From Vicia villosa (Eukaryota > Streptophyta > Magnoliopsida > Fabales > Fabaceae), in assembly GCF_029867415.1 (NCBI RefSeq), contig NW_026705152.1, forward strand, positions 992,001 to 1,056,000: 64,000 bases of DNA, given 5' to 3'. The notes beneath the pieces were generated by a model that ran no database searches, was not told the DNA's origin, and saw nothing but the letters and a program-made list of their open reading frames with translations. Position 1 is the stretch's first letter, and every line of letters begins with the position of its first letter. This document shows positions 1 to 64,000 of the stretch, piece by piece. The position numbers and the translations under genes were made by a program.

Positions 1-2
1 AG

Positions 3-2441
3 TCTCCATCCACGAAGAAAGAACTGCAATCTTTATTGGGAAATATAAACTTCTTAAGGAGATTTATCTCTAATTTGAGTGGACGCACGCAAGCTTTATC
101 ACCTCTACTACGACTTAAGCAGGGAAAATTTGAATGGCGTGCTGAACATCAAGAAGCTTTTGATAAAATCAAGCAATACTTGATTCATCCACCAATTCTA
201 TCTCCCCCAAATGGGAAGAAACACATGCGCCTATACATTTCAGCTTCAGATAAAACAATAGGCAGTATGTTGGCACAAGAAGATGAAAATGGCATCGAAA
301 GAGCCATTTATTACTTAAGTAGAGTACTCAATGATGCATAGACTAGATATACCGCGATAGAAAAACTCTGCCTTTGCTTGAATTTCTCTTGTATCAAACT
401 TAAGTATTATATAAAGCCAGTTGATGTTTATGTTTCGTCTCATTGTGATGTTATTAAACATATGTTATCTAAGCCAATATTGCATAGTCGAATTGGTAAA
501 TGGGCTTTAGCCCTTACTGAATATTCACTGATATTTCAGCCTCTTAAGGCGATGAAAGGTCAAATTGTGTCAGATTTCATTGTCGACCATGCAGTAGTTG
601 AGAGTCATCAACAGTATGTGGATCTAAAGCCTTGGAAGTTATATTTCGAGGGTTCGACTTATAGAGAGGGAACCGGAGTTGGAATACTAATAATTTCTCC
701 TGATGGAATTCCAACAAAGCTTAAGTATAAAATCGAAGGCCCTTTATGCTCCAACAACGAAGCTGGATACGAAGCATTAATCGCTGGACTTGAAGCTTTG
801 TTAGAATTGGGGGCAACCAGAGTCGAAATTAAAGGAGACTCTGAATTGGTCATTAATCAACTGACAAAGGAATACAAATGCATCAAAGAAAATTTGATCA
901 TGTACTTTGTCATAGCAAATAGCTTGCTCAAGATATTCGAATATGTGGAATTAAAACACGTCTTAAGGACTAACAATCAAGAAGCAAATGACTTGGCACA
1001 GCTAGCTTCAGGATACAAGGTATCAAAAGAGAAGTTAGAAGAATTAATTGAAGTAAGAGGGAGAGCAATGTCTACTAAACTTTCCCCAAGTGATCTGGAG
1101 AATTCACAATTAGGTTACGCCAACAAAGAAGAGTTCGAAATACTAAACATAGACTCATTGGCAGATACAGATTGGAGGAGTCCAATAATAAACTATCTAA
1201 AACATCCTTCGACAGATACAGACAGGAAGGTAAAGTATAGAGCCCTGTCATATTTCCTGATGGGAAACGAATTGTTTAAGAAAACTCCTGAAGGTGTATT
1301 GTTGAAATGCTTGGGTGAAGCAGAAGCATATTTAGCTCTTTCGAATGTACACAGTGGAGCATGTGGTGCACATCAAGCAGGACACAAAATGAAATGGCTT
1401 CTGTTTCGTTATGGAATGTATTGGCCTTCCATGTTAAAAGACTGCATAGAGTTTGCGAAAGGGTGTCAAGAATGTCAAGAACATGCAGGTATCCAACACT
1501 CCCCAGCAAACAAATTAAGTACAATAGTGAAACCTTGGCCTTTTAGGGGATGGGCACTAGATTTGATTGGAGAAATTCACCCCAAGTCATCTAAAGGTCA
1601 AAGATACATATTAGTAGGAATAGACTACTTTGCAAAATGGGTCGAAGCAATACCACTGGCGAATGTGGATCAAGAGGCCGTGATTGAGTTTATTCAGAAA
1701 CATATCATATACAGATTTGGAATCCCAGAAAGTGTAACTACTGATCAAGGATCGGTCTTTACTGGGCGGAAAATGCAAGACTTCGCCAAAGAAATAGGTT
1801 TCAAATTATTTACGTCTACACCTTACTATGCTCAAGCAAATGGACAAGTTGAAGCAGCAAACAAGATAATAATTGGCCTTATCAAAAAACATGTGGGGAA
1901 GAAACCCAAGAATTGGCATAAAACTTTGGACCAAGCACTTTGGGCTTGTCGAACATCTCCAAAAGAAGCTACAAATACAACGCCTTTCCAACTGACGTTT
2001 GGTCATGACGCAGTACTCCCAATCGAGATATGTCTGCAGTCAGTAAGGATACAAAGACAGGCAGATATTCCTCCCAACGTATACTGGGAGTTAATGATGA
2101 ATGAGTTAGTAGATCTGGACGAAGACAGACTTCGAGCGTTGGAGATGATAAAAAGACAAAAGGAAAGAGTATCCAGAGCATACAACAAAAAGGTGAAAGG
2201 TAAAACGTTTATTAATAATGACCTAGTTTGGAAAGTTATTTTACCTATAGATCGAAAGAATCAGGCACTTGGTAAATGGTCCCCACACTGGGAAGGACCC
2301 TTTCGAATCTTAAAGGTATTTTCGAATAATGCTTACGAAATTGAAGAGTTAGCAGAAGATCGTAGGATCTTAAGAGTAAACGGGAAATATCTGAAGAGAT
2401 ATAAACCCAGCATGTACGAAGTAAAGATTGCAAAAACCTAG
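3..2441 (+). pseudogene. Element G pol (RT end, RNase H, aRNH, integrase), one in-frame stop
   Basis: The frame is open from the window edge (position 3) to TAA-type termination at 2441 except for a TAG at 339-341. Residues 1-60 are the RT connection, with a leucine-rich stretch and the FEW motif. The first RNase H (about nt 190-560) lacks the usual catalytic Asp, as expected in dual-RNH elements. The second RNase H (nt 620-1040) starts YFEGS where the family usually has YFDGS, so the first catalytic Asp is Glu; GDSELV and the later EANDLA Asp are present. Integrase follows: H-x-H and CQEC zinc residues near nt 1340-1475, then core Asp (ALDLIG), Asp (TTDQGS), Glu (GQVEAANK), and a C-terminal GPF motif near 2296. 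The TAG makes this copy defective unless suppressed. Confidence 0.9.
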
Positions 2442-2659
2442 ATATTCAAGGTACTACGAAAGCCAAAATGGTCAAACCATTACCAAAATGGCTTTATAAT
2501 CAAAATATATGATAGGTAAAGTAAAGAGACAGAGAAACACCAAAATAGTTGTCATTTAAAAGGAAAAATTGCATGCATTACAAAAGAGATCTAAGAACGT
2601 GACCCAAGAACATTTGAGATTACAAAAAAGAAAACATGAAAACCTAGGGCAAACACTTG
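2442..2659. other. Element G 3' region between pol stop and antisense ORF end
   Basis: This is AT-rich sequence between the pol stop and the putative stop of the second antisense gene at 2660-2662. No convincing ORF, promoter or repeat is visible. Confidence 0.5.
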
Positions 2660-2724
2660 CTAATTGATCCTTTGATCTAGTCCTTCTAAGGACAGCACAG
2701 GCAAGCTTTCTGCCTCGAACATAT
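2660..2724 (-). pseudogene. C-terminal tail of antisense plant-transposon-domain gene, separated by element A
   Basis: Read on the minus strand, the frame leaving 11556 continues after the CATAT target duplication into 2719 and stays open for about 20 codons (beginning FEAESLP) to a TAG at 2660-2662. The continuity across the 8.8-kb insertion indicates that one antisense reading frame was split by element A. It is far too short to recognise alone; the assignment rests on frame continuity and on the exact target-site duplication. Confidence 0.6.
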
Positions 2725-3303
2725 TGTTAGAACAAGATTTGTTCTGATCAATTATCTTAGTTTTGATGATAACAATAATATGAATTTTGCTTAAGATTAT
2801 ATGGTACTCTAATCCAATGCAATTTCCTTTTCAGGAAATATATAAAGAGTACGCATAATTCAGCGCTCAGAAGCTTTGTCTCAAAGGGTTCAGCATGCAA
2901 CATCAGAACATGGTCTGGCAAGACATCAGAAGATGGTCGAAGCAGAATCAGAACATGGGTCTATGGAAGCATCAGAAGAACAAGAGAACAGAAGCACTGA
3001 AGTTCTGATGGTATCACGCTCAGAAGCACTTCAAGGTCAGAAGATCAGAAGATGCTATGCACCAAGCTGTTTGACTCTGATGATATTCAAACGTTGTATT
3101 CACAAACATCAGATCAGAAGAAAGTACAAGTGGCAAGCTACGCTGACTGACAAAAGGAACGTTAAAAGCTACTAAAGGCTACGTCAGTAGACACAGCGTG
3201 AACAAGGCTCGAGGTAGTTGACAAAAGCGTATAACATTAAATGCGATGCTGTACGGAACACGCAAAGCATTAAATGCACTCAACGGTCATCTTCTCCAAC
3301 GCC

Positions 3304-3311
3304 TATAAATA
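3304..3311 (+). promoter_or_regulatory. TATA box of element A LTR promoter
   Basis: TATAAATA lies 579 bp into the LTR; the same motif lies at 10926-10933, 579 bp into the 3' LTR. Plant LTR promoters commonly use this motif. Confidence 0.7.
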
Positions 3312-3552
3312 TGAAGTTCTGATGAGAAGCAAGGTTAACGATCCTGAACAAAACAACGCTTATTAACTTGCTGAAACTCTGTTCAAATCAAAAGCTCAGA
3401 ATCTTCATCTTCATCAAAGCTCACTACATTGTTGTTGTAATATATTAGTGAGATTAAGCTTAAACGTTAAGAGAAATATCACAGTTTGTGATTATCGCTT
3501 TCAAGAAGCAATTGTAATACTCTTAGGATTGATATCATTAAGTTGTAAGGAA

Positions 3553-3735
3553 CTAGAGTGATCGTGTGGATCAGAATACTCTAGGAAGTCTTAGAAGTGA
3601 TCTAAGCAGGTTGTAACTAGAGTGATCGTGTGGATCAGTATACTCTAGAAAAGTCTTAGAGGGTATCTAAGCAGTTGTTCCTGGAGTGATCAGTGTGTGA
3701 TCAGTAGACTCTGGAAGACTTAGTTGCTGACTAAG
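3553..3735 (+). repeat. Triplicated two-hairpin cassette in LTR A leader
   Basis: There are three tandem copies of about 64-65 bp. Each copy has one inverted repeat with 7-bp arms (CTAGAGT 3553-3559/ACTCTAG 3578-3584; the same at 3617-3623/3642-3648; CTGGAGT 3681-3687/ACTCTGG 3708-3714) followed by one with 6-bp arms (CTTAGA 3590-3595/TCTAAG 3601-3606; 3655-3660/3666-3671; CTTAGT 3719-3724/ACTAAG 3730-3735). The loops of the first type contain GATC...GATC. The cassette is repeated in the 3' LTR at 11175-11357. It lies downstream of the TATA box, so it should be in the transcript leader. Confidence 0.8.
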
Positions 3736-3935
3736 TGGAGAACCATTGTAATCCGTGCGATTAGTGGATTAAATCCTCAGTTGAGGTAAATCATCTCTGC
3801 GGGGGTGGACTGGAGTAGTTTAGTTAACAACGAACCAGGATAAAAATAACTGTGCAATTTATTTTTATCTGTCAAGTTTTTTAAAGCTACACTTATTCAA
3901 ACCCCCCCTTTCTAAGTGTTTTTCTATCCTTCAAT

Positions 3936-3947
3936 TGGCATCAGAGC
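3936..3947 (+). promoter_or_regulatory. Element A primer binding site (tRNA-iMet type)
   Basis: TGGCATCAGAGC starts two bases after the LTR end. It differs at one position from TGGTATCAGAGC, the usual Ty1/copia site complementary to the 3' end of initiator tRNA-Met. Confidence 0.8.
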
Positions 3948-4019
3948 GCCGGTTCTAAGGTGCAAGCACTTAACCGTGTTTAGAAAAGATTCAGGAAGAG
4001 AAAAACGCTTCAGTAAAAG

Positions 4020-5939
4020 ATGGTTGATGAAAGTGAAAAGTCTACACCTGCATCTACATCTGGCTCTGCTGAGCAATACAACGGTAACAATGGTTATACT
4101 AGACCGCCGGTATTTGATGGTGAAAACTTTGAATACTGGAAAGATAAACTGGAAAGTTACTTTCTTGGTCTAGATGGTGATCTATGGGATCTTCTGATGG
4201 ATGGTTACAAACATCCAGTAAATGCCAGAGGCGTAAAGCTGACAAGGCAAGAAATGAATGATGATCAGAAAAAGCTTTTCAGGAATCATCATAAATGCAG
4301 AACTGTTTTGCTGAATGCTATCTCTCATGCTGAGTATGAGAAGATATCTAACAGGGAAACGGCCTATGACATATATGAGTCCTTGAAAATGACTCATGAA
4401 GGAAATGCTCAAGTCAAGGAGACTAAAGCTCTAGCTTTAATCCAGAAGTATGAAGCCTTCAAGATGGAGGATGATGAAGACATTGAAAAGATGTTTTCAA
4501 GATTTCAAACTCTTACTGCTGGATTGAGAGTTCTTGACAAGGGATACACCAAGGCTGATCATGTAAAGAAGATCATCAGAAGCTTACCCAGAAGATGGGG
4601 TCCTATGGTGACTGCATTCAAGATTGCAAAGAATCTGAATGAAGTTTCTCTGGAAGAGCTTATCAGTGCCTTGAGAAGTCATGAAATAGAGCTGGACGCA
4701 AATGAGCCTCAAAAGAAAGGTAAGTCTATTGCATTAAAATCCAATATCAAGAAATGCACTAACGCTTTTCAGGCTAGAGAAGAAGATCCTGAAGAATCAG
4801 AATCTGAAGAAGAAGATGAACTGTCCCTGATCTCCAGAAGGCTAAATCAACTCTGGAAGACCAAGCAAAGGAAGTTCAGAGGCTTCAGAAGTTCAAAGAA
4901 ATTTGAACGTGGAGAATCTTCTGATGACAGAAGATTTGACAAGAAGAAGGTCATGTGCTATGAATGCAATGAGCCTGGACACTTCAAGAATGAATGTCCA
5001 AATCTTCAGAAGGAAAATCCCAAGAAGAAGTTTCATAAGAAGAAAGGTCTTATGGCAACCTGGGATGAGTCAGAAGATGATTCAGACTCTGAAGACAAGC
5101 AGGCCAACTGTGCGCTGATGGCGACAGAAGATGACGGATCAGAATCTACATCAGAATCAGATTCTGAAGAGGTATTTTCTGAACTTACTAGAGATGAGTT
5201 AGTTTCCGGTCTAACTGAACTTCTGGAACTCAAGTCTCAGATTAGTCTCAAATACAAAAAGCTAAAAAAGCTATTTGAATTTGAAACAAAGAAGCTTGAG
5301 TTGGAGAATTCTGAATTAAAAGAAAAACTTTTAAAATTATCCAATAATGTTGGATCTCCTTCTGATTCAGAAAAATCCACTCCTAGTCTAAACCATATTC
5401 TGAAAGAATATGATTTAAGTTTCAGGAAGTTTTTATCTAGAAGTATTGGCAGAAGTCAGCTAGCTTCTATGATATATGCTGTGTCTGGAAACAAAAGAGT
5501 CGGCATTGGTTTTGAGGGTGAAACCCCATACAAACTTGAACCTGTTGATGAAATGAAACTAACATACAAGCCATTGTATGATCAGTTCAAGTATGGCCAC
5601 TCCCATGATATTAGGCACACTTCACATGCTCAAAGTTTTCACATAACACACACCAAAAAGCATGTGACACAACCTAGGAAATATCATGAAACTCACATTA
5701 AAAATTATCATGCTGTTCCTCCTATTGCTTACAATGTTAAACCCAAGTTCAATCAGAACTTGAGAAAATCTAACAAGAAAGGACCCAAGAAAATGTGGGT
5801 ACCAAAGAAAAAGACTATTTCTTTTGCAGATTCTCTTGGCGACAAAGAAGATAAAAGTCAACATGACATGTCTCCTGGACTCAAGTTGGTCTCAACACTT
5901 GAAGGGAAGAAAGATTGTCTTCCAAGTTCTGGCTCTTAA
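4020..5939 (+). CDS. Sirevirus gag polyprotein, intact, 639 aa
   Basis: This is the capsid/nucleocapsid precursor. Residues about 20-230 match the UBN2/copia gag fold, recognisable by the FDGENFEYWK motif, the YDIYESLK segment and RSLPRRW. A canonical CCHC zinc knuckle (CYECNEPGHFKNEC) lies near residues 312-325, followed by acidic Ser/Glu-rich stretches and a Leu/Lys-rich coiled-coil candidate around 410-450. The C-terminus has the KKMWVPKKK segment that closes gag in SIRE-type elements. The start at 4020 lies 73 bp after the PBS, gives a typical gag N-terminus and is the first in-frame ATG of this reading frame. No protease (DTG/DSG) follows. The ORF is unbroken, so particle assembly may still be possible; that is inference. 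Confidence 0.9.
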   Translation: MVDESEKSTPASTSGSAEQYNGNNGYTRPPVFDGENFEYWKDKLESYFLGLDGDLWDLLMDGYKHPVNARGVKLTRQEMNDDQKKLFRNHHKCRTVLLNAISHAEYEKISNRETAYDIYESLKMTHEGNAQVKETKALALIQKYEAFKMEDDEDIEKMFSRFQTLTAGLRVLDKGYTKADHVKKIIRSLPRRWGPMVTAFKIAKNLNEVSLEELISALRSHEIELDANEPQKKGKSIALKSNIKKCTNAFQAREEDPEESESEEEDELSLISRRLNQLWKTKQRKFRGFRSSKKFERGESSDDRRFDKKKVMCYECNEPGHFKNECPNLQKENPKKKFHKKKGLMATWDESEDDSDSEDKQANCALMATEDDGSESTSESDSEEVFSELTRDELVSGLTELLELKSQISLKYKKLKKLFEFETKKLELENSELKEKLLKLSNNVGSPSDSEKSTPSLNHILKEYDLSFRKFLSRSIGRSQLASMIYAVSGNKRVGIGFEGETPYKLEPVDEMKLTYKPLYDQFKYGHSHDIRHTSHAQSFHITHTKKHVTQPRKYHETHIKNYHAVPPIAYNVKPKFNQNLRKSNKKGPKKMWVPKKKTISFADSLGDKEDKSQHDMSPGLKLVSTLEGKKDCLPSSGS

Positions 5940-6044
5940 ATCTGTTGAAGAAACTATGTTCGTAGGAAATCAGAAAAGAAGTTTATTAGTCTTGGAACCA
6001 TCTGTTTTGTGTGTCTCTAAAGCTTTGATGTTTCGTTCTTGATT

Positions 6045-6348
6045 ATTCTGAATGCTCTAAATGCTACAGAATATACAATATTGAAACATTGATTGTGGAC
6101 GAATCAATAAATGTCTGGTTTGATGATAAACTTGTTTCTAATGAAACAAAGCGCTTAAGAATTTCTGCAGATACAGTTTTGTCTTATCAGAAGCTGCAGA
6201 ACAAAGTAGTGAACCTCCTGAAGCTGTGTATATCAGAAGTAATGGATCAGAAGATCATTCAGATTTATATCAGCACACTTCAGAAGGAGTGTTTCCAGAA
6301 GAGAAACTTGATCAGATCAGAAGCAGTGATCAGAATCTGAAGGCGTAA
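6045..6348 (+). pseudogene. Integrase C-terminal remnant of element A
   Basis: A translated segment near 6045-6150 (CYRIYN, then ESINVWFDD) matches the region after the integrase core in SIRE-type elements, where 'YRVFN...EE(S/T)..V.FDD' is usual. The following acidic, Ser/Glu-rich part is open in another frame and ends at TAA 6346-6348, so at least one frameshift is present. Everything from protease to the integrase core is gone upstream and all RT/RNase H is gone downstream. The remnant shows that pol was lost by two deletions rather than never acquired. Confidence 0.65.
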
Positions 6349-6656
6349 AGTCTATTCTGAAATTTACAGCTGTCATCTATTATCTGATGGTGAACACGTG
6401 TCTGTACGGTTTGTACAAAGCGTGCAGTTGAAAAGACGCCGACCTAGGTAACTGTATTAAATCATGTCATTTACTGTGTTCTCTCTCCTAATGTCATTTC
6501 TCATTAAATGCATAATGATTTCTTTTTAAATCTTTTAAATAACCCGCTTCATCTTCATTTCCTCCTTTTCTCTCTTTCTCTCTATTTTGTGCATTCACTT
6601 CGTTGCATTTCTCTTCAAACCCTAGTTTTCTGATTTGATCTCAAAGCATTATCATC
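6349..6656 (+). other. Non-coding spacer upstream of env-like ORF
   Basis: This is pyrimidine-rich AT sequence (CTCTCTTTCTCTCT run near 6570-6590) with an AAACCCTAG telobox-like motif near 6618. Such motifs are common in plant 5' leaders. No coding potential is seen. In related elements the RT/RNase H region would precede this segment. Confidence 0.45.
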
Positions 6657-9122
6657 ATGAACTCTTCCTCTTGCTCATCTTCCTCAAAAGAAAGACTTAC
6701 TTCTTCACAAATCCTTCTACGAAATTATGAATATGCTCCTTTGAAAACTTGCTTGATACCCACGAAGGACTTGGAGGTTTTATGTGAAACTGCTGTGGAT
6801 TTCAACAATCTTAAAGCGAATGGCTTTAAGTGTGATGCAAGAATCCTTGAGCAAGGATGGTCCAAGTATCTCAATAGATTGGTTGGTCCAATTTATCCTG
6901 ATCTTGTGAAGGATTTCTGGGTACATGCAACGGTTACCCCAACGGCCATCATTTCATTCGTGCTAGGGCATGAAGTGGTTATCTCTGAAAAACTGATCAG
7001 GAAGCTATACAATCTGAATGATGAAGAAGGCTGGTCTGGTTTTCGACATACATCTGTTGATTGGTCAATAGTTGAAAAACAAATCTCTAAGTCTTCTGGG
7101 ATTGACTCTAATAACACAGGCACCTTGAGGCCATTTTATAGAGTATGGGCTGAGATTATTCTGGGTTCTCTTCACCACAGAAAAAGGATGCTCTCCTCTT
7201 CTTACATCAGTCAAGATCACAAGCACACTCTTTTCTGCATTGGCAAAAAGACTGAGATCAACATCTCTCACATTCTGTTTGAGAATCTGAAGACTTCAAT
7301 CCTTGAGTCAAGAGAAGAGGAAAGGGCGAAGTACCCTCAACTTTCAAGAACGACTATTCCGTTTGGAAGAATGATTTCAGACATTCTTACTGAAAGCAAA
7401 GTGCTGGACTCCATCAGAAAACTCAATGCATCCCATATGCTTGGAGTAGTTCAAGGTCCCATTTTTAATGGTGTGGATTTGTTCAGACTAGAACTCATTA
7501 AAAATGTACCTTCTGTGTGCCCAAGTTTTCCTGACATTCTCTCAAGAAGAGTTGTTGCTGAAGGTTTTGCCTCCCTGTTTCAAGAAGAACTGCGTCAGGT
7601 TGTCAAGTCTTACCTGGAAGATTGTGTTAGGAAGCAATCAGATATTGATCCTGCTTGGATCCGTGGCAGATTACTTCCGTCCAAGGCTGATCTTCTGAAG
7701 AAGGATCAGAATGAACTAAAGGCTAGGCTAAAAAGAAAAGCCCAAGAAGATGAGGCTGAGAAAGCTAAGAAGTTAAGGGTCACCTATGATCTTGACAAGG
7801 TGGACTCTGAAGAACGAAGAGATAAAAGGATCAGAGATTCCTTTCGCAGAACCAGATCTTCTTCTTCTTCTTCTGTACAAATCTCCAGAAAGGTTTTTAC
7901 TCCACCTCCTTCTGTCCCTAAACCATCTTTCCAATCACCTCCATCTGAACCAAAAATAAACTTTACCTTACCAAATCTTTCTCCATCAACCTCCTCCTCT
8001 CCCATTCTAAATCTCACACCTTTAAGTATTCTTCCCCCAACTCCTTCTGATAAATCCTTCTCACCAACTCCCTTTACAAACACTCCATCCTCGTCTCAAT
8101 CTATCATTTCTGATATTCCATCCTCATCAATCATTCTCTCAGATATCCCTTCTTCCTCATCCACCGCACCTCCACCTTCTATATCCCATCCCTTACCTAC
8201 CAGAAAATCCAAACCTTACTGTCTTCTCTACCCTGACTACAAATTCACCTTCAATCCGCCTGAACCTGAACCCTATACCTACCTGGAACTTTTCAGACAT
8301 GAGGTGATTAACAGTCTAGACCTTCTGAAGGATGCATTTCTAAATGGTCTGGATGATGTTTCTACAAGAAATCTCTGGAGAAGATTTCGCAAGGATTTTC
8401 AAGTAGAAGCAATGGGAGTACAGAAAAGACTAGTGGCTGCTGCCCCTGGTTACCCTGGTTACCTTCTGGAGGAAGATAATGGTATATACTACCATCCTCT
8501 CAGAAATTGTGTTGCTGCTGAGGAGAAGCCCTTTGTGGATGAATTGGAAGTAGCAAGACTCGCTGCTGCAATGGAAGCAAATCCATGCAGGGATATTGTT
8601 ATCTTTATTCCTGATTATCCTGTTCTGCTCGCAGATTTCAAGACTCTCTTTGACTATCTGAGGGAAAACCCGTCTGAGAAAGACCCAAGCTTGGTCATTC
8701 CAGAAGTTGTTGACCCATCAGAAGTTGAAGGTCCTTCTGCTCCAAGGAATCTAGCTGCCATTCTTCAGGCACTTGAAAATGGAGACTCGGAAATTCCTGC
8801 TGCAGAATATGGAGATGCTTCTATGCAAGAAGCAGATGCTGAAGATCATGTTGCTGAATCAGATCCTGTTGAGGAAATCCCTGCAAATGATCTATCTATG
8901 GAAGCTGCAGATCAACATGTCATCCCTGTGGATAGAAGCTGTGAAGCTTCTTCTGATGAATCTTCTCGTCTTGCAAGGACTCTGGAAGAAATTCAGAAGA
9001 GACAGGATGAGCAAAGCTCACTCAATGCTGAGTATAGCGCTTTCATGGTGAGGCAAGAAGGACACAACAATATGGTTCAAGAGATGCTGACCAAGATCTT
9101 GTCAAGACTAGGGCCATCTTAG
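6657..9122 (+). CDS. Env-like / plant-transposon-domain ORF of Sirevirus, intact, 821 aa
   Basis: This long ORF occupies the env-like position (after pol) of SIRE-type elements. Layout: Ser-rich N-terminus (1-20); a globular domain at about 40-330 with the VGPIYPDLVKDFW signature and TPTAIISFVLGHEVVIS, typical of the putative plant transposon protein domain found in Sirevirus env-like ORFs; a basic segment at about 350-405; a Ser/Pro-rich linker at about 400-520; a second folded segment at about 525-660; an acidic stretch; and a C-terminal coiled-coil candidate (about 775-815). I see no signal peptide and no clear membrane anchor, so a true envelope function is doubtful. It is unbroken although pol is deleted, which hints at a retained role or very recent deletion. 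Function is unknown. Confidence 0.8.
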   Translation: MNSSSCSSSSKERLTSSQILLRNYEYAPLKTCLIPTKDLEVLCETAVDFNNLKANGFKCDARILEQGWSKYLNRLVGPIYPDLVKDFWVHATVTPTAIISFVLGHEVVISEKLIRKLYNLNDEEGWSGFRHTSVDWSIVEKQISKSSGIDSNNTGTLRPFYRVWAEIILGSLHHRKRMLSSSYISQDHKHTLFCIGKKTEINISHILFENLKTSILESREEERAKYPQLSRTTIPFGRMISDILTESKVLDSIRKLNASHMLGVVQGPIFNGVDLFRLELIKNVPSVCPSFPDILSRRVVAEGFASLFQEELRQVVKSYLEDCVRKQSDIDPAWIRGRLLPSKADLLKKDQNELKARLKRKAQEDEAEKAKKLRVTYDLDKVDSEERRDKRIRDSFRRTRSSSSSSVQISRKVFTPPPSVPKPSFQSPPSEPKINFTLPNLSPSTSSSPILNLTPLSILPPTPSDKSFSPTPFTNTPSSSQSIISDIPSSSIILSDIPSSSSTAPPPSISHPLPTRKSKPYCLLYPDYKFTFNPPEPEPYTYLELFRHEVINSLDLLKDAFLNGLDDVSTRNLWRRFRKDFQVEAMGVQKRLVAAAPGYPGYLLEEDNGIYYHPLRNCVAAEEKPFVDELEVARLAAAMEANPCRDIVIFIPDYPVLLADFKTLFDYLRENPSEKDPSLVIPEVVDPSEVEGPSAPRNLAAILQALENGDSEIPAAEYGDASMQEADAEDHVAESDPVEEIPANDLSMEAADQHVIPVDRSCEASSDESSRLARTLEEIQKRQDEQSSLNAEYSAFMVRQEGHNNMVQEMLTKILSRLGPS

Positions 9123-10346
9123 ATTGAGTCTGTGTTGTTTCTTTCTTTTCGTTGCATCTGTCTTTGTGCATCTGATCTTTCTTATCTTCATATGCTTCTG
9201 TACCTGCTGTTTGAACTTCAATGAAATCATCTTCTTTCTCCGTGTGTTTCGTTTTGTTTGTCTCTGAATCTTTTTTGCTTTTTGATGTTATGACAAAAAG
9301 GGGGAGAAGATAAATGATAAATGATTTGATTAATCTATCAGTTGCTGGGTAAAGCTCCCACACATTTACTAACAAGAACTGCAAGTTCTATATGGTTTAA
9401 GTGTTTTGCAGGTATAGAGAAGTGAAGAGAATCTTCAAAGCAAACACAAGAAACAAAACCATGGAAACTGAAGCAAGCCGAGTGCTATCAAGCTTCAGAG
9501 ATCAGAAGCACTGATAATAGAATTTGATCCATATTTGTCTATTTGTTCTGACAAAATTCTATTTGCTCTGATACATTATTTTAGCCTATATGGCTCTGAT
9601 ACATATTATGTGTTCAAATATACATTTTATGTTCTAACTCGTTCATGCTGACTTTTGTCGTTTAGTTTTTGTTCTGTAACATTTCAGGATGTAGAGATGC
9701 TCTGATGATGCTCTGGTACATTCAACAATGTTCTGATACAAATCTAGCATGAGGTGATGTTGGTAGAAATTCAAAGCTCTGAAGCTATCCGAGGGAAGCA
9801 GAAATCAGAAGCTGCGAATGTTCTAAAAGATCCAGAAAACTCAAGTTCTGAAGCTGTCCTAAATGGAAGCAGAAATCAGAAGCTGTGAATGTTCAGAAGA
9901 TCAAAGAAATTCAAGTTCTGAAGCTGTCCTATATGGAAGCAGAAGTCAGAAGCTGTGAATGTTCAGAAGATCAAAGAAATTCAAGTTCTGAAGCTGTCCT
10001 AGATGGAAGCAGGAATCAGAAGCTGTGAGTGTTCTAGGGATCTAAAGAAATTCTAGTTCTGAAGCTGTCCAATGGAAGCAGAAGTCAGAAGCTATGAATT
10101 CTCTGAAGACAAAAGCTTATATGATCGTCTCTACCGAAATAATCAGGGAAGTCTTTTATTAAAGTTCTTCGAGTATTTATTTCAGGGGGAGATTATTTAT
10201 CTCAGGGGGAGATTGTTAATCTCAGGGGGAGACATATTCATATGCTTATGCTATAGCTGTGTAATTTGTCTTTTGCCATCTGTTCTTTCTGATCGCAAAT
10301 TCATATCATTTATATATGTTTTTGTCATCATCAAAAAGGGGGAGAT
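9123..10346 (+). other. Element A 3' UTR with purine tracts and 70-bp tandem repeats
   Basis: No gene is visible. The region holds a first polypurine-tract-like run (AAAAAGGGGGAGAAG, 9296-9310), five tandem copies of a roughly 70-bp unit at 9768-10100 (core TTCTGAAGCTGTCC...GAAGCAGAA..CAGAAGCTGTGAAT), three 20-bp repeats of the form CTCAGGGGGAGAT at 10181-10240, and the final tract immediately before the 3' LTR. The 130-codon-scale open frames here have no recognisable domain. Confidence 0.75.
10332..10346 (+). promoter_or_regulatory. Polypurine tract of element A
   Basis: CAAAAAGGGGGAGAT-type purine run abuts the 3' LTR start (TGTTAG at 10347). This arrangement primes plus-strand DNA synthesis and is typical of Sireviruses. 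Confidence 0.85.
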
Positions 10347-11555
10347 TGTTAGAACAAGATTTGTTCTGATCAATTATCTTAGTTTTGATGATAACAATAA
10401 TATGAATTTTGCTTAAGATTATATGGTACTCTAATCCAATGCAATTTCCTTTTCAGGAAATATATAAAGAGTACGCATAATTCAGCGCTCAGAAGCTTTG
10501 TCTCAAAGGGTTCAGCATGCAACATCAGAACATGGTCTGGCAAGACATCAGAAGATGGTCGAAGCAGAATCAGAACATGGGTCTATGGAAGCATCAGAAG
10601 AACAAGAGAACAGAAGCACTGAAGTTCTGATGGTATCACGCTCAGAAGCACTTCAAGGTCAGAAGATCAGAAGATGTTATGCACCAAGCTGTTTGACTCT
10701 GATGATATTCAAACGTTGTATTCACAAACATCAGATCAGAAGAAAGTACAAGTGGCAAGCTACGCTGACTGACAAAAGGAACGTTAAAAGCTACTAAAGG
10801 CTACGTCAGTAGACACAGCGTGAACAAGGCTCGAGGTAGTTGACAAAAGCGTATAACATTAAATGCGATGCTGTACGGAACACGCAAAGCATTAAATGCA
10901 CTCAACGGTCATCTTCTCCAACGCCTATAAATATGAAGTTCTGATGAGAAGCAAGGTTAACGATCCTGAACAAAACAACGCTTATTAACTTGCTGAAACT
11001 CTGTTCAAATCAAAAGCTCAGAATCTTCATCTTCATCAAAGCTCACTACATTGCTGTTGTAATATATTAGTGAGATTAAGCTTAAACGTTAAGAGAAATA
11101 TCACAGTTTGTGATTATCGCTTTCAAGAAGCAATTGTAATACTCTTAGGATTGATTACATTAAGTTGTAAGGAACTAGAGTGATCGTGTGGATCAGAATA
11201 CTCTAGGAAGTCTTAGAAGTGATCTAAGCAGGTTGTAACTAGAGTGATCGTGTGGATCAGTATACTCTAGAAAAGTCTTAGAGGGTATCTAAGCAGTTGT
11301 TCCTGGAGTGATCAGTGTGTGATCAGTAGACTCTGGAAGACTTAGTTGCTGACTAAGTGGAGAACCATTGTAATCCGTGCGATTAGTGGATTAAATCCTC
11401 AGTTGAGGTAAATCATCTCTGCGGGGGTGGACTGGAGTAGTTTAGTTAACAACGAACCAGGATAAAAATAACTGTGCAATTTATTTTTATCTGTCAAGTT
11501 TTTTAAAGCTACACTTATTCAAACCCCCCCTTTCTAAGTGTTTTTCTATCCTTCA
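10347..11555 (+). repeat. Element A 3' LTR
   Basis: This is 1209 bp, the same length as the 5' LTR. The differences I noticed are near 3055/10677, 3434/11056 and 3532-3535/11154-11157. The TATA box is at 10926-10933 and the hairpin cassette at 11175-11357. The CATAT target duplication follows at 11556-11560. Confidence 0.95.
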
Positions 11556-12230
11556 CATATCTATAGATCCAGAGGTGCGCATCCTCCTCACTATACCCTT
11601 CTTGATAAATATGTAAGAGAGGAGTCTCTCATATGGAAGACACGTCACATTCCCTTAACGGGCAACAGCCATAGAAACGGCTTCAACGAGCCCTTTGAAA
11701 ATCATCAAGGGAAAATTGATTTTCTTCCCTCGAAGGCCATAGAGAATGAACTCTAAGTCCTCGACCATGATGCTAATTTCGTCATGCTTCCGAGGATGGA
11801 AGTTACCCACAAGCATTTGATGTCAAATCCTTATAACCTTGGCACTGAAAGGATCATTGTCTATGAGAGTCCTCAACAAAAGATGAGTGGCCATGTTGAA
11901 GCAGTTATCATCAAAAGTCTCCCCAGAATTTTTACATCTCATCAAGTTAGCAATGGTGGTAGGAGTGATGCTAAGATGAGCATGTCGAACCTCAGAGACT
12001 ATCGTGGTTCTACCTTCGGGATCTATGTGTAGAGACGCAAACATCCAGAAATCTGCTAGCATGTTAGGGTAGACAGAACCCTCCAGGATTTCACCAAAGT
12101 AGAAATCCAGCTCTTGGTTAGCAAAGAGAGTATTGAGGCTGATGAAGTTGTCCTCAAGTTCTTCCTCAGAAATTTTGAACTCTTTTTTGATACAAGCTCT
12201 GATGTTGTTATAAGAAAGAGGTACCGCCAT
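11556..12230 (-). pseudogene. Antisense gene 1 of element G: plant-transposon-domain protein, two stops, split by element A
   Basis: The reading frame starts with ATG at 12230 on the minus strand. Its first 135 codons are open and contain VYPNMLADFW and LSITPTTIANLMRC, the signature of the putative plant transposon protein domain also seen in the env-like ORF of element A. After a TGA at 11823-11825 the same frame continues with related sequence, meets a TAA at 11655-11657, and runs into the CATAT target site of element A; the remainder is at 2660-2724. A TATATA box lies about 135 bp upstream of the ATG. It appears to be a decayed independent transcription unit, antisense to pol. Function is unknown. 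Confidence 0.7.
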
Positions 12231-12830
12231 TTCAGAAAAGAGAGCTTAGAGGAAAAAAGGATACTTTTTCTGTTGTTGGTGTTTAAGGAAATGCAAGAAA
12301 AATGAAATTATAGACGGAAGTTGATAAAACAAGAATGAAGAGATAAATGTGATGATAAGCCCTTATATAGACCTAGGGCAGTAAGGGGCGGTTTAAATTT
12401 TAATGATTGATTGGACTGCGTTTGGTATTCCAAAAAGAGAAGTTATGGCTTCCGCCGTTTCCCGCCCTTGGAAGTTGAGAAGTAATCATGAAAACTGATG
12501 CACACACGTCTCAAAGAAACGTTTTGAAGAAAGTGACGTCACCATTTAATGATGATTACGGCTAAGGGAGTAGAAACGTCAAGTCTAAGAGTAAGGATGC
12601 TGCAAAGGATAGTCAGATCATATGTGTTGCATTAATTGAAATCACTGTTGAAAATGTGAAAATATATTTTGGCAGAATCTGAAAGATTTGCTGAAAAAGT
12701 AGTGCTTGCAAATATTGGAAATATGGACAAAGTGAAAAAATAAAAGTCAAGCATACATATATATTTCCACGAAGGGTTTGGTTACAAAACGAAGGTGCAG
12801 CATTATAACAAAATACAGAGTTTGAGGTAA
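12231..12830. other. Intergenic region between the two antisense genes of element G
   Basis: This holds the probable promoter of antisense gene 1 at its left end (TATA near 12364-12369) and the 3' flank of the antisense PMD gene at its right end. No further ORF is supported. Confidence 0.5.
12364..12370 (-). promoter_or_regulatory. TATA box for antisense gene 1 of element G
   Basis: On the minus strand the sequence reads CTATATAAGGGC, a strong plant TATA context, about 135 bp before the ATG at 12230. A start about 30 bp downstream would leave a leader near 100 nt. No other TATA motif lies nearer to the ATG. Confidence 0.55.
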
Positions 12831-15800
12831 CTAGTTAAAGTCCTCAGGGAGACTATTTTTGATCTTCGAATATTGAGTTTCCCATGAAGACATACGAAGC
12901 TCGAGTAATGCCCGTTGTTTCTTCAGTCCTTCAATCTCTAGCACTAACTTTTGGGCAGTTTCGAAATGTTTAATCCCCAATTGCGCCACTTCGAGCAAAT
13001 CTTGTTGGTTGGCCTTTTGAATGGTTGCCTGACGAGTTTCAGCTTCCTTTATTTTCTCTTCGAGTACTTTTATCTCTTGTTTCCAGGAGTTGATATTCTT
13101 CTCACAGTCGTCATATACTTTCTGATTCTCTGAATGTTTAAGCTTGAGGGCCTCACCTTGTTTGGTTGCATCCATAGCAGAGTTCAACGAAGAGTTGTGA
13201 GAGGCCATTTTTTCGCTTAACTGATCGTTGACATTTTGTTTTCGAAGAATATTGGCCTGGAGTTGTTCGACTAGAGAACCTAGCAAGACAATTACCTCTG
13301 AAACTTCTTTTGAGACTTGAAACAAGTCCACATTCTTCAAAAGTTGATTCAAGCTATGACTCTTAGTAGGATTCTGACTAAGAACATCCGCAAGGTTGGT
13401 CTCAAAGAATTTTTCTTTTATCTGACGAAGGAGACCAGGGATGTCCTCCTTGTCACCAGATTCTACAGGAACAGCTGGAGAGACATCAAGTTCAGAAGAC
13501 GAAGTAGTGTTCACATTCATCATGGCCTTCAGGAAACTGAGGGGGTCAGTTTGCTTAAGCTGTTCCAATTCTGAAGGAGTAAGTTGCACAGAGATAGGCG
13601 TCGAAGTTGCCCCAGGAGCAACTTTTGTGTCAAAGGTTGAAGTTTCTTGAGAATTGTTTTTATCCGGTTTAGAAATTTCCTCCATGGCATCTTGTCCAGA
13701 CACAGTATCTTCACTACCATTTGGTCGCTGATTCGCATTGTTGCTACCTGAGCATTGCTGTTCTGCTTTTTCGCTCTTGTGGGTAGGTGGAGAATCATCA
13801 CTTGAATGGTTCCCTTCGACTGCTGTACTAGGAATGATAGTCGCAAGAGGCTGAGCATTTTCGATCACTGGTGAAAGCACATGAGATTTGCCTACATGGA
13901 ATGGTTAGAACATGTTATGATAAGGAAAGTTACAAGAAATCCCTTTGCTGTAAAAAAGAATATGCATTTACCTTGGAGGTTGTCAAGATCAAGATTAAGA
14001 GTGAAGGATTTGAGGTCAGAAGTGGCTGTGCCAACATCATCCTACAATCATAAGGTAAAGCATTAAACTTAATGATTTTAAGTGAAAAATTTATAAAGAT
14101 GATTAGGTTGAGAAATCCAAATACCTTAGTTGAGATGTTATCTAGGCTCGAATTGTGGCTTTCGACAACGAAAGCGGCGCTACCACCTTTCAAAGGTAAT
14201 TCTTCAGAAGATGCCTTGTCACCTGGTGAAGTTAGCTTCGAGGACCCAGATCCTTTTTCTTTTCCCGAAGGAGTGGCGGCCTTCTGCCTTTTCTTTTGGG
14301 CTTGCCTGGTTCGAGGTGGAGACTTGTCATCATCATCTGAGACAACTACTGGAGAGGTTTTTCGCTTCGAATGTGTTGGAGGCTTCGAACTCTGAAAGTG
14401 TAAATCAGGTAAGATAAGTGTGAATCATGCAACATGCAAATGAAAGACAAAGTGTGTACATACCGTGGGTTTCTTGTCAGCAGTGATAGAGTCACTCTCA
14501 CTGGGTTTGTTGCTCTGCGAAACTTCAGAAGCTTTCTCCGCAGGGAGTTGTTTGATCTTTTTCTTTCGAGCAACAGCTGTAGTTGGAACTGGAATTAGTA
14601 TTTCAGCGGAAAAGAAACGTTAGTCAAAAAATTTGTCTAAACCCAAACCTTCAGGTATTGGAGTCAAGACACGAACATGTTCAAGATCTATATGGAGATG
14701 TCCTTTGAAAGTATCCAGGGTATGCTTAGTCGGGACCACTCGTTCAGCGCGTTTTTTAGTGCTTTCTTGAAGAATTTTAAAAACATTCCCACACACGAAC
14801 CAGTCTAGGAAAGGAGGGCTTAAAGCCACACCAAAATCAGCGCTTGGCAATGGAGGGAATTTTGGAGGATTAAGTTTGAAAGCCACTTCATAACGCAGTT
14901 CCGGTCGAACAGACGAGGGCAGTTTCAACTTATCCAATTTGGCGGAAAACGTTTCGCGTAAAGTGACTGCAGCTTCACGAACAGTCCGACTAAGATCATC
15001 AGGCCTGTAAATGGTTTCAAAGAACTTTTGAAAGGCTTGTATTTCTTTAATATGAGTCGAAGTACCTTTTTGAAACTTTTCCTGCACATCAGCAAAAGCT
15101 TCAGTTAGTTCGCGAGTAAGGCTCTCAGCATCAAAGATTTGCGTGGTGTAATAGTCCGTCCACCATTGTCGAAAATCTGGAGTAGAGTAAAATGCGGGAT
15201 CGAAAGGAATAGGTGAAAGATTGGTCACACCAGCATATCTAGCCATTTTTTATTCACATTCTTCTTCAGTCAGATATAAAGTGTGTAAACACATGTGGTT
15301 CCTTTTCTCGTACAAACATTTGGGTCTTATTTGAACCAATCCAAATTGCCTTTATACCAGATTTGGTTGGTAGCAGAGTAGAGCGTATTGGCTTTTGGAG
15401 GGACGAAGGCGGTGATAAAATAACTGTGGGGTAAGAAAAGCTCCCCAGATAGTCATAGATTCAGTCTCTTGGTCTTGAGATGTTGGAGGAAATTTTCGAG
15501 TGAACCATTCGGGACCCACTGTCCTGTTTACGAACGGAGCCATCGATGGGCTGAATTGATCACATCAAGCAAACATCATGGCATATGCTAGAAAGTGCTC
15601 GCGAAGTTTTCCAGTCTCTTCTTTTGGGGTTAGCGAAGCCAACCTGGTTCCTTCTACAGTTCGATGTTTAATGTTTGGATCTTCTTCGTTCACAACACCC
15701 CGAAATGGGAGTTGAGCCTCAAAAGTAGCATTGAGCCACAGTTGTAGTAACCAGAAGGGACCAGCAAAAAGAAAAGAACCTGCTTTATAATTCTTTACAA

Positions 15801-16737
15801 GGTCTGTTGCTTCACCTAGATTCTCATAGAGAAACCCTAGAATTAACTGGCTCAGGTTTAGTTTTGTTCCAGTGTGGAGTTGATTAGCCATACAGAGATA
15901 TCTTTTTGCCACTTGTATGGACCTAGAACAGAAGACGCACCTCGAAAGCCATAAGGCTAAGAAGGCAATATGTTCTTCGTCTAAGACTACCTCATTATTC
16001 TCGTCATGATACTTTTGAATGAATGTAGTATACGTAACAGTTGCTTCATTGAAGTTAATGGTATCGGTATCCATGACGTTGGGGTCGAAGGGTTCTCCGG
16101 TTGGTCGAAGACCCGTAATGGCAGCTATGTCGAAAAGCGTAGGGGTGATCATTCCACATGGGAGATGGAAAGTGTTGTGGGAAGCATCCCAGAAGTAAAC
16201 TGACGCAACTAACATAGTTTGGTTATATTCTAAACTAGTCTTGGACAATTGGATTAAATCATAAATGCCTAGTTCCTGCCAGAAAGAAGCTTTGTGTTTC
16301 TCTACTCTTGCCAACCATGCATAGTATAGTTCAGGATCTTTTGCTAAGGGAATTGACCTAAAAACTTTCACGAAATTGGTTACATAGATTAACCTAATTT
16401 TCTCTAGGGTTGAAGGGTTTACGGTCAAAGCGTTTTCCATATCATCAGGTTTTGTTGAAATAGGACGGCCATTTTCATCTATTTTGTTCTTACTAACTAA
16501 CGGCCTAGTCTTATAATAAGCAGGAAAGAATTTATCCAGAGAAGAGTTAATTTCTCCTGGTAAAGGACCCATGAAGGCATGAGTTTTCCCATAAAGTTCA
16601 AAAGGGATGATTACCTGAGAAGCGTAAATGGCGCGCACTTCTGCAGAATTTGGGTTTGGTATGCACTCTTGATTCCCCATCTGTGTAGATTGTTGAAGTT
16701 TCAAAGCTGGTTGAAGAACATTTGAAGATGACGCCAT
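12831..16737 (-). pseudogene. Antisense gene 2 of element G: five-exon plant-mobile-domain (PMD) gene, exon 1 with three stops
   Basis: The gene starts with ATG at 16737. Exon 1 (16737-14649) encodes a PMD, the aminotransferase-like fold of MAIN/MAIL proteins and some transposons: FHLPCGMITPTLFDIAAITG near residues 189-208, HIAFLALWLSRCVF near 257 and GPFWLLQLWL near 325. It is broken by TGA 15565-15567, TAA 15352-15354 and TAA 15250-15252, but homologous sequence continues in frame. Four introns follow, all GT-AG: 14589-14648 (60 nt), 14392-14463 (72), 14042-14124 (83) and 13892-13971 (80). Removing them keeps one open frame from exon 1 through exon 5. Exons 2-3 are Lys/Arg-rich (RKKKIK, QKKRQK), suggesting nuclear targeting; exon 5 (13891-12831) ends in a long coiled coil. 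It looks like a captured host-type gene carried antisense in a retrotransposon. Confidence 0.75.
13892..14648 (-). other. Four short introns of the antisense PMD gene
   Basis: Donor/acceptor pairs read on the minus strand: GAAG|GTTTGG...TTCCAG|TT (14648-14589); CACG|GTATGT...TTTCAG|AG (14463-14392); CTAAG|GTATTT...TTGTAG|GA (14124-14042); CCAAG|GTAAAT...ATGTAG|GC (13971-13892). Phases are 1, 0, 0 and 1 and all match. The 60-nt first intron is at the lower limit for plants and is the least certain; the other three look canonical. Confidence 0.7.
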
Positions 16738-17169
16738 GAGTAAGTTTGATTTTCTGGAATGGGTTTGAATATAATCAGAAGTGTTCTTTTCTGTAGAGGA
16801 ATAAGGAAATAAGAGGTGAAAGTTATATGAAGGTTAGGGTTTTAATATTTAAAGGTTTAACGGAAACCCTTTCAAATCTTTTGGGTAAAAACCAAGAGAC
16901 ACGCGACAGGCATTGATTTAATCCAACGGCGGTCGAATAAATTAGCTTTACTCCTAGTATGTAGGAGTAATGATCAAGAAGTAAGGTCAAAAACGTGGGA
17001 ATGTAAGTTATGAGAAGACATCTTTGAAAATGACAAGACGTTTTGGAAACAGGGTCATCAATGATTATGACGTCAGTCAGCAATCTTGGAACTTTCAAAG
17101 ATAAGTAAGGGACGAAATCTTATGACGACAAGAAACGCCTATTTCTCTTGTTTTTCGAAACAGGCATTT
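16738..17169. other. Region between antisense PMD gene and 3' LTR of element G
   Basis: No ORF is supported. On the minus strand, upstream of the PMD ATG, there is an AT-rich TATA-like run (TTTAAATATTAAAA) with an adjoining AAACCCTAA telobox at about 16836-16852, about 100 bp before the start codon. Teloboxes are frequent near plant promoters, so this is a candidate promoter, weaker than that of antisense gene 1. Confidence 0.45.
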
Positions 17170-17182
17170 ATTGGGGGCAATT
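17170..17182 (+). promoter_or_regulatory. Polypurine tract of element G
   Basis: ATTGGGGGCAATT immediately precedes TGTTAGC, the presumed LTR start at 17183. The G-run and position fit a plus-strand primer; the 5' LTR is outside the window so the boundary cannot be confirmed. Confidence 0.6.
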
Positions 17183-18134
17183 TGTTAGCTGAAGATTTCG
17201 TTTTGCAAACATGGTCCTTCGAAGGATAAAAACTCGAAGGAAGGATGGTTACTGATGACCATCTTTGAAGATAAAAATGGCTCCTGATGGCCATGCTTCG
17301 AGAATGAAGATTTCTAAGTTATAACGAAGATAGTGAATGCTGAAGCTAGTAGGAGTATATGTCTTCGAAGACTTAGACAGATTTCGTGAAATATGTTAAG
17401 TATTGACACTTAGCGTGCTTTTGTAGTGTTTTAATGTTAAATACACTGCCACGCATCGAAGAAGGACTTACGCGGGAGGATTTTAAATTCGAAGACGGTT
17501 TCGTAACTGTCTAAAGACAGATGGCATTCCTGAGGTTCTTATGAGAAACGTGGCATTAGATTAGCGTAGGACCGTTAAGGTCGAAACTAGTATAAATAAG
17601 GGTCTTAATATTAGTATTCCGGGTGTTCATTTTGTACAAATAACTCACATATTACTCAAGTAACAAGTGTTAAAGAGAAAGAGTTCGCTGAGAAATGTAC
17701 GTATGACACCACCATTTTAATACATGTGTATTTTCCCTGTATTTTCAAGTATCTTTCAATATTATTGCAATTCGTTTACTTCTTGCCATTTAAGTTTTTG
17801 TACTCATTATTTTCATGTTATTTATCTTTGAAGTATTTAACATTTCTGCACTTTAAGATTTCTGCATTTTTACAGTTTCGTCTCATATTTTATCTTGACT
17901 TACCTTTCGCTGAAGTTATACTCACGAGTATAACGAAGTGATTGCTAATTTTATTTGTTTCGTTCGAAGTAATTCTTATTGACAAGATGAATCATAAATA
18001 TGGTTCGAATGACCATCAATAACAATCTTTTTGACTATGTCCTAGGATCAATCTAGTCGATCCTGCGAGTAACCGAATCATATTTATTATGGTTTGGAAG
18101 ACTAGCGGTTGTTTACCGAAAATCACCGTAAACA
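17183..18134 (+). repeat. Element G 3' LTR
   Basis: About 952 bp from TGTTAGC to GTAAACA, which form matching TG...CA ends. A TATA box (TATAAATA) is at 17591-17598, in the order expected for U3 before R. The exact end could also be 18137 or 18140 because the sequence there is a short AACA/ACA repeat. Confidence 0.65.
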
Positions 18135-18877
18135 ACAACATGATTTAATCCCAAATTTCATGGATTCTTCACAAACCCTAACATTTGAAACTATGAGAGA
18201 TTGAAGAGATGAAAAACCTAAGCATACTATTACCCATTGCATACATATATACCCATAATAATGAGGATTCTCCCCCTTACATTTGGTTCAATCTTCCTCT
18301 TCTAGGTTTTTCTTCACTTTCTCCCTTTTCTCCTATTTCTCTTCACTTCTCTTCTCAAAATAAAAGTTACGAGGGAACTAACCTAATTCCCTTACTATCT
18401 TTCTTTAATCAAATGGGCTTAGTCATATTTACCCCGTCATTATTTTTATTTCTAACAGTTAGGCCCAATAGTTATTATCTCATTATTCTACTAATAATTC
18501 AAATAACCAATTAGCATTATATCACAAAATAATTAATTACCACACTAAATCTCTAATTTTCAATCTCTCTTCCCTTCTTCTATTCTCTCTTCTTTTCTTT
18601 CACAAAATTCCCAAATGAGCTTCTAATTCTATTTTCCTCTAAAACCCTTATTTTGTTAAACCCTTACTATCTTCTAATTGCTAATGGGCCCTAATTAACA
18701 CCTCTCTAATGCTAATCCTATCATAGGCCCAATAACAAGTCTAATCACCAACTTATGTCATTTACTAGCAAAACTCAATAAATAACATAAAGTCTCATAA
18801 ACACATATAAACACACTTAATCCACATAATTCACAATTAATAAAATAAAACACGAAATAATAAATACGGGTGTTACA
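18135..18877 (-). repeat. LTR remnant with GGGTGTTACA end (Tekay-like)
   Basis: The sequence ends ACGGGTGTTACA at 18877, the terminal motif shared by the LTRs of elements C, D and E. Its AT-rich body contains GGCCCAATA motifs also found in the LTR of E. Only the right end is present; the left part was probably displaced by insertion of element G. Orientation is inferred by resemblance to C and E. No gene is seen. Confidence 0.6.
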
Positions 18878-19301
18878 CGTACATGATCCACTCTTATAGC
18901 TCCTTCAGATATACAATCACTAACGATGTTGTATTTTCTTCTTATTTGACGTCTTTTACCATTATATTAACGACTCGTATTTTTTTTCAATAGCCACGGT
19001 ACTATCGCAATGGATCAGCACAGTTACCATAGGTTTTTTCCATAAAGTGATCTCAGCTAGCAAGCATCTTAACTAGTTTGTTATTTCACTAGTTATGGCT
19101 AGTGCTATCATCTCAGACTCCATTGTGGGCTGAGCCAATATAGTCTGTATCTTTGATTTCAAAGATACAACTCCACTACTTATACTAAATATAAAGCCAC
19201 TAGTAGCTTTGGAATCATACAATAAGGTGTTCCAATCTGTATCGTTGTACCCTTCTAGCACAATAGGAAACAACAAGAAATTTCTGAAAATGTAGGCCGA
19301 G
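18878..19301 (-). pseudogene. Ty1/copia RNase H fragment
   Basis: On the minus strand the first half reads as copia RNase H: GYNDTDWN, then SKATSGFIFSISSGVVSLKSK and TMESEMIALA, followed in broken frames by a HCDSTVAI segment and a RRKYNIV...GAIRVDH segment typical of the RNase H C-terminus. It is cut by the LTR remnant on its left and element C on its right, and stops and frameshifts are present. The rest of the element is not in the window. Confidence 0.8.
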
Positions 19302-21152
19302 TGTAACACCCCTCTAATAACCCGCGGAAATTAACAAAATTAAATCAGAGTAACATGTAAAGAGGCGTCACAATTCATAAATAAAACAAACATTTCAGTC
19401 ATATGTTATGCATTCACTGAAGAACATTTTATCATAACTCATAAACCAGACATCTCATGTTTACACTGCGGAATAACCATCAAACTAGCATCACATCGTC
19501 AAATGCTTTAGTTATCAAAATAATTGATCACAACAGAGTTAATGACATAAACTTAAAACAGCGTTCCCCCAGTGTTACATCTACCAGAGCATGACACCGA
19601 CACGAAAACTAAACTGACTTATGAGCTAATCCTCAGCAAGTCACGCCGCTATCCTCAATCTGAAAATGACAACAAGTAAGGGTGAGTCTCATCACAGTTA
19701 ACAAATATTATTGCATCACAAACAACAATATATCATAGTTATATCGTTCACCCAATCGTTTCATATTCAGATACATCATTGTCACACATCTACAAACATA
19801 AAGTCATCACATAACATATATTAATCATGTTACAAGAAAAATCATGCATATGTATGAAACTAACACTATGCATGTGGTACCAAACATCACCAGTGGGAAA
19901 ATCCACCGACCGATGTATCATCATCCAGATACGACCCTACCAGCACAAATTCCACACAATGGGAATCATGCCCTTCACTGAATCCTCTTCTCATTAGGAT
20001 ACGACCCTCATCTATGATTATGAATGAGTGCAACAAAATATATAACATACAATCATCATCATCATACTATGAGTAGCATCATCTATACTCATTCATCATC
20101 ATACATCATTATCATCATTAACAAGTATGTTCAATATACATATAATTGCATCATTCAATAAATCAGACAACCATATTTCATACAGATTCATCAGTTTAAA
20201 ATCACACGTCATCAGACTTTTAAACATCACAAAACAGCAAAATCTGCAGATCACGCTGGCCATACGCGTACCAATAGACCCAAAAATTCACAAAACACAC
20301 ACCATACGCGTATCATACGCGTATGGACAGGACCTCATTTCCACACAAAACATGCACATACGCGTACCAGCCAGGCATACACGTATCAACTAGGTACCAT
20401 GCGCGTACCATACGCGTACCATACGCGTATGAGCAGAAGATACAATCATCTGCACACATGGGGAGCGTATCATACGCGTATCACCCCCTCCATACGTATA
20501 CCACATGCGTATCATACGTGAACGGGCAGATGTTCTCAAATCTGCAACTTACCCATTCCTCTCCCTCGCGAATTCACCTGTACAGCCTGCGATTTTGATC
20601 GAAAACCAGCAATTTCACATATCCAGACACACAACATTCATCCAACATCAATAGTATATGATCTTTTATTCAATTTCACTCATCACAATCTAATTCTACT
20701 CACTTATTAGGGATTAACAGACATAATTTTCAATCCAATTGATGAACACAAACAGTAAAATTCAGAATATAGAACCCATTGATCCAAACAATACTCCTAA
20801 TCAACATCATTATCCATAACACGATAATAGAGATTAAATGGAGAGTCCCCCCTTACCTTAGCCAATTTTTTATCTTTGGTCTCTCCCTCTTCAGTTCTCC
20901 TTCAGTTCTTCGTGTTCCTCAAAACCTCTGTTCTTTCACATTTTTTCTTTCTTCCCAATCCCAATTGTTTTATGAAAATAATAATAAAATTAGTAAACCA
21001 GTTATGATATCACACCCCCTTCTTTCACTAATTCCTCACATGGCCAAATGCCATAAACCATTATTTTCTATTATTTCCAAAAAATCTTTATAATTCTAAT
21101 TATTAATTCAATATTCCAATTAAATTAATATTAAAATTATACGGGTGTTACA
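19302..21152 (-). repeat. Element C 3' LTR
   Basis: 1851 bp, TGTAACACCC...GGGTGTTACA, with 10-bp inverted termini. It abuts the polypurine tract (reverse complement of ACTCTCCCCCACT) at 21153. A cluster of CGCG-centred palindromes lies at 20262-20522, and a block containing ATGCATGTGGTACCA, shared with D and E, lies near 19869-19883. The 5' LTR is not in the window. Confidence 0.85.
20262..20522. repeat. Cluster of ATACGCGTAT-type palindromes in LTR C
   Basis: About a dozen occurrences of (C)CATACGCGTAC/T and near variants (ATACGTAT, ATGCGCGTA, ATACACGTAT) occur at irregular spacing. Many are perfect 8- to 10-bp palindromes around CGCG. Such density is not expected in otherwise AT-rich sequence. 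Confidence 0.75.
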
Positions 21153-21194
21153 ACTCTCCCCCACTAAAAGAGTTTTCGTCCTCGAAAACATACC

Positions 21195-21277
21195 TCAGAT
21201 AAAGAGTTCCGGATACGAATCCTTCATCTGGCTCTCTAGATCCCAGGTAACATTTCCTTCAGCAGGTCCTCCCCAAG
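21195..21277 (-). pseudogene. Element C pol C-terminus (chromodomain end)
   Basis: The minus-strand frame continues that of 27785-28048 across element B if one copy of the CCAAG target site is counted. It encodes GPAEGNVTWDLESQMKDSYP and ends at TGA 21195-21197, matching the last part of a Tekay-type chromodomain (compare [19 protein letters not shown] in element E). Element B therefore split the chromodomain. Confidence 0.8.
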
Positions 21278-21602
21278 TGATAACACGAAAACGTATCACA
21301 TATTTGGCTTGATTTACATACATTATTTCCCTATTTTATCTTAATTATGTTGCTTTATGTTGGTATTATGCTGGTATTTTCATTGTTTTAGGTTTTATGT
21401 TCGTTTTGAGGACTATTTGTGAAAAGGAAAGAAATGGAGCTAAAATCACTACTATTTGTGCCTAAAAGATGAAAAATGGTGCTGAAATGAAAAGGGGGTG
21501 CAAATATGGCTCAACCATGCTAAAGGAGACCCAAAGGCCCAAAGAGACAAAGTCAGCCCACGAAGTAATCAATTGTGCGTGGCCCAAATCACACAAGCAA
21601 GT

Positions 21603-21745
21603 GGAGACGCACGTCTCCAACGATCCATGCCACGTCACCAATGAGGAGACGCCCGTCTCCAGCTCCTCCTACATTTCCTCCACTTGAGACGCACGTCTCA
21701 AGTCGTGTGCTGGGTCACCCTGAAGAAATGGAGACGCGCGTCTCC
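21603..21745. repeat. Four GAGACG-N2-CGTCTC palindromes in LTR B U3
   Basis: Positions are 21603-21618 (GGAGACGCACGTCTCC), 21645-21660 (GCCCGT variant centre), 21685-21700 (TGAGACGCACGTCTCA) and 21730-21745 (centre GCGC). Start-to-start distances are 42, 40 and 45 bp. They end 45 bp before the TATA box. The same four recur in the 3' LTR at about 26349-26491. Confidence 0.85.
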
Positions 21746-21789
21746 AAGGAGTTCCCTATTTCCACGAATTCCAACGGCAGAAGCTCCCC

Positions 21790-21797
21790 TATAAATA
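21790..21797 (+). promoter_or_regulatory. TATA box of element B LTR promoter
   Basis: TATAAATA in a CCCTATAAATAGAAG context, 512 bp into the LTR; the 3' LTR has it at 26536-26543, also at offset 512. Confidence 0.75.
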
Positions 21798-23043
21798 GAA
21801 GCAGTCACCTCAGTTCTCGGTGTGCAATTTCCGGCCAACGAAGTGCTGCCGAAATTGTACCGTGCTTATTATTTTCTTCCTGCTTTCATTCAAATAGTTT
21901 ATTTTCTCACAACAATTTCTACACCGGAAATTGTTGTGAACCTTTTATAAATCTATCCTTACGTTAGATTTATTGTTTTTACTTCCTTGTTTTAATTACC
22001 GTCCGTTTAAATTCCGAAGAACGATCCAGCCAACTTGTGGTGGAAGTTCAGTACTCGAAGATTCAATTGCAATTTACATTATTCAGGTTTATTATTTACC
22101 GCCTTTATTTATATTTAATGCATGATATATTATATGCCAATTAATATGCCTAATATTCTGAACCGAATTTATTTATGCATGTTTAACCAAATTAATATGT
22201 CTGGCTAATTTACTTAGATGTCGGTATGTAAATTAATCTAACCGTAGGGATCCGAAATAAATTGGCTTAATTATATTTTATTAAATGTCACTTGTTTTTG
22301 GTTTGTATGTCTAATTTAATTAGTAAGTCTTAAAACCAATAGAGCGAAAGTTTGAGGGGTTAAGACGGTCAAAGGTTAAAATCAATAGAGCGAAAGTTTG
22401 AGAATCTTTAACTGGATAGTAGACATAGGACATTAGTTTTAAGGATGGCGAAAGCGTATTAAAACTAATTAGAACTTATTTATTTCCAAAAAGTGTTTTT
22501 ACACCCGAGCGGGATGGCGAAAGCGTACGTTAGGGATATTAGCATGTTCCGAGTCAACAGAGCGAAAGTTTGAGATTAGGAGATTTAAATAGATAACGAC
22601 TTCATAAAACAAGCATTTTATTAATTACGTTGTTTCCAAAAAGCGTTTCTAAATCTGGTGGGATGGCGAAAGCGTACATTAAGAGTTAGGATCGTAGTCT
22701 GAATCAATAGAGCGAGAGTTTGAGAGGAGGACTTTTAAATAACATAGTTAGTAAAGATCTTTGATTTAATTTGAATCTGGCCAATGGAACTTCGGATCAC
22801 CTAAGTTAGATGAAGTACATATTGATATCCGTTTGTTATTATATTTTATTTATATTTAGGATTTTAGTTTCCCCATTTATAAAAAACCCAAATATCATTA
22901 GCCTTAGCTTTACATAGTAACTTTAGATAACGGTAGGTCGATTTATAGTCCCTGTGGATTCGATATCTTTTAAAACTACACGACACGACTGTGCACTTGC
23001 AGTTATCCCGACTAATAGACACGCAAAGTCGCGATCAAGTTTT

Positions 23044-23060
23044 TGGCGCCGTTGCCGGGG
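23044..23060 (+). promoter_or_regulatory. Element B primer binding site (tRNA-Asp)
   Basis: TGGCGCCGTTGCCGGGG lies six bases after the LTR and is complementary to the 3' acceptor/T-arm end of plant tRNA-Asp, the primer used by Athila-lineage elements. Confidence 0.85.
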
Positions 23061-23138
23061 ACTATTCAAGTCGATATCGTAACTCGCTGTTACACCGTAG
23101 AGACTAAGGCATTTTTTTTTCCTTTTTCATTAATTACA

Positions 23139-24650
23139 ATGTATCACCCAAACTTTTTCTACAACTCCCAACAACAGTATTTCGAGGGAAACCAAGAATC
23201 CCGTAAATCCGACCTCGAAATACTGTTAGAAAATTTCAACGCGTCACAAACTCATTCTCACCCAAACTACCTCTCCAACTATCAATCCAACATTTTGAGG
23301 AGACACGAGAATTTTATAATCCCAACCAAACCTATCCTCAACCGAATTTCCTCTACGATCACCACAATCAATATTTCGAGGAGTCGCCAGAATCCCATAA
23401 ATCCGACCTCGAAGTAATAATGGAAAATTTTAATGAAACATCTATGATGACAAGGCGCTTTGTGGAAACACAAAATGCGACACTAACCTACTTCGAGGAA
23501 CCACAAAAATCCTATAACTCTAACCTTGAAGCATTAGTAGAGGATTTCAATGCAACGCAAACTTATCATCAACCGAATTTCCTCTACGATCACCATGCCC
23601 AACATTTTGAGGAGCCACAAGATTATCATAAATCCAACCTCGAAATCATAATGGAGGAATTCATTGAAGCACAAACTCTCTCTAGGCTAGAATCTATTAT
23701 GACGAGGCAGTTTGAGGAAACGCAAAATGCAACGCTAACTTCCTTTGAAGAACCTCAAGAATCCCATAATTTTAACTTCGAAACATCAATGGAGGATCTC
23801 GACGAGACGCTAACTCACTCTAGATTAGAAGCCATGATGGAGCACTTTGTAGAGACACAAACTTTTCAAAACCAAGAGTTTATCAAACAAAGTCTTCAAA
23901 ACAATGAAACCCTTAGGCAACTGACCACTATGGTTGAGTCCCTCGCGACCCACAACATGACATTAGAGACTCAAATCTCCCAACTTGAACAAAACCTTCT
24001 AGGAACCTTCCTTGAGGAGTATGTGGATGTTGAAACAACCATTAGTGAAAAACAAATTGAAATTCCTGAGGAGAGTGATAATGAAATTGAGGAGAGTGAT
24101 TATGAGATTGAGGAGAGTGGTGATATGGTTGAGAAGAGTTCTAGTGAGAAAAGAGTGGAGATTGACAAAAAATCCACCAACACAAACTGAAAGGGAGGTT
24201 GTAGAAGAGATAGAGAAGGAAGCACCTATTGTTATTCCTCTTCTCTATTCCCAACTGATTCCTTTCCCGCAAAGTTTTATGGAAGATAAGGTAGACTCCA
24301 AATCCATAATATATGTGAAGATATTGGAAAATATCCACACTAATGCACCCTTATTCGAAGTCTTGCATAAAAAGAAAAATTTAGACGACCATGAAACTAA
24401 GGATATCATTAGTGATGAAAGGGTAAGGTTAACCTTTGAGGTGGTGGATAACATCACTAAGACCGAACTTGAAAAGCTGATACTTAGGATCGATCCAGAA
24501 CCGCCACCACGATTTCAAAAGAATGAACCACCCAACAGAAGAAAGAAAAGAAAAGGTGAGGGATATGTGAGATGGCTTGATAAGTGGCCATGGAAAACGA
24601 GGTTTTCTAAAAGTTCAACCGAGGAATCATTCTCGAGAGAACCACCTTGA
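23139..24650 (+). pseudogene. Element B gag-derived repeat ORF, two frameshifts
   Basis: From ATG 23139 the protein is open to about 23290, continues in another frame to about 24180, then in a third frame to a stop at 24648-24650. The N-terminal two thirds is about five imperfect copies of a 40-45-residue unit with (Y/H)FEEP-x-(E/D)-(S/Y)-x-K-S-(N/D)-L-E then an acidic (M)E-(N/D)-F-(N)-(E/A)-T stretch. The middle (FIKQSLQNNETLRQL, ATHNMTLETQISQLEQ) matches the coiled-coil tail of Athila gag. The last part (LLYSQLIPFPQSF, ILENIHTNAPLFEVL) resembles the gag/protease linker of Athila. No capsid core, zinc knuckle or protease motif remains. Poly-A runs sit near both shifts. Confidence 0.65.
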
Positions 24651-26009
24651 GTGCTTGCACTCTTAAGCCGTCGAGCTATCGACGTTAAACAAAGCGCTGC
24701 GTGGGAGGCAACCCACGAGTTTTCAGTTTAATGTTTTTCTTTTATTGTTTGACTTTGCAGATAATAAAGATATGGATCACCTGTCACGTCTCGATCATAT
24801 CTAGGCGAAAAACCTATAGATGATCATCTCAAAGATGAGAGGGTCTCCACGCACATTCCTACGAGTGTTGCTGCTGGTGGTGACACAAATTGATGAGTAT
24901 GATAGGAGAAGGTATTTCCTCCGGACGCGGAGTGGATTTGGTCGTGATAGCCCGCCGGTAGCATCCATACAGGTTCTGTTTTTCCTTTTTCACCTTTTAT
25001 CAAAACATTGAGGACAATGTTTGGTTTAAGTGTGGGGGAGAAGCTTTACCGCTTTCATTTGTTTCTTTATTGTTTTCTAGTTATGTTGTCAAGTATTTAT
25101 ATATGATTTTCTGTTGTTATCAAATTCCCCAAAATTTGAAAAATTTCAACCTCCAACAAAAATTTGAATTTTGACGCATGGCATACACACTCTGAAAGTA
25201 TATAGGTTGTCACATTTTAGGCATTGTTAGAAAGACTTGGAGATGTTTCAACAACATCGATACCGTTTTGACACCCTAAACCTCCTCATTATGTGATATC
25301 AATTTGGATGCCCATTATGCCGAGACCTTAGGCTCAAGTTTTCAAAGTAGCTCTTAAGTAGTTTATATTAGCAGTCGGCACCATCTTAAGCACAAACTAC
25401 GTAGGGAGTCGATGAATATAAGTGAATGATCCTGTTTTTAATATATAAATGTTTTGATTGAAAAATAACCTTCTAAGTTAGGTGACCCTCACACGGTCAT
25501 TTAGCCCAACGGTTGTTAAGCCAATAAGGATTTAATAATTAGCACCCACTGTTGGTTGGCCTAGAGGTCACTGGTACTGGGCTTGGTAGGGTGGACTACG
25601 GTCCGATCCCCCGCAACCGCAGTTGGGAAAGATGGGGCTTCGCCATTTAAAAAACCAGAACCCCGTGCTAAAGAAAAGAAAAGGATCATAGTCGCTAACC
25701 GATTTCCCCTACTATGTGAGTGTACGGATAACGGGCTTAATGTGATTGCGCTTGAATGAAAAGGAGCGAAAGAAAAACGAGAGATATAGGTTGAGTTATA
25801 ATGGCATAATTCGAATTGGTTTGTATAAGGAGGGAGTTTTTGAACATTGTGTCATTACGGTATCCTTGGTGTTGATATCTATTACCTATCGATGTAACAT
25901 TTTCCTAACACAAATATGATTAGGAGTCGTGTCATGCCCTTGTTTCGAATCGAGCTTAACTATTTTCTTTTACCGTGTGGTTGATTGCTTGAGGACAAGC
26001 AATGGTTTA
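24651..26009 (+). other. Element B non-coding 3' region with hairpins, SINE-like insert and two purine tracts
   Basis: No ORF is supported. Two perfect hairpins follow the gag stop (24669-24684 and 24700-24717). A first purine tract with TTTAAGTGTGGGGGAG context lies at about 25025-25042, and a SINE-like sequence at about 25545-25690. The second purine tract, at the LTR, has the same TTGAGGACAA...GGTTTAAGTGTGGGGG context, so the two tracts look duplicated. Confidence 0.7.
25545..25690 (+). mobile_element. Possible tRNA-derived SINE inside element B
   Basis: TGGCCTAGAGG (25557-25567) fits a pol III A box and GGTCCGATCCC (25600-25610) a B box, 43 bp apart. An A-rich tail (AAAGAAAAGAAAAGG) closes the segment near 25685. 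A full tRNA fold is not possible here. Target duplications are not clear (an AAGGAT repeat at about 25527 and 25682 is only suggestive), so boundaries are approximate. Confidence 0.45.
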
Positions 26010-26023
26010 AGTGTGGGGGTATT
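26010..26023 (+). promoter_or_regulatory. Polypurine tract of element B
   Basis: AGTGTGGGGGTATT directly precedes the 3' LTR (TGATAACACG at 26024). Confidence 0.75.
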
Positions 26024-27784
26024 TGATAACACGAAAACGTATCACATATTTGGCTTGATTTACATACATTATTTCCCTATTTTATCTTAATTATGTTGCT
26101 TTATGTTGGTATTATGCTGGTATTTTCATTGTTTTAGGTTTTATGTTCGTTTTGAGGACTATTTGTGAAAAGGAAAGAAATGGAGCTAAAATCACTACAA
26201 TTTGTGCCTAAAAGATGAAAAATGGTGCTGAAATGAAAAGGGGGTGCAAATAAGGCTCAACCATGCTAAAGGAGACCCAAAGGCCCAAAGAGACAAAGTC
26301 AGCCCACGAAGTCATCAATTGTGCGTGGCCCAAATCACACAAGCAAGTGGAGACGCACGTCTCCAACGATCCATGCCACGTCACCAATGAGGAGACGCCC
26401 GTCTCCAGCTCCTCCTACATTTCCTCCACTTGAGACGCACGTCTCAAGTCGTGTGATGGGTCACCCTGAAGAAGTGGAGACGCGCGTCTCCAAGGAGTTC
26501 CCTATTTCCACGCATTCCAACGGCAGAAGCTCCCCTATAAATAGAAGCAGTCACCTCAGTTCTCGGTGTGCAATTTCCGGCCAACGAAGTGCTGCCGAAA
26601 TTGTACCGTGCTTATTATTTTCTTCCTGCTTTCATTCAAATAGTTTATTTTCTCACAACAATTTCTACACCGGAAATTGTTGTGAACCTTTTATAAATCT
26701 ATCCTTACGTTAGATTTATTGTTTTTACTTCCTTGTTTTAATTACCGTCCGTTTAAATTCCGAAGAACGATCCAGCCAACTTGTGGTGGAAGTTCAGTAC
26801 TCGAAGATTCAATTGCAATTTACATTATTCAGGTTTATTATTTACCGCCTTTATTTATATTTAATGCATGATATATTATATGCCAATTAATATGCCTAAT
26901 ATTCTGAACCGAATTTATTTATGCATGTTTAACCATATTAATATGTCTGGCTAATTTACTTAGATGTCGGTATGTAAATTAATCTAACCGTAGGGATCCG
27001 AAATAAATTGGCTTAATTATGTTTTATTAAATGTCACTTGTTTTTGGTTTGTATGTCTAATTTAATTAGTAAGTCTTAAAACCAATAGAGCGAAAGTTTG
27101 AGGGGTTAAGACGGTCAAAGGTTAAAATCAATAGAGCGAAAGTTTGAGAATCTTTAACTGGATAGTAGACATAGGACATTAGTTTTAAGGATGGCGAAAG
27201 CGTATTAAAACTAATTAGAACTTATTTATTTCCAAAAAGTGTTTTTACACCCGAGCGGGATGGCGAAAGCGTACGTTAGGGATATTAGCATGTTCCGAGT
27301 CAACAGAGCGAAAGTTTGAGATTAGGAGATTTAAATAGATAACGACTTCATAAAACAAGCATTTTATTAATTACGTTGTTTCCAAAAAGCGTTTCTAAAT
27401 CTGGTGGGATGGCGAAAGCGTACATTAAGAGTTAGGATCGTAGTCTGAATCAATAGAGCGAGAGTTTGAGAGGAGGACTTTTAAATAACATAGTTAGTAA
27501 AGATCTTTGATTTAATTTGAATCTGGCCAATGGAACTTCGGATCACCTAAGTTAGATGAAGTACATATTGATATCCGTTTGTTATTATATTTTATTTATA
27601 TTTAGGATTTTAGTTTCCCCATTTATAAAAAAACCCAAATATCATTAGCCTTAGCTTTACATAGTAACTTTAGATAACGGTAGGTCGATTTATAGTCCCT
27701 GTGGATTCGATATCTTTTAAAATTACACGACACGACTGTGCACTTGCAGTTATCCCGACTAATAGACACGCAAAGTCGCGATCA
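26024..27784 (+). repeat. Element B 3' LTR
   Basis: 1761 bp, matching the 5' LTR with about ten substitutions and one extra A in an A-run near 27630. Palindromes, TATA box (26536-26543) and GCGAAAG motifs are all conserved. The CCAAG duplication follows at 27785-27789. Confidence 0.93.
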
Positions 27785-29344
27785 CCAAGATACTCTGACC
27801 AAAGCTATTTCCTTTCCACGCAATTGCTTCAGCCTTCGATCTTCAATCCTCATAGGTAAAGTCTCAACCGTCAAGTTGTCTTTCACCTGTACATCATCTA
27901 CTTGGATCACATGAGACGGCTCTGAAATGTATTTCCTCAACTGAGATACATGAAATACATCATGCAAGTTTGCAAGCATTAGCGGTAAAGCGATACGATA
28001 TGCCACTTCTCCCACTCTTTCAGAGATTTGAAATGGTCCAATAAACATGGAGTCAACTTCTTTGACTTCAATGCTCGACCAATACCCGTCATAGGAGTAA
28101 CTCTCATAAACACATGATCTCCCTCTTGAAACTCAAGTGTTTTTCTCCTCTTGTCATGATAACTCTTCTGACGGCTCTAAGAAGCTTTTATCTTCTCTCG
28201 ATTCATCTTAATCTTCTCTGTAGTTTGTTGTACAATTTCTGGACCAATCACAGCACTCTCACCTGATTCGTACCAACACAACGGCGTCCTACACCTCCTA
28301 CCATACAAAGCCTCAAACAGAGCCATATCGATACTCGAATGATAACTGTTGTTGTAGGTAAACTCAATCAAAGACAGATAACTATCCCAAGTACCTCCTT
28401 TTTCTAACACACAAGCACGCAACAAATCCTCTAATGACTGAACCGTCCTCTCAGTCTGTCCATCAGTTTGTGGATGATAAGCATAACTCAATCTCAGCTT
28501 AGTACCCAAATCTTTCTGTAAACCTTTCCAGAAATTAGACGTAAACCTCGGATCTCTGTCTGACACGATACTTGAAGGAATACCATGTATACTAACTATC
28601 TTCTCAGTATACAACGGAGCCAATTTCTCCATCGGATAATCCATTCTCACCGGTATAAAATATGCAGACTTCGTCAACCTGTCTACCACGATCCAAATAG
28701 CTTCACAATTCTTAACTGTTATCGGCAAACCTGAAACAAAATCCATTGATATTCTATCCCACTTCCACTCAAGAATAAACATCGGTTGCATAAACCCAGA
28801 TGGTTTCTGATGCTCAATTTTTGACTTCTGACACGTCAAACAAGAATACACAAACTCAGCAATTTTTTTCTTCATTCCCGGCCACCAAAAAAACTTTTTC
28901 AAATCATGGTACATCTTGGTAGCACCAGGATGAATACTCAACCCACTACGGTGTCCTTCTTCTAAAATACGCTTTCGGAGTTCATCAATATCAAGAACAC
29001 AAACTCGGTAACCAAACCTCAGTATATCGTTCTCGTCAACTCTGAATTCACCATTCTTGCCTTGTTTAATCAAAGTCAACTTATCGATTAATTCGACATC
29101 GGCTTTCTGACCTTCTTTGATCTCTTCAAGAATACCACTAGTCAGCTTCAGCATACCCAATTTGACACTAGTAGGAGTACCTTCACACACTAAACTCAAG
29201 TCTCCGAATTGTTCAATCAAATCCAATTCCTTCACCATTACCATAGACATATGCAAGGTCTCCCTACTCAATGCATCAGCAACCACGTTTGCCTTACCCG
29301 AATGGTATTTCAAACTAAAATAATAATCTTTCAGAAATTCCAAC
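27785..29344 (-). pseudogene. Element C integrase and chromodomain
   Basis: Minus-strand pol continuing from RNase H across element D. From 29344 the frame encodes the RNase H end ([10 protein letters not shown]), the integrase zinc domain ([20 protein letters not shown], then CLTCQKSK), and a core with Asp (MDFVSGLP), Asp (IVSDRDPRF) and Glu (GQTERTVQ). A TAG at 28177-28179 replaces a conserved Gln codon in the [14 protein letters not shown] region. A one-base frameshift near 28045 then precedes the ISERVGEVAYRI and [11 protein letters not shown] segments. The chromodomain begins near 27830 and is cut by element B at 27785. Two lesions make it inactive. Confidence 0.88.
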
Positions 29345-31898
29345 TGTAACACCCTTCTAATCCCACTGAAAATACGCTATAATTTAAATAAACTATATCA
29401 GAGTACAACACATAAAGGTGTCACTTTTCATCATAAAAATTCATAAAACGTAATCCTTCTCCGTAACACGGGTTCTCAAAATTATCACTTTCACACTTTA
29501 TAATTTTCATCATAAAACTTAAAACATCACAACGGAATTATTATCTCAAAAATACTTTTCTTAAATACTTCAATAAAGATTTTACCGTCAAACTTCACAA
29601 TTCAAAAATCTTGCTTAAACAATTTAAAACAAGATAAAACATCTCCATACATCATTGTCCACATATAATCTAGTTCAAATGATCCCAAAGACCCTGATGT
29701 TACATATCAGAGCAAGACCCTCTATATGCGGAATAAAACAACTAAAACTCCAATAAGATATCTCGAACTTCTACGGCTATTCTTGAGCATCTGCGCGTTG
29801 CCCAAATAGGGGGAACATTCAACAGGCAGGGTGAGTATTCACAATTCATTGTAAAAGATATAAAAGAAAGAATACTAATAAGACAACAACATCATCATCA
29901 TAACATCATCAATAAAACACATACATCAATCAACAATCAACTCATATACATGCAATGAAACAGCAAACATTAATATGACAACAAAAATTATCAACGCGAC
30001 ATAACAACTACTTCACAGCTTTTAGATAATACCTGTTACAACAAGTCAACAACATAAAGCAACAACTAATTTATCATCACCACAACTCAAGATACAACAT
30101 AGAATGCGACTCAATTACAATGCATATGCATGTGGTACCATTGGAGCAGAACTCCCAACTTAAAAACGGAGCAGAACTCCCAACTTAAAAATTGCCAATC
30201 AAGGCCAAGGCATAAGTCTTCGTCACAGTTTGCCATCAAGGCCAAGGCATAAGCCTTCGTCGCAGTTTGCCATCAAGGCCAAGGCATAAGCCTTCATCGC
30301 AGTTTACCATCAAGGCCAAGGCATAAGCCTTCGTCGCAGTTTGTCAATCCAGGCCGTCGCAAAATATGCAATGCATGTGACTCGACACATGCAACATCAC
30401 AACAACAACACATCAACAAATAATTCATCATTAACTTCACAACAACAATCATTCTTCGCAAAGGCATAAACCTATATCACCATTGTTACCAATAAATAGC
30501 GGTAACTCATCATCAATTCAACACTGGCCAAAGGCCTACAACTAAATTCTTGCCAATTATTAGAGACAACACAAACATATACTCATCACCTGCAACTTCG
30601 CAGTTTAACAACAATAACATATCAACAACAATAATGCAACTATCGGCATAATAATTCCAACACAATTCTCTTACACCATGTATATATTTAACACGTATAT
30701 CATTAAACAATCATCATAGATCATATAAACATTTAACAATAGCGTCACAGCAACATCAACATATATCATAGAAGTATAACAACTTCATCACACAACAACC
30801 GCAACGATTACATTTTTCGAATTATACCAAACACCGCATAAACCTTCGAAAAAGCAATTAATCATAAACAGCAGCAAATAATCATCTACTGTCATAAAAC
30901 CTATTTTTATCAGGTAGCTCGTTACGTTAGCTTTCCAACGCTTCGAATGATTCGCGAATCGGACTCCCGGAACTCAAGTTATGAATTTTTTAAGTTTCCA
31001 AAATTCAGCACTAACATAGCTACGGGATTGATCACTTTTTGCCCAGAAACTCATCCGAAACTCCGATTTAATTCACAAAACTCTTATTTTAACTTAGTTA
31101 TACATATTAGAACTCATTGTTAGCATAAAAATTAATTTTCGCGACGATGAATTTCGCACCAAAGTTTCTAGTTTTCACTATTCTTAACCCAAAATAGAAT
31201 TTGTCGAACTACACTATTCCATCATCAATCAAAACATCAATAACATAATAACAGGGTACATATATATCATTCCAAATCAAACATACATCCTAAATTCATC
31301 ACTTTCTACCCAACTCATCAAAACCCCAAAGCTCCATAAAACCCTAACCTATCTATATTCAAAATTCTATATCAATCGTAATGAAAGTTATACTCCCCAT
31401 ACCTGACGATTGAAATCCGAATTCTCTTCCCTTGAATTCTGCAGCAATTCCTCCAGAGCCCTAGCCTTCTTCAGTCTTCCCTTTCAGAGATCTTCTCACC
31501 AAAAATACATGAAATTAGAATAGTGAAATAATTTCCTTTTTTTTTTTATTCTTATTAGACTCTTTTTATGTTATTCCAACCTTATCCTCACTTATTCCTT
31601 CCAATTTTACCAACTTGCCCTTAAAATCTCTACTCACCCTTATTTTAAGTAATAGTAACCTAAATAATGCATTCTATATTTTTATTATTATTATTATAAA
31701 TCCCACAAAATATAATTAAAAATATTTAAATCTAAATAACTCTAATTATATTTGCCTCTCACTAATACTTCACAACTTATCGTCATACTCCACAACATAT
31801 GTCAATGAAACCACACAATACGTCATATAATTCATCACAATCACCAATAATTATAAATAATTAATTGAATAATTAAATATGAATTTTGGGGTGTTACA
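29345..31898 (-). repeat. Element D left (3') LTR
   Basis: 2554 bp. It keeps a 0.64-kb segment (about 30058-30694) missing from the right LTR. That segment contains the conserved ATGCATGTGGTACCA block (30127-30141), a short GGAGCAGAACTCCCAACTTA duplication and four 37-bp tandem units at about 30190-30345. No coding sequence is supported. Confidence 0.88.
30190..30345. repeat. 37-bp tandem repeats in LTR D
   Basis: Four units of the form CCATCAAGGCCAAGGCATAAG followed by CCTTCGTCGCAGTTTG. Each contains the perfect hairpin AAGGC-ATAA-GCCTT (first unit GTCTT, still pairable through G:T). Confidence 0.8.
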
Positions 31899-32368
31899 AC
31901 TCTCCCCCACTTAGAATATTTTCGTCCTCAAAAGTTTATCCGATTCAACTACTCCAACTACTTATTCCATCCGACTATAATCCAACTATCTACAGAAATA
32001 ATCCATTAACTATCATTTCCATTGGAATAATTCCTCATTCTCAAACAATTCACCGTCCATAATCTACGCACATCTCAAACTCGACTGATATGAATTCATG
32101 AGTGCATACTCTCCCCGGTTCGCAACAACATCGCTTCAATAACGTTTGCACTCTTACCATCAACATCACCTTGAACCAACTTCTACATACTAACAACACG
32201 TCCGGGAGACAAGCCTCTCCCCCACTTATTTCAAACCAACACCTGCAGACAACGACTAAAAACTAACAAACAAGTATCGACGGTGTCTCACACACATGTC
32301 GATTACTAAGGGACAAACAACATTAGACAACATTGGCCAGACAGGCCGACCTGCTCTGATACCACTAA
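31899..32368 (-). other. Element D interior (PPT, second purine tract, PBS)
   Basis: 470 bp without a gene. The PPT is at 31899-31911 (read on the minus strand, AGTGGGGGAGAGT); a second copy of the purine tract lies at about 32213-32226. The PBS, reading TGGTATCAGAGC on the minus strand, is at 32353-32364, complementary to initiator tRNA-Met. Confidence 0.8.
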
Positions 32369-34286
32369 TGTAACACCCTTCTAATCCCATAGAAAATATG
32401 CTATAATTTAAATAAACTATATCAGAGTACAACACATAAATGTGTCACTTTTCTTCATAAAAATTCATAAAACGTAATCCTGCTCCGTAACACGAGTTCT
32501 CAAAATTATCACTTTTTCACTTTATAATTTTCATCATAAAACTTCAAACATCACAACGGAATTATTATCTCAAAAATACTTTTCTTAAATACTTCAATAA
32601 AGATTTTACCGTCAAACTTCACAATTCAAAAATCTTGCTTAAACAATTTAAAACAAGATAAAACATCTCCATACATCATTGTCAACATATAATCTAGTTC
32701 AAATGATCCCAAAGACCCTGATGTTACATATCAGAGCAAGACCCTCTATATGCGGAATAAAACAACTAAAACTCCAATAAGCTATCTCGAACTTCTATGG
32801 CTATTCTTGAGCATCTGCGCATTGCCTAAATAGGGGGAACATTCAACAGGCAGGGTGAGTATTCACAATTCATTGTAAAAGATATAAAAGAAAGAATACT
32901 AATAAGACAACAACAGCATCATCATAACATCATCAATAAAAGACATACATCAATCAACAATCAACTCATATACATGCAATGGGATAGCAAACATTAATAT
33001 GACAACAAAAATTATCAACGCGACATAACAACTTTTTCACAGCTTTTAGATAATACCTGTTACAACAAGTCAACAACATATATCATTAAACAATCATCAT
33101 AGATCATATAAACATTTAACAATAGCGTCACAGCAACATCAACATATATCATAGCAGTATAACAACTTCATCACACAACAACCGCAACGATTACATTTTT
33201 CGAATTATACTAAACACCGCATAAACCTTCGAAAAAGCAATTAATCATAAACGGCAGCAATTAATCATCTACTGTCACAAAACCTATTTTTATTAGGTAG
33301 CTCGTTACGTTAGCTTTCCAACGCTTCGAACGATGCGCGAATCAGACTCCCGGAACTCAAGTTATGAATTTTTTAAGTTTCCAAAATTCAGCACTAACAT
33401 AGCTACGGGATTGATTACTTTTTGCCCAAAAACTCATCCGAAACTTCGATTTAATTCACAAAACTCTTATTTTAACTTAGTTATACACATTATAACTCAT
33501 TGTTAGCATAAAAATTAATTTTCGCGACGATGAATTTCGCACTAAAGTTTCTAGTTTTCACTATTCCTAACCCAAAACAGAATTTGTCGACCTACACTAT
33601 TCCATCATCAATCAAAACATCAATAACATAATAACAGGGTACATATATATCATTCCAAATCAAACATACATCCTAAATTCATCACTTTCTACCCAACTCA
33701 TAAAGAACTCGTCAAAACCCACAAAACCCCATAAAACCCTAACCTATCTATATTCAAAATTCTATATCAATCGTATTGCTAGTTATACTCCCCATACCTT
33801 ACGACTGAAATCAGAATTCTCTTCCCTTGAATTCTGCAACAATTCTTCCAGAGCCCTAGCCTTCTTCAGTCTTCCCCTTCAGAGATCTTCTCACCAAAAA
33901 TACGTGAAATTAGAATAGTGAAATAATTTCTCATTTTTTCTATTCTTATTAGACTCCTTTTATTTTATTCCAACCTTATCCTCACTTATTCCTCCCAATT
34001 TTACCAACTTGCCCTTAAAATCTCTACTCACCCTTATTTTAAATAATAATAACCTAAATAATGCAATCTATATTATTATTATTATAAATCCCACAAAATA
34101 TAATTAAAATTATTTAAATCTAAATAACTCTAATTATATTTGCCTCTCACTAATACTTCACAACTTATCGTCATACTCCACAACATATGTCAATGAAACC
34201 ACACAATACGTCATATAATTCATCACAATCACCAATAATTATAAATAATTAATTGAGTAATTAAATATGAATTTTGGGGTGTTACA
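32369..34286 (-). repeat. Element D right (5') LTR, internally deleted
   Basis: 1918 bp. Relative to the left LTR a segment of about 636 bp is missing at about 33082, where CAACATA joins TATCATTAAAC; a short ATA/TAT overlap suggests microhomology. The rest aligns with scattered substitutions. Confidence 0.85.
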
Positions 34287-34599
34287 CCAACCATCTTCGC
34301 TGCCTCATATTCAGTTCTTTCTGATCAAAGAGATACTTCAGACTCTTATGATTACTGAATACCTCAAATCTCGAACCATACAAATAGTGTCGCCACAACT
34401 TCAAAACAAACACCACAGCTGCCAACTCCAAATCATGAGTCGGATAATTTCTTTCTTGTACTTTGAGTTGTCTCGACGCGTAAGCGACTACTTGTTGATT
34501 ATGCATCAATACACCACCTAAACCCATCAGTGATGCATCACAATAAACCATAAATGATTCTGTCGGATTCGGCAAAATCAAGATAGGAGCACTAGTCAA
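34287..34599 (-). pseudogene. Element C RNase H
   Basis: Encodes [10 protein letters not shown], then the RNase H start [14 protein letters not shown] (catalytic Asp present), [31 protein letters not shown] and [11 protein letters not shown], and stops at the element D insertion after [15 protein letters not shown] carries Asn where the family has Asp, so a catalytic-site residue is altered. It is out of frame with the upstream RT because of a small deletion near 34597. Confidence 0.88.
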
Positions 34600-35484
34600 C
34601 CTTGGAATCCTTCTTCACACTTTGCATCCCAAACAAAAACTTGTCCCTTCCTGGTTAGTTTAGTTAACGGCAATGCTAACTTTGAAAATCCTTCAATGAA
34701 CTTTCTGTAGTAACTTGCAAGACCAAGAAAACTACGAATTTCTGACACTGACTTCGGAGCTTCCCACTGAGATACAGCTTCTATCTTTGTAGGATCAACA
34801 GCAATACCATTCTTAGAAATTACATGTCCAAGAAAACTGACTTCCTCTAACCAGAATTCACACTTCGACAGTTTGGCAAAAAGTTGCTTCTCTTTCAACA
34901 GCTCTAACACAGTTCTGAGATGTTCCGCACGTTCTTCCTCACTCTTAGAATATATCAGGATATCATCTATAAATACCACTACAAACTTGTCGAGATAAGG
35001 ATGGAAGATCCTGTTCATATATTCCATAAAAACGCCAGGTGCATTAGTAACTCCAAACGGCATTACAGAATACTCGTAATGTCCATACCTTGTTCTAAAA
35101 GCAGTCTTCTGAATATCGTCATCTTTCACACGTATCTGATGATACCCAGACCTCGGATCAATTTTTCTAAACACACGCGCTCCAACCAACTGATCCATCA
35201 AATCATCAATCCTCGGCAATGGATACCGATTCTTGATAGTAACCTTGTTCATTTTTCTGTAATCTACACACAGCCTCATTGAACCCTCTTTCTTCTTTAC
35301 CAGCAATACAGGCGCACCCCACGGCGAAACACTAGGACGAATGAATTTCTTCTCAAGCAATTCTTCTAACTGCTTCTTCAGTTCAGCCAATTCAGACGGC
35401 GACATACAATACGGTGCCATCGACACTGGACTAGTTCCCGGAACCAAATCAATAGAAAACTCCACTTCTCTTTCCGGTGGTAAT
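34596..35484 (-). pseudogene. Element C reverse transcriptase
   Basis: A complete RT core: [39 protein letters not shown], the catalytic [10 protein letters not shown] with both Asp residues, and the LGHVIS and [15 protein letters not shown] segments. It is one open frame of about 296 codons. At its C-terminal end a small deletion (about a dozen bases, near 34597) shifts the frame into RNase H. At the N-terminal side element E interrupts it at 35484, so protease and gag are missing. Confidence 0.9.
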
Positions 35485-37920
35485 TGTAACACCCCAATTC
35501 TACCCGCGGGATTTAAATGAAATCGGAGTATAAAAAGTCACAAATGAAACAATTGAGGTATCACATATTCATTCACTAAGACAATCAACTCGTCGCATAA
35601 AGCGGATACATAGCATTCATAGAGTACGGAAGAACCCACAAGCATCAAATAATAGTATTTAACATAAAACAATTTCCATAGAATTGCAACGGAAACTCAA
35701 AAATTTGTTCAAAGATTCATAGCATCATAATTCAACAATTAACACAATTAAAGTGGCAATATCCAAAAGACAACTCAAGTATTTGTCAAAACATAATAAA
35801 TCAAAAGCAAGTAAATTAACACGTTTGTCCCCCCGAGTGCTACGTATCAGAGCGACAACGACTCAAGACCAACTCGGCTAACCTCCTCTCAATGCGAATC
35901 ACCTGCACGTTACCAATATAAAGGCAACGGCGAAACAAAGAAAGGGTGAGATATCAATTCATATAATTGAGCGCATGATAAATTATATATCAGAAATTAG
36001 ACATATTCGGTTAATCGCATTCACAAGTATCGATATCCTCATATTATTCACCAAGTCGTTAATTCACAATTCAAATACTTCCGTCATATAATAAGTCACA
36101 AAAATACAATCACAATATAGTCACAAAACGTCACAATGTATAAATCACATAAGACACATGGGACATGACTCATGTATATGCATGTGGTACCAATCGGAGC
36201 TTCAGCCCCCGTCACCAATTGCCATTTGGCCTATCATGTTTGCCATAGTTTTCAGGTCGTCATGTTTGCCATAGTTTTCAGGCCGTCATGTTTGCCATAG
36301 TTTTCAGGCCGTCACAGAGTATATGCAAATGTATGTGACTCGATGAACCGAACATCACACAACATCATCATCATTTACTTCACAAAATATTCATCACAAG
36401 GCACACGCCCATATCACAATTATCATTATTAACTCAAGTAATAACACTCACACATTTTACGACAACATCACGTAAACAACGGAACAATTCCGGCAATTCA
36501 TCAAATCAACGAACGATTCCATTAGCAAAAGAATCACAAAGATATTCACAACAATCACATTCACGGTTAAATTCACAAGATACCGTAATTTACCGCTAAA
36601 CCGAATAGTTAATCTAAGTTCAAGTTTATTCCAATTAACTAGGCTAAAAAAATATTTAATTCAACTATTAATTTAATCGACCGATTAATATCACAATTTC
36701 GACAAAAGAACACCACCGCGTTAATGTACTAATTAAACTTAGCTACCACGTAAATTTTCATCAAATTCCGGACAACTAATTATACCTCTTAATTTGGCTA
36801 TTTCAATCAAACGGGGCAATTTGGAATATATTGGTCCTATAATTTCTATTGGTTTACTAATTTCATATTCTACTGTTTTCATTATATTTCAATTTATATA
36901 AACATGATTCATTTCAATTTATATGGAACAGTAGTGTCACTGCTACTGTCTGTTTCTATTTAATTACTATTAAGTTAGTATTCTTCTTGCTATCTACTTA
37001 GTCCTCTAATTTGCTACTACAACTACACTATGTATTATCAAATCCTTTAAAAGAAAATATGGTAGTGCTGCTAATATTATTTTCCAATATACACCACTGC
37101 TGCATGATGAAACAGGCGCATAAGTGAACAAAACAAAAGCACACTCACAGAAATAAAACGCTGAAAGCATAAACAAGGGGTTAATGAGCGGAACCCCCAT
37201 TCCCATCTCGTCTCGCGCCGGTCATTAGCACAACATTACGTTCATAACAATTCCAGCACAAATAACAATTCAACATACAGTAATGTAGTAACCTAAATAC
37301 CCAATCCCCGCATATAATTTCTCATAAACCCATTATAGGAAGAGAAACCCCACCCTTACCTCTTGTTTGGATTGAAGAAATCTCTACAACTCTAGCACTT
37401 GGATTGGAATTTCTCTAAGCTTGCTCCTACTCTTCAAGACCTAACCTCCACTCTTTCAAAATGATTTTCTATTTTCTGGTTTGCTCTACTCTATCTCTCA
37501 CTTTAACTACACAAAACCTATTATTTCTATAATATTGGGCTTAATAAATAACACTCCCTTCACCAATCTTTACTAAATCAAAATAGGCCCAATAAACTCA
37601 TTAACTCAAAATAAATTAAAATACTATTTCTAACACTATTCCACTATTATTCCATAAAAAAAATTAATATCTAATTATTTAATATACCAGTTAATACTCA
37701 ATAACTCATATTTACGGTCTAATCTCAATTACTCAGAAAATTCCCAAAACGCTACATATTAGCTTATTAATATTTCTAATACTAAAAATATTAAAATTTT
37801 AGATTAAATGTCGATCCGCTATCCCGAACTAATACCGACTAAATCGCTTCAAAACGCAAAAATTCAATAAACATCACAAACGTCTAAATTAAGCGAATAA
37901 ATAAATTTCTGGGCGTTACA
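35485..37920 (-). repeat. Element E left (3') LTR
   Basis: 2436 bp, TGTAACACCCC...GGGCGTTACA. The ATGCATGTGGTACCA block at 36179-36193 is followed by three 26-bp tandem units (GTCATGTTTGCCATAGTTTT-type) at about 36234-36311. The first about 1057 bp match 61279-62335 with few changes. No gene is supported. Confidence 0.9.
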
Positions 37921-37933
37921 ACTCTCCCCCACT
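37921..37933 (-). promoter_or_regulatory. Polypurine tract of element E
   Basis: ACTCTCCCCCACT (minus strand AGTGGGGGAGAGT) abuts the LTR, identical in form to those of C and D. Confidence 0.8.
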
Positions 37934-38923
37934 AGAATATTTTCGTCCTCAAAAATAGAAATTTACCTGATTCAAATAACTCGGGATAGGAGTCTCGCAT
38001 CTTGCTCTCCAGTTCCCAGGTTAGGCTCTCACCAGCAGCTCCCAACCAGACAACTTTCACCAATGGAATCTCTTTGCCTCTTAGAACCTTCACTTCGCGA
38101 TCCTCAATTCGCACAGGCATCGTCTCCACTGTGAGTTTATCGCGCACTTGCACATCGTCCATCTGAATCACATGAGACGGATCTGCAACATACTTCCGAA
38201 GTTGTGACACATGAAACACATCGTGCAAATTAGTAAGATTTGGCGGTAACGCCACACGATAAGCAACCTTCCCAACTCGATCTGATATCTGATACGGACC
38301 AATAAAGCAAGGAGTGAGCTTCTTAGACTTCAGAGCTCGCCCAACACCAGTCTCAGGTGTGACCCTCAAAAACACATGATCACCAGCTTGGAACTCCAAA
38401 TCTTTCCTTCTCTTGTCATGGTAACTTTTCTGCCTACTCTGAGAAGCTTTCATCTTATCTCGAATAAGTTTCACTTTCTCCGTAGTCTCTCTAACCATCT
38501 CGGGTCCAAGTACCACACTCTCACCCGACTCGCCCGACTCGTGCCAACATAACGGAGTCCTACACCTCCGACCATACAACGCCTCAAAAGGTGCCATCCC
38601 AATACTAGAATGGTAACTGTTATTGTAAGTGAAATCAATCAACGGAAGATAAGTATCCCACGAACCTCCCTGCTCAAGAACACACGCTCTCAATAAATCC
38701 TCCAATGATTGAATAGTCCTCTCGGTCTGACCATATGTCTGTGGATGATACGCTGTACTCAACCTCAACTTAGAACCCAACGCCTCTTGCAAACTTCTCC
38801 AAAAATCGGAGGTAAACCTCGGATCTCTATCCGACACAATACATAAAGGCACACCATGCAACTTCACAATTACCCTGACATATATCTCTGCTAACTTCAC
38901 AATCGGAAATGTGATGTTAATAG
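37934..38923 (-). pseudogene. Element E integrase C-terminal half and chromodomain
   Basis: From the element F junction the minus frame encodes [14 protein letters not shown] (second catalytic Asp) and [20 protein letters not shown] (catalytic Glu), then [12 protein letters not shown] and [19 protein letters not shown] with the GPY motif. The C-terminal chromodomain follows ([21 protein letters not shown]...[11 protein letters not shown]) and the frame ends just inside the polypurine tract. This half has no stop. GESGESV shows a tandem three-residue duplication relative to element C. The N-terminal half is at 57761 onward. Confidence 0.9.
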
Positions 38924-39190
38924 TGTCATACCCCAATTTTTGACCCTAAGATCCTATATCATTCATATCCCAATCACTAATCAAGAGCTTCACTTGGAAG
39001 TTTGTTTGTGGTGTTGCACTCACCTCATCAATGAGAGGGACCATCAAGCACCAATGATTGTTTACCTTGTATGCATATTATACTAACCCAAATACCAAAA
39101 ATATTGCTTTGTTTCTTTGTAGGCTTTTGTTTTGTAGGTACCAAGCCAAGACATGCAATAAGCAAGGCATTTTTCACATTTTTGACTGAT

Positions 39191-40178
39191 GAAATCGATT
39201 TCCCTACTGGGTAAATCGATTTCCCTGCAGCAATCTTCAACAAAATCACATTCTGGACAGCATGAAATCGATTTCCCTCCTGGGTAAATCGATTTCCCTA
39301 GTGTATTTTGCGCCAAATTCTCTTCTGGAACAGAGTGAAATCGATTTCACTCCTGGGGAAATCGATTTCCTTCAGGCGAAATTCAAAAAAAATAGAGAGG
39401 GAAGCTTGATTTGATCTTGGCACCTATTTTCTTTGACCATCTTTGTCATTTCACCAATTTTCCACCTCATCAAAATAATTCTCTTCATTAAACCCACTTA
39501 AACCCCATTTTACCACTTTTTACCATTTAATTGCCACTTTAATCACCAATTAAACACAAGCTAATTACCAAATGCAAAAAGACCAAATTGCCACTACTCT
39601 TGCTCCAACTCTATAAATAGAGCCCTCTACTCTCTCATTTCTCAAGCTTTGAGAGCCAAAAAACCTCTTGCAATTTCTCTCCTCATTCTTACCAAATTCA
39701 CCAAAGCTCTTCATTCTTTCATAAAGTTTGTGAGTTACATCTTGAACCTCACAAACTTTGAGCTAAACCACCATCCATTTCACTCTTTTTTCTTTAATTG
39801 TTGAGAGATCAAGATTTGTGTTGGTGATTCTTGAAGTAGATCCAAGTTTTGTTCAAGATTTGGTAAATTTTCTTCATCCTTTTTGTATATCATGATGTAG
39901 ATCTTTGTTGCTTGTGTGTGATGCATCTTTGATGCTATATTGGTGCTATTTGATGGTGATTTGATGGAAAATTCGTGCTCCAATTGGTGTTTGATCATAA
40001 GGTGTTTGTACATTTGTTCAAGTCAAGTTTTATGCCTCTAAATGCTGTTTTTGCTGAAATTTGCACTGGTCAAATCGATTTCCTTAAGGCTCAAATCGAT
40101 TTCATGCTGTACGTAACTTGTTTTTTTTTGAAAACTGCCTTATGGAAATCGATTTCCCTCTGCATGAAATCGATTTCC
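39191..40178. repeat. Paired AAATCGATTTCC palindromes in LTR F, 21-bp spacing
   Basis: ATCGAT centres start at 39194/39215, 39267/39288, 39340/39361 (U3) and 40074/40095, 40148/40169 (after the TATA box). Every pair is exactly 21 bp apart and pairs recur every 73-74 bp. The same array is in the 3' LTR, offset by 15472 bp. Confidence 0.9.
39612..39619 (+). promoter_or_regulatory. TATA box of element F LTR promoter
   Basis: TATAAATA in CTCTATAAATAGAGCC, 688 bp into the LTR; duplicated at 55084-55091. Confidence 0.75.
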
Positions 40179-40230
40179 TGCTGGCAGAATGTGTTTTTTT
40201 GCCTTTTTTATGCTTGTTTTGGCTTCCTAC

Positions 40231-40484
40231 TTCCTCCATTTCATTAATATCATTGGATCTAGGATGTTGATAGGTTTGAAATGACCTAATCCATAATATT
40301 AGATGAATGATATTAATGATAGTGTGAGTTGATCATCTTTTGTGAATTTTATTCTTCTTCCTCCATTTCATTAATATCATTGGATCTAGGATGTTGATAG
40401 GTTTGAAAGAACCAAATCCATAATATTAGATGAATGATATTAATGATAGTGTGAGTTGATTATCTTTATGCATTTTATCTTCTT
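40231..40484. repeat. 127-bp direct duplication with inverted arms in LTR F
   Basis: Two copies start TTCCTCCATTTC (40231 and 40358). Each contains CATTAATATCATT and, about 75 bp later, its inverse AATGATATTAATG, so each copy can form a 13-bp stem. Confidence 0.8.
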
Positions 40485-42288
40485 CTTCTCCTTTTTTTCT
40501 TTTGATCGATGAAAGTCTTAATACTTTGAGAATTCTTATGGATTCTTAGTGAAGACTAGATCGTTACCTATTTTCTTTTCGTGCGGTATTGCTTTCGGAA
40601 GGCGATCTACATATCGCTCTTCTCGCATACATTAGCACATAAAGTTTTGACCGGCCTCGTTGTAGGGTGATTTCTACATAAATCACTTGGCGATCTGCTT
40701 AACATAGCGCAATATTTCGTGTCCCGAATAAAAAAGATCAAATGTGGAAGAGAATTGTATGCGGTTGATTTAAGACTTGTGGAGGTTTTTATCGTGTAGT
40801 CGCTATGATTTTATCAAGCTTCTGATAAGCCCCATTGACTTTAAATCCGAGTACATCATTCACTCACCATAGATCTTCCTACTAACTTTGATAACAGACT
40901 TGACAAGTTTCAAGATGGTTATCTTTAACATTTAACAACTAACTTTAATTTCCGCACCTTTACTATATCGCTCTTTATATTACCGCTCTTTATATTTCTC
41001 GCTTTATCGCTTTACTTTATCATTTCATCATATTTACTTTCCATCATTTTTCTTTTGTCCACTTGGACCATACTCTACTTTTCTTGCAAAAACACTAATA
41101 AATAACAAAAATCTAAAAAATACATAATGTTCTTTTTGGACTATCGGTTACTATCCCTAGCATTGTGGAGATTCGGACTTATGGACCTAGTACCCCTGGA
41201 CTCATTCTATTACTATCCTGTGATTGCTCTGTTTGTCTGGCATTGTTCTGTTGTATGTTTATGTGTGCAGGTATTTCCTTGAAAGCCCTTGATGGTTAAT
41301 TCCAAGGCATTGATATAAGGATTTTACCCAAAAACAGCCGTTACTCTGCCCGATTTTCGTCAGAATTTTAATGTGCTTAATGCGAAGTGGTGGTAAGATA
41401 ATATGTTCATCTGGATCCCCAAGTGTTAAATGTGATGGTTTAGTATTGATATTCCAAAGGATGGGAAATCTACCTTGACTCATAATGTCAAGTGTTGGCT
41501 TCTTATTTCGGTTAGACCGTTTCTTTCCTTAGCTTTTATTTTACGCAATAGGATAGCCTCTTCATCTCCTCCCATTCTTAAATTTTCAAAATCTTCTCCC
41601 TTTTTCAAAAACCTTCTTATGTTTGCAATCATTTTCAAAACGTTTTCTTTAAAAATATCTTTTGCCCTTAGTGGCTTTTTTCTTTAAAGTTTAGACACCG
41701 TTAACTGTCGAAACGAGTGGTTATACCCCACGATTTTGAAATTGATTGATATAATGAGATCTTTTCCGCGTGAGAGAGCTAGTGGCATACTCGTTGATTT
41801 TATCCGAGTTGGAGCCCTTCTTTCATTTGCGATGCAAAGAACTCGTTTGTTCTCATGCTCAAGATCAATGGCTGAGTATTTCTCTCCGACGACGATAAAG
41901 TGTTTATTCGTTTTAAAAAACGTTTTTCCCTTTAAGCGGAACTACATTAGCTCTGACTTCTCCATTGCACCAAGGAGGTATGTAGGCACAAAGCTTAACG
42001 CTTTTCCGAGCTTATTTTAAAAATAAAACAAACCCTTTTTTAGCACACACGACACAGATTTTCAAAAAGGTTTCTGTGGAATACCACAGATATGAGGGGT
42101 GCTTTAAACCTTCCCCTCATATAATCAACACCCGTACCTGAGAACTCTTTCTTGTTTTAAAAACAAAACTTTGGGTTTTTCGTTCTTTTCCCTTTTCCTT
42201 TGAAAAAATAAAGCGCGGTGGCGATTTCAAAACGGAATATTGATTCGAGTCAATTCCATGGCTTCGATATCAGATTTTCCCCGCTACA

Positions 42289-43086
42289 GAAAAATGGCGA
42301 CTTCACTGGGGACCCAGTTTTTAAGTGTGTTAAGCCTATTTTTGTTTATCTGTGTGTTTTTATTTGTATATATTGTTGTGTGCTTTGTTTGTTATTTTCT
42401 TCTTTTTTTTCTTTTGGTGCTTGATGGTTCCTCTGTGATGAGACAAAGTTCTAACCCGAACTTTGGTGAGTAACTTGAGATAGGAGGTGGTAAGACCAAT
42501 AGTCGCATGTCAGGAGCAATCCTTACCATGAGCGTCATATGGTGGAACCCCAATCAGTGGAGGCCTCATGGAAGGTAGTAGAGGTTGTTACGAACCATCG
42601 TGATAACGCTATTACTTTCAATAGTGAGTGTCCGTAGAAGCTGAATGACCTAGAACCCTTTTAACCAATCTAAGCCTTTTTAGGATGTAGTGCAGAAACA
42701 AGATCAAGTACCAATTTGAGCTTGTTGTCATGCGATACTACGCTCAGACGAGGTCTTTTTAGGCATATTATTGGCGCCCATGAGCAATTGTGCGTGCCGG
42801 TAATATCCGATAGAAGATTGAAAACTCTGGGAACCTTTGTAGAACCCGATTGGCAGGTACAAAATTCCCTAGATCACTCCTTGTGGGATGGGTAGACCCA
42901 TGGCTCCATGCTCGTGACGTCGAACCTTTGAACCTGGACTGTGTGATTTTGTGTGATTTGATGTGATCTTGTGTGCTCTTGATTGTGATTGATGCATAAA
43001 CCATGCATTCATGCATTCATAAAAATGACATTCACAATTGGTTTTCAAGGAACTTAGAGACATTCTTTGTAAACATCACAGGTACT
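42289..43086 (+). other. Element F PBS and 5' leader
   Basis: TGGCGACTTCACTGGGGACC (42295-42314) is complementary to a tRNA-Arg-type 3' end, the primer class of Ogre elements. The remaining 0.77 kb up to ORF1 has no supported gene. A TTTGTAAACATCACAG acceptor-like sequence just upstream of ORF1 might be a 3' splice site, but no donor was identified. Confidence 0.7.
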
Positions 43087-44596
43087 ATGGATCAAAAGAG
43101 AAGCATCAAGAAGTACACTTTCAGAAATTCAAGTGCAAAAGAATTGAAAGAGCTAGCAACTTTGGTTCCTAATCTTGACAACTTCAAAAGCCGTTATGGG
43201 AAATTGATCTCTATCTTGAAGACTAAAGTGGAAAAGGGGATTCTTGAGACTCTTGTGCAGTTTTATGACCCAGTTTATCATTGTTTCACCTTTCCTGATT
43301 ATCAGCTTATGCCCACTTTGGAGGAGTATTCTTATTGGATTGGTTTACCAGTTACGGATGACATACCGTTTAGTGGTCTGGAGAAAGTGCCTGAGGTTGA
43401 TGAGATAGCAGAGCTTCTTCATTTGAAGATATCAGATGTAAAAGCAAACATGACCAAAAAAGGAGGAATTTGGGGGTTGACTTCTAAGTTCTTGATTGGA
43501 AAAGGCTTCTATGTTGGCTAGTAAAGGAAGTATGATTGCTTTTGAGACATTTTTGGCCTTGCTCATCTATGGTTTGATACTCTTTCCCAACATTGACAAC
43601 TTTGTCGATGTTAATGCTATTCGGATTTTCATGATTGGGAATCCTGTGCCTACTTTGCTTGGGGATACTTATCATTCCATTCACCATAGGAATGATAAGA
43701 AAGGTGGACTTATCAATTGTTGCACTCCTTTGCTCTATAAGTGGTTTATTTCGCACTTACCTCAAGCTAAGAGTTTCCTGAACAATCCTGATGGTCTCTC
43801 ATGGTCTCAGAAAATCATGCCTCTTACTAATGGGAATATCCATTGGTACAATCCTGCTTATGACATTGGTGAGATTATTGATAGTTGTGGAGAATTCCCT
43901 AATGTACCTCTTCTTGGTATACAAGGAGGGATTACCTACAACCCCATTCTTGCAAGGCGTCAATTTTGCTACCCCATGAAGAAGCGACCCGCTAGTATTC
44001 TTGTGTCAGGAATCTTCTATCTTAATCAAGATGGAAATTTGGATATGAGAAATCGGTTTGTGCGTGCTTGGCACCATGTTGATAGGAAGAGACATTTGGG
44101 AACAAAACAATGTGTTGCTCTCAAAGACTATACTGATTGGGTTCGAGCTAGAGCTCATACTTTTCAGATGCCTTATTTACTCGAGGAGCCTTCTCTACTC
44201 GTTACTCCGCCATTGTCTTCCACTACTCCTGTTGAAAGTAGTGAAGAACATCTAGAGCTCGTGGCTAAGTTGAGAGCGGAAAGAGATGCTTTGGAGTTTG
44301 AGAACAAAGAGTTGAAGATACACTTGAAAGAAAAAGATGAAATGCTTGATATCCAAGATGGTTGGTTGATGGAAAAGGAAGATCAGATTCGTCATCAAGA
44401 AGAGTTGCTTCAACAACATGGTGAAAAGCGAAAGAGACCACAAGAAGATTCAGTCGCATGGAAAGAAGTTGCTGATAAGCTGATGGTCGAGAATGCTCAT
44501 TTGAAGGCCTTTTATGAAGATGAATTGGAGAAGCTCCGTAGGAAGCTGCAAAGAGGAGTTGGATCTTCATCAGAAGTGTTCCCTTCTAGTTTTTAG
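43087..44596 (+). pseudogene. Ogre ORF1 of element F, one frameshift
   Basis: ORF1 is an Ogre-specific protein of unknown function encoded before gag. The preferred start is ATG 43087 (MDQKRS), because upstream sequence is leader-like. Residues 1-137 include LVQFYDPVYHCFTFPDYQL and EEYSYWIGLPV, the signature of the DUF7745-like domain in plant retroelements. At about 43490-43510 the frame changes; the protein resumes with SKGSMIAFETFLALLIYG and continues to residue about 500. The C-terminus is a Glu/Lys-rich coiled coil. The shift sits by a GGAAAAGG run. Confidence 0.8.
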
Positions 44597-44765
44597 CTTT
44601 TTTCCTTTTGTTTTGTAATTTTGGATCTTTGAATCCTTTTGTATGCTTTTCCATGATTAATGAAAGAATATTGTTATGTTTTATGATGTTTTTTGCTAAT
44701 GTTTACAATTAATGTCTTAAAAGTTCCTTGAAAACCAAAAATAAAAATCATTTGCATTGCATTTC
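44597..44765 (+). other. Spacer between ORF1 and gag-pro
   Basis: Short AT-rich non-coding gap; nothing further seen. Confidence 0.5.
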
Positions 44766-47700
44766 ATGCATCATTCTGCATTTTGGTCCTGCTTCCGAGA
44801 GTATTCCCGAGGTCTTATTCAGTGTTCTTCATACAGAATCAAGCTGTCTCACCGGTATAATACTCGAGCTAACTGCAAGAAGAAGATGGAAGGTCTTGAA
44901 CAAGAGAATCGTGAGCTACGTGAAGAGGTTGTTACTTTGAGATCTGGTGTAGATCGTCTCACTGCTCTGGTTGAGACATTGATGGCTGCTCAGAATCAGA
45001 ATCAGAATCAGGTTCCTCCCCCCAATGCCCAAGCTCAGGGTCAGACCACTGTGATTTCTGAAATTGCTGCTGCAACCATTCCTGCTATTCCTGTTGGTGC
45101 TACTCAGCAACGTATGCCTAATGGATACCCCTGGGGCATGCCTGAAGGTTATTTGTCTGTTCCTGAGATGACTCGCCCGTTGACTCCTGTTATGGTCAAC
45201 ACCTCTCCTATTGTTCATACTGGTCCTTTTGTCCCAGAACCCATTTATGATGCTGCTCCAAGTGAAATTCATGACAGAATGGATGGTTTCCAAGATCAGT
45301 TTGAAGAATTGCAGAAAGAGATGAAAGCTCTCCGTGGGAAAGAACTGTTTGGAAAGAATGTGCATGATCTTTGCCTTGTTCCCAATGTGAAAGTACCTGC
45401 TAAGTTCAAGCTGCCTGAATTTGAGAAGTACAAAGGAAATTCCTGTCCTCAGGCACACCTGGTGATGTATATAAGGAAGATGTCCACTCACACTGATGAT
45501 CAACGTCTGTTGATTCACTATTTCCAAGACAGTCTGACTGGAGCTGCTTCTAAGTGGTATATGGGCCTTGATAGCACCCATATCCGCACTTTCAATGACT
45601 TAGCTGAAGCGTTTGTGAAGCAATACAAGTATAATGTGGACATGGCTCCTGATAGGGATCAATTGCGAGCTATGATGCAGAAAGAGAAGGAATCCTTCAA
45701 GGAATATGCTCAGAGATGGCGTGAGGTTGCCGCCCAAGTGATTCCTCCGATGGAAGAAAAAGAGATGACTAAGATTTTTCTGAAGACTCTTGGTCCGTTT
45801 TATTATGAGAAGATGATTGCTAGTGCTCCTGTAGACTTCACCGAAATGGTGGGTATGGGTGTCAGATTAGAAGAAGCTGTGAGAGAAGGTCGTTTGATTC
45901 GAAATGACAATTCATCTGGTGGTGCGAAGAAGTACGGTTCTTCATTCCAGAAGAAGAAAGAGTCAGATGCCAATACTGTTTCTCATGGGAGGAATAGTCG
46001 AGTCAGGAATCAATCTCAACAAGTGGCGTCAGTAACTCCTGTTGTGAATTCAGTGCCTGTAGCTCCTGTTAATCAACAACCAGCAAGGCGGAATCCGTAT
46101 CCTCGAGTTAATGTTGATCCTATCCCTATGACGTACACTGAACTGTATCCTGCTCTAATTCATAAGAAGCTGGTTCAACCAAGGTCACCACCTCCTGTTC
46201 CAGAGAAACTCCCTTGGTGGTACAAGGCTGATGCCACTTGTGCTTTTCATCAGAATGCTCCTGGGCATGATTTGGAAAATTGTTGGCCCCTGAAGAATGA
46301 AGTTCAGAGATTGGTCCGTTCTGGAATGCTCTCTTTCCGTGATATTGGCCCAAATGTGAAGAACAATCCGTTGCCAACTCATGAAGCGTCTGCTGTGAAT
46401 ATGGTGTATGGATGCCCTGGGAAGTATAAGATTTATCGTGTAGAACACATCAGAGGATCATTGGTAGAGATGCATGCCACTCTGTGTGAATACAGTCATT
46501 ATGAACATAATCATGCTGCTTGTAGGATTTGTTCAGTCAATCCTCGAGGGTGTTACATTGTAAGAAGAGACTTGCAAGAGATGATAGATCAAAGGCTCAT
46601 TGAGATTCTGAGGGATAGAGATGAAGATGATGTCAATGTGATTGAACCATGCTTTGAAATCCCGGAATGTGTAGAGATTGGTTATTATGGCAAAGCTGCT
46701 GTGGAACCTCTTGTGATATGTTTGCCTGGATCTGTACCTTATAGTTCTGATAAAGCTGTACCTTACAGATACAATGCCACCATGCTGGAAGCTGGAAAAG
46801 AAGTTGAGATTAAGCCTCTTTCTTCTGTTGAGAATATAGCAGATGTCAGTAGAGTGACTAGAAGCGGACGAGTTTTTACTCAGCCCCAATCAGTTGTGGA
46901 TGTCCAGAGGAATGCTACTCAAGTGCCTGTGAACAATAATGATGCGACAAAGGTGAATGCTGGGTCATCTTCAGGGAAGGAGATGGATGAGATTTTGAAG
47001 CTTATCAAGATGAGTGATTATAAGATTGTGGATCACTTGCATCGCACTCCGTACAAGATCTCTATAATGGAGTTGCTGGCGAATTCTCCTGCTCATAGGG
47101 ATTCTCTGATGAAGATACTTGATCAAGCCTTTGTGGATCATGATGTGACGCTGGATCAGTTTAATGGGGTTGTGAGTAATATCACTGCATGTAACAATTT
47201 GAGCTTCAGTGATGAAGATTTGCCTGAGGAAGGAAGAAATCATAATTTGGCTTTGCACATCTCTGTCAGTTGCAAAGAGGACTCAATGTCCAATGTGTTG
47301 ATTGATACTGGATCATCTCTGAATGTCATGCCAAAATCCACTCTTGCTAAGCTATCTTATGGTGGCACACCAATGAGATTTAGCAATGTGATCGTCAAGG
47401 CTTTTGATGGATCGAAGAAATCAGTGGTCGGAGAAGTGGATTTGCCTATTAGTATTGGACCATTTGTCTTCAAGATTACTTTTCAAGTGATGGACATTTT
47501 CCCTGCGTACAGTTGCTTATTGGGACGCCCATGGATCCATGATGCTGGGGCAGTTACTTCAACTCTTCACCAAAAGTTAAAATTTGTGAAAGATGGAAAG
47601 ATGGTCATTGTGAATGGAGAACAAGCGTTGCTGATTAGTCATCTCTCTTCGTTCCGTACCATAGAAGCTGATGAAGTGGTCATTGGAACTGCATTCCAAG

Positions 47701-48066
47701 CCCTGTCTGTTAATGATGAATTCAAAAAGGATGAAGCTTCCATTGCCTCCTTCAAAGATGCTCAGCTGGTGTGGTTCAGAATGGACATTCAGGAGTCTGG
47801 GGACAAGTGGTGAGTCTACAAGAGAACAGGAATAGAGCTGGTCTGGGATTTTCTGCCTCAGACAAGTATGTGATGAAGCCTGAGTCTGCTTTTCGTCCTT
47901 ATCTAGAGATGTTTCATAGTGCTGGGTTTCTGCACCCAACTCTTCCAGAGGTGGATGCTATTGTTGAAGGTGAACCAGAGCCAGAAGTGCCAAGCTTTGT
48001 GACCCGTGGAAAGATGATTAAGAATTGGATCACCATTGACATTCCTGAGTGTACTCATGTCTCAAA
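44766..48066 (+). pseudogene. Ogre gag-protease (pol exon 1) of element F, one apparent frameshift
   Basis: From ATG 44766 (an alternative, MEGLEQ at 44886, is possible) the frame encodes an N-terminal coiled coil and a Gln/Pro-rich linker. A Ty3/gypsy gag core follows (KFKLPEFEKYKGNSCPQAHL, WYMGLDSTHIRTFNDLAEAF, FKEYAQRWREVAAQV), then a CCHC-like CAFHQNAPGHDLENC near residue 492. The aspartic protease has VLIDTGSSLNVM near residue 845 and LLGRPWIH about 80 residues on. The frame stops at TGA 47811-47813, but the conserved continuation (NRNRAGLGF..., ending HVS) is open in another frame from about 47771 to 48066. An indel of about two bases near 47765-47780 explains this. The exon ends at a splice donor at 48067. 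Confidence 0.85.
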
Positions 48067-48331
48067 GTAATTTGCTTTTATGTTTTTCAAAATCCTTTCA
48101 TTCTGCCCAAGATGAAAGTGAAGTTGTTGGGGCTGTTTTCTGTTTGTTTTAAACATTAAAATCATCAATAAAAGTCATTTTGTTTCTGCATATAAATGCT
48201 TTTTATCTTTTTGCTTTTTCTGGAAAGTGGTAACACAAAAAACCTTAAAAAATGTTTTCATTTTCCACAATCTGCACGATTACATGTTTGCATATATCTT
48301 TCCTTTCCTGAAATAATAATCATTTGTGCAG
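48067..48331 (+). other. Ogre pol intron (265 nt)
   Basis: Donor AAA|GTAATTT at 48067 and acceptor TTTGTGCAG|ATTAATC ending at 48331. The interior is T-rich with a pyrimidine-rich 3' part. Splicing joins the HVS... end of exon 1 to the LINK... start of exon 2 in frame and removes the TAA at 48068-48070. A partially spliced intron between protease and RT is an established feature of Ogre elements. Confidence 0.85.
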
Positions 48332-51300
48332 ATTAATCAATAAAACCGTTGAAAGTAATGACCCTGCGCCCTCTCCTAACTTCGAGTGTCCTGTGTATGA
48401 GGCGGAAGAAGAGAGTGATGAATGTATTCCTGATGAGATTTCCCGACTGCTTGAGCACGAGGAAGACACTATTCAGCCGTATAAAGAGCCGTTAGAAGTC
48501 ATCAACTTGGGTTCTGAAGAAGATAAAAAGGAAGTCAAGATTGGGGCACTGCTTGATCAAGATGTTAAGAAGAGGATGGTAGAGCTTCTTAAAGAGTATG
48601 TTGACATTTTTGCATGGTCCTACCAAGATATGCCTGGGTTGGACACAGATATTGTGGAGCATCGTTTGCCGTTGAAACCAGAATGTCCTCCTGTCAAGCA
48701 AAAGTTAAGAAGGAGTCATCCTGATATGGCAGAAAAGATCAAGAATGAGGTCTTGAAACAGATTGATGCAGGTTTCCTTGTCACTTCTGTATATCCTCAA
48801 TGGATTGCCAATATTGTGCCCGTTCCAAAGAAAGATGGAAAAGTTCGCATGTGTGTGGATTATAGAAATTTGAACAAAGCCAGTCCGAAAGATGATTTTC
48901 CTCTACCTCACATTGATATGTTGGTAGATAGCACTGCAAAGTTTGAAGTTTTCTCCTTTATGGATGGTTTTTCAGGATACAACCAGATTAAGATGGCACC
49001 TGAAGACATGGAAAAAACAACCTTTATCACACCATGGGGGACATTCTGTTACAAAGTGATGCCATTTGGGTTGAAGAATGCTGGTGCGACATATCAGAGA
49101 GCCATGACTACTCTTTTCCATGATATGATGCACAAAGAAATTGAGGTTTATGTGGATGACATGATTGCCAAGTCCCAGTCAGAGGAGGGGCACATGGAAG
49201 ATCTTTTAAAGTTGTTTCAGCGTTTGAGAAAGTATCGTCTCCGCTTGAACCCAAACAAATGCACTTTTGGTGTCTGTTCTGGAAAGTTATTGGGTTTTGT
49301 TGTCAGTCAGAGAGGAATTGAAGTAGATCATGATAAAGTCAAAGCAATTCAGGAAATGCCAGCACCAAAGACTGAAAAACAAGTGAGAGGTTTCCTCGGA
49401 CGTCTGAATTATATCTCCAGGTTCATTTCCAATATGACTGCTACCTGTGAGCCAATCTTCAAGCTGTTAAAGAAAAATCAGGGATGTGTGTGGAATGAAG
49501 ATTGTCAGAAAGCTTTTGACAACATCAAAGAATATCTGCTTGAACCTCCCATTTTGCTCCCTCCAGTTGAGGGAAGACCTCTGATTATGTACCTCACAGT
49601 GCTTGAAAACTCAATGGGATGTATGTTGGGTCAGCATGACGAGTCTGGTCGAAAAGAGTATGCAATATACTACCTTAGCAAAAAGTTTACCGAGTGCGAA
49701 ACAAGATACTCGCTGCTTGAGAAAACTTGCTGTGCTTTGGTGTGGGCTGCTCGCCGACTGAGACAGTATATGTTGAACCACACCACCTTATTGATCTCCA
49801 AAATGGATCCAATTAAGTATGTATTTGAGAAACCTGCATTAACTGGAAGGATTGCTCGCTGGCAAATGTTGTTATCAGAATATGATATTGAATATCGAGC
49901 TCAGAAAGCTGTGAAAGGAAGTGTGTTGGCAGAGTACCTCGCTCACCAACCAATTGATGATCATCAGTCTATCAAGATGGACTTCCCAGATGAAGATATA
50001 ATGTATTTGAGATCTCAAGATTGGGATGAACCATTGCCAGAAGAAGGGCCAGATCCTGAATCCAAATGGGGTTTGATTTTTGATGGAGCTTCTAATATTC
50101 ATGGCCATGGAATTGGCGCCATTATCATCACTCCACATGGATCACATGTTCCTTTCACTGCAAGGATATGTTTTGACTGTACAAATAATATTGCTGAGTA
50201 TGAAGCTTGCATCATGGGACTTGAAGAGGCCATTAATCTGAGAATTAAGATTCTTGATGTTTATGGAGATTCTGCGCTTGTGATTAATCAGATTAAAGGA
50301 GAATGGGAAACTCGTCATCCTGGTTTAATTCCTTACAAAGATTACGCCAGAAGGTTATTGACATTCTTCAACAAAGTTGAATTCCACCACATCCCTCGAG
50401 ATGAGAATCAGATGGCTGATGCATTAGCCACATTGTCTTCCATGTACAAAGTGAATTTCCATAATGAGGAACCTCAAATTACAATCAGGCGTCTTGATAG
50501 ACCTGCTCATGTATTTGCAGTTGAGGAAGCAACAGATGAAAAGCCTTGGTATTTCGATATTAAGCACTTCCTCCAGACTCAAGAGTACCCACTTGGGGCA
50601 TCAAATAAAGATAAGAAAACTTTGAGGAGATTGGCTGGCAGTTTCTTCATCAATGCTGATGTTTTGTACAAAAGGAATTATGACATGGTTTTGCTCAGAT
50701 GCGTGGATAGACACGAAGCAGACATGTTGATGCATGAAATTCATGAAGGTTCTTTTGGTACCCATGCCAATGGACATTCGATGGCTAAAAAGATGCTTAG
50801 AGCAGGTTACTATTGGTTGACAATGGAATCTGATTGCTACAAGTTTGTAAAGAAGTGTCACAAATGTCAAGTGTATGCTGACAAGATTCATGTGCCTCCG
50901 ACACTTCTCAATGTTATTTCCTCTCCATGGCCTTTCTCTATGTGGGGTATTGATATGATTGGCATGATTGAACCCAAGGCTTCGAATGGACATCGATTCA
51001 TCCTGGTAGCAATCGATTACTTCACCAAGTGGGTAGAAGCTGCTTCATATGCTAATGTAACAAAGCAAGTTGTGGTCAGATTTATCAAGAACAACATCAT
51101 TTGTAGATATGGTGTACCGAGCAAGATCATCACTGACAATGGCTCGAATCTGAACAATAGCATGATGAGAGAATTGTGTGAAAACTTCAAGATTGAACAT
51201 CACAACTCTTCGCCTTATAGGCCGAAGATGAATGGAGCTGTTGAAGCAGCAAATAAGAACATTAAGAAAATAGTGCAAAAGATGGTTGTTACATACAAGG

Positions 51301-51794
51301 ACTGGCACGAGATGCTCCCATTTGCTTTGCATGGGTACCGTACATCTGTTCGTACTTCAACAGGGGCAACTCCCTTTTCTTTGGTTTATGGCATGGAAGC
51401 AATGCTCCCTATTGAGGTTGAGATTCCATCATTGAGAATTTTAATGGAAACCAAGTTATCTGAGGCTGAATGGTGTCAGAGCAGGTTTGATCAATTGAAT
51501 TTGATAGAAGAAAAGAGAATGACGGCTTTATGCCATGGTCAGTTATATCAGAAAAGAATGAAGAAAGCATTTGATAAGAAGGTTCGACCTCGTGTATTCA
51601 GAGAAGGCGACCTCGTGCTCAAAAGGATCTTGTCTTTCACTTCCGATTCAAGGGGCAAGTGGACTCCTAATTTTGAAGGACCATATGTTGTTAAGAAAGC
51701 CTTCTCTGGCGGTGCATTAATTCTTGCAACTATGGATGGAGAAGAGCTCCCACGTCCCGTGAATGCTGATGTAGTCAAGAAATACTTCGCCTAA
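48332..51794 (+). CDS. Ogre pol exon 2: RT, RNase H, aRNH, integrase, intact
   Basis: Open for about 1154 codons. RT: IANIVPVPKKDGKVRMCVDY, MDGFSGYNQI and catalytic YVDDM at 49149-49160. The first RNase H (MYLTVLENSMGCML, AIYYLSKKFTECETRYS) lacks the first catalytic Asp, as in other dual-RNH elements. The second, archaeal-type RNase H starts LIFDGASNIHGHGIGA near 50073, with YGDSALVINQIKGEW and ENQMADALATL. Integrase: His/Cys zinc residues (HEGSFGTHANGH, CHKCQ), then core Asp (GIDMIG, about 50951), Asp (ITDNGS, about 51133) and Glu (NGAVEAANK, about 51240). The C-terminus has FEGPYVV, the GPY motif. There is no chromodomain. The frame ends KKYFA at 51794. All catalytic positions I can check look intact. 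Confidence 0.93.
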
Positions 51795-51813
51795 ATAACA
51801 AAAGAACAGCTCG

Positions 51814-51956
51814 CTAAGTTGAAAACCCGAAAGGGCGGCTTAGGCAAAAAAGAGCGTCTCGGTGGATTGAAAACCCGAAAGGGCGGTCCAGGCAAAAATT
51901 AGAGACATAAACAGAATAAAATACCCGGTGGACTGAAAACCCGAAAGGGCGGTCCA
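51814..51956 (+). repeat. Three GAAA-tetraloop hairpins after Ogre pol
   Basis: Three copies of a unit with invariant core TTGAAAACCCGAAAGGGCGG (or CTG...). CCC-GAAA-GGG forms the inner stem-loop. Flanking arms pair: CTAAG 51814-51818/CTTAG 51839-51843; TGGA 51863-51866/TCCA 51887-51890; TGGA 51929-51932/TCCA 51953-51956. The first begins 19 bp after the pol stop. Confidence 0.8.
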
Positions 51957-51962
51957 GGCAAA

Positions 51963-52595
51963 AGTTAGGGATTCATGGCAAGTAACTACATCAGACAAGA
52001 CTTGATCATCAGCAGTCCTCTGTTTATCATGAAAAAGTTCGACACTTCTCAACGGAAGCCTTTGCTCAGGAATTCCCAGTTGAGAGAGAGGATGGGGTCA
52101 TTACATTTCAATGTACCTTTTCCACAAAATTACCACTTTCCAAACTTTGTAATAATCCATGGGGTCTTGCCTTTTGCAGACTACCATTCCATTAAAAAAG
52201 TTTGAGCCTTTATCTTTTATTGGCAATCTTATTTCTTTCATATCTCTCAAAATGTCATTTATTGTTGATAGTAATTTTTAAAACAAAGAGAAAATTGATT
52301 TCAACAAAATCCTTTTGAAAATTATAAAAGAATTTTTTACTTTGATTCATGAGTGCATTACAAGGAATGGATATGTTGATGTATTCATATGCAGAAGAAC
52401 GTATTACACTCAATATACCTTTGGCCTGGTTCGAGTTTGGTTTAGAACTCAACTACGGTGTTCTCTCAGCTTCAATGTTCCCTAGTGTTGGGTAGCATAT
52501 ATTTTTGAAGCCATCAAAAGATTGATAGCAGTTTCTGCTCTGGTGTTCAGCTTGGGACATGCTTGATTATGTCATATTTGTACACCATCTCTTTT
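51963..52595 (+). other. Element F 3' region, unique part
   Basis: AT-rich non-coding sequence. No ORF with recognisable domain, no strong repeat. Confidence 0.55.
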
Positions 52596-53955
52596 ATATC
52601 ATCAGTGGTATGGTGGTATACCTTCTTCATGCCTTCAGTGGAACGTGGGTATGTGTTATCGTTAGTGGTACGGCGATACATCTCTTTCTACCTCCAGTGG
52701 GACGTTGGTAGTTCACCTTCAGTGGAACGTTGGTGTATTTTGTTATCTTTCATCGTCAGTGGTACGTCGATGTATTTCTCTTCAATACCTTCAGTGGAAC
52801 GTGGGTATGTGTTATCGTTAGTGGTACGGCGATACATCTCTTTCTACCTCCAGTGGGACGTTGGTAGTTCACCTTCAGTGGAACGTTGGTGTATTTTGTT
52901 ATCTTTCATCGTCAGTGGTACGTCGATGTATTTCTCTTCAATACCTTCAGTGGAACGTGGGTATGTGTTATCGTTAGTGGTACGGCGATACATCTCTTTC
53001 TACCTCCAGTGGGACGTTGGTAGTTCACCTTCAGTGGAACGTTGGTGTATTTTGTTATCTTTCATCGTCAGTGGTACGTCGATGTATTTCTCTTCAATAC
53101 CTTCAGTGGAACGTGGGTATGTGTTATCGTTAGTGGTACGGCGATACATCTCTTTCTACCTCCAGTGGGACGTTGGTAGTTCACCTTCAGTGGAACGTTG
53201 GTGTATTTTGTTATCTTTCATCGTCAGTGGTACGTCGATGTATTTCTCTTCAATACCTTCAGTGGAACGTGGGTATGTGTTATCGTTAGTGGTACGGCGA
53301 TACATCTCTTTCTACCTCCAGTGGGACGTTGGTAGTTCACCCTCAGTGGAACGTTGGTGTATTTTGTTATCTTTTATCGTCAGTGGTACGTCGATGTATT
53401 TCTCTTCAATACCTTCAGTGGAACGTGGGTATGTGTTATCGTTAGTGGTACGGCGATACATCTCTTTCTACCTCCAGTGGGACGTTGGTAGTTCACCTTC
53501 AGTGGAACGTTGGTGTATTTTGTTATCTTCATCGTCAGTGGTATGTCGATGTATTTAGTTCACCTTCAGTGGAACGTTGGTGTATTTTGTTATCTTCATC
53601 GTCAGTGGTACGTCGATGTATATCTCTTCATATCATCAATGGTACGGTGGTATATCTCTCTTCATATCATCAGTGGTACGGTGGTATATATCTCTTCATA
53701 TCATCAGTGGTACGGTGGTATATCTCTCTTCATATCATCAGTGGTACGGTGGTACATCTCTTCATATCATCATTGGTACGGTGGTATATTTCTTCTTCAT
53801 GCCTTCAGTGGAACGTTGGTGTATTTTGTTATCTTCATCGTCAGTGGTACGTCGATGTATATTTCTTCTTCATGCCTTCAGTGGAACATTGGTATGTGTT
53901 ATCGTCAGTGGTACGGCGGTACATCTCTTCAATCATCAGTGGTACGATGATGTGA
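52596..53955 (+). repeat. Tandem stem-loop array in Ogre 3' region (156-bp higher-order repeat)
   Basis: Six copies of a 156-bp unit begin at 52632, 52788, 52944, 53100, 53256 and 53412. Each unit is itself five copies of a 25-37-bp monomer centred on AGTGGNAC, and about a dozen further monomers follow to 53955. Each AGTGGNAC is flanked by sequences that pair with each other, for example CATCG/CGATG, TATCG/CGATA, CTACC/GGTAG, CACC/GGTG, TACC/GGTA, ATCATC/GATGAT. Tandem repeats in Ogre/Tat 3' UTRs are known and can seed satellites; the paired-stem pattern is my observation. Because 156 is divisible by 3, long open frames arise as a by-product. Confidence 0.9.
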
Positions 53956-53997
53956 TTTCTGTTAACGGAAGATTGGTATTCTAATTCAGGATGCATA

Positions 53998-54225
53998 CTT
54001 CCTCATCCCCAGTGAAAGAGGATGATCCCCTTTTCTCATCCCCAGTGAAAGAGGATACTGTAATCTCTCTGACGCGAAGTGTTTTTCCAGAGAAGTTTCT
54101 TTTCCCACCAAAGTTCTGTCTTTCCAACAAAGTCCTGCATTCCCCAGTGGAGTCTCTACTTGCAAGACATTTGTTTCCCCAGCGGAGTTATAGCAAGACA
54201 TTTGTTTTCCCCAGTGGATCACTTG
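53998..54225 (+). repeat. CCCCAGTGRA motif cluster before the PPT of element F
   Basis: Five CCCCAG(T/C)G motifs occur near 54007, 54040, 54142, 54178 and 54211. The first two are flanked by CATCC...GGAT and can form short hairpins. They share CAGTG with the stem-loop array and may be diverged relatives. Confidence 0.6.
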
Positions 54226-54383
54226 TTACTCCCTAATGTTGTCATGCTTTATTATCATCACATGCATTCATTAACATTGCATTGCATCTTAGGATCAAAA
54301 ATTGTGTCTTATATATTTAAGTCTCTTCGATTTTGTCAAAACGAAGATTTCCAATCATCGTATCTCCAAGTCGAAGAAACTTA

Positions 54384-54395
54384 AATAGGGGCATC
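54384..54395 (+). promoter_or_regulatory. Polypurine tract of element F
   Basis: AAATAGGGGCATC directly precedes the 3' LTR (TGTCATACCCC at 54396). It is short but in the correct place. Confidence 0.65.
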
Positions 54396-57300
54396 TGTCA
54401 TACCCCAATTTTTGACCCTAAGATCCTATATCATTCATATCCCAATCACTAATCAAGAGCTTCACTTGGAAGTTTGTTTGTGGTGTTGCACTCACCTCAT
54501 CAATGAGAGGGACCATCAAGCACCAATGATTGTTTACCTTGTATGCATATTATACTAACCCAAATACCAAAAATATTGCTTTGTTTCTTTGTAGGCTTTT
54601 GTTTTGTAGGTACCAAGCCAAGACATGCAATAAGCAAGGCATTTTTCACATTTTTGACTGATGAAATCGATTTCCCTACTGGGTAAATCGATTTCCCTGC
54701 AGCAATCTTCAACAAAATCACATTCTGGACAGCATGAAATCGATTTCCCTCCTGGGTAAATCGATTTCCCTAGTGTATTTTGCGCCAAATTCTCTTCTGG
54801 AACAGAGTGAAATCGATTTCACTCCTGGGGAAATCGATTTCCTTCAGGCGAAATTCAAAAAAAATAGAGAGGGAAGCTTGATTTGATCTTGGCACCTATT
54901 TTCTTTGACCATCTTTGTCATTTCACCAATTTTCCACCTCATCAAAATAATTCTCTTCATTAAACCCACTTAAACCCCATTTTACCACTTTTTACCATTT
55001 AATTGCCACTTTAATCACCAATTAAACACAAGCTAATTACCAAATGCAAAAAGACCAAATTGCCACTACTCTTGCTCCAACTCTATAAATAGAGCCCTCT
55101 ACTCTCTCATTTCTCAAGCTTTGAGAGCCAAAAAACCTCTTGCAATTTCTCTCCTCATTCTTACCAAATTCACCAAAGCTCTTCATTCTTTCATAAAGTT
55201 TGTGAGTTACATCTTGAACCTCACAAACTTTGAGCTAAACCACCATCCATTTCACTCTTTTTTCTTTAATTGTTGAGAGATCAAGATTTGTGTTGGTGAT
55301 TCTTGAAGTAGATCCAAGTTTTGTTCAAGATTTGGTAAATTTTCTTCATCCTTTTTGTATATCATGATGTAGATCTTTGTTGCTTGTGTGTGATGCATCT
55401 TTGATGCTATATTGGTGCTATTTGATGGTGATTTGATGGAAAATTCGTGCTCCAATTGGTGTTTGATCATAAGGTGTTTGTACATTTGTTCAAGTCAAGT
55501 TTTATGCCTCTAAATGCTGTTTTTGCTGAAATTTGCACTGGTCAAATCGATTTCCTTAAGGCTCAAATCGATTTCATGCTGTACGTAACTTGTTTTTTTT
55601 TGAAAACTGCCTTATGGAAATCGATTTCCCTCTGCATGAAATCGATTTCCTGCTGGCAGAATGTGTTTTTTTGCCTTTTTTATGCTTGTTTTGGCTTCCT
55701 ACTTCCTCCATTTCATTAATATCATTGGATCTAGGATGTTGATAGGTTTGAAATGACCTAATCCATAATATTAGATGAATGATATTAATGATAGTGTGAG
55801 TTGATCATCTTTTGTGAATTTTATTCTTCTTCCTCCATTTCATTAATATCATTGGATCTAGGATGTTGATAGGTTTGAAAGAACCAAATCCATAATATTA
55901 GATGAATGATATTAATGATAGTGTGAGTTGATTATCTTTATGCATTTTATCTTCTTCTTCTCCTTTTTTTCTTTTGATCGATGAAAGTCTTAATACTTTG
56001 AGAATTCTTATGGATTCTTAGTGAAGACTAGATCGTTACCTATTTTCTTTTCGTGCGGTATTGCTTTCGGAAGGCGATCTACATATCGCTCTTCTCGCAT
56101 ACATTAGCACATAAAGTTTTGACCGGCCTCGTTGTAGGGTGATTTCTACATAAATCACTTGGCGATCTGCTTAACATAGCGCAATATTTCGTGTCCCGAA
56201 TAAAAAAGATCAAATGTGGAAGAGAATTGTATGCGGTTGATTTAAGACTTGTGGAGGTTTTTATCGTGTAGTCGCTATGATTTTATCAAGCTTCTGATAA
56301 GCCCCATTGACTTTAAATCCGAGTACATCATTCACTCACCATAGATCTTCCTACTAACTTTGATAACAGACTTGACAAGTTTCAAGATGGTTATCTTTAA
56401 CATTTAACAACTAACTTTAATTTCCGCACCTTTACTATATCGCTCTTTATATTACCGCTCTTTATATTTCTCGCTTTATCGCTTTACTTTATCATTTCAT
56501 CATATTTACTTTCCATCATTTTTCTTTTGTCCACTTGGACCATACTCTACTTTTCTTGCAAAAACACTAATAAATAACAAAAATCTAAAAAATACATAAT
56601 GTTCTCTTTGGACTATCGGTTACTATCCCTAGCATTGTGGAGATTCGGACTTATGGACCTAGTACCCCTGGACTCATTCTATTACTATCCTGTGATTGCT
56701 CTGTTTGTCTGGCATTGTTCTGTTGTATGTTTATGTGTGCAGGTATTTCCTTGAAAGCCCTTGATGGTTAATTCCAAGGCATTGATATAAGGATTTTACC
56801 CAAAAACAGCCGTTACTCTGCCCGATTTTCGTCAGAATTTTAATGTGCTTAATGCGAAGTGGTGGTAAGATAATATGTTCATCTGGATCCCCAAGTGTTA
56901 AATGTGATGGTTTAGTATTGATATTCCAAAGGATGGGAAATCTACCTTGACTCATAATGTCAAGTGTTGGCTTCTTATTTCGGTTAGACCGTTTCTTTCC
57001 TTAGCTTTTATTTTACGCAATAGGATAGCCTCTTCATCTCCTCCCATTCTTAAATTTTCAAAATCTTCTCCCTTTTTCAAAAACCTTCTTATGTTTGCAA
57101 TCATTTTCAAAACGTTTTCTTTAAAAATATCTTTTGCCCTTAGTGGCTTTTTTCTTTAAAGTTTAGACACCGTTAACTGTCGAAACGAGTGGTTATACCC
57201 CACGATTTTGAAATTGATTGATATAATGAGATCTTTTCCGCGTGAGAGAGCTAGTGGCATACTCGTTGATTTTATCCGAGTTGGAGCCCTTCTTTCATTT

Positions 57301-57760
57301 GCGATGCAAAGAACTCGTTTGTTCTCATGCTCAAGATCAATGGCTGAGTATTTCTCTCCGACGACGATAAAGTGTTTATTCGTTTTAAAAAACGTTTTTC
57401 CCTTTAAGCGGAACTACATTAGCTCTGACTTCTCCATTGCACCAAGGAGGTATGTAGGCACAAAGCTTAACGCTTTTCCGAGCTTATTTTAAAAATAAAA
57501 CAAACCCTTTTTTAGCACACACGACACAGATTTTCAAAAAGGTTTCTGTGGAATACCACAGATATGAGGGGTGCTTTAAACCTTCCCCTCATATAATCAA
57601 CACCCGTACCTGAGATCTCTTTCTTGTTTTAAAAACAAAACTTTGGGTTTTTCGTTCTTTTCCCTTTTCCTTTGAAAAAATAAAGCGCGGTGGCGATTTC
57701 AAAACGGAATATTGATTCGAGTCAATTCCATGGCTTCGATATCAGATTTTCCCCGCTACA
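54396..57760 (+). repeat. Element F 3' LTR
   Basis: 3365 bp, nearly identical to 38924-42288. TATA box at 55084-55091; palindrome array from about 54663. The AATAG duplication follows at 57761-57765. Confidence 0.95.
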
Positions 57761-60157
57761 AATAGGTATAAAGTGTGCCGACTTCGTAAGCCTATCAACA
57801 ATCACCCAAATTGAATCAAATCCTCTCAAGGTATTAGGCAATCCCGTTACAAAGTCCATCGAAATGCTATCCCATTTCCATTCTGGAACTTCTAACGGTT
57901 GCATCAATCCTGCAGGCTTCTGGTGTTCGATCTTTGACTTCTGACAAGTCAAACAAGCATACACAAACTGTGCCACATCACGTTTCATACCGAGCCACCA
58001 AAACAAACCCTTCAAGTCTTGATACATCTTTGTAGCTCCTGGATGAATACTCAATTTGCTTCTATGACTCTCTTCAAGAATTGCCTTCTTAATCTCTTCA
58101 TCATCGGGAATGCAAATACGATCTCGGAATCTCAACACACCACGTGCATCTAACTTGAAATCACCATTCTCAAGTCGATCGCTTCCCACCATCAAATCCA
58201 CCAACTTCACATCTAGCTTCTGAGTCTCTCTAATATTGTCAAGGAAGTCATTATTAATCTTCAACATTCCCAACATAACACTATGCGGTGTCACTTCGCA
58301 AACCAAACTCAAGTCTCGGAACTGCTCAATCAACTCCAACTCTTTAACCATCATAGCCGACATATGCAAAGTCTTTCGGCTCAAAGCATCAGCCACAACA
58401 TTAGCCTTTCCGGGATGATAGTTCAAACCGAAATCATAATCCTTCAACAATTCAAGCCACCTTCGCTGCCTCATATTCAACTCTTTCTGATCAAAAAGGT
58501 ACTTCAAACTCTTATGATCGCTAAACACTTCAAATCTAGAACCATAAAGATAATGTCTCCAAATCTTTAACACAAAGACCACTGCAGCCAACTCAAGATC
58601 ATGCATAGGATAATTCTTTTCATGGATTCTCAACTGCCTAGACGCATAAGCAACCACTTTACCATTCTGCATAAGTACACCACCTAACCCCATCAAGCAA
58701 GCATCATAGTACACAACAAAAGGCTCTCCTGAATTAGGCAAAGTCAAAATTGGAGCCGACGTCAATCTCTTCTTCAACTCATTGAAACTTTCTTCACATT
58801 GAACGTCCCACACAAACGCCTTTCCTTTGCAAGTCAATCTCGTCATTGGAAGTGCCAACTTGGAAAATCCTTCGATAAACCGTCTATAGTAACCCGCTAA
58901 ACCCAAGAAGCTTCTAATCTCAGTAGCTGACTTCGGAGTCTCCCATTGTAACACAGCATCAACTTTAGAAGGGTCCACGGCAATTCCACTACCAGAAATA
59001 ACATGACCAAGGAAACTATTTTCATGCAACCAAAATTCACACTTAGACAACTTGGCATACAACTGCTTCTCTTTCAGAACTTGTAACACAATTCTCAAAT
59101 GCTCTTCATGCTCTCCTTCAGATTTAGAGTAGATAAGAATGTCATAAATGAATACCACCACAAACCGATCCAAGTAAGTATGAAAAATACGGTTCATGTA
59201 CTCCATGAATACTCCTGGCGCATTAGTAACACCGAAGGGCATCACCGAATACTCGTAGTGTCCATACCGAGTCCTGAACGCGGTCTTCTGAATATCGTCT
59301 TCTTTTACTCTAATCTGGTGATATTCGGACCTCAAATCAATCTTAGAAAACACACTAGCACCCACCAATTGATCCATCAAGTCGTCAATTCTTGGAAGTG
59401 GATACTTGTTCTTTATCGTCACTTTATTCAACTGCCGATAATCAACACAAAGTCTCATACTTCCATCTTTCTTCTTTACAAGCAATACGGGTGCTCCCCA
59501 CGGTGATACACTTGGTCTTACAAAATTTTTCTCAAGCAATTCTTCTAATTGCTTCTTCAATTCAGATAACTCTGATGAAGACATCCTGTACGGTGCCATA
59601 GAAACAGGTCTGGTACCAGGTACAAGATCAATCGTAAACTCAACTTCTCTTTCAGGAGGTACATCAGGAATGTCATCAGGAAACACTTTAGAAAATTCTC
59701 TCACCACCTTTAACTCATCAATTCGAACTTGATTCTCAAAAGACAAGGACGCCATCAATGAGAACATTTGCGCTTCATCTTGCATCAGTTGCTTCAATTG
59801 CTTACCAGTCAACAAACCAACTCCTTCTTCTTCGAGAGAAGAAAATCTCACCGTGTTGTTAAAACAATTGATATGAACGTAGTTGCATTTCAACCAATTC
59901 ATACCCAAAACCACATCCAAACCAACAAGCGGTAAACACGCAAAGTCAACAACAAAGTCCCTATCAAAGATTGACAGAGGACAATCCAAACACATTAGAG
60001 AAGTAGTCACTATTCCCTTAGCGGGGAGTTCGACAACCATTTCTCCATTCATAGCAGACAAAGTAAGGCACAATCTTTTCACACAATCAGCAACAATAAA
60101 ACAATGAGTGGCACCAGTATCAATAATAGTAATTAAAGGAATGCTATTAATGAACAA
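57761..60157 (-). pseudogene. Element E protease, RT, RNase H and integrase N-terminal half
   Basis: Minus frame from about 60157: protease [11 protein letters not shown] and [13 protein letters not shown] with [20 protein letters not shown], then [10 protein letters not shown] where Tekay RTs have FIDDIL, so the first catalytic Asp of the YxDD-type box is Tyr (codon at 59144-59146). RNase [38 protein letters not shown]. Integrase: [34 protein letters not shown], then interruption by element F at HFIPI. The ORF is otherwise unbroken, about 800 codons. It is out of frame with gag by one base near 60150. The changed RT active site alone should abolish polymerisation. Confidence 0.92.
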
Positions 60158-61167
60158 GTACCTCTAACAAGGCCATCCTCACTAGATGTCTGAGTTCCTG
60201 ACAAAGCGAACACTTTACCACCTACAATTGTCTTCTTTGGCTTCTGACACTGGCTATCAAAATTCCCCTCCGCACCATAGTTAAAACAAACAACATCCTT
60301 ATGCTTACAATCAGATGACATGTGTCCCGTCTTACCACAACGATAATACCTCTTCACATCAGCAGTACAAGCATTGCTCTTATGACCAGGTCGACCACAT
60401 TTGAAGCATATAATCCTAGCAGGAGCATCTCCCCCACTAGTCTTATGACCATGAGTAACTCTTTGCTTCCCTTTACCAGCATCATACGGTTTCTCGCGGC
60501 TTTGTTGATTCTTGCCCCTCTTCTCATTAATAACACGATAATGAGCATTGTTGTCCTCCTCATAAATCCGACAACTATCCACCAAATCAGCAAAAATACG
60601 GATCTTCTGGTAACTAACTGCTTTGTTGATTTCTGGACGCAACCCATTCTCAAACTTGATACACTTGGAAAACTCACCATTCGCACCACCATAGTATTGG
60701 TAAAACTTAGCCAGCTCACCAAACATATCAGAATACTCCACAACAGACTTGTTCCCTTGTTTCAGCTCAAGGAATTCAATCTCCTTCTTACCACGGACAT
60801 CCTCAGGAAAGTATTTTCTTAAGAACTCCATGCGAAACGCAATCCAAGTGATCTCCTCACCATGAGCCTCCAACCTCCTACGGGTCTCTAGCCACCAATC
60901 ATCTGCTTCCTTAGCCAGCATATGAGTGCCATATCTAACCTTCTGTGCAGGAGTGCAATCCATAACACGGAAGATTCGCTCGATCTCCTTCAATCAATCA
61001 AGAGCACCATCAGGGTCATGCGTACCCTTGAACACCGGCGGATTCTCCCTCTGGAAAGTCGCCAAACTACGAGATCCTGCATTCTCGTCACCATTAGGTT
61101 GGTTCTGCATAGCATGAGCCATCGCTTCCAAAGCAGCAGCTATCGCAGCGTCATTCCTCCCAGCCAT
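60133..61167 (-). pseudogene. Element E gag, one stop, degenerate second and third zinc knuckles
   Basis: ATG at 61167 (MAGRND) gives a Tekay-type gag N-terminus with Ala-rich helix and ENPPVFKGTHDPDGALD. A TGA at 60994-60996 sits where a conserved Trp is expected; the frame continues with LKEIERIFRVMDC, LAKEADDWW and FLRKYFPEDVRGKKEIEFLE. Three knuckles follow: CFKCGRPGHKSNAC is intact; in the second the first Cys is Tyr (YRCGKTGH...C); in the third a Cys is Tyr and the His is Asn (CFNYGAEGN...C). The frame ends at 60133, one base out of phase with protease. Confidence 0.88.
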
Positions 61168-61262
61168 AGCGTCACTACAACACAAAAACAATCAGCACAA
61201 ACAACAATACATGATTGTTAGACTACACTACGACTCTACACTTGGCCGGACAAGACCGACCT

Positions 61263-61274
61263 GCTCTGATACCA
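61263..61274 (-). promoter_or_regulatory. Element E primer binding site (tRNA-iMet)
   Basis: Minus strand TGGTATCAGAGC, four bases inside the right LTR start at 61279. Matches the usual initiator tRNA-Met site. Confidence 0.85.
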
Positions 61275-61278
61275 CTAA

Positions 61279-62335
61279 TGTAACACCCCAATTCTACCCG
61301 CGGGATTTAAATGAAATCGGAGTATAAAAATTTACAAATGAAACAATTGAGGTATCACATATTCATTCACTAAGACAATCAACTCGTCGCATAAAGCGGA
61401 TACATAGCATTCATAGAGTACGGAAGAACCGACAAGCATCAAATAATAGTATTTAACATAAAACAACTTCCATAGAATTGCAACGGAAACTCAAAAATTT
61501 GTTCAAAGATTCATAGCATCATAATTCAACAATTAACACAATTAAAGTGGCAATCTCCAAAAGACAACTCAAGTATTTGTCAAAACATAATAAATCAAAA
61601 GCAAGTAAATTAACACGTTCGTCCCCCCGAGTGCTACGTATCAGAGCGACAACGACTCAAGACCAACTCGGCTAACCTCCTCTCAATGTGAATCACCTGC
61701 ACGTTACCAATATAAAGGCAACGGCGAAACAAAGAAAGGGTGAGATATCAATTCATATAATTGAGCGCATGATAAATTATATATCAGAAATTAGACATAT
61801 TCGGTTAATCGCATTCACAAGTATCGATATCCTCATATTATTCACCAAGTCGTTAATTCACAATTCAAATACCTCTGTCATATAATAAGTCACAAAAATA
61901 CAATCACAATATAGTCACAAAACGTCACAATGTATAAATCACATAAGACACATGGGACATGACTCATGTATATGCATGTGGTACCAATCGGAGCTTCAGC
62001 CCCCGTCACCAATTGTCATTTGGCCTGTCATGTTTGCCATAGTTTTCAGGCCGTCATGTTTGCCATAGTTTTCAGGCCGTCATGTTTGCCATAGTTTTCA
62101 GGCCGTCACAGAGTATATGCAAATGTATGTGACTCGATGAACCGAACATCACACAACATCATCATCATTTACTTCACAAAATATTCATCACAAGGCACAC
62201 GCCCATATCGCAATTATCATTATTAACTCAAGTAATAACACTCACACATTTTACGACAACATCACGTAAACAACGGAACAATTCCGGCAATTCATCAAAT
62301 CAACGAACGATGCCATTAGCAAAAGAATCACAAAG
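61279..62335 (-). repeat. Element E right (5') LTR, truncated
   Basis: Matches 35485-36541 closely, including the ATGCATGTGGTACCA block (61973-61987) and the 26-bp tandem units (about 62030-62105), then breaks off at CACAAAG (62335). About 1380 bp of LTR is missing and no TG...CA end or target site follows. Confidence 0.9.
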
Positions 62336-64000
62336 TTCCCAGAGCAGTCATTTCTCCATCTGGTACCTAATCGAGGATGCTCAAAGACAAGAAAGCTCAG
62401 GCAAAGGATCAATCAATACAAAGACTAGTCTCTAATACAATCATGGGGCTCAAAAACTTCACTTTTCTCATCTATGATTGATTAGACATCCAGTCATCTG
62501 AGTACAGGTTTACTCAGGTCACCAGACTAGGGTTTTGAACCTATCAAGGACTGAAATCAGGGATCACTTTTGGGAAACCCTAAAAAGCCCCAGAGGGTCA
62601 TTCAAAGACATCAATCATCTTCAAATAACTCATATGACAAGATCTACTGGACATCACACTTCAATTCAAAGTCTACAGTCATTATTTTCACATGGTCGAC
62701 AAATTAGGGTTTTGACCTAATTCACCAAGATAGTTGACTTCTGATCAGGGCATGAATCCAAAACTCAAGACATGATTTAAGGATCTCTACTACCTCCATA
62801 TAATCCATTTATATCATCCATTTGGGGAGAAGATCTTATTTCTACACAAAAGCCCAAAAAGCCACTTTGTCAGGAAAAAGTCAACTGTGAAGGATCATCA
62901 TTGACTTTTAAGGTTTTTGGTCAAAAAATGATTTTCAAAGATCAATATCATCAATATATGGATGTCAAAGTCATTTGGCCAAAGAAATTCAAAGAAATTC
63001 ATCAAGGAGCGAAAAGTCGGGAATTAGGGTTTTTGAAGGCATGGTGAGATCTCAAAATTTCACCTACACAACTCAAAAAACTTCCAACATGAAAGTTGTA
63101 GATCTTGCAAAATAAAACAACATCTTACAAAGGAACTTTTTTCAAAAGATCAACCATTTATGAAGTTTTGGAGATTTTGAAGTTTAGGTCATAAACACTT
63201 AGAAATTTTTCTAAGTGTTTTAACCTAGTTTTCTTCCAACTTTGGCCTCATTTTTCACAAATTTCCCAAAGGATTCTGAAGAAGACATAAACTAATGAAT
63301 TGAAGTAGATGTTTAGGGCTTTCCAAATTGTGTTCAACCTTCTCCAAATTCAATTTGAGCTAAGAGTTATGCTTGTTCAAAGTTGGCCTCATGAAGTAAA
63401 ATTATAGGTCATGTGCAAATTGGACTTTGCAAATTTTGTGCAAATAACCTCTCTTATGGATGCTACACGACCCATAACACATCTGAAACCATGCCATACA
63501 TCCATTTTCATCATTGCATAAGGATTAGAGAAGATTCCAAAAAACAAATGCATGTGATTATGTAATGATTGCATTTTTGAATTTATGACAAATTGGTGAT
63601 TCATCAAAGGAATCTTCTCCCAACCAATTGGAGCTCATTTCTGCAGCAATTTGGTCCCCTAAGATCAAGCAAAACCGATGGCTAGGGAGTGGTATCAAAG
63701 AGCTCATCATTGCACTTGGGATATTCTTTGAATTTCTTCATGGCTAAGAAACCCAAACTCTCCCATTAAGCAAGCTCACACTCTCACTCAGTACTGAACC
63801 AATTGCCTATAAATAGAGGCCTCATTCTCATTCAAAAAACACACCAAAGCAACCATATTACTTGCTTTCTCTTTCTCTCCTCTTGTTCATTGTTTTTCAA
63901 AGTTCTTTGGCAAGAAGAATCGATTTCTTCAAACCAAAGCTTATCTTTGGGAAGTGAACATTCTAACATCTCAAGGGAGGTCATTTGAGGTGATCCAAGC
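62336..64000 (+). repeat. LTR fragment, probably of another Ogre-type element
   Basis: No coding sequence. A TATA box (CCTATAAATAGAGGC, 63808-63815) is followed by a pyrimidine-rich leader, as in the LTR of element F, so this is read as U3/R of a plus-strand LTR continuing past the window. Its left end is not an LTR start. A perfect 10-bp inverted repeat (AAACACTTAG 63193-63202/CTAAGTGTTT 63211-63220) lies inside. The Ogre assignment is by general resemblance only. Confidence 0.5.
63808..63815 (+). promoter_or_regulatory. TATA box of right-hand LTR fragment
   Basis: TATAAATA in GCCTATAAATAGAGGCC, the same context as the TATA boxes of elements A, B and F. Confidence 0.65.

Follow-up and report, generated by a model that had tools for sequence, protein, structure and literature searches.

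Why would a tandem repeat keep one loop while the arms that close it change in matched pairs? The question is posed by a stretch of 64,000 nucleotides of Vicia villosa DNA (the window), in which a sequence-only reading had noticed about 43 tandem stem-loops with a constant loop and arms that differ between monomers yet still pair. Here, we ask where this array sits, whether its arms and loop have changed as a hairpin would, and what may have kept them so.

The array and its host element

The basic description is borne out. The window contains 43 loop cores, with loop starts spanning 52604 to 53938, and 39 of them read exactly AGTGGNAC, the rest being AGTGGTAT (two cores), AATGGTAC and ATTGGTAC. 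Stems are of 4–8 bp and core loops of 8–9 nt, and the arm pairs quoted in the earlier reading are all present, including the G:U-containing stem TATATCATC/GGTGGTATA. Five hairpins make up a 156-bp unit that recurs 6.2 times (Table 1), so that the 43 monomers are not independent cases; they reduce to 19 distinct 28-mers and 15 distinct 9+9 arm pairs.

Table 1. Features of the retrotransposon and of its 3′ region, in window coordinates.
Feature	Position	Strand	Basis
Ogre-type LTR retrotransposon	38924-57760	+	LTRs of 3365 bp, 99.94% identical (self-BLAST); AATAG in both flanks
5′ LTR	38924..42288	+	99.94% identity to 54396-57760 over 3365 bp (self-BLAST); AATAG (5-bp target site duplication) ends the left flank
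Primer binding site TGGCGACTTCACTGGGGA	42295..42312	+	Read from sequence
ORF1 frame, DUF7745 (PF24924), E 1.2e-92	43496..44596	+	ORF list and Pfam
gag-protease ORF (Retrotrans_gag; aspartyl protease under the Pfam cut-off)	44745..47813	+	ORF list and Pfam
ORF with RT, RNase H, second RNase-H-like domain (RVT_3) and integrase	48312..51794	+	ORF list and Pfam
Tandem array of 43 hairpin monomers, loop AGTGGNAC or near variant	52590..53965	+	Sequence reading, TRF
156-bp higher-order unit of five hairpins	52624..53581	+	TRF: 6.2 copies, 98% matches
34-bp subarray, 6.7 copies, stem mostly TATCATC/GGTGGTA	53598..53824	+	TRF
Five TCCCCAG[T/C]G motifs, just past the array and upstream of the 3′ LTR	54006..54218	+	Sequence comparison
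3′ LTR	54396..57760	+	Self-BLAST; AATAG begins the right flank

Placement of the array in an Ogre 3′ region, also proposed from sequence, is supported by LTRs, ORFs and Pfam domains. The array follows the integrase frame and precedes the 3′ LTR, reads in the same sense as the RNA of the element, and as in other Ogre 3′ untranslated regions this tandem array between pol and 3′ LTR varies among copies. Further traits of the lineage are present. An extra ORF precedes gag, and its DUF7745 domain is one that we take to be linked to Ogre ORF1. A second RNase-H-like domain before the integrase, which is a Tat trait, is found by Pfam (RT_RNaseH at 422–524 and RVT_3 at 600–707 of one ORF). The primer binding site would presumably be served by tRNA-Arg. 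The gag-protease and RT-RNase H-integrase regions form two ORFs separated by about 500 nt; the corresponding gap in the Ogre lineage averages 274 bp in the portion of PMC6317226 consulted. The element is best classed as a young Ogre of the Tat lineage (Ty3/gypsy), and the region under study as its hypervariable, non-coding 3′ part.

By eye, the Ogre seems to be inserted in another Ty3/gypsy element on the minus strand (35485–62335), with 1.06-kb copies at 35485–36541 and 61279–62335 that are 98.7% identical; the frames of this outer element stop and restart near both Ogre insertion borders (ORF list, by eye). Two more long direct-repeat pairs, at 2723–11555 and 21278–27784, are 99.7% and 99.4% identical and look like the LTR pairs of other young elements.

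Several other identities for the array were considered and rejected. A 349-aa frame (52509–53558) stays open through the array because 156 = 3 × 52, and it has no Pfam match that would speak for coding use. The loops contain AGTGGTA, which is also usual in the D-loop of tRNAs; ARAGORN finds no tRNA gene in the window. Nor does the array belong to a known RNA family, Rfam giving 0 matches at gathering thresholds. Relatives in viral contigs were found neither by peptide scan nor with the 17-mer CCCCAGTGGAGTCGCCA, and 22 single 16-mer matches in those contigs were taken for chance. When the letters of the monomer were sought in published papers, the matches listed looked unrelated by title.

Matched arms and a constrained loop

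Across the 19 monomer types of the window, 86.0% of cells at pairs 3–8, counted outward from the loop, are standard pairs, compared with 76.4 ± 2.0% when the 3′ letters are redealt (0/500 as high). In slid registers, only 23–62% of cells pair at these positions. The covariation score is 0.476 versus 0.285 ± 0.035 in shuffles (0/500), and changes on both sides occur at four of the six pairs, which 2/500 shuffles match. In further standard pair types, the arms do not exceed shuffles (8 versus 8.1; 385/500). The pairing also has gaps: pair 2 is often a T.T mismatch, and pair 3 is unpaired in five of the 19 types.

The earlier reading had proposed that the paired changes be tested with shared descent taken into account, and we did this with copies from the host assembly (2.03 Gb, 1888 contigs), among which L031 is the array stretch of the window. 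Of 70 copies, 60 entered the main tree-aware run, four near-identical ones and six duplicates of copies already in the set being dropped; the comparison of stem pairing kept 64. The 60 copies hold 1580 monomers, 282 of them distinct, and 54 types are seen in at least three copies. Monomer seeds came from monomers with near-intact loops, and matching in the main run and the rerun was then by arms only. An overlapping ATTGGTAT register was excluded from the multi-copy analyses of covariation, of loop changes and of stem pairing. For the null, columns were simulated independently, with their own change counts, along a FastTree tree. This test is our own, akin to R-scape in spirit but distinct from it, and any tree of monomers is approximate because monomers exchange.

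The paired changes survive this null. Watson-Crick pairs are in excess at pair 3 (p=0.003), pair 5 (p=0.008), pair 7 (p=0.015) and pair 8 (p=0.043), and pairs 3–7 summed give p=0.001; pairs 1, 2, 6 and 9 are non-significant, and pair 4 is invariant. The excess is specific to the register, at 0.81 versus −0.31 to +0.03 when the arms are slid. Six more arrays share >60% of their 60-mers with another array. Without these six near-identical arrays (54 copies, 52 types), p is 0.003, 0.006, 0.007 and 0.033 for pairs 3, 5, 7 and 8, and the sum is reached in 0/1000 simulations. The copies L045 and L088 lie about 0.55 Mb apart on one contig (C6) and have the whole array in common, 60-mer for 60-mer; they represent either a segmental duplication or a very recent insertion pair.

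For the loop, variants confined to one copy (private variants) served as a near-neutral yardstick, on the assumption that new insertions mutate without selection; a private variant was counted only if a single established type lay exactly one step away. Among 117 such private changes in the 60 copies, 34 are in the loop, matching the proportion of positions that it occupies (8 of 28), as compared to 7 of 90 changes between established types (Fisher p=1.7e-4), three of these seven at the variable sixth base. Stricter cut-offs give 5/74 and 4/66 for established changes (p 8e-5 and 1e-4), the rerun on 54 copies gives 35/118 private versus 6/88 established (p=3.5e-5), and earlier versions in which monomers were found by their loops agree. 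Overall, the loop takes about 29–30% of private changes and 6–8% of established ones. The loop is constrained: it is conserved in the transposing lineage, though in new copies it is free to mutate. This may mean that selection acts on the loop, or else that amplification takes monomers whose loops are intact.

The same yardstick applied to the stems finds no difference. Private changes at paired stem positions keep pairing in 12/32 cases (43% expected from their spectrum) versus 10/20 for established changes (p 0.4–0.75). At the level of events, no bias of G:U over A:C is evident, with 16:10 among established and 18:15 among private steps, so these counts do not single out an RNA strand from DNA; in a census of types, pairs 3–7 include 37 G:U and 5 A:C. 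The proposal of selection for an RNA or single-strand DNA hairpin with a fixed loop stands in part. Paired changes survive the tree-aware null, the loop is conserved and hairpins recur in other array types, as described below, but stem pairing is kept no more often in established than in private changes and no preference for G:U is evident.

Other arrays, folding energy and the primer binding site

Three AGTGGNAC loops in a row are found at 25,999 places in the genome, versus 563 for a reversed control. Copies were also collected by their flanks: 40 scored copies, the window's own included, of 1583 candidates for the downstream flank (53930–54395), and 40 scored copies of 1406 candidates for the upstream flank. 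The downstream set includes some near-identical members (four on contig C772, the pair L051/L052 and the pair L054/L059). Of its 40 copies, 27 have at least 10 AGTGGNAC cores, 11 have an array with the core AACYATTGA, one has an array of the form TGGCA...ACAG, and one (L055) has six cores. In L055, another element is apparently inserted into the hairpin array at about 600–1330, as judged by eye. All 30 upstream-flank loci read contain AGTGGNAC cores and none contains AACYATTGA, which implies that the other arrays share the downstream, and perhaps not the upstream, surroundings. Array length and order vary widely among copies, and arm chimeras occur.

The other arrays are also built of hairpins. 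In L063 and ten other copies, a 62–63-bp unit holds two hairpins, with stems CTACC/GGTAG and TATCG/CGGTA and the core AACYATTGA or a near variant. These stems are those of the window's relatives, and the core resembles, by eye, the reverse complement of the AATGGT loop found in the same stems. Examples are L063 (899–1467), L064, L046, L054 and L066. The TGGCA...ACAG unit, seen in L061 (118–1251) and in parts of L046, L051, L052 and L064, is a second hairpin family in which TGGCA...ACAG is constant and both stems covary: the inner one reads, for example, GTCTTC/GAAGAC, the outer one AACGAA/TTCGTT, AGCAAA/TTTGCT or GGCAAA/TTTGTT. Its outer arms covary independently of the window array (AACGAA/TTCGTT versus AGCAAA/TTTGCT). 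With a fixed spacer, the unit occurs at 10,521 places, versus 0 for the reversed control; among 100 such places listed, a hand count gives 20 (in about five arrays) with CGAA...TTCG, 2 with CGAA...TTTG and 0 with CAAA...TTCG.

The one more distant copy read, L111, carries several versions next to each other: AACTATTGA, AAGTGAAAA (GCATC/GATGT, GTACC/GGTAT), AGTGAAA, AGTGCAAC and AGTGGAAC (CACCG/CGGTG, CTACC/GGTAG, CACC/GGTG), then CCAGTGAA, and finally motifs like the primer binding site before the LTR. The idea that loops are replaced in concert is softened by this copy, in which several loop versions stand in one series. The region looks like one long series of diverged hairpins, of which each sublineage amplifies a section. 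Elsewhere, on contig C772 (262960–278312; L047, L048, L050 and L053), four Ogre 3′ regions stand in tandem about 4.8–5.3 kb apart, as if LTR plus 3′ region were becoming a satellite.

Folding energy was another test put forward in the sequence-only reading, with dinucleotide shuffles as controls, and here the expectation of extra stability fails. The whole array has a minimum free energy (MFE) of −361.0 versus −365.1 ± 7.8 in 20 shuffles (z +0.5); when pairs are limited to 45 nt, the values are −269.2 and −261.6 ± 14.1 (z −0.54), no better. Sliding windows along the array average z 0.05, and the antisense strand is less stable than its own shuffles (z +4.2). Local hairpins form at 9 of the 43 monomers in the unrestricted MFE structure of the array and at 24 of 43 with the 45-nt limit, and folds of single monomers (20 distinct 30-mers) average z −1.5 sense and −0.8 antisense. 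Clear extra stability of the sense strand is confined to the AACYATTGA array (z −3.6); for the TGGCA array and L111, the antisense strand does better (−2.9 and −2.5) than the sense strand (−0.8 and −1.6). A control stretch upstream of the array reaches z −2.8, so that energy does not single out the arrays.

Counts of inverted repeats give a different picture for some arrays. Perfect hairpins with 5-bp arms, a criterion that admits no G:U and no spacer >16 nt, number 4 in the 156-bp unit versus 0.85 in shuffles (1/500), 6 versus 0.94 in a three-unit stretch of the AACYATTGA array (0/500; one unit alone, 2 versus 0.37, 17/500) and 14 versus 5.1 in L111 (0/500). There is no excess in five control regions (the LTR comes closest, at 40/500), nor is one seen for the TGGCA unit, for a 58-bp unit or for that 3′ portion of the window array which lies outside the higher-order repeat.

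It has to be considered whether the array acts through the element's own primer binding site. The loop CAGTGGA (CAGTGAA in L111) is complementary to TTCACTG of this site over 7 bp, one of them G:U. Past the array, four of the five motifs in Table 1 complement the site, with 11 Watson-Crick pairs at 54006 and 54039 and 9 at 54141 and 54208 (14 pairs at 54141 with one G:U included); at the fifth (54176, CAGCG), pairing is broken by a C.A mismatch. CCCAG[T/C]G has 0 occurrences in six other element stretches counted, and three to six CCCCAG[T/C]G sites are found in the last 440 nt of 40/40 copies, the window's included. The longest Watson-Crick run, 11, is matched by just 1/100 shuffles of the 3′ region. 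By such pairing, the array and the downstream cluster might join the two ends of the RNA, 5′ and 3′, or act as competitors of the primer tRNA. Yet in eleven copies whose downstream flank is almost identical, the loops are AACYATTGA and offer no such complement, and this weakens loop pairing as the function of the array. Moreover, with G:U allowed, the 14-bp run is matched by 10/100 shuffles and is not exceptional, and conservation of the downstream motifs does not significantly exceed that of the sequence around them (84/429 circular shifts are as low). We consider this explanation very improbable.

Explanations and known systems

In the 3′ region of this Ogre lineage, then, monomers are hairpins with covarying arms and a constrained loop, and hairpin construction recurs in unrelated monomers before the same 3′ flank. 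It is likely that the hairpin architecture is maintained. The data suggest, but do not prove, that the hairpin shape itself is kept, and an RNA function of the array is plausible, if unproven. We tentatively favor, with close to even confidence, the reading that the repeats serve the genomic RNA as a cis-acting element in many copies, whose hairpins are kept by selection. The loop of each hairpin would be offered to a partner, either protein or RNA, and the copies, many but individually weak, would act jointly. Copy number would be set by strand transfer during reverse transcription, and selection would preserve a hairpin array with a single shared loop, leaving the stems free to drift as matched pairs. 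Candidate roles may include Gag binding or packaging, or, by analogy with retroviral export elements, nuclear export of unspliced RNA; export is a candidate because Ogre RNA is partly spliced, according to a section of PMC6317226. Covariation under the tree-aware null, loop constraint, recurrence in other arrays and sense orientation all speak for a cis-acting element; the flat MFE, lack of stem-pairing retention and of G:U bias, partial hairpin formation and absence of an Rfam family speak against it. It is also conceivable, though we think it unlikely, that the Ogre 3′ region is a fast-evolving RNA module in which the hairpin is inherited rather than the sequence. Arrays would be replaced by unrelated hairpin monomers, with one loop per array across different stems, selected for a partner that is itself changing.

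The main rival, which we regard as seriously possible while somewhat short of probable, requires no function. Hairpin-prone monomers would amplify themselves, as reverse transcriptase, held up at hairpins, jumps from a repeat of one co-packaged RNA to a repeat of the other and so lengthens the arrays; template switching would copy one arm onto the other, making the arms covary, and the loop would stay constant as the site of homology for the jump. Strand transfer between co-packaged copies is the origin proposed in print for such repeats (in the relevant part of PMC7004042), and template switching can both create and mend hairpins (PMC8794818, in part). The latter process was overlooked when the paired changes were called hard to explain by drift. 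This rival also accommodates the lack of fold-energy excess, of detectable recent purifying selection on pairing and of strand bias, the wide differences in array length and order with their arm chimeras, and an AACYATTGA core like the reverse complement of AATGGT, as inversion of a loop would give. On the other hand, crossovers in the loop would unlink the arms, yet pair 7 is unpaired in only a minority of types (8/53, four of them C-A). Private changes at mismatched stem positions mend pairing in 5/8 cases, a small number that by estimate is about what the private spectrum gives, with no sign of frequent active correction. Furthermore, monomers of several unrelated kinds precede the shared 3′ flank, and every one of them is a hairpin. 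Simple descent and drift of a tandem repeat, in which pairing reflects chance and a few double changes inherited early, would fit the small number of independent types, the extensive exchange of monomers, the ordinary energies and a pair-type number no higher than in shuffles. But the tree-aware result, its specificity to register, the independently covarying arms of the TGGCA array and the excess of inverted repeats already disfavor this explanation, which we judge improbable.

If the hairpin is indeed kept, there would be a testable reason why the largest plant retrotransposons carry such repeats, and why these turn over so fast. If it is not, the arrays would document strand transfer driven by hairpins in nature, and would warn that covariation and a constant loop can arise without an excess of fold energy.

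Hypervariable tandem repeats of Ogre/Tat 3′ untranslated regions were reportedly described by Macas et al. in 2009. That these repeats exist, vary and give rise to satellites is known (sections of PMC7004042, PMC6317226, PMC11963269 and PMC3305785); they are the origin of most satellites in Lathyrus sativus (PMC7004042, in part), and the function of such repeats is stated to be unknown in portions of PMC3305785 and PMC11963269. The window array is like them in its position between integrase and 3′ LTR, its variable monomers and copy number and its potential as a satellite seed (parts of PMC7004042 and PMC6317226). Unlike the array here, they are described without structure: the text of PMC7004042, as far as available, has 0 occurrences of "hairpin", "palindrom", "dyad", "inverted repeat" or "secondary structure". 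Minisatellites A–E of soybean Gmr9/GmOgre likewise belong to an Ogre and are interleaved (26, 38, 37, 105 and 43 bp), forming ordered higher-order arrays that follow the coding region; the portion of PMC3305785 consulted reports no structure or loop conservation and states their function as unknown. The POL-3′LTR arrays of Retand are also tandem arrays of the Tat lineage beside the 3′ LTR, with family-specific sequence (PMC11963269, in part). Retand has long antisense ORFs, whereas here there are none of at least 180 aa between integrase and 3′ LTR, and the accessible text of that paper has 0 uses of "hairpin" or "secondary structure" (PMC11963269).

Hairpin-rich plant satellites, also mentioned in a part of PMC3290532, resemble the array in another way. 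Paphiopedilum SatA, for example, has monomers with inverted repeats and hairpin loops; satellite monomers of this kind, where described further, are of 230–359 bp, however, and in the available portion of PMC6090851 no constant loop, covarying stems or Ogre 3′ location is stated. In the open-access literature, surveyed mostly by title, we came upon no description of an Ogre 3′ region with hairpin monomers or covarying stems, in agreement with the sequence-only reading, which knew of none. Tandem repeats in the Ogre 3′ region are known, and hairpin-built monomers with covarying stems in that place are unreported as far as we could find.

Beyond plants, the transport element of M-PMV also has a 3′ location. 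Retroviral constitutive transport elements (CTEs) are structured RNA that exports intron-containing RNA, and their effect is greater with several copies than with one (PMC4829213, in part); a partly spliced RNA is likewise made by Ogre. The CTE sequence, binding of NXF1/TAP and export activity are not among the features found for the array, so that the likeness is a candidate analogy.
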